Origin: Aquila chrysaetos chrysaetos
Taxonomy: Eukaryota; Chordata; Aves; Accipitriformes; Accipitridae
NCBI RefSeq assembly: GCF_900496995.4
Contig: NC_044018.1
Span: 30,275,825-30,339,824, forward strand
Length of the DNA stretch: 64,000 nt
Reading direction: 5' to 3'
Positions 1-64,000 of this stretch are shown in pieces; the stretch's first letter is position 1, and every line of letters starts with the position of its first letter. Both the position numbers and the translations under genes were made by a program. The notes beneath the pieces were generated by a model, which was not told where the DNA came from, ran no database searches, and saw only the letters and a list, made by a program, of their open reading frames with translations.

Positions 1-87
1 CTGATGGGGGGGTCCCAGAGGCAGGGGCCCCCCTCGTCCCAAGAGGAGGGGACGGGCATGTAACGGGACCCCCAGGGTGACTTTTTC

Positions 88-93
88 AATAAA
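88..93 (+). terminator. Poly(A) signal of an unidentified upstream gene
   Basis: AATAAA on the + strand within an A-rich stretch, about 100 bases before the poly(A) signal of the opposite-strand gene. Bases 1-110 are therefore probably the last part of a 3'UTR converging on MCRS1. No coding sequence is visible, so the gene cannot be named from the sequence. In human, KCNH3 converges on MCRS1, which makes it a candidate by synteny only. Confidence 0.5.
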
Positions 94-188
94 AAAGTAA
101 TGTTAAGAACAGGAGCTGCGGGTCTTGTGTCCCCCCCCGGGGTGGCCCCAGGCCCTGGGGACCCCCACATCGGGGCAGGGGAAAACAC

Positions 189-194
189 TTTATT
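189..194 (-). terminator. MCRS1: MCRS1 poly(A) signal
   Basis: TTTATT on the + strand reads AATAAA on the - strand, 175 bases beyond the MCRS1 stop codon. It implies a short 3'UTR ending near position 170 and a tail-to-tail arrangement with the + strand transcript ending around 110. Confidence 0.7.
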
Positions 195-368
195 AGAAGG
201 TAACAATCTCCAGCCCTGGGGCTGGGGGCAGGAGGGGCCCAGCACCCCCAGGGAGGCATCTTGAGGGGGGCCAGGGGGCCCCAGTGCCAAACTGGGGGCT
301 GTGGGGACCCCCACTCCCCCCATACAGGGCCAGTGGGGGGGACCTGGCAGAGCAGCCCCCAGCCCTCG

Positions 369-2950
369 TCACTGCTGGGCCAGCTTGGCCGCCTCCGCCT
401 TGATGAGGGCGATCAGGTCCTGGTTGATGAGGAAGACGAAGCGGAGGCTGGCGATCTGGGGAGGGGGGAGCAGAGGGTGAGCAGGATGGGACCCCTAGAC
501 CCCCCAGGACGCCCCCCCCGCCCCCGCATTGGGGCTCACCTCCACCACCGAGTTGTTGTTCAGCTTCCACTTGTTGCCACCGAGCACGGGGCGCCCATCG
601 ATGTAGATAGGGCGCCGGCCCTCATTAGCGATGAAGAAATCCCCGTTATTCTTCAACTTGATGACGCCTGGAGGGGGGGATATGGGGTGAGAGGGGATAT
701 GGGGTGAGAGGAGGGGGGATACAGGGTGAGAGGAGGGGGGAACGCAGCTCTCCCTGCTCCAGAGCCCCCCAAGACCTGCCCCAGCCCCGATCCCCGTCCC
801 TACCCTGCTTGCGGGAGATCTTCCAGGCCGGTCCCTCCAGCGCCAGGTCCACGTCGATCTGGTTGTCCTTTGTGGCTCTGCCCAGCGTGATCTGGGGGAA
901 GGAAGTGACAGGGGGCCGTGGTGAGGCCGGGGGGGGCTCCCTGGGGAGTGGGGGGGCTCTGCTAGGGTGAGGGACGGGGGGCACAACACCTGCGCTCACC
1001 TCCCGGGAACGCATGAGGTACCGCACCATGCGGCCCCGCAGTACGGCCAGCGTCTGGCTGTCAAAGTCCGGGGAGCTCATGCCTGCAGGAAGGAGGAGGG
1101 AGAGGGGTGGAGGGACAGACAGACAGCTGGGGGGACGGACAGACGGCCCCCCCTGGCTCCCAGCTCTCACCTGTGATGCTGTCGACCAGCACCTGCCACT
1201 TGTGCAGCTCCTGCTCCAGCTGCCGGATCTCCCGCTTCTGGCGCCGGTCGGCCACAGTCAGCTCTGGGGGAAAAAGGGAAAAGGGAGGTGGGGAGGGTGG
1301 GGGGCACCTATCCCCCATCCTGGGGGGGGTCCTGGGCCTCTCCCCACCAATTCAGGCTGCCCAGATGGGAGCGGGCTGGACTCACCGTGCTCCAGCACCT
1401 CGTCCCGCACATCCCTGCAGGGGAGAAGAGGCAGGATGAAACTGTGCTCCCCCCGCAGCCACGGCCCCTCTCCCCACCCCAGCCCCCCAAAACCCTCACT
1501 TCAGCTTGCTGTCATCAAGCATGTCCTCAGCGTCCGAGAAGTTCAGCACTTGGTCCCCCTTGGGCAGCGGCTGCACTGAAAGGAGCAGGAGGAGAAAGAG
1601 TGAGGGGGCTGGGGTGGGGGGGGCACAGGGGATGCAGGGGACACAGGGGACCCTCCCGGCCTCACCGGTCTGGTCGTCCAGCAGGTAGTACTGCTTCATG
1701 AGCTGCCAGTGGAGCTGCAGAGCCTTGGCCGTCCGGGAGGGGTAAAAGACGTCAGGATGCTTGTGGAGCAGCTCCTGGAAGGTGTCGAGTGTGGGCTGGC
1801 TGGTCTGCGGAGGGGAGAAGGGACACATGGCACCAGGGACCCCCATCGAGAGCCCAAGACCCCCAGACTGGAACCCCCCCATCCCGCTCCGCTCCCGGCT
1901 GGCTCTTACCGATCCCACCTTGTTCAGCAGCTGCTCCTCAGCTTTGCTGAAGAGCACTTTGCTCTGGATGGCGGCGATCGCCTCGGGGTGCAGCTGCCGC
2001 ATGGCCTGGCAGGCCAGCCTGGTGCGGGGGGGGGAAAATCGCAGTGTGAGAGCCCCCACCGGCCCCCACCCGGGATGGCTCTGCCCCTCCAGGCCTGTCC
2101 CGCACTCACTTGGAGATGATGGGGTCGTAGAGGAGCGCGTACCACCGCTCCTGGATCTCCCGCAGGTTGAAGCGGCAGCTGAACTTCACGCCCAAGTGCA
2201 CAGAAGTCAAGTCATTGGTCTGGAAAAGTCCCCAGGTGAGGGGACAGTCCCAAGGGGGGCCAGCCCCAAAACATAGTGATGGCAAACACCCCCCTGCGAG
2301 GCTCCCCAGGGGGACAGGCAGCTTCCCCTGGGGTCGTTACCTGCAGCACGGCATTGATGAGCAAAAGGTCGTCAGCGGGTTTCCAGCGGCCCAGGTCCTT
2401 CGTCACCTGCAGGGGCTGTTTGCTCTTCTTCATCCGCTTGGCGAGGCCGGGGGTCGGGACCGGGCTGGGCGCGATGGGGGTGGACACAGACTTGGAGACC
2501 TGGGTGGGCAGAGGCGAGGTTTCGGGGTCTCTCGGAGCTCCCCAGACCCCTGGCCGGCCCCTGGATGTCCCCACCAGCCCCTTACCTTCTTCTTCTCACT
2601 AGAGGAGGGCTCACTGCCTGAGCAGCGCCCGGGCTCGACCCCACCGGCGCCCTTGGCCCGGCTAGAGGATTTGGCAAGGCTGCTCTCTACCAGCTCATCG
2701 TCAAACTTCTTCCGCTTGATGAACCTGGAAAAAACGAAGACGCTTTTGAGTCCCGGTGCCCGCGGGCCACCGTCTCCTGCAGACAGGCAAGCAGCAGGCA
2801 GGGCTCAGCCCTGCACCCCCCCCGTCCCACCCCGGCGTACCGCGACGAGCTGCGGCGCTTGGGGATGGCACCCGAGGCTTGGGCCGAACCCCGCTTCTGC
2901 CCCGCCAGCGACTCCTCGTCCTCGGAGCGGCTCGTTGCGCCCGACGCCAT
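369..2950 (-). CDS. MCRS1: Microspherule protein 1 (MCRS1), complete
   Basis: MCRS1 is a nuclear FHA-domain protein of the INO80 and NSL/MOF chromatin complexes that also acts at spindle microtubule minus ends. Thirteen coding exons join in frame to 449 codons plus stop: 2841-2950, 2586-2724, 2341-2499, 2110-2219, 1910-2018, 1666-1804, 1500-1575, 1386-1414, 1171-1263, 1000-1082, 804-891, 540-667 and 369-455. The N-terminus (MASGATSRSEDEESLAGQKR) and the basic segment FIKRKKFDDELVESS match the vertebrate protein. The middle carries the coiled-coil region ADRRQKREIRQLEQELHKW. The C-terminal FHA domain includes NQIDVDLALEGPAWKISRKQ and ends at KLAQQ. Every splice phase agrees. I chose the ATG at 2950 because it is conserved. 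An upstream exon (3544 to about 3660) is open in the same frame and could add about 40 residues, as in a longer human isoform. Confidence 0.95.
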
Positions 2951-3543
2951 CAGTCCGGAGAGCAGCACGTCTGCGGGGGACAGGAGAGAGAGGGGGGTGT
3001 CACCGGCTGCCCCCCAAAAGCTAACCCACAAAACCTCTGGGCTCCCCATTGCAGCTGGGGGTGCAGCCTTCCCGGGGGCTTTTGGGGGGGGCGGGGGGGG
3101 GACAACGACACGACTCCAACCCCGTAGGGATCTGGGGGGATGCTGGGAACACGGGAACTTGGCGGGGAAAAGCAGGAGGACACGGGGAAAGTGAAGTGGT
3201 CGTGGAAATGGGGAGGGGGGGGTCACGGGGGGCCGTGGGCGGCAGCGAGGGACACGGCAAGGCAGGGGGCACGGGGGGAGGCACAAGGGGACACGGAGGG
3301 ACATGGGGGCACCGGGGGTTACATGAGGAGCCCGGGGAGGGGATGAGGGACACGGTGGTGGCGGGGGGGGGGGGGGCGCAGGGCCCTGTCGGGGTCCCCC
3401 AGGCAAACCCCCCCCCCCCGCCCCGGCCCGGGGAGGACCCAGGTCCGTCCCCCCACCCCCGGCTGCCGCCTCCCGCGGGGCGTCGTTCGTCTGTCCGTCC
3501 CCGCCCCGGGCAGCCGGTGCCGGCTCCGGTGCCGCGGCCTCAC

Positions 3544-3660
3544 CATCCCCGGGAGCGGAGGCTCCGGCCGCTCCGCGACGGCGTCCGCCCGGGCGCCTCC
3601 ATGGACGGCGCCGCTTCCGGGTACCCACCGGAAAACGGTTTGACATCAGCATCAGGCGCG
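3544..3660 (-). other. MCRS1: Probable MCRS1 first exon, possible N-terminal extension
   Basis: A splice donor (GATG|GTGAGG on the - strand) ends at 3544 and joins in phase to the acceptor before 2970. The frame stays open upstream through an arginine-rich stretch to two ATGs (3652 and 3646). The peptide before the conserved start ends in DVLLSGL, resembling the residues before MASG in human MCRS1 isoforms. It could be 5'UTR or coding. Confidence 0.5.
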
Positions 3661-3677
3661 GTGAAGCCGGGGAGTGC

Positions 3678-4016
3678 GCCGCCATTTTAAAGGTTCCGCC
3701 CGGCCCCTGCGGCGCGGCGCCATCTTGGCTCAGGGCGCCGCCATCTTGGCTAAGGGCAGGGCCGCACATCCCGCATCCACCCCGCTCCTTTCGGGGCCGC
3801 CGTTGCCGGTGGGTCGGGGGCGGCCGGGCCCAACCCACGGGCAGGGACGGGGACGAGCCCCGTTATCCCGGCAGACAGGGCTCGTCCCGGCCCCGGCAGC
3901 GTAGCTACCCGCCGCCCGTGGAAACGTCCACACCCATCATGGCGGCACCCGCCGCCACACCCATCATGGCGGCTCCCCAGTGCCCCCCCCCCCACGGCCA
4001 CACCCATCATGGCCGA
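3678..4016 (-). promoter_or_regulatory. MCRS1: MCRS1 CpG-rich promoter with YY1-like motif cluster
   Basis: GCCGCCATTTTA (3678), GCGCCATCTTGG (3717) and GCCGCCATCTTGG (3737) match the YY1 consensus CCGCCATNTTG. Three further inverted copies sit in tandem near 3937, 3963 and 4005, within a repeated CACACCCATCATGGC unit. The region is GC-rich and lies directly 5' of the probable MCRS1 first exon. No TATA box was seen. Function is inferred from motif match. Confidence 0.55.
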
Positions 4017-4070
4017 CACCCCCAGGCTGCGAAGAAGGGAGACGGTCTCCGCGGAGGGGCTGTTCCTTCT

Positions 4071-4076
4071 TTTATT
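4071..4076 (-). terminator. ITGA7: ITGA7 poly(A) signal
   Basis: TTTATT on the + strand (AATAAA on the - strand) lies 240 bases after the stop codon of the B-type cytoplasmic exon. It gives a short ITGA7 3'UTR that ends within about 100 bases of the MCRS1 promoter motifs. Confidence 0.7.
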
Positions 4077-4315
4077 GGGTCGAGCATCGCTGCAGGGCCG
4101 AGCTGACCCCGTGGGGCCGAGCCCTCCCCGTGGGGTCCAGCCCTTCCCGTGGGGCCGACGAGCCCCGTCCCTGTGCGAGCAGCCCCGCGTGTGCCGGCAC
4201 ACGCGTGTGCCTCCCCACACGCGGTGCCAGAGGGTCCTTCCCTGGGGCCGCGAAGGAGGGTCCCGTGTCCAGCGTCCCGTGCGCGTGCCACCGTCCCCCG
4301 GGACCTGGGGGGGGT

Positions 4316-4498
4316 CTACGCCGAGCTGGGGGCGACATGGCCGTCGTTGGCCTCGCTCAAGTTGGCGGCCCACTCCTTCCTCTGGATGGTGCCCGTCTTC
4401 TCCTCGCGGAACTGCTGCCGCTCCTCCCGCGGGATCTTCACGGCGTGGTACTGCGGCACGGCCGGCGGCGCGTAGCGCGCCCGGCGGAAGAAGCCCAG
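4316..4498 (-). other. ITGA7: ITGA7 B-type cytoplasmic tail exon
   Basis: Terminal exon encoding 60 residues from [20 protein letters not shown] through [18 protein letters not shown] to a stop at 4316. It matches the membrane-proximal half of the human alpha-7B tail. It has GFFRR instead of GFFKR and lacks the long DGHP-rich extension of mammalian alpha-7B. It is used when the A exon is skipped. Confidence 0.9.
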
Positions 4499-7400
4499 CT
4501 GCGGGGGACCGGCGAGTCAGGGCCCCGCGGGGACGCCTTGGCTTTGGGAACGGCTCCGCGAGCCCGCGGCACCGGCGCTTGTGCCGGCGCTGGCCCATCC
4601 CTCGGCGCTCACCCCAAAAGAGCAGGGGCGTGCGCTTTGCACCGGCACTTGTGCAACCGCGCGCCAGCACCGCAAACGCTCGCACGTCCCGGTTCGGGCA
4701 CAGCAAACCCTTGCACGATCGTGTGCCGGCACTGCAAACCCACATACACCCACACTGCAAACCCTCGCACGCCCACACACCAGCACTGCAAACCCATGCA
4801 CCAGCACTGCAAACCCTCGCACGTCCCGGTTTGGACACTCCAAACCCTCGCACACCCGTGTACCAGCACTGCAAACCCTCGCACGTCCCGGTTTGGACAC
4901 TCCAAACCCTCGCACACCCGTGCACCAGCACTGCAAACCCTCGCACGTCCCGGTTTGGACACTGCTAACCCTCGCACACCCACACACCAGCACTGCAAAC
5001 CCTCGCACGTCCCGGTTTGGACGCTGCAAACCCTCGCACACCCACACACCAGCACTGCAAACCCTCGCACGTCCCGGTTTGGACGCTGCAAACCCTCGCA
5101 CACCCACACGCCAGCACTGCAAACCCTCGTTCCCTCCACCCTGACGCCGCACACCCACGCACACCCGCACGCAGACCCTGCAAACCCCCGTCCCTCCGCC
5201 TCGGCACGCCGCCAGCCCTCGCACACCCGCGCAGGGTGGCCGCCAGCCCTCGCACACCCCTGCGCACCGGTGCTCGCTGCCCGCCGGGGCCAGGGCGGGA
5301 GAGCCCTGCGTTACCGCTCGCCCTCCAGCGCCTGCTTCTCCGCCGCGGAGGGCTGCAGGCCCAGGCGGGCCCGGTAATAGTTAGCGGCGTAGCGGGACTT
5401 TCGGCTGCTCCGCTTGAAGAAGCCGCACTGGGGAGGAAGCGAGAGGGTGAGGCTGGGCAAGGCCAGGCTGCGTGGCACGGCACGGCATGGCACGGCGTGG
5501 CACAGCGTGGCTGGGGTGGCATGGCACGACATGGCACAGCACGGCACGACATGGCATGGCACAGATGGGATGGCACAGCATGGCGTAGCTGGGGTGGCAC
5601 GGCACGGCACAACGTGGCACGGCACGGCGTAGCTGGGGTGGCACGGCACAGCATGTCCAGGGGACCCCGTGCCACGGGGAGGGGGACGCATCTTGCCGCG
5701 AGGACCCCGACCCTCACCTTCCAGAGGATGAAGACGAGCAGGGCCAGGACGAGGATGCCGGCCAGCACGGCCAGCAGGATGACCCACCACGGCACGCCGC
5801 CGGCCACCGCCGCCCCGGGGTCCAGGTAGATGGAGACGGGGATCTGGGGAGGGGAGGGTGGTCAGGGGGCAGCGAGGCGGTGGGTCGGGGGGGGGGCCGG
5901 GGTGCTGGGGGTGGGGGGGGGGCCAGACCTGCGTGGAGGCATCCTTCAGCACCAGGTTCTTGATGGAGGAGGTCACCGAGACGCTGGCGCGCACGATCAG
6001 CTCCACCGAGGTGACGGCCAGGTACTCCTGTGGCGGGGGGGCACGGGATGGGCTGAGCCCCCTCCGCAGCCCGGGGGGGACCTGTCCCCATCCCGGGGGG
6101 GGCCCATCCACGTCCCCTCCTACCTCCAGGAAGGTGCTGTTCCAGAGACGCCCGCGGGCCGTCAGCACGGCGGCGCGCTCGAAGCTGTACAGCGGGCAGC
6201 GGAAGGCCAGGCAGCGCGCGGTGCCCTGGGCACAGTCCTGCGGGATGGGACGGGATGGGGGGATCAGCCCGGCCGAGCACCCCACCACCAGCCGGGGCAC
6301 CCCAACATTAGGTGTGCCGGAATAGGTGCACCCCAGGAGCGGGTGTACTCCGGCTGCTGGTGCACCCCATGCACGGTGGCACCCCGGCAGTTAGTGCTCC
6401 CCAGGAGCGGGTGCACCCCAGGAGCAGGGGTACCACAGGAGTGGGTGCTTATCAGGAGCAGGGGTACCCCAGGAGCAGGGGTACCCCAGGACTGAGTGCT
6501 CATCAGGAGCAGGGGTACCCCAGGAGCAGGGATACCCCAGAAGCAGGTGCACCCCAGGACTGAGTGCATCCCAGAAGCGGGTGCACCCCAGGATCAGGGA
6601 TACCCCAGGAGTGGGTGCTCCCCAGGAGCAGGGGTACCCCAGGACTGGGTGCACCCCAGAAGCGGGTGCATCCCAGGAGTGGGTGCTCCCCAGGAGCAGG
6701 GTACCACAGGAGTGGGTGCTCATCAGGATCATGGGTACCCCAGGAGCAGGGGTACCCCAGGACTGAGTGCTCATCAGGAGCAGGGGTACCCCAGGAGTGG
6801 GTGGTCCCCAGAAACGGGTGCACCCCAGAAGCGGGTGCCCCCCAGCCCCACTCACCAGCGTGACATTCTTCCTCCTCTCCGCAGGTGCCGGCACCCACCA
6901 GGACCCCGGAGTGGGTGCCTCAGCACCGTCAGCCTCCCCCGGTGGCTCCTGGAGGGGGGAAGGATGGGCATGAAGGGGGGGGCGGCAAGGACCCCCCCCC
7001 AGGCATGGATCCATCCCCGTGCCCCCCTCCGGCGGCGGTACCAGGGCCAGGCGCAGCGGGTTGGCGGCGGGGCTGCAGGCCACCCGCTGCCCCGGGGAAG
7101 CCGCCAGTTCCAGGTGCAGAGGGTAGAGCAGCCATTTCCCATTGCTGATCTCGTGGGGCCAGAGGAGGGTGAGGAAGGCTGAGCCCAGCGTCTTCAGCGA
7201 CTGGCCCCGGTTGGAGACCTGCCGGGGTGGGATGGGGGAACGGCGGCATGAGCGGGGCGGCACGGACACCCCCCCCCCCCCCCCCCGCGCCACAGCCACC
7301 CCCCATCCAGCAGCGTGGGGCAGGAAGGGGAGCAGCAGGGCTGAGACCCCCGGCGTCCCGCGTGCCCCCCGTCCCCTCGCCGCGGGAGCCAGGCGTCAGG

Positions 7401-10400
7401 GTGACTCACCGTGACTTCGAAGCGCACGGCGCTGCCCACCTGGCTCTCCCGCCGCACGGCGCTCTCCCCCCGCACCACCCCGCCGAAGAAGAGCCGGGGC
7501 GGTACGGCCACGCTGTGGGGACAGCCGGGGGTCAGGGCAGCCCTGGAGGGGGGTGGTGGTGGTGGTGGTCCCAGACCCCCCCCCTTCCCACCCTCACTCA
7601 CCCCGTCACGGAGAGCGGCAGCTCGATGACCACGCGGGCGCGAGCCACCACCGGCTCCAGCCCGGGCTGCTCGCTGATCCTGGGGACAAGGCAGGGAGGA
7701 ATCAGGGGGGGCATCACCCCGAACCCCCACTGCAGACACACAGAGCCGAGCGTGGGGCTCTGCCGTGAAGGTCCCCGACCCCCCCGGGGCTCACGTGGAC
7801 AGGGCGAGCTCCACCGCCAGGTCCGTGGTCTGGATGGTGATGCCCAGGGTGCTGAGGATGAGGAAGAACCGCACCTGGGGGCAGAGGCGTGAGGGCTGGG
7901 GCCGGGGCCAGGGACTGGGGGCCGGGGGGAGCGGGGAGCTGCACCCACCTGGGCTCCGCGTTTCATGGGGTTCCCCAGCTCGCACTCCACCTGCGAGCCA
8001 TTCTGGTTGGCGAGGCACACCACCGGTTTGTCCTGGGGGGGCAGAGAGCTGAGACCCTGCTGCTGGGGGTCCCCCCCAGCCTGCTGCACCCCGGGACTAA
8101 CCCCTTCCTGCACCCCTGGCACCAGCCCCATCCCTCTGCTTCCCTAGGACCGTCCTCATCCTTCTGCATCCCAAGGACTGTCCCCATCCCTCCGTCCCCA
8201 GCACACCCAGGACCATCCCCATCCCTCTGCTCCCGAGGACCATCCTCATCCTTCTGCATCCCAAGGACCGTCCCCATCCCTCCATCCCCAGCACCCCTGG
8301 GACCATCCCCATCCCTCTGCATCCCCAGATCTCATCCCAGCCCACACCCCCAGGACCACCCTCTGCCCCCAGCACCCTCGGTACCACCCCCAGAGCACCC
8401 CAACCTCACTCCCCCCCGCCAGACCCCCACCGCACCGAGGACGCCCGGCCATCATAGGGGCGCAGGGCGGAGTAGGGCAGCTCCGGGGGGAACGTGGCGG
8501 TGAGCATGGCCTCGTGGGCATCGTCCCCATCCCGCTGCGGCTCCGCCGGGTCCGAGGGCAGGTTGGTGACGTGGATCTCCAGGGCCACGTCCTTCTGGTC
8601 GCTCATGGCGAAGATGGCGGTGCCATCCGCGCCCCTGGGGGCAGAGCGGCTGTGAGCCCCCCCACCCCACCCTGGGATGTCCCTGACACCCCACGGGTTG
8701 GGGACCCCCCCTCACCTGGGCAAGGGCAGGAAATCGGCGTCCCCCAGGCGGGCGCAGAACTGGAAGCGGAGCTGGAGGTTGCTCTGGCAGATCTTGTCAT
8801 CCCCGCAGCCTTGCTTCAGGAAATGCACCTGGGGGGGGAACACGGGGGGGGACGGGGACACTCCAGGCAGCCCCCGTGCGGGACGGTGCACCCCAGACCC
8901 CTGGGGAGGTGGGGGGGGGGGGGGGGTGGAACGCGGCCGGGTCCCCACCTCGGTGCGGTGGCTGCTGGGCTGCTGGGGGCTGAGCACGGGCAACAGGGGG
9001 GGCAGGGTGGCCCCCCGGCTCTGCCGCGTCGCCCCGGCTCCCTGGATGCCGTAGGCGAGGGTGACGGCGATGGGGCGCAGCTTGTCACGGATGCTGTCCT
9101 GCGGGCAGGGTAGGCGAGGGTGAGGGGGGGGAATGGGGGGGGGACAGGGATGAAGGTGGGGATGGGGGTGAGGATGAGGGCAGGGAGGGAAACAGGGATG
9201 AGGATGGGGATGGGGGATGAGGCCAGGGAGGAAGATGAGGATGAGGATGGGGATGGGGATGAGGATGGGGATTGGGATGGGGATGAGGACAGGGATGAAG
9301 ATGGGGATGGGGATGGGGATGGGGATGAGGGTGAGGATGGGGATGAGGATGGTGACCCACCTGGAGCTGGAAGGTGGCTTTGACGCAGGCGCGGGCGTGC
9401 TGCCGGGGCAGCTCCACTGTGTCGGAGAACTGATGCTCAGGGTCCGAGGGACGGCGGCCGAGGAAGGAGACGCGGGGGGCCTGGCCCAGGCGCCGGCGGT
9501 CCGTGTCAGCATCGAACACGTACTCCAGCACTGGGAGGGAGAGGGATGGGTGCGATGCCGGGGGTCCCTTGCCTCCCACCCCGGGGGGCTCCTGTCCCCC
9601 CCCCTGTGGTGCATCCCAAGGTCCCCCCACCCCGCTGCCTGTCCCCACCGCGCTCACCGAGGCGGGGGCTGTAGCTGGCGGGACTGGCCGTGTAGCTGAA
9701 GCAGGCTCGGACATCCACGCTGCGGGGGCACGGGGTGAGACGGGCGGCACCCACCCCCAGCCGTGCCCCGGCTGTGTGCCTGGGGGGGGGGAAGCGGGTG
9801 GCACCCACCAGACGCCCTCCTGGTGCTGGCAGTTGCTCTGCTCCAAATCGATGTTGGGGGGGAGAAGGGAGACGTTCCTGGAGACATGGATGACTGGCCG
9901 CGCCCTGCCAGGGGAGAAATGGGGGGTTCCAGGCTGGGGCCCCCCACCCTAAGCCTTGCACAGACCTGGCACTCGCCCCTTGCATGGGATCTCTGGCCGG
10001 GACCAGGGACCAGAGACCCCCTGGGTGAGGGGGCTGGGAGGTTTGAGGGGAGCCCTGCGATGGGGGATGCTCAGGGATGGGGATGCCCAGGGAGGGGGAT
10101 GCCCGGCGATAGGGATGCTCGGGGAGGGGGATGCTCGGGGATAGGGATGCTCGGGGAGGGGGATGCTCAGGGATAGGGATGCCTGGCGATAGGGACGCTT
10201 GGGGAGGAGGATGCTCGGGGATGGAAGCAGCCCAGGGGTGGGGGCTGCCCCAGCTGGGCTGCCCGTGGCGGGCACTCACCTGTACAGCACGACGGTGTCG
10301 GAGAGGGAGCCGACGAGCAGGTCGGGGTAGAGGTTCCCATCCACGTCCAGCCCCCCGGAGAGTGAGTACCCGAAGGCTGTCACTCCCACGCCCTCCCCGT

Positions 10401-13400
10401 CCAGGACCTGGGGACAAGGCACCCGTGACACTGGGAACCAGTGGGAGAGGGGCAGTGGGCAATGCACCCCCAGGACCCACACCCCCTCACCTGTGCCGGC
10501 TTTGCCACGATGCCAAGGTTGCTGCCATGGTAGATGTAGACTTTGCCGGCACCGTCGAAGGGGGCTCCCACAGCCAGGTCTGGGGGGGGCAAGGACAGGT
10601 AGTGGGGGGTGGGCTGAGACCCTCCCAGGACCCTCTATGGGATGCAGCCCCCACCATCTCCCCCCCCCCCACAGGACGCAGGCTGTGTTCCAGCCCATCG
10701 GGACCCCAGAGCCCCCCCCCAGAGCCCCTCACCCTCAAAGCCGTCCTGGTTGAGGTCCCCGGCGGCGCTGAGGGCGATGCCGAACATGGAGCCACGGGTG
10801 CCATTGAGGCGGAGGGGGGTGGCGGACTCCCAGCGCCCCGCCGGGTTGATGTAGACGTAGGCAGCCCCCCCCGATCTCCTCCTTGCGCTCGAAAAAGTGG
10901 GGGGCCCCCACCACCAGGTCCATCCAGCTGCAAGGACGGCGGCTCCATCACCCTCCCGGCCGCGGCAAGCCGTCCCGGTACACCAAGACAGGGCAATACC
11001 CCGGCACGGAGACTGGGGGAGCAGTGGGGGGCCGAGCTGCCACAGCCATGGAGGGTCGCCCCAAACTCACCCATCACTGTTGAGGTCGAGCACGGCGACG
11101 GCGTAGCCGAAGGCGGAGGTGAGCTGCTGGCCGGGCAGCACGGCCTCGGGCACCAGGCGGTTGGCACTGTCGCGGCGCAGGATGACCACGGCCCCGGTGT
11201 GGTTGGCGCGGGGGGCTCCGGTGACGAAGCTCAGCTCCCGCCTCCGCGTCAGCCCCGCACCCGAGTCCACCGAAAAGCCTGCGGAGGTAGCGGGGGGGGG
11301 GGCAGGCGTCGGTGCCTGCCTGGCCCCCCGGCCCCCCCCCGGCTCCCCACACCTGCCGTCTGCCCGTCCGTCTGTCCGTCTCTCTCTCTGCTCAGCCCTG
11401 CGTGGCCAGGTCTCCCATCGGGGACCCTCGTGCTTTGGCGTGGGAATGGTGGCGTGCCTCAGTTTCCCTGCTCTGTGCTCCCTGGGGCACAGCTGCTGTA
11501 GCTGGTGGGAGGGGGAGGACTGCGGGGGTCCCCTCCCCGGCTCCGGAGCAAGGGGGAGCAGAGGCTGCCAGGGTAAGCAAGGACCAGCCCCTCCACGCAT
11601 TGCCAGAAGGGAAGATTTTTGGGGAGAGAAAGGAAGATTTTGGGGCCAGCGCAGCAAGACCTGGAGCGGAGCCGGACGGGGGGGGTGGAACCCTCCCCCC
11701 AGCTGGAGAGAGCGGCAGAGCCCCCTCCACGGTGGGGGGCCGGGAGCCCCTTCCCCACATGCAGTGGTTGCAGTGTGCAGCCCCCCCCCTGCAGCCCCCC
11801 TGGCAGCCGTGCAGCCCCCCGAGCCCCCCGGCAGCCCCCAGCCACGCTCCGGCTGGCTACGGCCGCTGTCTCCCCCCGCAGGAACCGTGCAACCCCCCCC
11901 CATGCAGAAACATCTCCGGAGGGAACAGCACAGGGACAGTGGGGTGCTGGGGGGCCACGCCAGGCTCTGTGCCCCCCCGGGCTCTGCCCATGCCCCCCCC
12001 CCCAGCCTGGCGGTGCCCCCGCCGCAGCCCCGGCACAGCGACGGGACACAGGACAAGGACAATGACAGGGATGGGGGCTTGGGGGGGTTTGGGACCCCCA
12101 CCCTGGGGGGGGGTGACAGCCACAGGCGTGTGCCTGCAGGAGATGGACCCCAGAGGGGTGGGAGCGTGTGGCGGGGGGGATTGTGCAGCCACACGCGTGC
12201 ACGGCTGGGTGTGCAAGGGGTTGTGCACGAGGAAGGGGGGGGCATGCATGCGGGGGGTATGTGCAAAGGAGGGGTGTGCTTGGTGCGTGCGTGCAAGATG
12301 GGGGGGGGGGTGATGCCGCGTGCACAGGGAGGTGCGGATGGAGGTGCGCTCGGTGCGTGCGTGTGGGGACACGCGTGTGCGCACGTGTGCTCACAGGGCC
12401 CGGCGGAGGCTGCGGGAGCTCTCCTTTCCTCTCCCTTCCACAGACATGGGGGGGGGACACACCACGGGACACGGCTCCGGGGAGGGTGGCACACGGGGAC
12501 GCCGTCGGTGCCGGCGTTTACGAACCCAAGTAGCTATTCTGGGCCACGTCGCCGGCCGCGCCGGGCACCTTCTCGCTGGGCTCGGGGGTTTTGTAGACCA
12601 GCTGGTCGGGGTCTGAGCTATCAATGTTTGTCACAAAAAGCAGCCCTGCGCCGCGGCCGGGCGGGAGAGAAAGAGAGAGGGGCGTCAGGGTGGGCATCGT
12701 GGCCGGGGCAGGCTGGAGCCGGGCGGCTGGGACGAGCGGGGGTCCCGCGGCAGCGATGCGGGGGGGTCCCCCGTGCCGCGCCATCGTGCCGTGCCCGGGC
12801 TCCGCCGTGCCCGTACCGAAGTAGCTGTTGGCGGGCACGGGGATGAGCGAGGGGTCCTGGTCCTTCTCGCCCCCGGCTTCGTAGGGCCCGTCGTCGTAAC
12901 GCAGCAGGTCGAGGGAGCTCTGGTTAAGCAGCTCCACGCGCAGGTTCCCTGCCGAACCGAGGAGGGGTGAGGGGGGCCGGGGCGGGGACCCCCCCACCCA
13001 CCCAACCGGGGACCCTCCTGCTGCCTGGGGACAAAGGGGCACCGGAGCTGCCCCACGGCACTGCGCTCGCCGGGCGGACCTGGCCCTGGCCTTGGCATCC
13101 CGACACACGGGCGCGTGGCCGCGGCGTGCATGCACGTGTGCCCCGACACACGCATGTACACACACGGGGCGCACCCCCCCCCCGGGTACTCACACACACA
13201 CAGCGTGCGTGTACGTGCACACACCTGCACACATGCACACACGCTTGCGTGCATGCACACACCCATATGCACACCCACACATGCACACACCCGTGTGCTC
13301 ACACCCACAGCATGAACACACACCTGTGGTGTGCTCACACCCCCAGCATGCGCACACATCATGCATGTCTGTGCACGTGCCTGCATGCACGCACACACGC

Positions 13401-16400
13401 TTGCACGCACACGCCCATTTGCACACCCACCCACACCTGCACACTCATACAGCGTGCACACACCCATATGCTCACACATACAGCGTGCACACACACCTGC
13501 TCACACCTACAGCATGAACACACCCTGTGCTCACACCCACACGTGCACACCCCCGTGTGCTCACACATACAGTGTGCACACACACCCACCTGCTCACACC
13601 CACGTGCTCACACCCACAGCACGCGCACAGCCACACGCTCGCACACGGCACCCAGGCACCCGTATGCTCACACCCACAGCTTGCACACCCATCGCACACG
13701 CATTTGCACGCCTGCCCAGGCAGGAACACGCACCCACGCACACCCGGCCAGCCGCACACTGCCCTGCTCCTGCACCCTCGCTCAGCCTGGGGTTGGGGGG
13801 GTCCGGCCGCCCCCCCGGCCCTCACCCTTCCAGTTGTAGGTGCCGGGGGCCCCGAAGAGGATGTAATGGTGGTCGGGGCTGAAGGCTGCGGCCAGGCCCT
13901 GCTGGCAGAAGCCGAAGCGGTCGTGGCCCTGCGGCCGCCCCTCGCAGAACTTCCACTCGCCCCCGTCCAGCTCGTCCCGCACCCGCAGGTCCTGGCTCAG
14001 CACGAAGCAGCGCCCGATCACGTCCCGCGTCTCCAGGGGCTGACGCACCCGGTGCCGTGACTCGTACAGGTGGGCGCAGGTCTGTGCGCGGGGAGGGGGG
14101 GGTCAGGAGGTGCCGGGGGACCCCCCCACCGCTGCAGCCCTCGCTGCCGGCTCTCCCCCTCTCCGGTGCTCACCACGATCTTGCCGCCGGCACCTTGGCT
14201 TTTCACGCTCACCCCCAGCCACTGGTTCTCCTTGCTCTCCCGCTGCAGGTCCACTGGTGGGGACGGGCAGCGTCAGCCCCTGCCGGGACCCCGGGGGTGG
14301 GGAGCGAGGGGGTGGCCCCCCTGCAGACCGAGCACCCCCCCAGCTGCGCAGCTCACCTCCTTCGTCGATCGGCACCCGCCAGCAGTCGGAGAGCTCGGGG
14401 GTCAGCGGGCAGGCGAAGAGCCCTCCGGTCCGGTTGGCACCTTGGCTGGGCAGCGCCGGCGCTTGGGGGGCCCCCACCAGCAGCCTGCCATGGCAAGGAG
14501 CCCCCCGTCAGGGCACGGGCCCCCCCCCGCCTCGCGAGCCCCGGCCGTGCACAAGCGGGCACGTGCGACGCTGGGTTTGCACAGACGCGCTGCCAGGTTT
14601 GCACACCCGGTGTGTGTCCCCGGCCCCCATCGGGAGCATCCCTGTCCCCACGCAGCTGTCCCCACACCCCCGCACCGATTTCACGCCGTTGGCCGTGCCG
14701 GCGCGGTGCATGCCCAGCACGGTGCCAGCCCGCCCGGCCGAGCAGCTGCAGCCCTGGCGCGGCCGTTCGCAGGCCTCAGCCGCAGCTCGGTGCACGTGTG
14801 GGCGGGGGACAGGGCGCAGGAGGTGACGCACACCCAGACCCCCCCACTCCTGCCCACTCCCTGCCCCGTCCCCCTTGGTGCAGCAGGGTTGGGGGCACCC
14901 TGACCCCCACCCAGCCCCCCACCCTGCGCAGCCCTCCCCAGGGTCCCCGAGGGGACGGGGCTCGCTCCTCTGTCCGATGAGTGCCGTGCCGCCGGTGGCT
15001 CTTCGGTGGCCGTGGGGCACCTGCGGCCACCCCCAGCCCCTCTGCCCTGGGGGACGGTGGCCTCAGGACGCGAGGGAGCCCCGGGGGGTGGCGGAGAGGC
15101 AGAGCCGGTAAAAATAAACTGGAATTCACTCAAAATAACCCTGCAGCAACATGCCCAAAAAAGGAGGGAGCCAGACGGAGGCACAGGAGTGCACCCTGCG
15201 CCAGGGCACCGGGCACTGCCCGGGGTGCCAGGGCCAAGGGAGCGGGTAAGGAGCCCATGGGGCCGAACCCATTCCCGAGACCCGCCGGGGAGCGGAGGGG
15301 ACGGGCAGGGGGACACCGGTGCGGTGCCGGTGGAGCAGAGCTCAGAGCGGTGCCGGCGGCTCGGTAAACACCTGCCCGGGAGCCGGGGCACCGGGGAGCG
15401 AAAATAATCCTCCCGCCGCCAAGAATGTGGAGAGGGCGGCTGCCGTGGCCGGGCGGCTTCGGCCGGCGCCACCGGCCTGGCGGGGGGACGGGGACAGGCG
15501 GTGGCGTGCCAGGGCATCGGGGACGAGGACGGCGGCTGGGCCCTCGCGAGCGGGTGGGGAGGCGCAGGCGACAGCGCCCCAAGACCTGCCGGCTCCAGGG
15601 GTCCCTGTCGCTGAGACCCCCACCAGCAGCCCGAACCCCTCTGGGGGGCTCACAGGTGCCACGGGGACCACAGGGGCTGGGGTCTGAGGGGGACACAGGG
15701 GACACAGGGGCTGGGGACGGTGACCGCAGCCGGTGGCTGCCCTGGCATGCGGCGGGTGGGGCGTTTGCCAGCTCAGCGGCAAGCGGGCGCGGGGGAGGCG
15801 GCGGGCACGGCCCGGGAAGGGGGGGCCCGGCCGGGGGGGGTCCATGCACCCGAGCACCCTGAGGCTGCGCTCGGGGCATCGATGGCCCCCCAATTCCCCC
15901 CCCCCCCGCCCCGGCCCTGGCTGAATAATTCGGGAGCGGTGGCAGCGCAGGCGGCGGGTCCCCGCGCCCGTCCCCGTCACCTCGGGTCTCCAGCCCCGTT
16001 GGAGTCTCGGCACCCCGAAGCCGTGAGGGGCAGGATCTGGCCCCTGCAGCATCCCGGGGAGCGGGGGGCCGAGCGGCTGCCGGTCCCCAGCTCAGCGGGG
16101 GGGGGGGACACACAGACCCGAGGAGGGGAACACAGAGCGGGGGGGACCCGACCCGGGACAAGGATCCACGGGGACAGCCCGGCTGTCCGGCGCGGAGTGG
16201 GGGCTGTCCACGGCTCCCGCGCCCCTCCCGGCCCCGAGGGTCCGGACCCCCCAGCCGCCCCCCCCCCCGGGGGTCTCCTGCACTCACCAGCCGGCCGGCT
16301 CGGGGCTGAGCTGCCGGTGCAGAGCCACGGCGAAGCCGAAGAGGCTGCCCTTGTCGCCGTCCTTCAGCAGGGTGCTGGTGGCATCCAGGTTGAAGGCTGC

Positions 16401-16457
16401 GCTCGCCAGCAGCCGCAGGCAGAACCAGGGCAGCCAGAGCCCCCGAGCCCCCGCCAT
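4316..16457 (-). CDS. ITGA7: Integrin alpha-7 (ITGA7), complete with alternative exons
   Basis: Alpha subunit of the alpha7beta1 laminin receptor of muscle. Exons, 5' to 3': 16288-16457, 14357-14484, 14174-14253, 13826-14081, X1 12817-12948, X2 12526-12645, 11071-11278, 10733-10927, 10491-10579, 10280-10407, 9809-9904, 9658-9719, 9361-9530, 8949-9098, 8716-8828, 8436-8634, 7949-8032, 7795-7874, 7602-7679, 7410-7512, 7042-7218, 6856-6948, 6124-6237, 5929-6027, 5718-5843, then A 5311-5427 or B 4316-4498. All splice phases agree if one extra G is ignored in the exon at 10733-10927. The X2/B product is about 1,099 residues. It has a signal peptide, seven FG-GAP blades with cation loops ([21 protein letters not shown]), no I domain, a calf region and a transmembrane segment ([20 protein letters not shown]). 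Introns are full of minisatellites. ITGA7 rather than ITGA6/ITGA3 follows from the X exons, the tails and the BLOC1S1 neighbour. Confidence 0.95.
4740..5140. repeat. 62-bp minisatellite in the ITGA7 A-B intron
   Basis: A unit beginning CCAGCACTGCAAACCCTCGC recurs at 4801, 4863, 4925, 4987 and 5049 with exact 62-base spacing. Degenerate copies lie on both sides (about 4640-5260). Each unit holds two related half-units. The array fills most of the intron between the alternative A and B tail exons and creates the long spurious open frames seen on both strands. Confidence 0.9.
5311..5427 (-). other. ITGA7: ITGA7 A-type cytoplasmic tail exon
   Basis: Encodes [20 protein letters not shown] and ends in EKQALEGER followed by TAA at 5311. 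It is homologous to the A tails of human alpha-7 (CGFFHRSSQSS) and alpha-6 (CGFFKRN). Inclusion gives a 38-residue tail with its own stop. The stop overlaps a GTAACG donor-like sequence. Confidence 0.88.
5470..5665. repeat. Simple GGCACGGCAC-type repeat
   Basis: Degenerate tandem GGCACGGCAC/GGCACAGCAT units fill the ITGA7 intron between the transmembrane exon and the A tail exon. No other feature was seen there. Confidence 0.8.
6300..6840. repeat. 17-bp minisatellite in an ITGA7 intron
   Basis: About thirty tandem copies of a 17-base unit such as AGGAGCAGGGGTACCCC and AGGACTGAGTGCTCATC occupy nearly the whole intron between the exons at 6856-6948 and 6124-6237. It is open in several frames but shows no protein similarity. 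Confidence 0.9.
8130..8350. repeat. Tandem repeat in an ITGA7 intron
   Basis: Imperfect repeats containing CCATCCCTCTGC and GACCATCCTCATCC fill the intron between the exons ending at 8436 and starting at 8032. The unit length is variable. Confidence 0.7.
9120..9355. repeat. GATGGG/GATGAG hexamer array in an ITGA7 intron
   Basis: Hexamer-based purine-rich repeats (GATGAGGATGGGGATGGGGA) occupy the intron between the exons at 9361-9530 and 8949-9098. Confidence 0.85.
10040..10240. repeat. G-rich minisatellite in an ITGA7 intron
   Basis: Repeats of about 16-18 bases (GGGATGCTCGGGGAGG and variants) lie in the intron between the exons at 10280-10407 and 9809-9904. Confidence 0.8.
12120..12400. 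repeat. TG-rich tract in the intron after ITGA7 X2
   Basis: A degenerate TGTGCGTGCGTG-type sequence on the + strand, hence CA-rich in the ITGA7 transcript, sits just downstream of alternative exon X2. The rest of this 1.2 kb intron (11290-12520) shows no other feature. Confidence 0.6.
12526..12645 (-). other. ITGA7: ITGA7 alternative exon X2
   Basis: A 120-base (40-codon) exon beginning [20 protein letters not shown] and ending NSYLG. It is nearly identical to human alpha-7 X2 over its first half. It has the same phase (1) at both ends as X1, so either can be used alone. Its donor, GTTCGT, is a weak match to the consensus. Confidence 0.9.
12817..12948 (-). other. ITGA7: ITGA7 alternative exon X1
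   Basis: A 132-base (44-codon) exon containing [16 protein letters not shown] and ending VPANSYFG. It matches the human alpha-7 segment [16 protein letters not shown]. It lies upstream of X2 as in human and has identical end phases. Naming as X1 follows order and similarity. The X segments lie in the propeller near the laminin-binding face and change ligand preference in mammals. Confidence 0.88.
13130..13740. repeat. CA-rich repeat in the intron before ITGA7 X1
   Basis: Imperfect (CA)n with interspersed units such as CTCACACCCACAGCATG. In the ITGA7 transcript (- strand) this is UG-rich. It lies between the exon ending at 13826 and X1. Confidence 0.9.
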
Positions 16458-16518
16458 GCCGCCGGTCACCGCCGGTCCCCCCCTCCTCCCGGCTCCGGCT
16501 CCGGCTCCGGCCGCCGGC

Positions 16519-16550
16519 GAGGAGGAGGAGGAGGAGGAGGAGGAGGAGGA
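16519..16550. repeat. (GAG)n trinucleotide repeat at the ITGA7 5' end
   Basis: About ten perfect GAG triplets on the + strand lie about 60 bases upstream of the ITGA7 start codon, so they are likely in the 5'UTR or core promoter as (CTC)n. Confidence 0.9.
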
Positions 16551-16669
16551 CGGGGAAGCACGGCCCCCGCCCCGCCTGCCGCGGGCTGGGTCCCACCGTG
16601 TGTCACCGCCCGGGTCGCCCAGCCCGGGGCAGAGCACCGCAGCAGCCCCCCCCCCCCCCCGCCACCTCG

Positions 16670-17290
16670 CTGCACGGGGCATCGCGCCCCGTATCGCCGT
16701 GTACTGCACCCCAAATCCTGGTGCATCGCACCCATCACCCCGTACTGCACCGTGCACGGGGCATCACACCCCATATCATGATGTACTGCACCCCAGATCA
16801 CGGTGCATCGCACCCATCACCCCGCACTGCACCCTGCATGGGGCATTGCACCCCATATCACAGTGTACTGCACCCCACATCGCAGTTCATCACACCCGTA
16901 CTGCACCCTGCACGGGGTATCGTACCCCACATTGCAGTGCATCGCACCCGTCACCCCAAACTGCACCCCGCACGGGGCATCGCACCCCGTATCGCAGTGT
17001 ACTGCACCCCAGATCACGGTGCATCGCACCCATCACCCCGCACTGCACTCCGCACAGGCCATCGCACCCCGTATCACCATGTGCTGTACCCCACATCGCA
17101 GTACCTCGCACCCATCACCCCATATTGCGCCCTGCACAGCGCTGCACAGTGCGGTGCACCCCACATCACAGCATACTGCGCCCTGAATCGTTGCGCATCG
17201 CACCCATCACCCCTTACAGCACCCTGCACAGCGCTGCACCCCATATCGCAGTGCATCGCACCCCGTATCACAGTGCATGGCAGCCCACGC
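16670..17290. repeat. ~81-bp minisatellite upstream of ITGA7
   Basis: Units containing GTGCATCGCACCCATCACCC recur about 81 bases apart (16721, 16803, 17019 and degenerate copies). The array lies immediately 5' of ITGA7 where promoter sequence would be expected. Confidence 0.85.
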
Positions 17291-17649
17291 CGCACAGACC
17301 AGCCATGCCCATATGCGCAGGCAGATGTCGAAGCCCCCAGCCCAGCCCCCTGGGAGGTCTCCCCATCCAGGCAGAGGCCCGGGGGCACAGGTGACCCCCC
17401 CCCAGCCCCAAACCGCTGCTCACTCCCCTCCAGCACTGCTGAAACGGGGCCATGTCCCCCAGGGCCGGGCACAGCACCAGGGCTGGGCAGCAGGGGATCC
17501 CTGGCTGGGGGGTGAGGCGGGGGGGCAATCGCCCACCTCTGGACCCTCTGTGAGCCGGGACGGAGCGGAGGAGCACTCACAAGATGTCTGCTGAGTGTAG
17601 TGTGCCAGGACTGCAATCGGGCTCTGCATGGCCATCGCCAAGAGGCAAC

Positions 17650-17850
17650 ACCCCAACACCCCAAAATCCAATCACCTGCAGTGATACCCTGATACCCCGA
17701 TACCCCAAAACCCCGTCACCTGCAGCGATACCCCAATACCCCGTCATCTGCAGTGATATCCCAATACCCTGATACCCCAAAACCCCATCACCTGCAGTGA
17801 TACCCCGATACCCCAAAACCCCGTCACCTGCAGTGACACCCTGATACCTC
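17650..17850. repeat. GATACCCCAAAACCCC tandem repeat
   Basis: Repeats of GATACCCCAAAACCCCGTCA and CACCTGCAGTGATA modules upstream of ITGA7. Confidence 0.85.
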
Positions 17851-17859
17851 CTCCACCCT

Positions 17860-20800
17860 TGGGCTGGGAGAGGAGTCACCCCCCACACACCCCAAAACAA
17901 GAGGAGCAGCTGGCTCCCCAGCAGAGTGGGACCCCCCGCACCCCCACGCCAAAGGGGCTGGTGCCTTCGCAGGCTCCCAGGGGACGGGGGGGGCCAGCGG
18001 TACCGGCACAGCAGGGTCCCACGGGAGCGGTTGTGGCTCGAGCACGGCCCCGTGCCCCAAACGGCAGCTTGGGGGGGAGGGAAAGGGGGGGGCTGTCATA
18101 TTTTCCAGCACACTGGCTATTTTTAACCACTCCCGCTCTCCAAAGGCCTGTGAAGATATTTGGGAGCTGGCAGGGCTGCTCCGGCCGTGTGAATGAGCTC
18201 CAGCTCCGCGCTGGATGCAGGAACAGTCCTTCACCCCGAGCTCCTCCTCCTCCTCCTCACTGCCAGCCGGCCCTGCATTCAGGGGAAATGAAGGCAAGGC
18301 CAAGAGGGTCCGTGCCCCCCCCAGCTCGCCCCCCGCCTGGCTGCCGTCCAGCCCTCCCCACGCTCACCCATTCTTTCCTCTTGCACAGCCCAAATCCCTT
18401 CCCAACGTCCCAGCCGTCGTGCTCCTGACGTGGGAAACGGCCGATCCCTGCCTGGGAGCGGAGGACGGGAACAGACCCAGTCCCCGGGGGCTGCTCAGCC
18501 TCCCGCAGCCCCCCCCCTCGCAACCCATCACCCACCAAACAGGGGAGCACCGAGCTCCCCATCAGCTCTCCCGTCCAGCCGCTGCTGCCCGATGAAGAGG
18601 ATGGCATCACGCGAGCATCAGGCCGAGTATAAATAGAAAGGAAGGTGGTGGTGGCCAGGAAGCCGGGTGAGTAGCTCATCTAGATAAAAACATGACTTGG
18701 GGTCCCAGTGCCGCCCCTCAGCACAGAGGGGACCCCCCAAAAAATCTTATTAAGGCTTCAGGATGTCCAGGAGCAGGGAGAGAGGAGATGGGATCCCAGC
18801 GTGCATCCCCAACTTGCTCTGCCACCCGGCTCTCCTCCCGGCTTCCAAACCAACCACCTTGGGGACAACGCACTCTCAAGCCTCCCTCCTCCCACCCAAG
18901 CCTCCAAATCGGCTTTATTTTCCCTCAAACAGACCCAAATCCGAGGCTGGAGCACTCCAGCTGTGGGGGAGCCAGACCCGCATCCCAAGCAATGCCAGGA
19001 CAGACCCTCGGGGCTGCCACAGCGGGGTCCCGGCAGAGAGCTCACTCCGCTCCCCACACCGAGCCCGATAATATGCCGGAGAAGCCAGCTGCTCCGGATT
19101 AGCGACAGCAGCTCTCCTGGAGGCCTGCCCCCCCCCCCGAGCCCAGCGGGTCGGGGATTTCCAACCCCAAAACCGCCTCGTGAACGGACAACAGGACGCT
19201 TCCCACCTCGGGGCTCCCGGGGCCTCACGGCCTCGTCCCACCCCGGCACCAGCTGCCGGCGATTGGGTTTCAGCGGGGCCGGCTTTGCCGCACAAGGCAC
19301 GGCACGAGCAGGAGCGGCCGTCGCTGCCCCCGGACAAGCAGGGAGCGAGAGCGGGAGCCTGGTCACTCCTGGCATCACGGCAGGCTTTGTCATCCCCTCC
19401 GTGCCATCTCAACAGAATTTTATTTTCAGTGCAAGGGCCAACTTCCAAATGAGGCAGGGTTTACCAAGGGGAGCGCTCCCCCCCCCCGGCCCAGCTCACG
19501 GCAGGACGCCATTCCCAGTGGCTCAGACATGAAGCACGAGGGTTTTCATGGCTGGGGGGTGAGCGAGGGAAAGGGGGGGGGGTCAGGCAGCAACTCGCCT
19601 GTCAGGAGAAGAAAACTCCTTGTTGGGAGGATTCCCTTTGCTCCAAGCCCTGGTTTGGATTTGAACCCTGAGCTCCCAGAAGCCGCAGTCTCACCCCAGC
19701 AGCCTCCGCATCGTGCAGCCGAGATGGGGGAGGAGCGCACGGGGAGGGGGGGAGCAGCAGGGCTGAGCTCCCCAACCCACCCAAGGACAGCGGAACCCAG
19801 GGGCAACACAGGGACGTCTTCATCCCGCTTCCACAGCCAGGGCAGGATCTGCTCCAGGATTCTCGCCAAGGCTTTTGCAGGGTCAGGAGCAGGAGAGTGG
19901 GAGAGCCGGGAAGCGCTGCCCTGGGCGTCGAAACAGCTGGAGTCAGGGAGCGGCGAGGGCCGGGAGTGGAGCTTGGGCAGGGCGAGGATGGGACCCACCG
20001 CTCACTTCCACACGGATGGAGGGAGGGAAACGCTCCCGAGGGCTCCCCCAGAGCGGCCAAAGCACCTCGCCAGCACCTGTAACTCTGTGAAGGGCTGAAC
20101 TGAATCCAGGTGCTCCCCACGGAACATCCTGCGACGGCAGGAGAGGAGGGAGGACGGGGGAGGCAGCGGAGCCACACACGGGAGCAGCTCCTGTGCCCGC
20201 AGCCTGGGCCGGTCGTGCCTCTCGGGGCAGACGCGAAGGCGGTTCGCTGCTGTTCCAGGCAGCATCAGCGAGGGAAGCCGAGGCACATCCCCGGCGCGTG
20301 CCAAGAGCCGGAGCCAGCGCCTGGGAGAGGTGTGAACTCCCACAGGCGCCCGTCAGCCGTCACCAGCAAAGGTCCGCAACTGGGCAGCGATCTTCATTCC
20401 TGTGGAAGGAAGGGCAGGAACCGGGTTGGCGCAGTTCTGGGAGCGGTGCCTCCTCCCGGGGCGGGCGGGAGAGCTGCCGGCAGTTATCCCTGCAAACACC
20501 AAACCCCCCCGGATACACCCAAACCTTCACGGGGAGCAGCTGACCCCAACACATGCCAAGCCCAGGTGCAGGGAGGAGCAGAATGGCCCCACTACATGCA
20601 GACCTCGAGCATGCTTTGCCCGACAGCAGCCCTGTTAGCCCGGCACGCTCGTCAACTAATGATGGGAACAACAAAATAAATTCCTCTGCCCTCCCCAAGG
20701 CTGCAGGGGCTCCTGCAGGCAAGAACTTGTTTGTGTAACTGGAGCGGGCCACCATCAGACAGGCGTGTGGGGAGTAAGCTGGGGTTATTTTTACCCATTC

Positions 20801-21990
20801 ACTGGTTTATCTTTAGCCACATTTTATGCTCAAGTTCCTGTAGCTGCGGCCAGAGCTCCTCCAGGTCACCAGCTCAGAGCACAAAGGCAAGAAGACAGTG
20901 AAAGAACAAGAAACTGAATCCATGGGGAGAATCCAGCTGGGATGCGGAGATGCACATCCTGCTCCTGATGGGGCCGTGAGCGGGCAACCCCTGCCAGGAC
21001 TGCCCTGAGAGGAGGGCGAGATGAAACAGTCAACACCGTGGCTGTGACGAGGCAGAACTTTGTGCTGCCTGCACCCCGAGCCTTGCCAGTGTGCCCTGAG
21101 CCCTGCCTACCCCTTGCCAGCACCAACCCGCACAACCACAGCCCCCTTCACCGCAGTCCCAGCCTTTCCTTTTCGCCTTCCTCATACTCCCTTCCCCTGC
21201 CCAACCTGAGGGGATGACGAGATCTTCCTCCTCCTGACTCTGCTCGGCTGTGGCCAGCCGGCGCCTGGCCAACGGACCAGCCTCATCCCAGGTCTCGGGC
21301 TGATTAAGCCCGGTGAGATCAGACGCATCCCGGCATTTCTGCCAGCTCACCCTTCCGGCACTCTGCAGGCCAATTTAATTTTCATAGTGCGCTTTGCTGG
21401 CAGCAGCTGCATCTGGGGAGCCCGGCCATCTCTCCCCCACCCCCTCCAGCTCATTTCTCCCACTACCAGCCCCATCCATTACGTCCTGGCACACAAACAG
21501 CCCAGGCGGCTGTACCTGACATTGGGATGCCCTGACAAAGATGATTCTGGATTATTTGAGATTTAGCCCCAGCAGCCAGGAAGCAGGTGAGAGCTCGGGA
21601 ATTCCCAAGCAGCACAAGCTGGTCCACCTGGGAAGTAAAAGTGGGTTTAACAGTCGTGTTCAGCTCCTTCAGGCAGCCCCTGGCCTCTCCCTCACCAGTG
21701 GGGAGCAGAGCACTGCCCCGCTCATCACAGATCATGGGGAGAAGGAGAGACGGCTCACCTGCCCCCCAGCACCCCAAAGATGGGGTGGGGACCCTGGCAC
21801 CCCACACCGCAGCCGAGCCGTGCCTGGGCTCTTGGTCACTCATGGGGCACAGCCCAGGCCCCCCCCCCAGCCACACGGCTGCTACTGGGACCAGCAGCCA
21901 GCACAGCTGGGACCAGCAGAGCAAAGGGGAGCCCGACATCCCAGGCAGCGCATGAGGCAGCCATGCAGCTGTCATGCCGTAGACTCACAG
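17860..21990. other. Gene-free spacer between ITGA7 and BLOC1S1
   Basis: No coding exon recognised on either strand. Open frames here are unrelated to known proteins and lack splice-consistent partners. A MEF2-type motif is listed separately. A TATAAATAG at 18628 and several TTTATT or AATAAA strings occur but have no associated gene. Confidence 0.5.
18117..18126. promoter_or_regulatory. Candidate MEF2 site upstream of ITGA7
   Basis: CTATTTTTAA matches the MEF2 consensus YTAWWWWTAR. It lies about 1.7 kb upstream of ITGA7, a gene of skeletal and cardiac muscle. Single-motif evidence only. Confidence 0.35.
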
Positions 21991-21999
21991 CACCCAGGC

Positions 22000-23340
22000 C
22001 CCTACAGCACCCGTACATCCCCCAGCACAAACCTCTACAGCACCTCGCACCCCCAGACAGGCCCCTATAGCACCCACAGGTGCCCAAACCTCCAGCCAGG
22101 CTCCCATAGCACCCACAGACCCCCAGCCAGGCTCCCATAGCCCCCACAGACCCCCAGCCAGGCTCCCATAGCCCACTCAGCTCCCCACGCCCTCAGACAG
22201 ACCCCTGTAGCCCTGACATGGCCCCGCCACCCTCACAGGCCACCACCCAGACCCCTATAGATCCTGTGGACCCCTGCAGCCCTCTCATGCCATCAGCCAG
22301 GCCCCTGTAGCCCCCTCAGGCACCCCTAACCCTCACCTAGACCCCTATAGCACCCATACATCCCCCAGCACAAACCCCTACAGCACCCCGCACCTCCAGC
22401 CAGGCTCCCATAGCCCCCACAGACCCCCAGCCAGGCTCCCATAGCCCACACAGACCCCCAGCCAGGCTCCCATAGCCCACTCAGCTCCCCACGCCCTCAG
22501 ACAGACCCCTGTAGCCCTGACATGGCCCCGCCACCCTCACAGGCCACCACCCAGACCCCTATAGATCCTGTGGACCCCTGCAGCCCTCTCATGCCATCAG
22601 CCAAGCCCCTGTAGCCCCCTCAGGCACCTCTAACCCTCACCCAGACCCCTACAGCACCAATACATCCCCCAGCACAAACCCCTACAGCACGCCACACCCC
22701 CAGACAGGCCCCTATAGCACCCACAGGTGCCCCAAACCTCCAGCCAGGCTCCCATAGCACCCACAGACCCCCAGCCAGGCTCCCATAGCCCACACAGACC
22801 CCCAGCCAGGCTCCCATAGCCCCCTCAGCTCCCCACTCCCTCAGACAGACCCCTGTAGCCCTGACATGGCCCCGCCACCCGCACAGGCCACCACCCAGAC
22901 CCCTATAGACCCCGTGGACCCCTGCAGCCCTCTCATGCCATCAGCCAGGCCCCTGTAGCCCCCTCAGGCACCCCTAACCCTCACCTAGACCCCTATAGCA
23001 CCCATACATCCCCCAGCACAAACCCCTACAGCACCCCGCACCTCCAGCCAGGCTCCCATAGCCCCCACAGACCCTCAGCCAGGCTCCCATAGCCCCCTCA
23101 GCTCCTCACTCCCTCAGACAGATCCCTACAGCCCTGACGTGGCCCCGTCACCCACACAGGCCACCACCCAGACCCCTATAGACCCCGTGGACCCCTGCAG
23201 CCCTCTCATACCCTCACCCAGGCCCCTGTATCCTCTCCCAGGCCTCTGTAGACCCCTCGGGTCCCTGTCTCCCCATCTAGGCCCCTACAAAGCCCCTACC
23301 CGGGCCCCCACAGCCCCCAATGGGACTCTACGGCCCCTAT
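22000..23340. repeat. Compound minisatellite upstream of BLOC1S1
   Basis: Four higher-order units of about 270-350 bases, each marked by CCTCAGACAGACCCCTGTAG (near 22191, 22494 and 22842; a variant near 23112). Each contains short sub-repeats of CCAGCCAGGCTCCCATAGCC. The array stops about 40 bases before the BLOC1S1 promoter motifs. Confidence 0.9.
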
Positions 23341-23377
23341 AGGCCCCTATAGGCCCCAGGAGGCGGGGCGGCGGGGG

Positions 23378-23411
23378 GGGTCACGTGGCAGTGACGCGAC
23401 GGTCAGGTGAC
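23378..23411 (+). promoter_or_regulatory. BLOC1S1: Two CLEAR-like elements at the BLOC1S1 promoter
   Basis: GTCACGTGGC (23378-23387) and GTCAGGTGAC (23402-23411) each differ at one position from the CLEAR consensus GTCACGTGAC bound by TFEB/TFE3/MITF. They lie 33-66 bases upstream of the start codon, next to GGCGGGGCGG (an SP1-type box). This fits a gene for lysosome-related organelle biogenesis. Binding is inferred. Confidence 0.5.
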
Positions 23412-23443
23412 GCGGGCCGTGCCGGTGCCGTACCGGGGCCGCC

Positions 23444-25279
23444 ATGCTGTCCCGGTTGCTGAAGGAGCACCAGGCGCGGCAGAGCGAACGGCGGGAGCTG
23501 CAGGGTGAGCCCGCCCCCCCCCGTCCCCATGGCGACCGACCCCGCCCCGCGCCCCGGGGAGCGGTCCGATTGGTGGCGGGTGCTGCCGCTCACCGCGGGG
23601 GGCCGCGCGGGCGCGTACCCCATTGGCCGGCGGGGCTGTCCGTCAAGGGTGGGAGAGGTTGGGGGGGGAGCCGTGGTCGTGAGGGGCCGAAGGGGGTGGC
23701 CGGCAGGGTGGAGCGTGATGTCACCGCCCCGCACGCTGACGTCACGCGGCTCCCTGCTGGCGTCACGGCCAGTGTGTGCGGGGTGGGGGGGGGGGGGTCC
23801 CGCCGCCCCTCACGGCCGCGTCCCCGCAGAGCGGCGGCGCAGGGAGGCCATCGCCGCTGCCACCCGCCTGACCGAGGCCCTGGTCGATCACCTCAACGTG
23901 GGGTGAGGACGAGACCGACCCCCCCCCCCCCCGAGCCGGGACCCCCCCAAACCCAGCGGCCCCTTGCCCCCAAAACCCCCGCCAGGGACCCCTTCACCCC
24001 CCCCAGCCCAAATCCCCTCCAGGGACCCCTTCCCCAGCCCCCCCAGTCCGGGACCCCCCCAACCTCCCAGCCCCCTCCTCCTCAAACCCCCTGGCCTGGA
24101 GCCCCCAAGCCCCTCCCCCCCCCCCCCCCGAGTCCTTTCCTCCCTGAAACCCCCAGCTGGGGACCCCCTGAGCCCCCCAGCACATTTTACCCCTGGAAAC
24201 CCCAGCCAGGGACCACCCCCCCCCCCAACCCTGGTGCCGCTTCCACCCCAAAATCCTGCCCAGGGACCCCCCCAAACCCCCATCCAGGGACCCCTGCCCC
24301 CCTAATGCTGCCAGCCAGGGACCCCCCCCCCAAGCCCCTTCCCCCACGTACTCCCAGCCAGGAACCCCCCCCCCCAAACCCCTGCCCAGGGACCCCCTCA
24401 ACTCCCTCCCCCCAACCCCCAGGGACCCCCTGGCACCCCAGTGCTTTGGCTTCCCCCCCCCCCAGCCCCCACCCACCCCCTTCCTGGGGACTCCCCCCTC
24501 CCCAGGGCCATAGGGGTGGGACCCCACACCCTGTGTGTGTGTGTCCCCCTCCCCGTGTCATGTGTCCCCCCCCCCCGGCAGGGTGGCACAGGCGTACGTC
24601 AACCAGCGGAAGCTGGACCACGAGGTGAAGACGCTGCAGGTGCAGGCAGCCCAGTTCGCCAAGCAGACTGGGCAGTGGATCACCATGGTGGAGAATTTCA
24701 ACCAGGCCCTCAAGGTGGGGGTCCCCGCCCCTGCCCCCCCCCCCTCCAGGGTTGCCCCCCCATCCCTGGCTTGGCGTGGGGAGGGGAGATTTCCCTCTGG
24801 GAAACATGGAGAAACAGCCCCATGGGAACCCCCCCCCCCGGTGTCACCGGTGCTGGCCAAGGGATGGAGTCTTCCACCCCACATGCACCAGGAGACCACC
24901 GCCGGCACTGCCTGGCGCCAGTGGGTGGGTGGGAGGGCCGTGTCCCCCCAGCCGCATCCCCCAGCCCCCCTGCTCGACGCCAGACCAGTCCGGCAGCACC
25001 ATCTGCCCGCTGTCGGATTGCACCAGGACGGGCAGCACCAGCAGGGTCCCAGCCAGCCCCGAGCCCCTGCAGGGCTGCGGCTGCCAGAGGGAAGCAAGGC
25101 AGGGCGGACCCCCGCCACCCCCGATCCCACCGGCAGCTCCCTGACAGTGCCCCCCTCCATTCCGGCAGGAGATTGGCGACGTGGAGAACTGGGCTCGCAG
25201 CATCGAGATGGACATGCGGACCATCGCCACCGCCCTGGAGTACGTCTACAAGGGGCAGCTCCAGCCCTCCTGCTCCTGA
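23444..25279 (+). CDS. BLOC1S1: BLOC-1 subunit 1 (BLOS1/GCN5L1), complete
   Basis: Small coiled-coil subunit shared by BLOC-1 (lysosome-related organelle biogenesis) and BORC (lysosome positioning), also linked to mitochondrial protein acetylation as GCN5L1. Four exons, 23444-23504, 23830-23902, 24582-24714 and 25169-25279, join in phase to 125 residues, the same length as the human short form. The start MLSRLLKEHQARQSERRELQ, the centre NQRKLDHEVKTLQVQAAQFA and the end EYVYKGQLQPSCS are nearly identical to human. It is transcribed away from ITGA7, with RDH5 following in the same direction 1.9 kb on. The intron at 23903-24581 is a C-rich minisatellite. Confidence 0.97.
23910..24570. repeat. 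C-rich minisatellite in BLOC1S1 intron 2
   Basis: Degenerate repeats of the form CCAGGGACCCCC plus C-runs spaced roughly 30-50 bases fill the intron. No other feature seen. Confidence 0.75.
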
Positions 25280-25430
25280 GCCGCCGCTGCCACCACCAGC
25301 CCCCCCCCAGCCACCCGACCCCCTCCTGCCACCACCGCGGCTGGTCGTGGCAGATAACGTGGGCCCCGGCCGCGATGCCGCAGCAGCTCCCGGCCGCCTC
25401 GGGGACCCCTCTGTACCGGAGAGCGGGCAG

Positions 25431-25436
25431 AATAAA
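25431..25436 (+). terminator. BLOC1S1: BLOC1S1 poly(A) signal
   Basis: AATAAA 152 bases after the BLOC1S1 stop codon. Confidence 0.85.
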
Positions 25437-25449
25437 GCGTGGTTGTACG

Positions 25450-27150
25450 GGCGGTGTGCGGAGGCCAGGCCAGGCGCGTGCCGGGGCCCTGGCACAGCCC
25501 TCGGCCGCCCCCTCCTAAGCCCCCTCATCCTCTTTACTGCTTAACTCGGGCTCTGAGGCCCCTTTTTCTCCCGGACAAAGGGCTCCTTCTGGGCCTGGAG
25601 GGCTCTAATCCCCCAGGGGAGAGCTTGGCCCCCCCCCCCCAGCTCCGGGCGATGCCCCCTCCCAGGGCTGGGAAGGGGACCTGGGTGGGGGGAGTTCTGC
25701 GTGCCCTGGGGGGGGTGCCCGCCCTCCTGGCTCTGGTCAGGGGCTCCTCTGTGGCGAGGGTCCCCCAACAAGGTGAGGGGTATCCCAGTACCCCCACACA
25801 CCCAAGTTCCCCCTGGAGCTGCACCCAGCAGCGGAGGGGGGGTGTCAGGGGGGGCTCTGCCCACCGTGAACTTTGGCTGCGGGCTTGGCCCTGGCGCAGG
25901 GGGAGGAGCGGCCGCGGCCCCCCCCCGGCTCAGACGGCTTCTGCCACCGCAGCCAGAGCAGTGGCCGGAGCCCTCTGCCCCGCCGACGGTAGGTGGGGGG
26001 CTCGGTGGGTGGGGTCCCCTCTGCCCCCCAGGCCAGGGCTGCATCTCCTCCAAGAGCCACGTTTTGGGGGTCTTTGGGTCTGCCCCATGGCCGCGGGGTA
26101 CGGTGAGACGAGTCTATCGGGTCTCGTGCACGCCGAGACCCCCACGCCATCCAGGCTGGGCAGGGGGCTGCTGCCTGCCCCCCCGCCCTCACCCGTCCCT
26201 GGGGACCCAGGGCAGACACCGGGTGTCCCCCCACAGCTCCTGAGGGTGGGGGAGGTTGGGGACGGGGGGCTGCCACCCCCTCGGGGTGTCAGCCTGGGCC
26301 CCCCCATCCCAGCCTCAGCGGGTTTTTAGCCCCCAGCCAGTACCCACTCCTGGGAGCAATGGGCGGGGGGGATCCTGACACCCCCAAAGACCCCCCCAAA
26401 CAGGGCTCCTGGAGGGGGACACAGCCCCCCCACAGGGCTTCCTTATCAGAAGGGGTGGGTGGGATATGGGGCAGGTGGGTTGGGGGTCCCAGAGGCAGTA
26501 GTGATGGTCACCCATGCAGGTCAGGAGCGGAGGGTGCCCGGGGTGGTCCCTGCCCTGGGAGGGCAGGAGGGGGACGGGGTTACACCGGGGGAGCAGCTGG
26601 GACACCCCCCCCCAGTTCCACCCCGCGGGCCCTGGTTCCCGGCCAGGTGCTGACGCACTGCGCCCGGCTAATCCCCGGCACGCCGCCCGGACGCCCTGGC
26701 CCAGCGGGAGGGAGGTCGGTCAGGGACTCGTCCGGGGGTGGGTGGGGGGCATAGGGTGCTCACCCCCCCACCCCGGGAGGGCAGGGACCACCGCCTGGGG
26801 TCCCTGGGTGCCCCGTGGCACCCAGGCACAGACCGAGACCCATGTGGGACCTGCTGCAAGCTGAGGTCAATCCTCAACCTGCACACACCCCCCCCCCCCC
26901 CCCCCCGGCTGCTTTTTCCCACCCTCCACCTGAGGTGGGGGGGATAGTCAGACCCCCATGGTGTGGGGCAGGGGATCTGGGGGTTGCCTGCGCGGGGAGC
27001 GGTGCGTGGCTTTACCCGGCGAGCGAGGAGCCTGGGTTCAACTTGGGGTGCAGGTGTTGACTTGGCGGGGAGTGGGGGGGGTGGCACGGCCCAGGACGCC
27101 TGGGTTCCTCTCCCACCGCCCCCCCCCCCCCGGCCCTGCAGACCCCCACC
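25450..27150. other. Spacer between BLOC1S1 and RDH5
   Basis: GC-rich sequence with no recognisable coding exon. The last part presumably carries the RDH5 promoter and 5'UTR. A pyrimidine tract and CAG just before the RDH5 ATG (about 27140) suggest the start codon may lie in a second exon. Confidence 0.45.
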
Positions 27151-28884
27151 ATGTGGCTGTACCTCTTGCTGGCGGCACTGGCCTGGGTGCTGGGCTGGCT
27201 GGTGCGGGACCGCCGGACCCTGCCTTCCATCAAGGACAAGCACGTCTTCATCACGGGCTGCGACAGCGGCTTCGGCAACCTGCTGGCACGGCGACTGGCC
27301 CACCGGGGCTACCGGGTGCTGGCCGCCTGCCTGACCCAGAAAGGGGCCGACAGCCTCCAGCGGGGCTGCTCCGGTCACCTCCGGACCACCCTGCTCGATG
27401 TCACCCGCTCCGACAGCATCCGTCAGGCCGTCGAGTGGGTGCGGGCAGAGGTGGGCGAGAAAGGTGAGGGAGAGGGGGGCAGGATGGGACCCCGGGGAGG
27501 GCGGTGCTGTGGGGTGGGATGGGGTCCCAGGGGAGATGCCATGGGGAAGGATGGGACCCCAGGGGAGGTGCTGCAGGGTGGGATGGGGTCCCACCAGGGG
27601 CTGGTAAGGAGTAGGAGGGGTGGTCTCAGGAGAGAGGGTATAGGGCAAGAGGACAGGACACACCAAGGGATCCTGTAGGGCAAGACAGGGAGATCTGGGG
27701 GGGGGGGGGGGGGTATAGGGCATGGCTGGGGCTCCCCAGAGAGGTGCTGTGGGGCAGGATTAAGGGTCCCTGATAAGGTGTTACAGGGCAGAATGGGGGG
27801 GGGGTCCCACCAGGGCATCCTAAGGTGAAGGATGAAGGGGCTCCGGAGAGGGGCTGTGGGGCAAGATGGGTCCTGCCAGGGGGTGGGTGGGAGCCCGGGA
27901 GAGGGTCTATAGCGTGGGGGGGGGGTCCCTGCAAGGTGCTATAGGGCAGGATGGAGGGGAGGGTCCCACCAGGGCACACTGGGGAGAGGGTGGGGGTCCC
28001 AGGAGAGGTGCCACGGGGCAGGGATCATGGCCAACATCCCCGACCTCGCGTGTCCTGTCATGTCCCGTCCCCCCCCCCCACCTCCAAGGTCTCTTTGGGC
28101 TGGTGAACAACGCCGGGGTGGCCAACCCCATCGGCCCCACGGAGTGGATGAGGATGGAGGACTACCGCCAGGTCATGGCCGTCAACGCCTTCGGGGCCAT
28201 CGAGGTGACGCTCCAGTTCCTGCCCCTGCTGAAACGGGCGAGGGGCCGCGTGGTGAACACCTCCAGCGTGCTGGGTCGCCTCTCCGCCAACGGCGGCGGC
28301 TACTGCATCTCCAAATACTGCATCGAGGCCTTCTCCGACAGCCTGCGGTGGGTGCCGGCCCCCCCGCCAACCCGCCCCGCAGCCCCCCCACCCCGTACCC
28401 TGACGGCCGTGCATCCCGCAGGCGTGACATGTACCACTTCGGGGTGAAGGTCAGCATCGTGGAGCCCGGCTTCTTCAAGACGGCGGTGACCAACTTGGAG
28501 AGCATCGAGGCGTCCCTGCGCCAGCTCTGGGACCGCCTGGCGCCCGAGACACGGCTCAGCTACGGCGAGGATTTCTTCCACAAGTGTGAGTAGGGAGTGG
28601 GGGGGCACCCGCTGCCTCAGTTTCCCCTGCCTGACCCCCCCACCTCCACTCCCCCACCAGACCTCAAGGTGCAGCGGCTCATCATGAACGTCATCTGCGA
28701 CGCCGACCTCGGCAAGGTGACCCGCTGCATGGAGCACGCGTTGGGCGCCCGGCACCCACGCACCCGCTACAGCGCCGGCTGGGACGCCAAACTGCTCTGG
28801 CTGCCCGCCTCCTACCTGCCCGCCTGCCTCGTCGACTTCGCCCTGGCCACCATCCTGCCCAAGCCGGCCCACCGCGTCCGCTAG
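27151..28884 (+). CDS. RDH5: 11-cis-retinol dehydrogenase (RDH5), complete
   Basis: Short-chain dehydrogenase that oxidises 11-cis-retinol to 11-cis-retinal in the retinal pigment epithelium, anchored in the smooth ER. Four exons, 27151-27463, 28089-28347, 28422-28585 and 28661-28884, give 319 residues (human 318). Visible features: an N-terminal membrane anchor ([17 protein letters not shown]), the cofactor loop [12 protein letters not shown], the catalytic serine in NTSSVLGRL, the YCISK active-site pair, VEPGFF, and a C-terminal hydrophobic anchor with [20 protein letters not shown]. Similarity and location next to BLOC1S1 distinguish it from RDH7/RDH16-type paralogues. No truncation or frameshift was seen. 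Confidence 0.96.
27478..28010. repeat. G-rich minisatellite in RDH5 intron 1
   Basis: Repeats around GATGGGACCCCAGGGGAGGT and GTGCTGTGGGGCAGGAT, about 50-60 bases apart, fill most of intron 1. Confidence 0.75.
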
Positions 28885-28962
28885 TCCCCTGCTGCAGCCG
28901 CCAGCCCCCCCTCAGGGCTGCGAAACCCCCCACCACCACCACCGCCACCCTCCAGCGCTGCA

Positions 28963-28968
28963 AATAAA
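28963..28968 (+). terminator. RDH5: RDH5 poly(A) signal
   Basis: AATAAA 79 bases after the RDH5 stop codon. RDH5 converges on CD63, whose transcript ends about 500 bases further on. Confidence 0.85.
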
Positions 28969-29479
28969 CTGCCCATCCCGGGTGCCGTGCAAACCGTCGC
29001 CTGCAGCGCTCGTCCCTGCGGTAGCCCCGGGTCCGGACGGGGTCCCCGCACGGCTCGGGGACCGTTGGTGGCATTGCCGTGGCACACAGGGACCCCAGCC
29101 CCACTGCAGCCGGGGTGGGGGGTGGCTTCCAGGGCCACGGCCCTCGGGGAACCCACAGGGACGGTGCCACCGTCACTGCCCTTCCACCAGTCCTGGTGAC
29201 GTGGCCCCCGAGCCAAGCAGGACCCCCGGCGGCCCCCCAGCACTGGGGTGGGACGGGGCTGCTGACACCAAGGCCACACATGCCAGCCCCCCCGCCGCTG
29301 CTCTCATCGTTCCCAGTGGGACCAGTCCCCCTCCTGCTGGGGAGGTTCCAGTCATCGGACAGGGCAGCATTGACCCCCACAGGGTCGATGGACCACGGGG
29401 GGGACCCCCACACCCACGAGGGACCCCATCCCACTCCCAGCCCGGTGGGCGCAGGGGAACACATGGCTCTATGGAAGCT

Positions 29480-29491
29480 TTTATTTTTATT
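29480..29491 (-). terminator. CD63: CD63 tandem poly(A) signals
   Basis: Two adjacent TTTATT hexamers on the + strand, AATAAA twice on the - strand, about 220 bases after the CD63 stop codon. Confidence 0.8.
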
Positions 29492-29704
29492 TCCAAATCC
29501 GGGGACGTTCCCTCGACCCCCCCAGCCCCCACCAGCATGCGGGGAGGGGTCCAATGGCGGCGACCCCCTGGGGGCTTTGGCACATGGGGCCCTGCCTCAG
29601 AGGAGCTTGCAGAGGGCAAGCAAGCGGGAGCAGCCCCCACGACCACCAGAGCCCCCCAGGTGGGGGGCAGCGAGAGCCGGGGGGGCCGTGGCACCCGCCG
29701 GGGG

Positions 29705-32521
29705 CTACATGACCTCATAGCCGCTGCGGATGCCCTTCATCAGGCAGCAAGCGAAGATGATGCCCAGGATCTGGAAAGGCAGAGGGGAGGGGGGTGATCC
29801 CCATCCTGTACGGCCCCCCCCACAGTGGGGGACGGGCCACAGCCCCCCACGGGGCAGGGTCTCAGCCCCACATCCTACCTCGAAGAAGGCGATGCCCAGC
29901 GCAACTGCGGCCACAATGAGGATGTTCTTCTTCATCCAGGCTTCAATGCTCTGGAGGCAGCCCTGGGGGAGCAGAGGGGCTCAGGGGGTGGCCGGACCCC
30001 CAGGGCATGGCAGGGGGGGGGGACGACGACCACAGGGTGTGGGGGTCTCACCTTCTCATTGATGGTAGCGGGGCTGGGGTGGATGTTGCAGGAGGTGGTA
30101 TTGATGTGGCAGCAGGACCGGGGCACCGTGTCGTTGACCTTGAACCGCTCGATGGTGAACCAGTCGGTGTAGTTGTTGGCTCCGCAGCAACTGAACTGCC
30201 GGGGGGGGGGGGGGGGGAACCTCAGGGGGTCGGAACCCCAGACACCCATGTCCCATCCCGTCCCCCCCCAAGGCCATCCCTTTACTCACATCCCTCTGGA
30301 GCTCGTCCACTGCCTCCGTCAAGGGTTTGTCGTCCCCGTACTTGCGCATGGCGTCCCACAGCCCTTCCTCCAGCACCGAGCGGACCTGAGGGGGCCGGGG
30401 GGGGGTCAGAGAGGAGCGGGGGTCCGCAGCACCTGGCTGGGTCTGCGCCCCCGTCTCCCCACGCGTCCCCACCTTGTCCTTAAAGACGTATCCGGCGATG
30501 GCGGCGGCGATCTCCACCAGGAAGATGATGCTGAGCAGGACGGCGAACTGCAGGGGGGCAACAGGGTGCGGGTCAGGGTGGGGGGCTTAAGGTGGGAGAG
30601 GTCGGGTTGGGGGTCGGGGGGGCGGTCAGGGTGCTCACCGTGGTGACCATGCAGTAACTCTCCTTCCAGGCGCCGCAGCAGCCGAAGAAGGAGATGAAGA
30701 AGATGATGATGCCCAGCACCAGGATGGCAACGGGGGTGCTGGAGGCGGAGGAGCTGCTGACCGTCAGCGCCTTATCGAGGGCCGTCTGGGCGTAGATGCC
30801 GATGGCGATGAGGGCCACGCCGCACACCTGGGGGGGGGCGGAGGGGGGGGCAGAGGGAATTGGGGTGCAGCCACCAGCCCCCCAGAACCAACAGGGTGTG
30901 GGTGTGTGGGCGTCACCCACAGCTGAGCGTCCTCCCTTTCCGGGGAGTCGAGCAGCTCTGGGGTTTGGCTGCGAATTGGGGGGGACCCCCCCTTCCTGGA
31001 GGTGATGGGGTGGGGGGGTGGATTTTCTCTGCCCCCCCCCCCCCCCCCCCTTCCAGCCCAGCCCAGTGCCACCAGCAATGTCCCCATGGGGGTACGGCAG
31101 TGGGAGGGGGCCCCCGGTTCTGCCCCATGGCAGGACGCTCCCCAGCCCCGCTGCGGCGAGGGGGGGGGCCGGGCTGGCGGCCGCAGGAACGCCGGGAAGT
31201 CCGGCCTTCCGGCCACGGCGAGAGGCCTCGGAGGGGGGGGGACACCAAGCACCAGCCCCCCAGCCAGGGGGGCCGCAGGCAGATCGGGGGGTGCTGGGGC
31301 AGGGGGGGCATGCCAGGCACATCCTGTCCCGGGTGGGGGGGGTCACCAGCAGCCCCACTCCCACGGGAGCCAGGATGCCCAGGGCTTTTCCCGATGCTGG
31401 GGCAGGAGCGTCCATCCTGCCCTGTCTCCGGCACCCCCCCACCACCACGGGTGGGACCCTTCCCACGGCCTCAGTTTCCCCGTGGCAGTGGGGAGCCCCC
31501 CCGGGCTGCCACTCCCCCCCCCCCCCCCGCCCCAGTGCCGCTGGCCCTGTTTGCTCACTGGGTGTGGGTAAACAGCGCGGCCCAGCCGCCCGCTGCACAA
31601 ACACTCCCGGTGGCGGGGGCCGGGGGGGGCTGGCGCCGGTGTCCCCATCATGTCCCCCCCCACTGCTGGCGGGTGGCCCGAGCCCCCCCCCCCCCAGCCC
31701 TCCAGGGGTGACTCAGCCCGGCAGGATCAGGGTGGGGACTGGGACGAGTCACTCCTTGCGTGGGGGGACGGGATGACGGCTGGGAAGGCGCCTGCCCCCC
31801 CCCCCCCCCCCACCCCACTACGGCCGTTGGGCTCCTCGTGCCTCTTTCTTCACCCCAACTTCCCCAAACCCGCGCCCTGTCCTGCGTGGGGACCCCGGCC
31901 AGGGGCAGCCGGGAACTGCGGGGCCTGGGGGGACCCGGCCACCCGTGGGGTCCCCACCCTGACCTTGGGGCTCGGCTTCCCTTGGCCAGGGTGTGCCAGC
32001 CTCGCCCTGTCCAGCCTCGTTACCCCTGGAACCTACTGATGGCGGTGTATGGCCGCAACGCAGCCCGGTGCCAGGCTTCTCCCAGTGGGCAGCCTCACCC
32101 CCTGTGCCCCCCCCCGAAGCCCCAGCTGTGGCCCCCCCCCAGCACCCACTGCAGCCCCCCCGGGCAGCAGGGCCCCCCCCGGGGTCCCCATGACACGCAG
32201 CTCAGGGCCTGCAAGGGTGGGGAAGGGGGTGTCAAAGGGGCCGTATGGGGGGCGGAGAAGCTGACGGAGGGGGGGCAACACGGGGGAGGGCTGCTGCCTG
32301 CCATGGGGCCGGGGCGGGCCCGTCCCCGGGGGGGCCACGGCGGGGAAGGGCCCGTCTGCCCGGTTCTGCCGGCCCGGAGCCCCCTCCCCGGCTCCCCCGG
32401 TGTGCGTGTGTCCCCCCCAGTGCCCCTCCCGGTTCCCCCCGGTCCCCGCACTCACCCAGAAGATGAAGTTGAAGATAAAAACCAGGAACTTCACACATTT
32501 CATCCCGCCCTCGACCGCCAT
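29705..32521 (-). CDS. CD63: CD63 antigen (tetraspanin), complete
   Basis: Late-endosome, lysosome and exosome tetraspanin (LAMP-3). Seven coding exons join in frame to 239 residues (human 238): 32456-32521, 30639-30827, 30473-30547, 30290-30385, 30052-30195, 29879-29962 and 29705-29770. It begins MAVEGGMKCVKFLVFIFNFI. It has four membrane segments, the short-loop cysteines (FGCCGAWKESYC), and a large loop with the CCG motif (FSCCGANNYTDW) and PRSCC. There are several N-glycosylation sequons. It ends in GYEVM, the C-terminal tyrosine lysosomal sorting signal. A coding-exon acceptor sits 8 bases before the ATG. A noncoding first exon ends at a donor at 32725. INPP1-like lies upstream on the same strand, its transcript ending about 150 bases before the CD63 start. 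Confidence 0.97.
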
Positions 32522-32724
32522 GGTCCGTCCTGCGGGAGCCGCCGCCTCAGCCCCGGTACCGGCACCGCGCCCGGTCCCCGAGCCCCCCCCGTCCCGGTCC
32601 ACAACCCCCGCCCCGCTCCCGGTGTCCGAGCCCCGGCGTCCCGGGACCGCTCCCGGTGCAGCTCCCCACCCGCTCCCGCCCTCCCGGTACCGGTACCGGT
32701 GCTCCCCCCGCCCCGGGCGCTCAC

Positions 32725-32764
32725 CGGCGCCGCTGCTCCTCCGTGTCCTCGGAAATCATGTGAC
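32725..32764 (-). promoter_or_regulatory. CD63: CD63 noncoding first exon and E-box near the start site
   Basis: A splice donor GCCG|GTGAGC at 32725 defines a noncoding first exon that pairs with the acceptor ending at 32530. TCATGTGAC at 32756-32764 is an M-box-like E-box of the MITF/TFE family. The surrounding 32.7-32.9 kb is a CpG-rich promoter without a TATA box. Confidence 0.5.
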
Positions 32765-32915
32765 GGCCCGGGCGAGTCAACAGGCAACCCCGGGACCGCC
32801 CCGGGACCGCCCCGGCCCCGGCCCGGCCCCCCGCCGCCGCCGCCGCCACCGCCCCCGCCCCGCGTGGGTCCCGCCCCGGCCCCGGCGCGGACAGACACGC
32901 GGGTGCGAGGGACAC

Positions 32916-32921
32916 TTTAAT
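32916..32921 (-). terminator. Probable poly(A) signal of the INPP1-like gene
   Basis: TTTAAT on the + strand (ATTAAA on the - strand), about 700 bases after the stop codon. It implies a 3'UTR containing the tandem repeat at 33.1-33.6 kb and ending next to the CD63 promoter. Confidence 0.5.
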
Positions 32922-33099
32922 GGTGGCGGAGCCGCTGGCCCCGCGTAGGGGGGGGACATGGGGGGCGGTGGGTGTTTATACCGCGGGGGGGGGGGGTCCC
33001 GGGACACGGAGCTCCCACCCTGTCCCGCACCCCGGGGGTCCCGGGGACCCCGCGCCCCGGGGGGCCGGTCGGCCCGTGGTCCTTGGTCCCTGCCACCCC

Positions 33100-33600
33100 A
33101 AAACCTGCACCCCTGCGGTCCCGGGGACCCTGTTCCCAGCCACCCCACACGCTGCACCCCCGGGGTCCCAGACACCCTATAATTTGCACCCTGGGGTCCC
33201 CGCTACCCTGTTCCCTGCCACCCTGTACCCTGCACCCCCGGGGTCCTGGGGACCCTGTTCCCTGCCACCCCGTACCCGGTACCCCTGGGGTCCCAGCCAC
33301 CCTGTAACTTGCATCCCGGGGTCCCGGACACCCCGTACCCTGCACACCCGGGGTCCCAGACACCCTATAACCTGCACCCCAGGGTCCCTGCCACCCCGCA
33401 CCCTTCACCCCGGGGTCCCTGCCACCCCATGTACCCTGCACCCCAGGGTCCCAGCCACCCTATAACTTGCACCCTGGGGTCCCTGACACCCTGTACCTCT
33501 TGGTCCCTGCCACCCCGGGGTCCTGGCAACGCTGTTCCCAGCCACCCCATACCCTGCACCCCAGGGTCCCTGCCACCCCCTACCTTACACCCCGAGGTCC
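33100..33600. repeat. ~30-bp minisatellite in the INPP1-like 3'UTR
   Basis: Units such as CCTGCACCCCGGGGTCCC and GACACCCTATAACCTGCACC repeat about 15 times between the stop codon of the INPP1-like gene and its probable poly(A) signal. Confidence 0.85.
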
Positions 33601-33614
33601 CGGCCGCCGTGGGC

Positions 33615-35113
33615 TCAGAGCCCCGGCACGGCGGCCAGCGCGGCCAGCACGGCCTCCAAGTGCCGGAGGTGGGCATAGGCCACGAGGCCACCCCGGTTTG
33701 CCCAGCGCTCGGCCCCCACCGCCCCCTCCACCGGGCGGTTGTAGACCAGCTCGGGGGGGGACCCGGTGTCGCCCGCTCGCCGCTCCCGCAGGGCCCCCGC
33801 CAGGGCCACGACACCCCCGCCCAGGGCCCGCAGGATGGCGTGGGGGGCACAGGCGTCCCAGGCGAAGGTGCTGCCCTCGGAGAGGACGTAGGAGTCCGCC
33901 AGTCCCAGGATGACGCAGAGCATCTTGTAGCCGGCACCGGCGGCGAAGCGCAGGCGGTCACCGCAGAGGGGGCCCAGGGCCGCCCGCACCGCTCCCCCCT
34001 CCGCTCGGCTCAGCACCACGCAGGGCGCGGGGCGCGGCGGCGGGGGGCTCAGCGAGCACAGCCGCGTGTCCCCGTACGCGACGCCCCAGTGGTACCTCCC
34101 CTGCCATCTGCGGGGACGGGGACCCTGAGCGAGGACCCCGTCACCGGGTCCCCAGGCTCTCCCCGGCCTTTGGGGGCCGGGATCCGGCCGTGCCCACCCA
34201 ACCGGTGCCGGTACCTGCGGGTCAGGGGGTCCCGGCGGAAGAAGGGCTCGTTGATGACGCCCAGCACGGGGCAGCCCGTCTGCCGGTCGTAGGCCCCGAC
34301 GAGCACCAGCGCCGAGCACAGCCCCGCCGGGGCGATGCCGTCGACGGGGGCCACGTCCTCGCGCCCGCCGATGTACTCGTTGGTGGAGTCTGCGGGTGCA
34401 GCCGAATTCACCGGGGCTCAGCTGCGGTACGTGGTGGTGGGGTCCCCAACCCACCCTCTCCCAGCACCCCCTCACCGATGGGGTCTATCCAGATGGCCAG
34501 GTCCTGAGGGGGGATGCTGAGCGCCACGCCGGCCAACTCCACGTCCTCCAGCGCCACGTCCCGGTGCACGGCGGCCGCCAGCAGCTCGGCGGCTGCCCGC
34601 TCGGGCTCCAGCACGGAGAGCAGCAGGGCGGCGGTGTCTCCCGGCGTGGCGCAGACCCGCACCGCCACCGTCTCCCCTGCCAGCACCCCGACATCAGCGA
34701 CGGCCCCGTGGCCCCCGGTGTTGGGGGGGGGGGGACAGGACCCCGGCTCCGCTGCTCCCCCGAGACTCACCCTGCCCGTTCTTGAACTCGTTGGACTCCT
34801 CGCCATGGATGTGGCCCCGCAGCTCGGGGAACTGGGGGGACAGGACAGCTCAACCGCGGCCCAGGGGGATGCGGGGGCGCCCTGGGGACCCCCCCAGGCC
34901 GTCCCTTACCTCCTTCCCCAGGTCGTGCTTGATGACCTCCTGGATGAGGACGTCCGCCAGCGTCTTGAAGTCCTGCAGGAACCTCCTGTTCCTGTCGGCC
35001 CCCGTCTTCTCGGCCACCAGCAGCTGGAAGAGGGGCTCTTCTCGCCGGCACAGCCGGGCGATGTGCGCCGCCTTCTCCGAGGCACCCACCAGGGCCTGCA
35101 GCAGCCCCGCCAT
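33615..35113 (-). CDS. Inositol polyphosphate 1-phosphatase-like enzyme, complete
   Basis: Member of the Mg2+-dependent, lithium-sensitive phosphatase family that removes the 1-phosphate from Ins(1,4)P2 and Ins(1,3,4)P3. Five exons, 34910-35113, 34771-34831, 34476-34676, 34215-34389 and 33615-34107, join in phase to 377 residues (human INPP1 399). Metal-binding motifs are intact: Asp54 in DFKTLADVLIQEVIK, Glu79/Glu80 in GEESNEF, and Asp153/Asp156/Thr158 in WIDPIDSTNEY, all at the same residue numbers as human INPP1. WDACAPHAIL supplies the last aspartate (residue 298, equivalent to human 317). The loop before it is shorter than in human. Similarity to human INPP1 is clear, roughly half identical in the first 97 residues by eye. 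It lies head-to-head with GDF11. In mammals INPP1 is linked to MSTN instead, so this is probably a second INPP1 gene. I give no symbol. Confidence 0.88.
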
Positions 35114-35324
35114 GGCCGGGCCTTGGGGGGACGTGGCGCTCAAGGGGGGGGGACCGGTCACCTCCCCGCTCCCAGCGTGGGCCCGCGGTCCCGGCCCCGA
35201 GCGCCCTGCCGGTAATTGCTGGGTGTGGGCAGCACCCAGGGCCGCATCCTGCCCGGCTCTGGCCCCGGGGTGGGGACCCGGCTAAAATTATCCCGCTCTG
35301 CTGCCAGAGGCCACAGCCCGGGGG

Positions 35325-35530
35325 TGGGGATGTGGACATGGGGACGTGGGGATATGGGGATGGGGGGACATGGGGATATGGGGACGGGAGGACATGGGAA
35401 TGTGGGGACATAGGGATGTGGGGATGTGGATGTGGGGACATGGGGATATGGGGACGGGAGGACATGGGAATGTGGGGACATAGGGATGTGGGGATGTGGA
35501 TGTGGGGATGGGGGGACATTGGGATGGGGG
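35325..35530. repeat. GGGGATATGGGGACATGG repeat upstream of the INPP1-like gene
   Basis: Short units (GGGGACATGGGGATATGGGG, GGGATGTGGGGATGTGGATG) in a two-level array, including a near-perfect duplication of about 80 bases, 200-400 bases upstream of the INPP1-like start codon. Confidence 0.85.
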
Positions 35531-35539
35531 GTCATGGGG

Positions 35540-36640
35540 ACGTGGGGCTGTGCCCAGCCGAGGATGTGGCCCCGCCGTGGGGTCCCCGCGTGGGGGGGCC
35601 TGTCCTGCGTGGAGGAGGAAGCAGCCAGGGCTGGGGGGGGGGAGCAGGTCCACCCCGCACCCCCAGAGAGGTGGGGGGGGTTATGATGGGGCCGCGCACC
35701 CCACCGCACCCCACCGCGCAGCGCCCCGCCCGCAGTGCTGCCCCGGGGACGCGCCACGTGGGGGGGACGCCGGCACCCCCCGGGTGGGAGAGGCCGTCCC
35801 GAGGTTCCCCCCCCCTCCCCGCGGAGGGGCCCCCAACCCTTGTGACGCCCCCGAGGAGATCCCGGGACCCCCCCCCCCCCCCCCCCCCCGTTGCCGTTAC
35901 CGGGGCCGGGGCCGCTGACAGCTCCTGCGGGGCGGCCCGGGAGGCGGGGCCGGCGGGGCCACGTCACGCCGCGGCCTTAACCCCTTCGGTCCCGCAGCCC
36001 GGCGGGAGGAGGGGGGGCAACCCCGGTGTCCGAGGGACCCACGCGTGGCGGGGAGGGGGCTCCGAGAGCCGCCTCCCGCTTCCGTTTCTCCCCCCCCCTC
36101 CCCGGGACCGGTGACACCGGGAAGCGGTGATGCCGTCGCCGTGGGGAAAACCCCCACACCGGGATACGCCTCCCCCGGCCCCGGGACCGACACCCACTCC
36201 CCCCCCGAACCCCGGGTTAGCCGGTGCGTTTGTGTGTCCCCCCCCCCTCGCCGCGCGGTGGCGCTCTCCTCCCGGCGCTTCGCTTCGCGCCGGTTTTACC
36301 GGCTCCGGTGTGGACGCGCCCGCTCCGGAGCGGCACTGCGGCGCCCCCTGGCGGAACGCGCTTGCCCCGCTCACCGGCACCGGGGCGGGTAACGGGAGCG
36401 CTCCTCTCCCCCCTCCCGCTCCGCCGCACCGGGAGCCCCCCCCCCCTTCCATCTCCCCACCGCCTGACAGCACCGGGCCGGTTCCCCCCCCCCCCGCCCT
36501 CCACCGGAGCGGTTGCCGGTGCAGCCCCGGTGCCACGGGCGCGGTCGTACGTCCCTTCTTGCCCTCTCCATGGTTCTGATGGGGTCGGCACCGGGGGGGG
36601 GGGCTCCGAGGAGTCCTCCGGGAGCGTGGGGGGGGGGGAC
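35540..36640. other. Divergent intergenic region, INPP1-like / GDF11
   Basis: GC-rich spacer between two head-to-head genes. No coding exon recognised. The open frames on both strands are products of high GC. Confidence 0.45.
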
Positions 36641-36648
36641 CGGGAAGG

Positions 36649-36744
36649 GCGGCGCGGCGGGACCCAACTCCCGGCAAGTGCGGCGGGGCCGGGCGAACGC
36701 CCGGCCCCGCCGCACTTGCCGGGAGTTGGGTCCCGCCGCGCCGC
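36649..36744. repeat. 47-bp perfect inverted repeat upstream of GDF11
   Basis: Arms 36649-36695 and 36698-36744 are perfectly complementary over 47 bases, separated only by AA. The arm contains GGACCCAACTCCCGGCAAG. The first mismatch outside the arms is at 36648/36745. It lies about 200 bases upstream of the GDF11 TATA box. As DNA it could extrude a cruciform. It could also be a fold-back assembly artefact. Confidence 0.95.
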
Positions 36745-36907
36745 AACCGGAGCCTGGGGGGGGGGGTGGGTTTGATGCATTGGGGGGGTGGGGGGTGTCG
36801 ACCCGAACCGGGCAACGTGCGGTGGCGGCGGGGCCGTTCCCGGTGCTCGGGGGGCCGGCGGCGGCTGGTGACAAGCCCCTGCCAGAACCTCTTTTGTGCG
36901 CCCGCAG

Positions 36908-36950
36908 CCAATCAAGGCCGCTGACGACACACTTCTCTTGGGGTATAAAA
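36908..36950 (+). promoter_or_regulatory. GDF11: GDF11 core promoter: CCAAT box and TATA box
   Basis: CCAAT at 36908 and TATAAAA at 36944, at conventional spacing, predict a start site near 36975 and a 5'UTR of about 270 bases before the ATG at 37246. Confidence 0.7.
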
Positions 36951-37108
36951 CCCCGGGGCCGCCGCTACCCGCCGCTTTTTTCTTTCCCCCCCCCCCCCCC
37001 TTTTCCCCCCCCCCACCGCCGGTCCCTCACCAACCCCCCGCTTCCCCGCCCCCGCCGCCGTTACCGCCTTCCCCCCGTTCCGCGCCTCTTACGCGTTGCG
37101 GTGGAAGC

Positions 37109-37235
37109 GGGGGGGGGGGGGGGGGGGGGGGGGGGCGATCCGGGGGGGGGAGAAGAGGAAAAAAAAAAAAAAACAGAAAAAAAAAAAAAAAAAAAAAAGA
37201 AGAGGAAAAAAAAAAAAAAAAAAGAGAGAGAGAAG
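37109..37235. repeat. G27 run and polypurine tract in the GDF11 5'UTR
   Basis: A run of 27 G (37109-37135) is followed by an almost pure purine tract (37142-37235), mainly A with one C, ending in GAGAGAGAGAAG eleven bases before the start codon. In RNA the G run could form a quadruplex. Run lengths may be unreliable. Confidence 0.8.
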
Positions 37236-37245
37236 CTTTCCCGGT

Positions 37246-40200
37246 ATGGCCCCGGTATTGCTGTGGTTGCTGCCGTTGGCGGTGGCGGCGGCGGCGGGGG
37301 GGGGAGAATCGTTGGAAACGCAACCCCCCGCCTCGGAGCCGGTCTGCCCGGTGTGTCTGTGGCGGCGGCACAGCAAGGAGCTGCGGTTGGAGAGCATCAA
37401 GTCTCAGATCCTGAGCAAGCTGCGGCTGAAGGAAGCGCCCAACATCACCCGGGAGGTGGTGAAGCAGCTGCTGCCCAAGGCCCCCCCCGCTCCAGCAGCT
37501 CCTCGACCTCCACGACTTCCAGGGGGACTCGCTGCAGCCCGACGAGTACCTGGAGGAGGACGAGTACCACGCCACTACCGAGACCGTCATCAGCATGGCC
37601 CAGGAAAGTCAGTGCCGCCTTTGTTCCGCCCCGCCGCCGCCGCAAAGTTCGCCGGCGGACTCCCCCCCCAACCCCAACCCCGGGTCCCCGTTCCCCACCG
37701 TCCCCCCCTCCCGGTTCTTTCCCCCCCCCCCCCCCCCCGGCTCCCTTCTCCTCTCTCCCTTCGCTCGCCTGGTCCCGTGCGGCAGCGGGCATCGTCCCTC
37801 CGGGGTTCCCCCCCCCCCCCTCGGGGTGCCCCTTCTTCCCCCGCGGCTCCCCGTCCCCGTTCCCCCGCTCCCGGGGCTGCCCGGTTCCCCTTGGGGCTCC
37901 CCCCGCGTTCGCCCTGCGCACCGACCTGCAGCCCCCACCCGTGTCCGTGTGTCCCCCCCACACACCCCCATCCCATCCCCCGGGTGGCTCCGTGCGAGTC
38001 CCGGGGACACGGGGACAGCCCGGCCGGCAACCGGTACGGGGCAACGGGAACTGGGAGATGGGAGTGGGAATGGCTGCTGGGTGCTGGGACCTGGTAGCAG
38101 GGACTGGGACCCGGCACTGGGGTCTGGGACCCGTTACTGGGGACTGGGACTCAATGCTGGGGACTGGGACCCGACACTGAGGACTGGGAGCTGGTACTGG
38201 GAACTGGGACTCAGTACTGGGGACCGGGACCTGGCACTGGGGTCTGGGACTCGGTACTGGGGACTGGGATTCAGTGCTGGGGACTGGGACTCAGTACTGG
38301 GGACTGGGACCTGGCACTGGGGACTGGGACTCAGTACTGGGGACTGGGACCCAGCACTGGGGACGGGAACTCAGTACTGGGGACTGGGACTCGGCACTGG
38401 GGACTGGGACTCAGTACTGGGGACCAGGACTCAGTACTGGGGACCAGGACCTGGCACTGGGTACTGGGACTCAGCACTGGGGACTGGGACTCAGCACTGG
38501 GGACTGGGACTCAGTACTGTGGCCTGGGACCTGACACTGGGGACTGGGACCCGGCACTGGGGCCTGGGACTCAGTACTGGGGACTGGGACTCAGTACTGG
38601 CAATGGGGACTCGGCACTGGGGCCTGGGACACAGCACTGGTGACTGGGACTCAGTACTGGGGTCTGAGACCTGACACTGGGGACTGGGACCCAGCACTGG
38701 GGACTGAGACTCAGCGCTGAGGACTGGGACTCAGCACTGGCACTGGGACCTGGCACTGGGTACTGGGATCTGGTACCAGCACCAGCACTGGGACTGGTCT
38801 GGGGGCACAGGGCGGATGGCACGGTGACCTCCCGGTCCCCAGGGCCCCGCCAGGCAGCGGGTGCCAGCGCTCACCTCCTGCCGCGGCACGTGGCAGGGTG
38901 ACGGCAGGGTGACGGCAGGGTGTGCTGGGGACAGGCAAGCGCCCACCGCCCTGGGCCTGCCCGCGGCCGGCGCGGCGAGGGGCTGCGAGGGGTCCCCGGT
39001 GGGAAGGCAGCGAGGGGACGGGGCGCGGGGGCTTTGCCGCGCTGTGACGTGGCTCTGTCGGTCCGTCCGTCAGTCCGTGGGCGAGGAGGGGGCGAGCGGA
39101 TGGGGCGCCGGGGTGGCTGCACCCCTCACCTCTCCGTGCCTCAGTTTCCCCGTGTGTCCGGCCCCGGCTCCACCTGCTCCAGCAGCGGGATTAGGCTGCG
39201 GGACCCCCGAGGCGCGGGGGGCTGCGGGACCTCCGGGCAGCGGGGCCGGGGGGGCCGGGTGCGAAGGGCGAGCGGAAGGGAGGGAAGTGTGAGGCGCTGC
39301 CCCCCCCTCCTGCAGCCCCCCGACGAATTTCCTTCCCAGGCATTAATAGACTCGGGCGGCTTTGAAATTTTATTACCCATAAAATTGACAACACGCTGGG
39401 GTTTTCCTCCCTGCGCCGCGTTAACGCTCGCTGCCCCCGGCCCCCCCTCCTGCCCCTTAACAGCTCGGGGGCCCCCCAAAATAAATACCAGAGGGCAGCC
39501 CCCCTTCCCGGCCGGCCGGGCCCCGCACAGCCCGGCTCTGGGGGTCCCGCAGCCCCCGGCCCCGCAGCCGGATGCGCCGCTGGGTCCGGCTTGCCTCGGC
39601 CGCGGCCGCTCCGTTATTATTATGATTTTTCCTCCTTCCTCGCCCCCCCCCGTGGCAATTGTGTGGGGTTTTATGGTTCCTGAACAGAAGGAGGGAAAGG
39701 GCTTTATAGGCAGCAGAGCCATAAAGCTCTCGGGTTCCCCCCGGCCGCCCCCCGCCCCGGTTAATCCCAAGCCACCACCCCCAGCACCCCCCACCCCCCC
39801 CGGGTTTTTTCTTAACTGCAGAAGGAACCCGGGAAGGTTAATTGGGTCCTAAACCCATTTAGGGGCTACCCGTGACCCCCGCGACCTGCAGGGTGGAGGG
39901 ACCTTAATGAGGGGCGATGGGGGTCGGGGGGGGGGTTCGGGCCGGGCATGGGCCGGGGCGAGGGGCTGGTGGGGGCCGGGGGGGCCGCCCGTGCCGCTTG
40001 CTGCCCCGCCAGGGCCGGAGCCGCTCAAGGTCAGCGGGACACGGGTGGGAGCAGGGAAGAGGGGACATCACGGAGGCATCGCTGGCATGTGGCATCTCAG
40101 GGTATCGGGGGGGTCCCCAGGGTACCCGGGACCTGAGGGGGTCTCCGGTCCCCCGTGGCAGGCGAGGGGTTAACGGGGCAGAGGTGGGAGCCCCAAATCC

Positions 40201-43200
40201 GGCCCCGGTGGGAACAAAGAGCAGAGGGGGGGGGCTCGGGGCCACCCCCCTCCCGGCACATACTCAGCTGTGACCGATGTCCCGGTAACCTTTATCCCCC
40301 GTTGCCAGAGCGACCGGACCAGCATCCTGGCACCGCCGCAGCCCCGTGCCAGGAGCAGCCAGCGTGGCACAGCCCCCATGCTCGGACCCCCCTCCCCCGG
40401 CACCCCACACCTCCCTCTCGTCCCCGGACCCGCAGCCGCCCGGTGTCCCCCCGGGATGCCAGACCGAGTCCCGGGCCGGAGGAGGGTCGGCGGTGCTGCC
40501 GGTGCTGCCGTCGCGGCGGCGAGGGGCTTCGGTGTGAAGCCGGTGGCAGCTTTAAGGAACGTGCGCCGGCTCCAGCGCTGCTTTGGCATCTCTCACCCGG
40601 AGACCCTACAAAAACAACCCCACCGGCACCGACCTTGCCGCGGTGCCAGCCATGGCGAGCCCGGACCAAACCGGCACCGCGTCCCCTAAGGCCACCGTGA
40701 ACCTCTGTGCCACCGGGACCACGGGGGACCCAGAGCCCCTTGAGGTGGCCACCGGCCCAGACTGGGATGGTGACGGGTGGCAAAGCCCCCGCCAAGGGGC
40801 TGGGGGGCACAACCTGTCCCGGGGTTGGCAGCCGGGGTGGGACACCAGCATGGCTTCGAGGGGACGGGCAGCGCTGGAGCAGGGTGGAAACGTTCCCCAG
40901 GCAGGTCTCGGGGGAGCGCGGGTTTAATCGGGGGCTTGTGCGCAGCAAATTGCTGGGAGGCGTTTGGGCGGCCGGCGCCCGCGGCCCCCCAGCCCCTGTC
41001 ACTTTGGTTTATGTGCGGCGCGGCGGGGGGCTGGATGGCATTCCCGGGGCTGCGGCCGGTGTCGTGACCCCCATGTGTTCGGGGAGGCCTCGCACGCAGC
41101 AAATGGCCCCGCGCTGCAGCTGGGTGCTATTAAACCTGACCGGTGCGTGGCAGGGGGAGGGGGCTGCGCGGGCGACCGAGGGGGGGGGGAAAATTCCCAG
41201 CTCAATTTGACACAGATGTTTGCCGAGCAGGGAGGGCCAGCACGGGGCCGGCTCCAGCCGGGGTGCTGCCGCGGGGCTGGGGGAGGGCGGCCGGGGACCC
41301 CCCGGCTCCGAGGGATGCTTGTGCTGCGAGTGCTCGGGGTTGTCATCCCACCGGGGCTGGTGTCCCTGTCCCCGCGGCAGCCGCTCGCCTTCGCCACCTC
41401 TGAGAGCATCACCCTGGGCAGGACCTGCCAGGGTCCTGGGTGAAGCATCGCTGGCTCCTCTGCCGAGGCCGGCAGAGGTGCGGGGCTGCCCCGAAAACAA
41501 GCCCAGGGAGGGTGGGAGATGGGAGGGTGGGAGATGTGTGGGTGGGAGATGGATGTCCTCTAAGATGCAGAGCCGGCGGGACCGCTGGCGGGGAGCCTGT
41601 TGGCAGCCGGCTTGGTGCCAGGGACCCTCCTCGGGGCTTTGCCGCATCCCCGGGGGCTGCGGGACCGGGCGCGTTCCCGGCTCCGACGCAGGGATGTGTT
41701 GGGAACCGGCTGCCCCGGAGCAGGTGCTGCGGGGCCGGAGCCCCCCGCCCCGCTCAGCCCAGCCCCGCTCAGCTGGGGGCTCGGTCCCCGCAGCCCCCGC
41801 GGGGGATCATGAATCCCCGGTGACACGGGGTCAGGGGGCAGCCGGGGACCTTATTGCGAATGGAGGGGCAATGACCCCTGGGGCGGCCTCTGACCCGACC
41901 TTCAACTCCTAACGACCGAGGAGGAGCTCGACCCGACCCTGCGTCCGATGGAGGTTGGGGGGGGGGGTCCCGGGGCCGCCCCTGACACCTCCTTCCTCCC
42001 ACAGCGGACCCCGTGGTGCAGATCGAGGGCAACCCCCATTGCTGCTTCTTCAACTTCAGCCCCAAGATCATGTTCACCAAGGTGGTGAAGGCGCAGCTGT
42101 GGGTGTACCTGCGGCCAGTGCAGCACACCTCCACCGTCTACCTGCAGATCCTCCGCCTGAAGCCGGTGACGGAGGAAGGCAGCCGCCACATCCGCATCCG
42201 CTCCCTGAAGATCGACCTCAACTCCCGCATCGGGCACTGGCAGAGCATCGACTTCAAGCACGTGCTGCAGAACTGGTTCAAGCAGCCGCAGAACAACTGG
42301 GGCATCGAGATCAACGCCTTCGACCCCAACGGCAACGACTTGGCCGTCACCTCGCTGGGACCCGGGGCCGAAGGGCTGGTAGGTGGCCGTCGCGGGGTGG
42401 GCGCGCGGCTCGGGGTCCCCACGGTCCCCGGGGATCGGTGCCGCGTGGAGCTCGTGGGGCATCGCGACGGCCCTGGTGCTCGGCTGGGTGCGGGGCTCCC
42501 AGCCATCCCTGGGGAACTGGAGAGCACGGTGGGGGCAATGGGGACGGGCACGGGTGGTGGCAGAGCTCTGTGGGGCTGGTGACAGCTTGTGGGGACGGTT
42601 ACAGCTCCGTGGGGACAGTCACAGCTCTATGGGGACGATGACAGCTCCGTGGGAGCAGTCACATCTCTGCAGAGCTGGTGATGGCTCCGTGGGGCTGGTC
42701 ACAGCTCCACGGGGATGGTGACACCTCCATGGAGCCGGTGACAGCCCCGTGGGGCTGGTGACACCTCCATGGAGCTGGTGACAGCCCCGTGGGGACAATG
42801 ACGGCTCCGTGGGGCCAGTTATGGCTCCGCAGGGGTGGTCACAGCTCTGTGGGACCAGTTACAGCTGCATGGGGCTGGTCACAGCTCTGTGGGGACAATG
42901 ACACTTCCATGGGGCTGGCGACACCCCAGTGGGGCTGGTGACACCTCGATGGGGCTGGCGGCAGCTCCGTGGGGCTGGTGGCAGCTCTGCGGGGCCGTGT
43001 GGGACCTGGGGCGGTGGGTCAGCATGCGGGGCTCACGCCCCCCCCTCCCTCTCCCCCCAGCATCCCTTCATGGAGCTGCGGGTGCTGGAGAACAACAAGC
43101 GCTCGCGGCGGAACCTGGGGCTGGACTGCGACGAGCACTCGACCGAGTCGCGCTGCTGCCGCTACCCCCTCACCGTCGACTTCGAAGCCTTCGGCTGGGA

Positions 43201-43441
43201 CTGGATTATCGCCCCCAAGAGATACAAAGCCAACTACTGCTCGGGGCAGTGCGAGTACATGTTCATGCAGAAGTACCCCCACACCCACCTGGTGCAGCAG
43301 GCCAACCCCCGGGGCTCGGCGGGGCCCTGCTGCACCCCCACCAAGATGTCCCCCATCAACATGCTTTACTTCAACGACAAACAGCAGATCATCTATGGCA
43401 AGATCCCGGGCATGGTGGTTGACAGATGCGGATGCTCTTAG
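37246..43441 (+). CDS. GDF11: Growth/differentiation factor 11 (GDF11)
   Basis: Secreted TGF-beta family ligand that signals through activin type II receptors to SMAD2/3 and patterns the axial skeleton and trunk-tail transition. Three exons: 37246-37607, 42005-42378 and 43061-43441. The protein has a signal peptide ([16 protein letters not shown]), a propeptide with [20 protein letters not shown], the furin site RSRR, and a 109-residue mature domain starting [16 protein letters not shown] and ending [28 protein letters not shown] identifies GDF11 rather than myostatin (which has [20 protein letters not shown]). Exon 1 has C8 where the conserved frame needs C7 (about 37480), so the literal frame breaks after [11 protein letters not shown]. 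Downstream, [18 protein letters not shown] resumes in the +1 frame and splices correctly. Corrected length is 371 residues (human 407); the shortfall is mainly a shorter N-terminal low-complexity segment. Confidence 0.95.
38100..38780. repeat. 20-bp minisatellite in GDF11 intron 1
   Basis: About 33 copies of GGACTGGGACTCAGTACTGG and close variants, in near-perfect 20-base register, within intron 1. Confidence 0.95.
39340..39850. promoter_or_regulatory. AT-rich island in GDF11 intron 1 with caudal-type motifs
   Basis: In an otherwise GC-rich intron this block has CCATAAA (39377), TTTATGG (39670), CTTTATAGG (about 39702), CCATAAA (39719), ATTAATAG and TTATTATTATG. TTTATGG/CCATAAA resembles CDX/HOX binding sites. 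Possible enhancer, motif evidence only. The rest of intron 1 (39860-42000) shows no repeat array or exon. Confidence 0.3.
42580..42985. repeat. ~20-bp minisatellite in GDF11 intron 2
   Basis: About 20 imperfect copies of units such as CTGGTGACACCTCCATGGAG and CCGGTGACAGCCCCGTGGGG lie in the short intron between GDF11 exons 2 and 3. Confidence 0.9.
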
Positions 43442-43659
43442 AGCCCGGCTGGTGCTGCCCCTCCACCCCGCGCCCCCCTCCGCCAACAAACTCCTCTTTT
43501 CTTCCACTGTTTTTGGGGTTTCTTTCTTGATTTTTTTTTTTTTTTTTAAATACAAAGAACAAGCGTTTAAATTTCTTTGGATGTCAGGGGGAGAGAGAGA
43601 GAGAGGAAAATCCCACGGAGAAACGCTGCACCAAACCCGCGCTTCGACATGCATTGTGC

Positions 43660-43665
43660 AATAAA
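43660..43665 (+). terminator. GDF11: Proximal GDF11 poly(A) signal
   Basis: AATAAA 219 bases after the GDF11 stop, within a 3'UTR that begins with a T-rich and A-rich stretch. May be one of several sites. Confidence 0.55.
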
Positions 43666-44075
43666 GCAACCGGACGGAGAAGGGAAGGGGCGGCCGGGAC
43701 CCCCAGCACGGCGGCACGGCACAGCAGCACGGCACGGCGGCACGGCTCTTCACCGGACGGCTCTCCTGCCCCGGCTCAGCGGTGATGGGGAGAGGAGGAG
43801 GCCGAGCAGACCCCACATCTCCCCGTGGCTCCGGAGAGGCAGTGGGGATGGGGACATCCCTGCCCACCCCGTGGCCAAGGTGACATCCAAGGGTGGGTGG
43901 CCCCATCCCCGAGCAGCCGATGGCCCTATCGCCGCAGCCCCGCTCCGGGCGCTCTGTCGGAGCGAGGATGGCAGGATCCGGCAGCGGGACCCCCGGGACG
44001 GGCGCGCCGGGGCGGCTGGGCCACGCGAGCGCCGGCAGCAGCTCCAGCCCGGGAGGAAACCGTCTCCCTTCTTTA

Positions 44076-44091
44076 ATTTATTTATTTATTA
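44076..44091 (+). promoter_or_regulatory. AU-rich element
   Basis: ATTTATTTATTTATTA holds three overlapping AUUUA pentamers, the form of a classical mRNA-destabilising ARE if transcribed on the + strand. On the - strand the same bases give AATAAA. Confidence 0.4.
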
Positions 44092-46839
44092 ATCACCCTC
44101 CCGGCCGGCGCTTTGCTGCGGGAAGCCCCCACTTGCCCTGGTCCCTCCCTTCACGTCGCCGGCACCGGCCCGGCACCCACGACCCAGTGGCAGGGACAGC
44201 TCTGGAGGGGCTGCTTCAGCCCGGAGCCCCCCCTGGGGACCAGCCGGTGGCAGCCAGCACCGCCAGCATCCCGTGGCATCCCTGGCCACTGACGGCTTGA
44301 TGGGAACGGAGCTGCCGCCCACGCTTCGGATCCGGCCCTGGCACTGCCGGCAGGATGGTGATGCTTGGCCCGGTACTGCCGACAGGACAGCGGTGCTCGC
44401 CCCGGCACCCAGCGCTCTCCCGGGGCGGCCGGAGGAGCCAGCGGCTCAGGGGGTCTCCTCCGGCGGGAGGGAGGGCGGCCAGCGGCTCAGGGTTATCCGG
44501 AGGCGGCACCGGCCAGAACTGGACGGAGGCTCCGGCTGGGGAGAAATTCCGCTTACGCGGCAGATTCGCCTCCCCCTGCCCTCGGCGTTTGGATTATTTT
44601 CGCGTGAGAACAGGCTCCCGCCTTCTCAAGAGTTCAGCCGCCCCAGCGGCTCCGGCGGTTCCCCTTCGCTTGCGCCGTGGCCGGAGTGATGCAACCGGGG
44701 CCACGCTGGGTCCCGGCTGGGAGCCGTCCCTGGCGCCAGGCGGCCGCCAAACCCGCGCCAGGGTGGAAACGGCGGCTCTGCCCGGCCAGGGGGGACGGCC
44801 TGGGGGACCCCCCCCCAAACCCCGGCCCCAGCACTTATCCCGAGGGTGCCGGACGGCTCTGGCCGGGAGACGCGCCTCCATCCCTCCTCGCCCACGGCAC
44901 CATGGGGCAGAAGCACCGGGGCCGTGTGGGGAATGACCCCATGGCCGCAGCCAGGCCAGTCCGGCACGTCCGCACCCCGCGTAGCACTTAGGGACGGCGC
45001 CGGGCGGCCGGGGTCGGGAAGGAGCCGGGGGCAGAGCCGGGGAGCCGGGGGCACCCGGGATGTTTAGCACTTGTCCCCAGCTCCGCAGAGCCCAAAGCGC
45101 TTACAAGGACGAGGCTACCCTGGGGCGAGGACGCGGCGCTGGCCCGGTGGTGCCGAACCCCGGCCGTGCCAAACCCCGGCCACCCCGCCTGGCGCCGAAG
45201 CACTTAGGGCCCCTCGCGCCGGGCTCCCGACACCACTGGGGTCTTGCCACCAGCACCGATGCCACTGGCCCAGTGGCTCTGGCAATGGCAGCCCTACAGC
45301 CCCGCCGTGGCGTCGCGGGGGTCCCAGCACCCCGGCCGGACCCTGCAGCTCCAGGTTGCGGCAGGAGTCGGAGGAGAGAGGATGGGGACGGGGAGAGCTG
45401 GGGTCCCCTGAGGAGCAGGGCGCTGGGGGCAGGCGGGCTGTCCTGGGGGAGCGTCCCCCAGCCACCCTCACCCCTCGGGGCCGGGCAGGGGGCACAGCTC
45501 AGCCCCGAAACACCGGCTTGCGGTCACACCGCAGCAAACAGCCCCACGCCGGCGGCTTCACGGCTGAGGTCCCTGAGCCCCGTGCCGGCAGGTCGTTGCC
45601 AGCTCTTGCAATACATCGGATACAACGACACCGATGCAAATCCCCCTCCCCGGCCTGGCTGCAGCCAGCAACAGCCAGCGCCGGGGCCGGGGGCCGAGGC
45701 ACCCCCTCTCCCTGCCGTTCAGTGCCTTTCGGGGGGGACCGTGTCCTCCGGCAGCACCGGGTCTCACTGTGGAGCCGGCGCATCCCACGCCGGAGGAGCG
45801 GGCAGCCTCCCGCCTGGCAGGGGGAAGACGTCCCGACCCGCCGAGCCGGGGACAACGCCTGCTTCCCTGCGTGGTGCCCCCCGCCCCGCCATGCCCGCGT
45901 GATGCCGAAGGGGTCGGTGCCGGCGAAGCCGCTCACGGAAATATTTTGCCGGTCCCCGTTTCGCTTCCACCCAGCGCTCGTGGCTCACGAGGGCTCGTCC
46001 GGCCCCGGCCGTCGGCCGTTGCCGTTCCCCTCCGCCACTGAACCCACACTGGATGCGGCCAAGGATGCGCTGGCACGGAGAAGCACCGTCCTGCCATTGC
46101 CGGCACTGGGGCCGGTCCCCCCGGGCCCTGTAAGGCGCCGGGCACGGCACAGCCACCGCCGGGAGCGGAGCCACGCGCCGGGAAAGAGCCAGAAGCCGCT
46201 TGGAAGGGACTGGAAAGGGCACGGAGCCACCCCGGCCACGGGATCCTGCTCTGGAGTCAGGGGAGCCGCGGTCTGGCTGGGATCCGGCTGGGATCCACCT
46301 GCCCCCCCTCGCCCCAACCATCGCCAGGTGCTGGAGCCCCGTTTGGTGGGGAGGGGGTCTCGCTCCCCCCCCCGACCCGGGACGTGGCCACCGGCCTTGC
46401 GCTCGGGGCACGTGGCCCTTCCCTGGGGAGGGGGACAGGCACGGCTGGGCTCTGGCCAGTGGTGGGGGCTTCCCGCCCAGCACAGCGGGGGGAATGGCAG
46501 CGATTTGGAGCTGGGAAGGATGGGATGTGCCTGGGATGGGCGCTCCCCCGGTTTTTAAGACCCTCGAACAAGGGGGTGACCGAGGCAGGTGGGACCCCCC
46601 CCACCCCGGGCATCGTCCCCCCGTGCTGGGGCAGCGGCAGCCGCTGCGGGGTCCAGTCCGGCGCGGAGCCCAGAGCCCGGGGGGGGGGGTCCAGCCACCC
46701 CGCCTGCCCCCAGCGTTGGGGGAACCATGGAGCACCCCAAACCCACAGCCCATCTCCCCAAAAGCCCCCACAGGGCCCCGGGGCGGCGGTTACAGGCAGG
46801 TGGCGCTGAAGAAGAAAGGATGGGGCCGCCCCGGGTACT

Positions 46840-46922
46840 GGGACCAGTCAGCCCTGGGCACTGGTCCCACAGCCCCCAACAGCGGGTGGCACTGGGACCA
46901 GTGCCCTGGGCTGACTGGTCCC
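46840..46922. repeat. 30-bp inverted repeat (hairpin) downstream of GDF11
   Basis: Arms 46840-46869 and 46893-46922 (first bases GGGACCAGTCAGCCC) pair with one mismatch across a 23-base loop, giving a stable hairpin in DNA or RNA. Confidence 0.9.
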
Positions 46923-48497
46923 CCAGGCGGTTCATGGGCGGGCAGGGGGTGGCAGCCCCGTCAGTATATTATTATTATTTACCCGGTGTATTGGTCCTGT
47001 GCGTAACGTCTTAGGTTATTTTTCTGTTCGTTTGTTCGTTGTTTTGTTCCTCGTTCTGTCGTTCAGGGGTGTCTGGGGGGGGGCAGGGATGCGTCTGCCA
47101 GGGTGGGGGCTCAGGACGGGCCCCGGAGATGGGGGGGGACGCGGCAGGTCCAAATCGCACGACCAAAAGGCCATGGATGGTTGGGGGGGGTTTAATCACG
47201 TGACCAAACACAGCACTTGAACATCAAAAAATAAAATTAAAAAGAAATTAAAAAAAAAATATTTAAAAAAAGAAATAATCAAAGAGTTCAGAGCTTTCAG
47301 CTCCATCCCGCACCGGGGGCTCCCGGCCAGCCCGGGGCTTGCCGGCACCACAGCCGGGGCTCCCGCGTGCCGGTGGCACCGGTCCCGCCACAGCACCAGG
47401 ACCCCCAGCCAGCACGGCCAGCACCACGTCCCCCCACGACATCGACGTCCCACGAGATGTCGTGCTGCCAGCTCACCTCCGGCACAAATGTCACCGTGTC
47501 GGAGCCGTGTGGTGATGCCGGAGCCGGTGGCGAGAGGCAGCCGGAGGGAGTGGAGTGGCGGCCTGGGGGATGCCGAATGTTCCCTGTAAAACTGGTGTGT
47601 TGAGAGAGAGAGAGAAAGAGGGAGAGACTGCTGGGGGCTGGGGAACCATTTGCACTATGGAAGGTTAAAGAAGAGATGAGGACAGGATCGCCTTCACCGC
47701 AGAGCTGGGGCTGGGCCGGAGCCGTGTCCGTGGGCTGGCTGGGCGCAAGGATTGGTCCATCTGCGCCGGGATGGTTTTTCCTCGCTGGCGGAGGAGATGC
47801 CAAGGTGCTGCCGGCTTCGCTGCGGTGCCACAGCATCGGGACACGACATCCCCCTGGCCCCGGGCCGGAGGAAGGGGCTCCGGCCCCACCAGCCCGGCAG
47901 GATGCGGGCGCTGGGTCCGGGAAAGCTGCGGCAGCCCCGAGGGACGGGGATCGGTGGGTCCGGAGCAGCCTCCCCCAGGAGAAGACCTCCCTCCCGGAGC
48001 CGGTGCGAGGCTCGAGACACCGCCGACACCAACCCACGCTCCCCGCGGCCCGGCCGTCCCGCGGCGGCTGCCGCGGTGCCCTGACCCGCAGGCAAAGCCG
48101 GACCCGCTCTCCGAGACGCCGCTGGCCCAGGGCCGTGGGGGGATCTGGCACGGCTGCCTCGTTACACCATGGCCTCGTTATAAAGCTCCTTTCGGCGATG
48201 CCACCCTCCACCTCCGCTACCAGGCAGCGCCCGCGCCGGCACCCGGCAGCAGTAACGGAGGGAGCGGGTGCCCCCGGCGCGGGGGGACGGGACGGGGGGA
48301 CTCGCGGCTCCTCGGTCACAAACCGGATTAGGAAGAGCTACAGGAAAGGAAAAGCTTAAAGAGCGTCCCAGTTACTTCTGTGTTGTATAAATTACATTTG
48401 GTCTGTAACTCGCGTTAGTCTCCTGTGTACGATATCATAACCACTGCTCTGTCCCGGTTCCGTCCTTGGTTGTTTTTTTTTTTTAGACTTTTTGTAC

Positions 48498-48503
48498 AAT
48501 AAA
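48498..48503 (+). terminator. Candidate distal GDF11 poly(A) signal
   Basis: TTTTTGTACAATAAA followed by AT-rich sequence ends a 180-base AT-rich segment typical of a 3'UTR terminus. Five kb from the GDF11 stop with no other + strand gene between. Confidence 0.4.
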
Positions 48504-48544
48504 AAAATTTATATAGCCAAAAAGAAAAAAAAAAAAATTGAAAA

Positions 48545-51500
48545 CTGCTGACAAATGCATTTTGCTTGGGTTACTGCGCCCCACTCGCTGCCTCCCTGCC
48601 CCTCGCCCGGACCCAGCCCCTCGCTGGCACTGGATCCCAGGGTTGGCACCGGATCCCGGGGTCAGTGCCAGATTCCAGGGTCGGCCACACAGCGTCCCCA
48701 CCGGAGTGGAGATGGAGGAGGCCAGGTGGGGGCTTGGAGGGGCACGAGCAGCCCCGCTGTTCCTCGGGGGTCTTCACCCCACGTGCCGATCCCGGGACGG
48801 GCCCTCGGCCTCTCCGTCCGCTCGCCCAGCTTCGCGTGCCAGGTCCCTGCGTCACGGCAGCCCCCTGCGCCCAACCCTGCCGTCCCCTTCCCATCTCTTC
48901 CCTCGGGAGCTCCTGGCCTGATCCGGCGACCCTGGCTCTGACCGGCTTGGGAAATGTTTCCTAATGCTTCTCATTTTTCCCACGCTCCCGATGCTAGCTG
49001 CGCACCACGGACAAGCGGATGAGAGGGGACGAAATCCGCCCTGATGCCCTGTGCCTGGCTTGGAGCCGCTTGCGGCCAAGGACATTCCCGAGTTTATCTC
49101 CCAGCTGGGGCCAAACCACAGCCTGCCCCCCGCTCTGAACATGCTTGTCCTTGCGCTTTGGCAGCCAACACCGAACCAACACCTTGAGAAACAGCCCAGG
49201 AGAACACAACCACCCCAAAATTAGCTCAAACCGGTTGGGGAAGAATGTCCCCATCCCAGCAGCAGATGCGGAGGTGGCCTGTGCCCACCAGCGGGGGTGG
49301 GTTTGCCATATTCCGCACACACCCCCCCCCCCAGAGCCACAGCAAGGCTGAGCAAACCTGGGTGGGTTGACCCCGAGGAGGGGATGGAGGACACGGGACA
49401 GGGATGGAGACACCCGGAACAGTGCCGGACATACCCTGCATGGGACCACCGTCTCCGGGCAATGGCGAGAGCCGCATCCCCCCCTCCCGGGGCGGGAGCC
49501 CCCCCTGCCCTCCCCGCGGCCCCCGCTTCCTCCCAGCGCAGCTCCCCGTTGTAAAGCTGAGATTTACAAGTGGCCCCAAGTGCCGGAGGAGCCGAGCTCA
49601 GGGGCAGCCTTTATGGAGCCTCATTAGGGGCTGCAGGTATGCCGAGAATGTCGCAGCTAATTACAGCTGTGGCCGGCGGGAGGGGACAGGGTGGGCAGCG
49701 GAGGGTGACTGCCCCCGGGGCCGGGGGAGCAGGGGGATGTTCTGGCACAGGCGAGGACCGGACACGAGGACGCGCGGCTCTGGCACCGATTCTGGCCCCG
49801 CCGGGGTCAGACGGGTCCCAGGCCCTGCCGCCAGCGGCTCCGTGGACGTTGGCCATTTTCCTGCTCCGGCCGAGGTCCTCCGGGAGATGCCGGAAAGCTG
49901 CTGCTCCCTCCGGCAGCACCCCAGCCCCCTCCGCACCCCATCCCTGCCCTGCACCCCTCGCTCCTGCTGCCAGTCCCATCCGAGACCCCCCAGCCCCATC
50001 TTGGCCAAGAGCTCGCCGTGGGGCCACGGGCAGCTCCGGGCCGGGCTGAGGTCTCGGCCGTGGTCGAGGACGAGACGCCAAGTCCCTCCAACGCCAGAGC
50101 TGCTCCGGGGGGAGCTGCCTGCTCTGCCCCCTCCGGACTCGGCTTCCCCACGGATAAAGCTCCTGGGGGTCTTCAGGACCCGCAGGACGGCACCGAACCA
50201 GCACCCACGGGGCAGCGTGAAGCACGACACGACACACCGAGGGCAAGGACACCCCGTACCCCAAAACAGCCCCAATTCCGCCGGCCCCAGGGGACAACGG
50301 CCAGCTCTGATGGGGAGACCCGGCCATGGCATCTCCATTGCGACCAAGCCTCTCTGCCCGCCGTACCTCGGGGGCCACGGCCTCGGGGTCTGCCCGGGGG
50401 TGGGGGGGCCAGGCTGTGCCACCCACCCAGAGGGCTGCCAGAGGAACCAAGAGGTCCCGGGTTGGGGGGGGGGTTGGTTTGTTTGCTTCGGAGGACGATG
50501 TCAAGAGTTTAACGAGCGCTTGCTTTTGTTCTGGTCACGTCTCCCCCGAGGCCGCGGGGGCTGCACCCCACATCCCTGCTCTCCCCCCCCCCGCCCCGGC
50601 CATCCATCGGGTGACCTAATTCAGAGACCCAGGGGCAGGGCTGGGGGGGGACAAATTAGGACAGGGACATCCGGACGACCACCCACAGCTGCACCACGAC
50701 ATACTATGGCTCCCCGAACCTTCCCCTCTGCCGCCTAACAAGACCATCCGCATGCAACATTCACAGTAATTAAACCATCAACGGGGAGCTTGGCGGAGCT
50801 CCACCGGCCTCGCCGCGGCCCCGGGGGGAGACGCCAGAACCAGGGCGATTATCCGGGAGAGCTGGGCACGGTCCAGCCCCCCCCACCGCCGGCGACGGGG
50901 CGGGATGCCGTGCTGCCGCAGAGACAGCGGGCAGGCAGCAGCACGGGTCCGTGCCCGGCTCTGGGGACAAGGGTGGCTTGGCCCCCCTCCATCAACGCCG
51001 CCACTCGACTTCCAACCTGCGGTAGCGATCAGATTTTGACGCGATCCCAAAGATCCCCAAACCAGCCCAGGCTCAGGGCAGCACGTTGCTTGCAAGTAGG
51101 ACTTGAGGCGTCCCAATTCCCTGTGCCCCAGTGAGCACGGCCCTTACGGAGCCACCTCCTCCCCGGCTGCAGCGGTGCCCGGGCTGGAAGGAAGGATTCA
51201 AGGGGATGGAGGCAGTGACCAGCCATCGCTCCTTTCCCAGCCAGCCTCCCACCACTGGAGAAAGGCCCTGCGGGATGGGAGCAACCAGCTGAGGAAGGTC
51301 AACGCGCGGGCTCCTCCGGGAGAAGATGCACAAGACCGGGGAGTCGAGAGAGAAGGAGAAGGTCTTCACAGCAGCGGACCACGGCTACCTCCTGCGATGG
51401 AAACCCCCGCTTCAGCCCCACGGAGCCCCGCAGCGGGACCCAGCCCTGCCTCCACCACAACGGATCCAGGACATGCCGGATCCTGCAGCGCAGTCCTGGC

Positions 51501-53280
51501 TCCCAGCTGCGGGAACAGCGGCACCGAGCCAGGAGGGACACTGGCCACGCTCATCGGCTCCGGCACAAGCGCAGGTGGAGGGCGGCAGTGGGGGCTCGGT
51601 GCCGTCCCTCCTTGGGCTCATCCACACTTCCAGGGTCCACTCTTTTGTATCCCGATTTTTGTGAATTTGAACAAAAGACTTTTCCAACCCCCCCCCCAGA
51701 GGATCTGGGGGCAAGAGGCTGTTGGGAGACGAGGACGGCGCAACTGGAAGGGACATGTTGGCACCGGAGTGTGCATCCCCCCCGCCGCACACCTCGCTCC
51801 TCACCCCATTGTGCAAACCCCCCGTTTCTCCCTCTCGTTCCCCCCTCGCCGGCCTGACCTATCATCCCACTCACATTTACAGCCCAAGCGTCTGCTGTGA
51901 AAAGTGACTTCATGCTGAATTTGGGCACCGCTCGGCGTTACCAGCTCTCACGCTGCAAGCCCCGGCCCTCCTTTTCTTTCGCTCGCTTTCCCACACTTTC
52001 CCCCGCTCATTGTGTGCCCGCTGCTTTTTTTCTTCCCCTATTCAGCCCAAATTAGTCACGAGCAGCCCCCAGCTTGGAGAGGAAAAATAAATTAGGTGGT
52101 GTTTTAAACACAGTGTGATTGGAATGATTCTCCCCTACGCCCAGGAGGGGAAAGCCTGGTGGGTGAAAGATGCAGCGTCCTCTACAAAACAGCCCCCGGC
52201 ACCTCCCCGGGGAGCCGGGGAGGGGGGGGGACAGAGAGCGACAGGCTGGGGACACCGGCACATCTGCACAGAGCTCCCGATTTTGGTACCACGGCCAAGG
52301 GAAACTCATCCCCAACGAGGGGAGGAGACAGTGTGAGGGAAGAGGAAAAGACAAGACGCACACGTCGCTTCACCGGCCCCAGGAGGAGATCAGCCAGGGC
52401 AGAACCACCACCAGGACGCCCCCGAGCAGAGGGGAGCGACCCAGGGAGGAGGACACGTGGCCAGGCAGGGCAGAAATGGGGCTGGGACCCCCACGCCGCT
52501 CTGGTCCCCGGGCCAGAAAGTGGAGCTGGTGGCGAAATCCGGAGTCCTCGGTGCTGCCCTTGGCTCAGAGGGAAGGCGATGGCATCCCACCATCGGAGCA
52601 GAAGTCCCACGTGCCATCATCAACGCTGCTGGAAGACAGGAGACAGCGCAGCCTACGGCGGCGGCTTCTCGCCCTCCAAGCTCAGGATCCAGCCACCAGC
52701 GACCTGCAGGCCCTGGAGAGCTCCCGGACCAGCAGCACCTCACGACACGGCAGTCCCCGGCTTGTCCCGTTGGCTGGAACCCCCAAGCTCTGACACAGAG
52801 GGACCTGAAGCAAGCAGACACGGCAAAGCCAAGAGCTATCTGTGCTTCCTCTCAAGTTCTACAACGATCCTTGGTCTACAGCACCGAACCATCGGCTGTG
52901 AGAAGCGGCGACCACCCTGTTACTTGTACGTAGTCCCAATTTGGGTTACGGCTGGGTCCCAGCTCTGAAGAGCCTGCGCGGTTCCCCGGGGAAGCAAGGA
53001 GATTGGCATCCGAATGAAGCAGCAAGGTCAATCTGGAGAGGCAAGGCAGGGTTAGGACTTTGGCCAGGCCACAAGAAGTTAATGTCAGGACAATCTCTAA
53101 CCGCTGGCGACGGCCCGGCCAGGCAGGGTCTCTGCCCCCCAGCCAGCACCGTGCAGGCAGGAGTGGCCGTGGCCAAGTCTCCATCTGCTCCAGCTCCCTC
53201 CCGGCAGCACGCTCCAGCCCCGAGCCTCAGCCGTGCCATGCATCAAACTGACAGATACCAGCATTGCCTTGGAGAAGCAG
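48545..53280. other. Spacer between GDF11 and SARNP
   Basis: No coding exon or RNA gene recognised. Long open frames, including 444 codons at 49404-50738, have no family resemblance and shadow frames on the other strand. GC content falls near the right end. Confidence 0.5.
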
Positions 53281-53281
53281 T

Positions 53282-53287
53282 TTTATT
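53282..53287 (-). terminator. SARNP: Probable SARNP poly(A) signal
   Basis: TTTATT on the + strand (AATAAA on the - strand) with AT-rich, 3'UTR-like sequence on its transcript-upstream side, including an A/T tract at 53407-53430. No nearer AATAAA or ATTAAA was seen after the SARNP stop, which would make a 2.35 kb 3'UTR. Confidence 0.5.
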
Positions 53288-55639
53288 ATGAAACCGAGAA
53301 TGAAATGCAGTGTTTGCCCTGGCACACTACAAAACATTTCAAGCAAATAACCAGCAAAAAGATCGTGAGCCAAATAGAAAATACATCTTACAAAATCTGA
53401 CATACAAAAAAAAAAAAAAAAAAAAAATCAGAATAACGTTATTACATTAAATCAGGAAGGATCAAGAGAGCTTCAATTCACTCAGCCACTGACAACCCAA
53501 GACACACAACGTAACCCGGACCCTGTGGCTTTTAGCTGCCCTTTGGGAAAGTAAACAAACGTCCAGGGTATTGCTTAGAGTCAACGAGGGCACACGGACG
53601 CAGTCAGACTGCAAACATTAATGGAACAGAAGCAGTTTGAAGACTTCTACGTTAAAAAATATATATATTGCTTATCAAGAATCAGGTATAAGCCTCTGAA
53701 AAGCTAGATTTGTACACACACCCGTTGTTCTCTAGCATCTTAAGGAACCAAGCATGGACAAGGCAAACATCTCTCCGGTAAGAGGTTACAGTCAGAAATA
53801 AGAATCCTAGGATGTCAGTCTTCAGACAAGAGAAGGATTTCAGCCACAATGCCCACCTAAAAATCCAAGCAGACAAACAGATTTCTGCTTACAGACAGAT
53901 TTCTGCTTGCGCCTGGGGCCAAGGTATCCGTGGAGGGAAAGCTCTGCACAGGGTGGGAGATGCAGCAGGAACAAACGCTTGTGAGTGAAACCAATTCTCT
54001 AGGCAGGCAAAGGAGGAAAGGGCACCAGGCAGCTCCTCTCTGCCCCAGCGCTGCCAGTCCAACACCCCTGGCTTCGGGGTCCTACGCTTCTCCACTGCCA
54101 CCACTTCTTCCACCCGCGCAAGCCACCCCGGGGAGTGGCTCTTTACAGCCCCCCAAGAACAAAGGTGCCATCTGAAACACTAAAGCAGCAAGAAGCGCTT
54201 CACAAGCTGCGGCAGCGCTGCCTTTGGTGCGACTCAGCCAAATTTTTTCCGTAATTTCACCGAAACAGTTATGGATAATGCAGTAGAAGGAACTGTGTTC
54301 CTGCACAGCTACCAAGAACTTCCACACTCAAAACACAGGTCCCAGGATAACGCCGGTGCTCTCCTGCACTGCCTGGCAGCTCGGAGAAGACTGAGGCTTC
54401 TTCAGCAAGTCTGCGAGTTAAACCAGCTTGGCAGCTACTCTGAGGCAAAGAAAGGACAAGATAAAATCCAGCCTGAGAACAGACATCGGGCAAAACAACT
54501 CTGCTGGTTTGTCATTTAAGGAGAGAAATGTATCACTGACCTTCGAGGAACCTGGAAAATGTAGGTGAAACGCCATGAGACGCAGAGGGCTTAGCAAGGC
54601 AGGATAAATGAAGCAGTGAGAACAGGCTCCATTTGCAAATGCATGGCTACATTTTCCTCCTCGTTTGAGGACACCAGTCTTGATCTAGGGTTAATCGGCA
54701 ATTCTTGCTCTGACAATTCCCATTAGCCTCACCCTGGGAAGGAAGGCAGTCGTGAAACTGCCCCGCGTGTCAGCTATCACAGACGCCACTTCCATTTTTG
54801 AAAACATGAGACAATATAATTGAGAAAATCCTTCCCTGATGTTCAACCTGTCAGATCCCGGACGAGCCAGGGGTAAGATGCCAGAGATCCAGAGCAGGAC
54901 TCACGTAATGCATCGTGCTCTCGAGACGAGGCGCGTTCTTATCCCAGCTGCTGGGAAGAGACCATGATACAGCTGAACCTTGGGGCCTGTTTTCACGGGG
55001 TGGAGGAGGAGAGGACCAGGGCAGTCTGAGAGGTGGAGACGGCATTCAATGGCAAACAGACAACACATTTCAAACCAGTCCTTGCATTAGCAGCGTACTG
55101 GGAGTCCTTAAGCTAGAAAAGCAACTGCCGAGGGCAGAGCAAACCCTGCTCTACCTCCATTCCTCAATGTTTTCCCTTCCTCATTGCACAGCAGACACCA
55201 TGCTCCTACTGTTGCTCTATCTGCCTGTCTGTTTACCGGGCAGAGTTTGGCTCTCCCCTGCACAGGTGTTTCCCAGCGACGCTAGGAGGGCACCGGGACA
55301 CTCTCCATCTCTCCCTGTCGGACGGTACCTCCGGTGCGAGCTGCTGCAAATGACCCCACCAGCAGCTGGGAAACCACCGGACCGCAGGACTGCGGGCTAC
55401 CAGAGATGCACTGACAACAGTTTCTTCTTTTTGCTCAACTTTTCTTCATTTTTAAACGTCGTAACTTGAAAAAATAAGTAGAACAATCATACAACTACGG
55501 GGGATTCCCTGTCTACTCATCACTAAAACCTAGAGAAACAGTGTGGGAGTGAGAGAAAGTGGGGGGGGAAGAGAGAGAAAGAGTATGCACGCACTCGAGA
55601 GGCACACTGCAAATGGGCTGAAGCTAAAAAGGACCAGCA

Positions 55640-57594
55640 TCAGACGATCCCAAAACGTTCTGCTCTTTTCCTCTTCTTTGCCTGCAAAGAGGAATTACAA
55701 GAAAAAAAATCAAAACCAAAAAGAAACAAATTAACAAGTTCTTTAAAATGTCACACACAACCTGATGGAGAATTTATTAAAAATTTGGTATCGGCAACAC
55801 CACCAGAGCTCGGCAGCTCTGGCCCCCTCCTGAGCGCACCACCACCAAGTTAGTTCAAGGGAGCTACGAAGTTCTTCTTCTAACACTGGGACAAAGAGAG
55901 CCCCAAAATCAAGTAGCAGAAATATACAGTGCCTGAGATACAGTGCTGCTGAAGTCACTTCGTCTTGCTGGCAATGTGCTACAAAGGGGCTGAGCTGGGA
56001 ACAATGCCTACTTCAGAGGCCTGGAAACCCTTCCAGGCAGTGGGGAGGTGGGAAATGTAAAAGGGCAAAGGGTTAACACTCTCCTATTCATGGAAAAGGT
56101 GAGAGGGACACACTAAAACGCATTAAATATACTATTGCGTCTCTCAGATATGCCTTTAAGCCGATACACGAGGGGCGTATAAATCTTAATTTTTAGCAGG
56201 ATAAATAGCCCGGGGGCAACAGAAGCCCTAATCAAGAATCTCCAGGGGAAAGGTGCATTTGAGTGCACACAATACCAGTAAAAAGACCTTTTTGTTCCAG
56301 GCACAATCTCCAAGTGACCTAACGGAAAAGCATGGAATCCCTCGCCCAGCCGCCCCCTCCGTGCGGGCCGGAGGGGCTCATTCTCCCATGCTCTGCAGAA
56401 GGCTGGGAACGCCGCTTCCCGCTTCACGCGGGGCAGCGTTTCTGCAGTAAACCCAAAACAAAACACACACACAGACAAAAAAAGCCCCTAAACCCCACCT
56501 GAATTGTTGAGATTGCTCTTAGGAACCAAACAAAACCCACTTCTCGTCTGTCGAGCCCAGGAGCCATCTGGTTAAGCAGTTTCCAAGACCCAACACTCGC
56601 CCTGCCGCAACCTTTGCCATTTGATTGTTAACGCAGGAGTCCCCACCCCGGAGGGGTCCCTTTGTCCCCAGGAGAGGGGTCCCCGACTCCGGCTGATCCA
56701 CACTGGAGCCATATTTACGTGGCACCATAGGTGCGTATGGCACTCCCCACCTAACAATGTAGGAGCTACCACACCGGAGCACAGCCTGCATGGTGACTTG
56801 GAACAATTTGAAGCAGAAGAAAGTGTAAAAGTACATAAAAGAGCACAAAATTGCCCTGAGGAGCTTACAAATTTAAAAGATGGGCCAAAACCACAGAGGA
56901 CAGAACAAAGCATGGAGGAGAAAAAGCTGGAAACAGGGTCAGCATCTCAATCCTCATTATATTGTAGAGTCTCCAGGGACTTATTGATGAAGACCTACAA
57001 TAGCATCCAAGGGGAAGGAGAGGGTCCAGAAGCATCCAGGACACAGGGAATTACAGAGTACAAGGAGCAGAGAGAGAGTGAGTCAGCTCAAACCAAGGGG
57101 AGGGGGAACCAAGGTGGGAGAAACTGGAGTAGAGCAGATGCTTCCAGAAGAGGTGGGGGGCACATCTACACCATCCTGCAAGAGGAGGAGCTGGATGCCA
57201 ACACGTGCTGGCACGCTCCTGTGGCTTGGTAGACTCCAGAGCGGCCTATTTCCAGGAGGAGCCAGGGGAAAAGCCGCAACAGACCGGATGGCAGAAGCTC
57301 ATCATCGCTCACTGCCAAGGCAAAGAGGCTGAGTGGCCACGGGAGCGCACCCACCCACAGCTCGGGGTCAGTCCCACGCTAGCCCAGGGGACTTGACGCT
57401 GAGCGAGGTCCCAGGTGTGCAGAGTCGTGCTGCCACCCCCGGGACCATCACTGCTCCCCTCAGCATCCTCGGCCGCTCCCCATCTGCTTAGAAAAAGGTT
57501 TTACCTCTGTGTCCTCTGTAGCTCCAGCCCCGGCAGAACTCGTTACAATGCCAAACCGCTCCTTTCTCTTCTTCAGTTTCTCATCTTCTTCACT
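55640..57594 (-). CDS. SARNP: SARNP (CIP29/Hcc-1), last two coding exons
   Basis: SAP-domain ribonucleoprotein, an RNA/DNA-binding partner of UAP56/DDX39B and ALYREF in the TREX mRNA-export pathway. Two exons: 57505-57594, encoding SEEDEKLKKRKERFGIVTSS through GATEDTE, and 55640-55681, encoding AKKRKRAERFGIV and stop. The repeated KRxERFGI motif is the C-terminal RNA-binding signature. Human ends GIA where this ends GIV. Splice sites and phases agree. Earlier exons, including the SAP domain, were not found up to 64000 and presumably lie beyond the right edge, since SARNP introns are long. Opposite orientation to GDF11, as in human. Confidence 0.9.
55682..57504 (-). other. SARNP: SARNP last intron
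   Basis: Intron with GT...AG borders read on the - strand. It contains a 203-codon + strand open frame (56621-57232) of unknown significance. No recognised repeat family. Confidence 0.6.
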
Positions 57595-60500
57595 CTGGCA
57601 CAAAGAAGGACAAAGATTTATTTTGTTGGCAATGCCCCAGGGCACTCGTTTAATGGTAAATTGTGTTCCTCCTACCCCCACTCCTCCCACAGTCGGTTAC
57701 CAGAGCACCTGCTAAAAGAGCTGGGACAAGGCAGCAGAGACACCGAGAGCGGAGCAGGCTTCTCCTCTGCCTTGGCAAAGTGCACTGTCTGTAGGGGATG
57801 CACTGCACGTGCCAAAGAGCTCCTGCAGAGCACGTCAGATAACAAGGATGGCTCTGGCCCTTCAGCAGTGATCAATGAAGACACACAAAGGCAGCGTCCA
57901 CCTACCAGCCTGTGTGCCTCAAATAAAACCACAGCCCCCTTCAAGCCTGCCCATCGTTACAGCACCATATCGTCTTTGCTCTGAATTTCTTCATGCCCAA
58001 ACGTGAGCATGATGGAGGAGGGTGGAAGGAAAGGACAGACACTCGTCACAGCTACTGCAACAGGGCACAGATGGGCACGTGCAAAGGAAAATCCAGCCTC
58101 AGCAGCCAGAACCTCACCTTTGTCTGGATGTGGTCTAGGAAGGATTTGGGGGAAGCATTTACAGCTGTTGCAGGGACCTTCGTAATGCCCTTGGGAAAGC
58201 GAGCAGCAGGAAGCTGACGCCCACCCCCGTGGTAGACGCTGTGCTGTGCCGCTTCTCTCGGACACATTCCCATTTGGAGATGGAAGCCCAGCACTCACCC
58301 TATCTTCCTAAGTCTTATTTCATTTATTTCCAGCCCAAGCGAGCAAATTTCTACTGGCGTTTCCCAGCACCTTCCAATCCCTGTTTCTCAAGGTCCTCCA
58401 AAAAACCTGGAGGCTTTTTACCTCCGCTGCCATCACTCACACCGATGTCCTGATCGCCAGTAATAGCCACACCCATCATTGCCCGTAAAAGCCTCAACAC
58501 ATCCATTTTCTGTAGATTTATTCCCACCTCTGGCTGTTTCGTGCCTTTTTCAGGCCATTTCTACAGTTAAGGCTGCCCAGTTACTTTGCTGGGCTCCCAC
58601 CAGTTCTCTCTCCCCTATTATTAAGTACATCTCGGAGCTCTCACCCCCATAACCCCATCCACTACATCTTGTTAACCACGGGAGTATGGCTTACAAGCAG
58701 ACTCTCGCTCGCTGAAGGGTCCCCATCCGTGCCGCCCTGATGCACGGCGTCCCACCGCCTTGGTGAACCAGAGGTACCAACACCATTGCCTGGGGTTTAT
58801 AGCAAGGGGCAGCAGGCAGGAGAACAGGAGCACTGTTTCCAAGAAAATGCACTTCAAGTCCCAGTGCTCCACCTGGATCAACTGGAATTAGCTGGCCAAG
58901 CAGAGGAATCAAGCTGGACACTTATCCGTTTAAGCTCGAGGTCATAAACCACACCATCAGCAGCCAAATTTGACCAAGAGTGGCACTGGGCACCCTGTTA
59001 GCAAGCAGCGGGGTAACCTCGCCGTGTCAATACCTTACATAAATGAGGCCGCAGCAACCCGCTCAGCACTATTACTTCTGACAGAGACGTGTGTTGTGGC
59101 AACAGGGCTGGCCAAGGTGTTTGAATTGAAAACTCTGAGGTTCTCACAAGCTCCAGCTCTGTAGGAAGCCGCCAGCAGCCATGTCCCAAACACGTTTGAT
59201 TCCTCCTGTGCGTTACAGCCCCTCACCGCAGGGACTGCTGCCGAACACGACGGCAAGCGCTGGCAGCCCCGCCGAGCATGCGGCTTAACCTTCCTTCCCA
59301 GAAATTCTCTGCGCAAGACTGTTTTGAAGATGGCTCTGTCATGAGGACATAGCCACCCTCAGCCACCTGCTCTGTCCTGCTGGTCCTCCTTTCCATGGTT
59401 TGATAGCGAAGCTATGAGCAAAGCTTAAATCACCCTCAGCACTCCCTGCCCTCCCCAGCCCCGTGTCATGGAGGTGGATGGAGGGGGACAGAAGGTACGC
59501 AATCGTCCTAGGCTCTTGTGGGGGAGCAGCCAAGAGCTCTCTCCCAATCCAGTACACAATCCAGGTTAGGATGGCTCCAGCTTTCAGGAAGAAGCAACAT
59601 CCCAGAAAAGCAGCGAAACTTGAGGGTTGTGAACAAAGGACGCTGGGAGGGATTATCATCACGGGGACAGGGAAGGGAAGAAAAAGTTGCTCGCTGGAGC
59701 AGCACGACTTACATGCAAACCACGGCCACACAAAGAAAATCCAACCTGCGCATTAGCAACAACATTAAACAAACAGGCTCTTAAAAACCACTACTGCTGT
59801 CTGCGTGGTTTAAATCCCATGAGCAAAAGGATGGCCCCAAAGCCACTTTCAAGCAGAAAAGCGCTGTGTCTTTAATAAAAGGACATGGGAGACTCCCAGG
59901 GACTGCACCAAGCTGTAGGTTTTTATTTATTTTTTCGGTAAGCCACCCCCATGCCTCCCGCCCCCACCACTGCCCTGCAGGGAAAGCACATAACCGTCCT
60001 ACTAAATCAACACGGTCCTAATGATCTCGCTCACTTGACCCCCTAGCACGACAGTGTCAGATGCAAACACGCGTACAATAAACTTCACTCCATCTTTAGC
60101 TTCTCGCTGACAGGTTTTGATTCATGGGGTGCTGAAACCCATCTAAGGAAAATTACCTCTATCAAAACGCTGCTATCTCTGCATCTATCAACCCCTGGTA
60201 GTGCCCCGGGGCCGTGCTCCAACGTGCAAATTGGTGCACCAGCATCTGCAGGGAAAGCTGACCTTTCTGGCAGGATGTCAGATTTATTTTCTAACCTTAC
60301 TATTTCTAGGCTTGTTCCCTTTGCACTCATGCCACGATAGTTATTTTGTAGTTTGTCTAAAAAAAAAAAAAAGGGGGGGTGGAGGAAAGAAGAGGAAAAA
60401 AAGCTTTTATGAAGGACTCCAAGCCCTGAAGATAAAGTCTTTCCTGTGATCTGGTAACAAGGAAGCATTTACACAAGGGTATCGATATATTTGCACTGCG

Positions 60501-63500
60501 CTGTATGCAATCCCAAAGCTTTAATTTTGACCCCTAAATTTCATCTGTGGGACCACAGGGTGCTGGCACAGCTCCGCGTGGGGCTGCTGCCAGTAACAGC
60601 ATCCCACCACCATGGGAATCTGCCTCGGGATCTGCTTCCTCTCCGTGTGAGATCCGGGCTCCCTCCTCATCTGGAGTGCCCAGTCTAAATCCTACAGACT
60701 CCCGGCACCGAGGGACACATTCTGCACCACCCCAGGCAGAATCAGGCCCCTCTGTCCCCACGGCTGATGTCCCCAAGCTGCTGCCTACCCTCTTCCACGC
60801 AGGGAACAAGGAAGCGAGGAAAGGGGGCTTACCCCTCCACACCCCAGCATTTCAACGAGCCCCGTGCAACATCCAGAGGAACATCGGGCTTCAAACAATA
60901 TTTTTTGTTTTCTTGAAGCAAGTGACACAAGTGGGGAAGCTCCCCGGTGTGCATGGGAAGAGGTCTCGAAGGCCAAGAGGGGCTGCACAGCTCCAGACTG
61001 GAAGAGTGCCTGTCAGCAGCAATTAAATCCAGGTTTAATGGCTTATTCCCAAAAGAGAGAAGGATCCATTTAAAAACTGGATCATTCCCTCTCTCCCGGG
61101 AGAAGGCAGAAGTGCTACTGCTGGTGCTGGAAGAGTTAATGCCAAAAGGCATGAATTCGTGGTTTCCATGGTGCGCAGAGCTCTGGCACTCACGGCTGCC
61201 CAGCCAACAGAGCAGATCCCAGCTCGGGGCAGGCAGAGCGCAGCCAGTTACCTTTGAACACCCCACAGGAGCTCCCTGCAAGGCAGATCTCAGCCCTTCG
61301 TTGGCAGCGAGCTTGCCACTCTCCTCTCCCACCTGAGCTCGGCAAGCTGCAATTCCTACAGCGGTAGAATAAGGAGCCACGGCAGCAGCACTCCGGTGTG
61401 ATGATCTGGTTAACTTACCCGCAGGACTCAAACTTCCATGGAGGGGAAAACCCCGCCACTGGCCTCACTCTTAAAGGGCGGACAAAAGTTGATCCCAGAT
61501 CACCTAGAAGCATCTCAGTGCCTTTAGCGTTCAGGCCAAGAAGCAGGAGAGCCGCCCTCGGCCCCCAGCACCTACAACCTTGTAATAAATGACTCGTCAT
61601 GAGCATCTCTGATCCCTGCACTGAGCAAGCTGCTGCAAAGGACAAGGCCAGCAAGGCCCCACCATCCATTCACACATCCTGCTCTGGGCTCACAGCACTC
61701 AGGTCTCAGACATGTAGATTAAACAGCAGTTGCTCCACGTGTGTGTTATGAAGTGAGACTTCAGGAGTAATGTCAGGCTCATCCCAAGCGGCTGGGTAGG
61801 GAGAAGGATGAAGAATCAACCTGGCTCTCCAGGCGACCCTGGCACAGGTTCAGACCAGGGAAAAGGGACCAACGCACGGGAGATGCTCCACACGTTCAGC
61901 TGTCATCTGCAGCTATGCCGTTGTCAGATCACAGCTCACTGCCCCAGTTTGGCCAGGCTCATTGCACAGTAACAGCCACGTAAAAGGTAAGGCAACAGCC
62001 TTCTTCAAAGGGGCAGCTCCCCGATGTGCAGGGAAATGACTTGCTCGGTACACCCACTCTGTATTTCAAAAGCCCGCGTCGCTGTGAAATCTCTGCCCCC
62101 GAGGCCAAGTTTCATGCTGCATGGGCAGAGTGCTTCTTTCTCTGCCGATTAAAGCATCCCAGGAGGAAACTGCTCTGGATTGGCAGATGAAGCCTGGAGT
62201 ATCCTCATCACAAATGCAGAGAGACAGACACAAGCCTCCATAATCGCATCCTCAGTGTTTTCATTCTTGGAGAATGGAAGGGTGTGTGCCCACATGGGTG
62301 TATAAAAACGGACCCTTCTGGTCACTCTCCTGTATCTCGCTGCAGCATGACGGATGGCAGGATGAAAAGCAGAGCCCCGAGGCTTTCAGGCGATGGTAGA
62401 TTAATGATGACATGGCCTTGACCTCCAAAAGGTAAAGGTTATGAAACACTCAAGGGTAACTGGGCTTCCAATTTCATACCCGGAGGGTGAATGACAGCAA
62501 CCGATGGTTTTATTCTCAGAAACACTCCAATCCTAGGACGCACAGCTGCCGCCCACCACCTTTTTGAAATTCATCTCAACGTATTTATTCCTCCTGTTTC
62601 TTTCCCCTCACAGGCTCCGAGTGCTGCTAAGTCCTTCTGGAGTCGATGTTCCCATACACCAGCAAGCGTTCAGCAGGGGATGGGAAGCAAGAAGGAAGTC
62701 CAGGGTTTATACTGAAATATTCCACATGCGCTTTACACCCCTTCCCATTTCCATCCACAAAATTGCCTTTCACACAGGAGAACTTCGCCTCATAGCACAG
62801 AGCAGGGTGCAGGCATGAGGAGCAATGCTGCATTTCGCGCTCCACTCCTCCAAAAGACCGACAAAACGCAGAGGTGATCTCCAGCTGCCCCTTTCAACCC
62901 AAGTCAGCACAGCTCTTTCATCTCCAATAGCACTTCATGCTCCCAGCCCAGATTTGGGGCTGGTCGCAGAGGGATACACGCTGAGACTGAGCCAGCAGAG
63001 ATAGCCGCAGCCTTTCCCCAAAAGACCGCCAACATGAGGTCTCCACTTAGATTAGATACATGCAGCAGGAATATACATTAAAGTTCCTATCACACTCCTT
63101 ATACAAACAGTGTGTTAGAAGGGCCCTCTATTCTGCTGCCATGGAGGAATGACTTCTAAACAGCACAGCTTATACAAAATTATGCCACGCAGGCAGATCC
63201 AAGGGCCTCAACGCATTTCAGAAACATCAAACACAGCTTTATCTCCACGGAAAAGAGACACCAAAGCCCCAGCGCCCGGGCTCAACTTGGGGATTCAGAG
63301 AAATGTCCCATTCACCGACTCACAGCAAGACGGGGCAACATCCAACACATCTGGGTCACCGATGGCCTCACTCAAACACACCCCAGGCCAGCCTATGCCC
63401 CTGGACAATCTGCACACTCCTTGCTGTCTCTTCTGGGGCCAGATTACAGAATTAGTCCATAGAGTCACCTAAAGTTAGAGAAAAGCTTGATCTTCTGCCT

Positions 63501-64000
63501 TAATATATCTGTTAAAAACCTGCTGTAAGTGCCTGGGACAAGTCTAGTGCAAGAACAGACCAAGTTGCAGGTCTCTGAAGATCTTTATTTACAAAAGGAG
63601 ATGGGAAGCATCAAGAGCACGAGTTGTTTAAAACGCTGTGCCTGTTCTGGCTGTACACCAGAGAGGTCCTGATTTACTCATTCACACTAATGAAGCCTGA
63701 GCAACACAGGGTCACCGACTGGCTGCTTTCTCAGACTAACCTCAGCAACGTGGGTTTTTTTTGTTTGGTTGGTTTTTTTACACAAGCTAAAGGAAACAGG
63801 CAACTGCAAGCTGGTTCCTCATCTTTTCTTCCAACATATATCTTGGAAAACAGGTTGGGAAGGCAAAAACACCATCTGACTGCAATGTTTTTCTGTGCAC
63901 CGTGTTGGGCAGGAGCCGCAACAGCCAGCGGTTCTGAGGTTTCTCTGTGTCAAGACACCACGGTTTTCACAGTTAGAAGTTTATGCTCACCTCAAACGGG
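57595..64000. other. SARNP upstream intron sequence to the window edge
   Basis: I searched for the remaining SARNP exons (SAP domain, RAERFNVPVSLES and LKERAQRFGL) and saw none. Sequence is of moderate GC with no tandem arrays, no tRNA and no clear second gene. Short A- and T-rich tracts occur at 60360 and 63760. Confidence 0.45.

Follow-up and report, generated by a model that had tools for sequence, protein, structure and literature searches.

Inositol polyphosphate 1-phosphatase, INPP1, belongs to the enzymes of inositol signalling that are sensitive to lithium. According to the sections available of PMC7948987, the enzyme carries the motif D54...E79E80...D153PID156ST158...D317, and its 4-phosphate contacts are E269, G290, A291 (main chain) and K294 (side chain). 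The cattle gene lies in the order NAB1-NEMP2-MFSD6-INPP1-HIBCH-MSTN-PMS1-ORMDL1 (available part of PMC9334527), and the turkey block given in the excerpt of PMC8912253 comprises PMS1, MSTN, C2orf88 and HIBCH and stops short of the INPP1 interval. With respect to the fate of duplicated genes in birds, the accessible sections of Hron et al. 2026 (PMC12954441) report the loss of 29% of ohnologues from dot-chromosome paralogons, as compared with 0.4% from matching blocks. Its search was confined to ohnologues that have a human orthologue, its authors state that no pseudogenes of lost genes were encountered, and both INPP1 and GDF11 are absent from its main text. Among the open-licence literature matches listed, no title or opened passage gives an account of a second INPP1 gene, and in the printed passages that contain them INPP1B and INPP1L are passing names for miR-205 targets and SHIP2.

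The window described here is a stretch of 64,000 nucleotides from Aquila chrysaetos chrysaetos (C15:30275825-30339824), taken from an assembly of 1.234 Gb in 144 contigs that was also searched as a whole. On its minus strand, at 35113-33615, the window holds an INPP1-like gene for a protein of 377 aa that is complete, with five exons, four GT-AG introns and a spliced coding length of 1134 nt (377 codons plus stop). The individual exons are as follows.

34910..35113, minus strand, exon 1: 204 nt, codons 1-68, with D54 (open reading frame, GT donor, bovine INPP1 alignment)
34771..34831, minus strand, exon 2: 61 nt, with E79 and E80 (AG/GT sites, alignment)
34476..34676, minus strand, exon 3: 201 nt, with D153, P154, I155 and base 1 of codon 156 (AG/GT sites, alignment)
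34215..34389, minus strand, exon 4: 175 nt, with the remainder of D156, S157 and T158 (AG/GT sites, alignment)
33615..34107, minus strand, exon 5: 493 nt including the stop, with E250, G271, A272, K275 and D298 (AG site, stop, alignment)

The initial annotation had described a complete five-exon INPP1-type gene at 33615..35113, and its coordinates proved exact to the base. As the gene has introns (five exons, with GT-AG introns between them), an origin as a retrocopy is ruled out and was rejected.

In terms of identity, the best PDB match of the window protein in phmmer searches is bovine INPP1 (1inp; E = 2.5e-111, residues 1-371). The runner-up family is BPNT1 (3'(2'),5'-bisphosphate nucleotidase), a related phosphatase whose match is partial (E = 2.2e-15, residues 142-318 only). 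The full-length similarity to INPP1 is therefore well above that to other Li+-sensitive phosphatases, and a BPNT1-type assignment was rejected on these E values. The protein also matches Pfam PF00459 at 92.3 bits (cut-off 27), and 192 of its 369 residues aligned with bovine INPP1 are identical (52%). All 14 of the active-site positions checked in this alignment are conserved. Specifically, the complete INPP1 motif is present, with D317 appearing as D298, and the 4-phosphate contacts E269, G290, A291 and K294 are found as E250, G271, A272 and K275. The bovine protein differs in its length, 400 aa as compared with 377 aa in the window protein, which is without mid-protein stretches of 16 and 3 residues. 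Judged from its sequence, the window protein is predicted to act as a 1-phosphatase on Ins(1,4)P2 and Ins(1,3,4)P3, dependent on Mg2+ and inhibited by Li+.

The second difference from the bovine gene concerns location, since bovine INPP1 lies beside MSTN and HIBCH, whereas the window gene lies beside GDF11 and a CD63-like gene. The genes in the window that were named by Pfam or PDB matches are MCRS1, an integrin alpha gene, BLOC1S1, a short-chain dehydrogenase, a tetraspanin and GDF11, and those closest to the INPP1-like gene are placed as follows.

24595..25264, plus strand, BLOC1S1 exons (Pfam GCN5L1; PDB BLOC-1 subunit 1, E = 1e-5)
28091..28734, plus strand, RDH5-like short-chain dehydrogenase exons (Pfam adh_short for 28091-28345)
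29876..32524, minus strand, CD63-like tetraspanin gene, exon-like stretches only, with its extent from a crude scan (Pfam tetraspanin, the second match below the curated cut-off)
37246..43423, plus strand, GDF11, approximate extent covering propeptide exons and mature domain (Pfam TGFb_propeptide, TGF_beta)

These flanks, a CD63-like gene and GDF11, bear out the earlier placement of the gene between CD63 and GDF11. The sole PDB match of the tetraspanin is CD63, a weak one (E = 0.048), and the stretch 28426-28590 of the RDH5-like gene gave no Pfam match; the names RDH5 and CD63 lean partly on the human order, which we take to be ITGA7-BLOC1S1-RDH5-CD63-GDF11. The integrin alpha gene was named by Pfam, and a PDB search for a more specific name returned no match. 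For the TGF-beta gene, GDF11 (2.1e-74) leads GDF8 (6.3e-74) in the PDB only narrowly, but the other close copy in the genome, on C6, is clearly GDF8 (2.4e-90 versus 1.5e-72 for GDF11). SARNP and ORMDL2 were not seen within the window in a crude scan, and SARNP, which in human presumably sits between GDF11 and ORMDL2, was not recognised by that scan at 43600-64000. An ORMDL-family gene does lie at C15:30362048 on the plus strand, about 22 kb beyond the right end of the window. As a separate observation, MCRS1 adjoins the integrin alpha gene here (window positions 372-2750 and 4343-12946); we assume human MCRS1 and ITGA7 to be several Mb apart.

The assembly was then surveyed for other INPP1-type genes. 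With the window protein as query, all five matches at E <= 0.001 are its own five exons. With bovine INPP1, the five matches at E <= 10 comprise four window-gene exons and one BPNT1-like exon on C13 (E = 0.106). PF00459 has 10 matches in the assembly, one of them a window-gene exon and none of them on C6. The bovine INPP1 query detects the window gene at 4.2e-36 with an identity of 52%, so any intact copy closer to it that the assembly contains should have shown. The window gene is the only intact INPP1-type gene found in this assembly, and its product would be the only enzyme of its kind in this genome. The initial annotation had expected birds to have two 1-phosphatases; in this assembly that expectation fails, as the window gene is the sole intact INPP1-type gene and the MSTN-side copy is a two-exon relic. 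On these grounds, two working INPP1-type genes were rejected for this assembly. Other places of the inositol-phosphatase family were noted in passing: the BPNT1-like exon is at C13:8295218-8295346 (named by eye against PDB matches), and C4 has three further places, at 31634466-31638762, 58294130-58306662 and 42249315-42249572.

The relic was located in the MSTN region, examined over 200 kb (C6:18738001-18938000) that contain no N. The features of this part of C6 are listed below, the ORMDL-family gene lying outside the 200 kb.

C6:18647047, minus strand, ORMDL-family gene
C6:18740631-18740987, minus strand, MSTN (PDB GDF8 2.4e-90 versus GDF11 1.5e-72)
Offsets 51930-96877 of the 200-kb region, minus strand, HIBCH (11 tblastn matches with a HIBCH query)
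C6:18848657-18848839 (offsets 110657-110839), plus strand, INPP1 relic exon 1 (frameshift-tolerant alignment)
C6:18850098-18850159 (offsets 112098-112159), plus strand, INPP1 relic exon 2 (frameshift-tolerant alignment)
C6 from 18865647 (offset 127647), plus strand, MFSD6-type open reading frame of 516 residues, MFS-type, which fits MFSD6
C6 beyond the MFSD6-type open reading frame, minus strand, NEMP-family exon
C6:18935632, plus strand, NAB gene

The gene order is the same as in cattle, and the relic, between HIBCH and the MFSD6-type gene, occupies the cattle INPP1 place. A different stretch that had been taken for a piece of MFSD6 (L040:868-1005) gave no Pfam match, and the MFSD6-type call stands on the open reading frame listed above. 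Relic exon 1 runs up to the boundary at residue 68 and is followed by GTAAGA, while exon 2 is preceded by TTTAG and followed by GTAAGT and has 62 bases versus 61 in the window gene. An in-frame stop interrupts exon 1, and exon 2 has a frame break, since it takes two frames to read it. The MSTN locus thus shows what is expected of an INPP1 pseudogene: exons homologous to those of INPP1, at the place where the gene would lie, that carry disabling changes. The exon 1/exon 2 boundary is the same as in the window gene, which, together with the five exons of the latter, identifies a DNA-level duplicate. For exons 3-5, bovine and window queries scored no higher than the maxima of 40 shuffles on the plus strand of the 44-kb HIBCH-MFSD6 stretch, and bovine queries gave no stand-out peak on either strand of the 200 kb. 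A second INPP1 beside MSTN, which the initial annotation had suggested looking for, is accordingly represented by a decayed exon 1-2 copy and by no intact one. That annotation had also named a translocation, with no INPP1 near MSTN, as the reading that would undo its proposal. This describes the locus on the surface only, as a decayed copy is present that bears more resemblance to bovine INPP1 than to the window gene.

The relic was scored with a frameshift-tolerant aligner; the controls were the rest of the 200 kb on both strands and 40 shuffled queries run against the surrounding 44 kb (the HIBCH-MFSD6 stretch). The bovine query reaches 85 for exon 1 and 66 for exon 2 at the relic, its best scores elsewhere in the 200 kb on both strands are 48 and 41, and the shuffle maxima are 48 and 39. 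The window-protein query performs differently. Its exon 1 score of 49 at the relic is not significant (52 elsewhere in the 200 kb; shuffle maximum 56), and its exon 2 score, also 49, is above the shuffle maximum of 37, but a place on the opposite strand reaches 48. One could read the relic as a chance match, with the MSTN-side copy lost without trace or never present, given that short decayed stretches are prone to over-reading and that the window-protein query ranks the relic only second for exon 1 and barely first for exon 2. We regard this as extremely improbable: bovine exons 1 and 2 both peak at the relic, far above the rest of the 200 kb and the shuffles, and the two relic exons are in order, on the expected strand and 1.3 kb apart, with their splice sites retained.

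The same region bears on whether an intact MSTN-side INPP1 is simply absent from the assembly, so that the genome would encode two working 1-phosphatases. Assemblies can drop sequence, and INPP1 is named in chicken and goose data, without a locus in the parts available of PMC13356744 and PMC11995638. Nonetheless, the 200-kb MSTN region contains no N, and the place of cattle INPP1, from HIBCH to the MFSD6-type gene, is occupied by the exon 1-2 relic with its in-frame stop. This explanation is in our judgement very unlikely.

With respect to affinity, 75 columns could be compared, and the relic matches bovine INPP1 in 40 of them and the window gene in 30. Bovine INPP1 and the window gene differ from each other in 32 columns; there the relic sides with bovine in 14, with the window gene in 4 and with neither in 14 (one-sided binomial P = 0.015), a small split from an alignment that was built on the bovine INPP1 query and is therefore biased towards bovine. 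These comparisons suggest that mammalian INPP1 probably has its orthologue in the relic, with the window gene as the outlier. The comparison is a three-way, unrooted one of the relic, the window gene and bovine INPP1 as the sole sequence relative. A scan of viral contigs for a stray vertebrate INPP1 that could serve as outgroup gave 251 pattern-matching stretches and no relative.

Gene order supplies a second line of evidence. On C15 the order is INPP1-like (minus), GDF11 (plus), ORMDL (plus), and on C6, once flipped, it is relic (minus), MSTN (plus), ORMDL (plus). Within a single genome, three gene pairs therefore have the same order and the same orientation, as in a paralogous block that carries other duplicate pairs alongside the INPP1 pair. 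The names ORMDL2 for the C15 gene and ORMDL1 for the C6 gene were assigned by linkage only, and a third ORMDL copy is present on C8. NAB-family genes also occur on the same two contigs (C15:30702079 and C6:18935632), on opposite sides of the block, and the collinearity of the two blocks does not reach this pair. We take the block to be a 2R paralogon represented in human at 2q32 and 12q13, with the human GDF11 locus presumably lacking an INPP1 twin.

Because bovine INPP1 is the sole relative and the comparison is unrooted, a fast-evolving younger duplicate is compatible with the sequences alone. In this scenario, a lineage-specific DNA duplication or move set an INPP1 copy beside GDF11, where it evolved fast in a GC-rich region while the MSTN-side original decayed. 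A single intact copy was found in the assembly, the GC3 of the window gene is 0.944 and GC-richness can speed protein change, and the relic would show the same bovine lean if the window gene had changed fast under the influence of GC; the bovine-drawn alignment could add to that lean. Against this, the place and orientation of the copy are what the GDF11/MSTN-ORMDL duplication predicts, and a random move would seldom land there. The relic residues also side with bovine over the window gene by 14 to 4, and separate queries at the relic score 85 and 66 with bovine INPP1 as compared with 49 and 49 with the window protein. We therefore consider a younger duplicate unlikely.

Taken together, these observations make it highly likely that the window gene is an INPP1 paralogue from a duplication of the INPP1-MSTN-ORMDL block in 2R, the copies of which met opposite fates across lineages. 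The ohnologue proposal of the initial annotation stands in this respect, as position and orientation are those expected of a GDF11/MSTN-ORMDL block duplicate and the exon 1/2 boundary is that of the relic; its corollary of two 1-phosphatases does not. In the proposed sequence of events, the INPP1-MSTN-ORMDL chromosome block would have been doubled in the vertebrate 2R genome duplications, giving rise to an INPP1 pair. Mammals would have retained the MSTN-side copy, the gene called INPP1. The lineage of the eagle genome would have retained the copy beside GDF11, in a region that is GC-rich and resembles a dot chromosome, with its MSTN-side copy becoming a pseudogene. We infer both the 2R age and the timing of the MSTN-side loss. 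Reciprocal retention in its full form, or hidden paralogy, appears likely to us: the sole inositol 1-phosphatases of this lineage and of mammals would then be 2R duplicates and not orthologues, and this lineage would have kept the copy from the GC-rich, dot-type compartment, which is prone to loss, and lost the one from the compartment that is normally safe.

This pattern can be set against the dot-chromosome losses described in the available sections of Hron et al. (PMC12954441). Both cases concern what became of 2R duplicates in avian regions rich in GC and dense in repeats, whereas in the eagle genome the dot-like copy survives and the other copy is lost but leaves a relic. Survival of the dot-type copy runs counter to the avian loss trend reported there, and, going by the search design set out in those sections, the INPP1 case would escape their loss count. 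If the copy described here is an old paralogue, lithium and inositol-phosphate data from such animals would not apply to mammals one to one, and the use of 'one-to-one INPP1 orthologues' would misroot the gene trees that rely on them. If reciprocal retention is true, databases are likely to label the GDF11-side gene simply 'INPP1'. The relic on C6 offers material from which the MSTN-side loss could be dated.

Two further features of the window were recorded. At 52 kb the GC content drops from 0.62-0.75 to 0.49-0.54, and at 52000-64000 no gene was recognised in a crude scan; this may be the edge of a former dot-chromosome segment. Long minisatellite arrays are present at 38084-38776, 42564-42997, 33134-33601, 22083-23230 and 6325-6845, one example between GDF11 exon-like stretches having a 20-base unit in 34.7 copies, and they recall the intron 'sequence stuttering' of chicken dot chromosomes described in the available part of PMC12954441.
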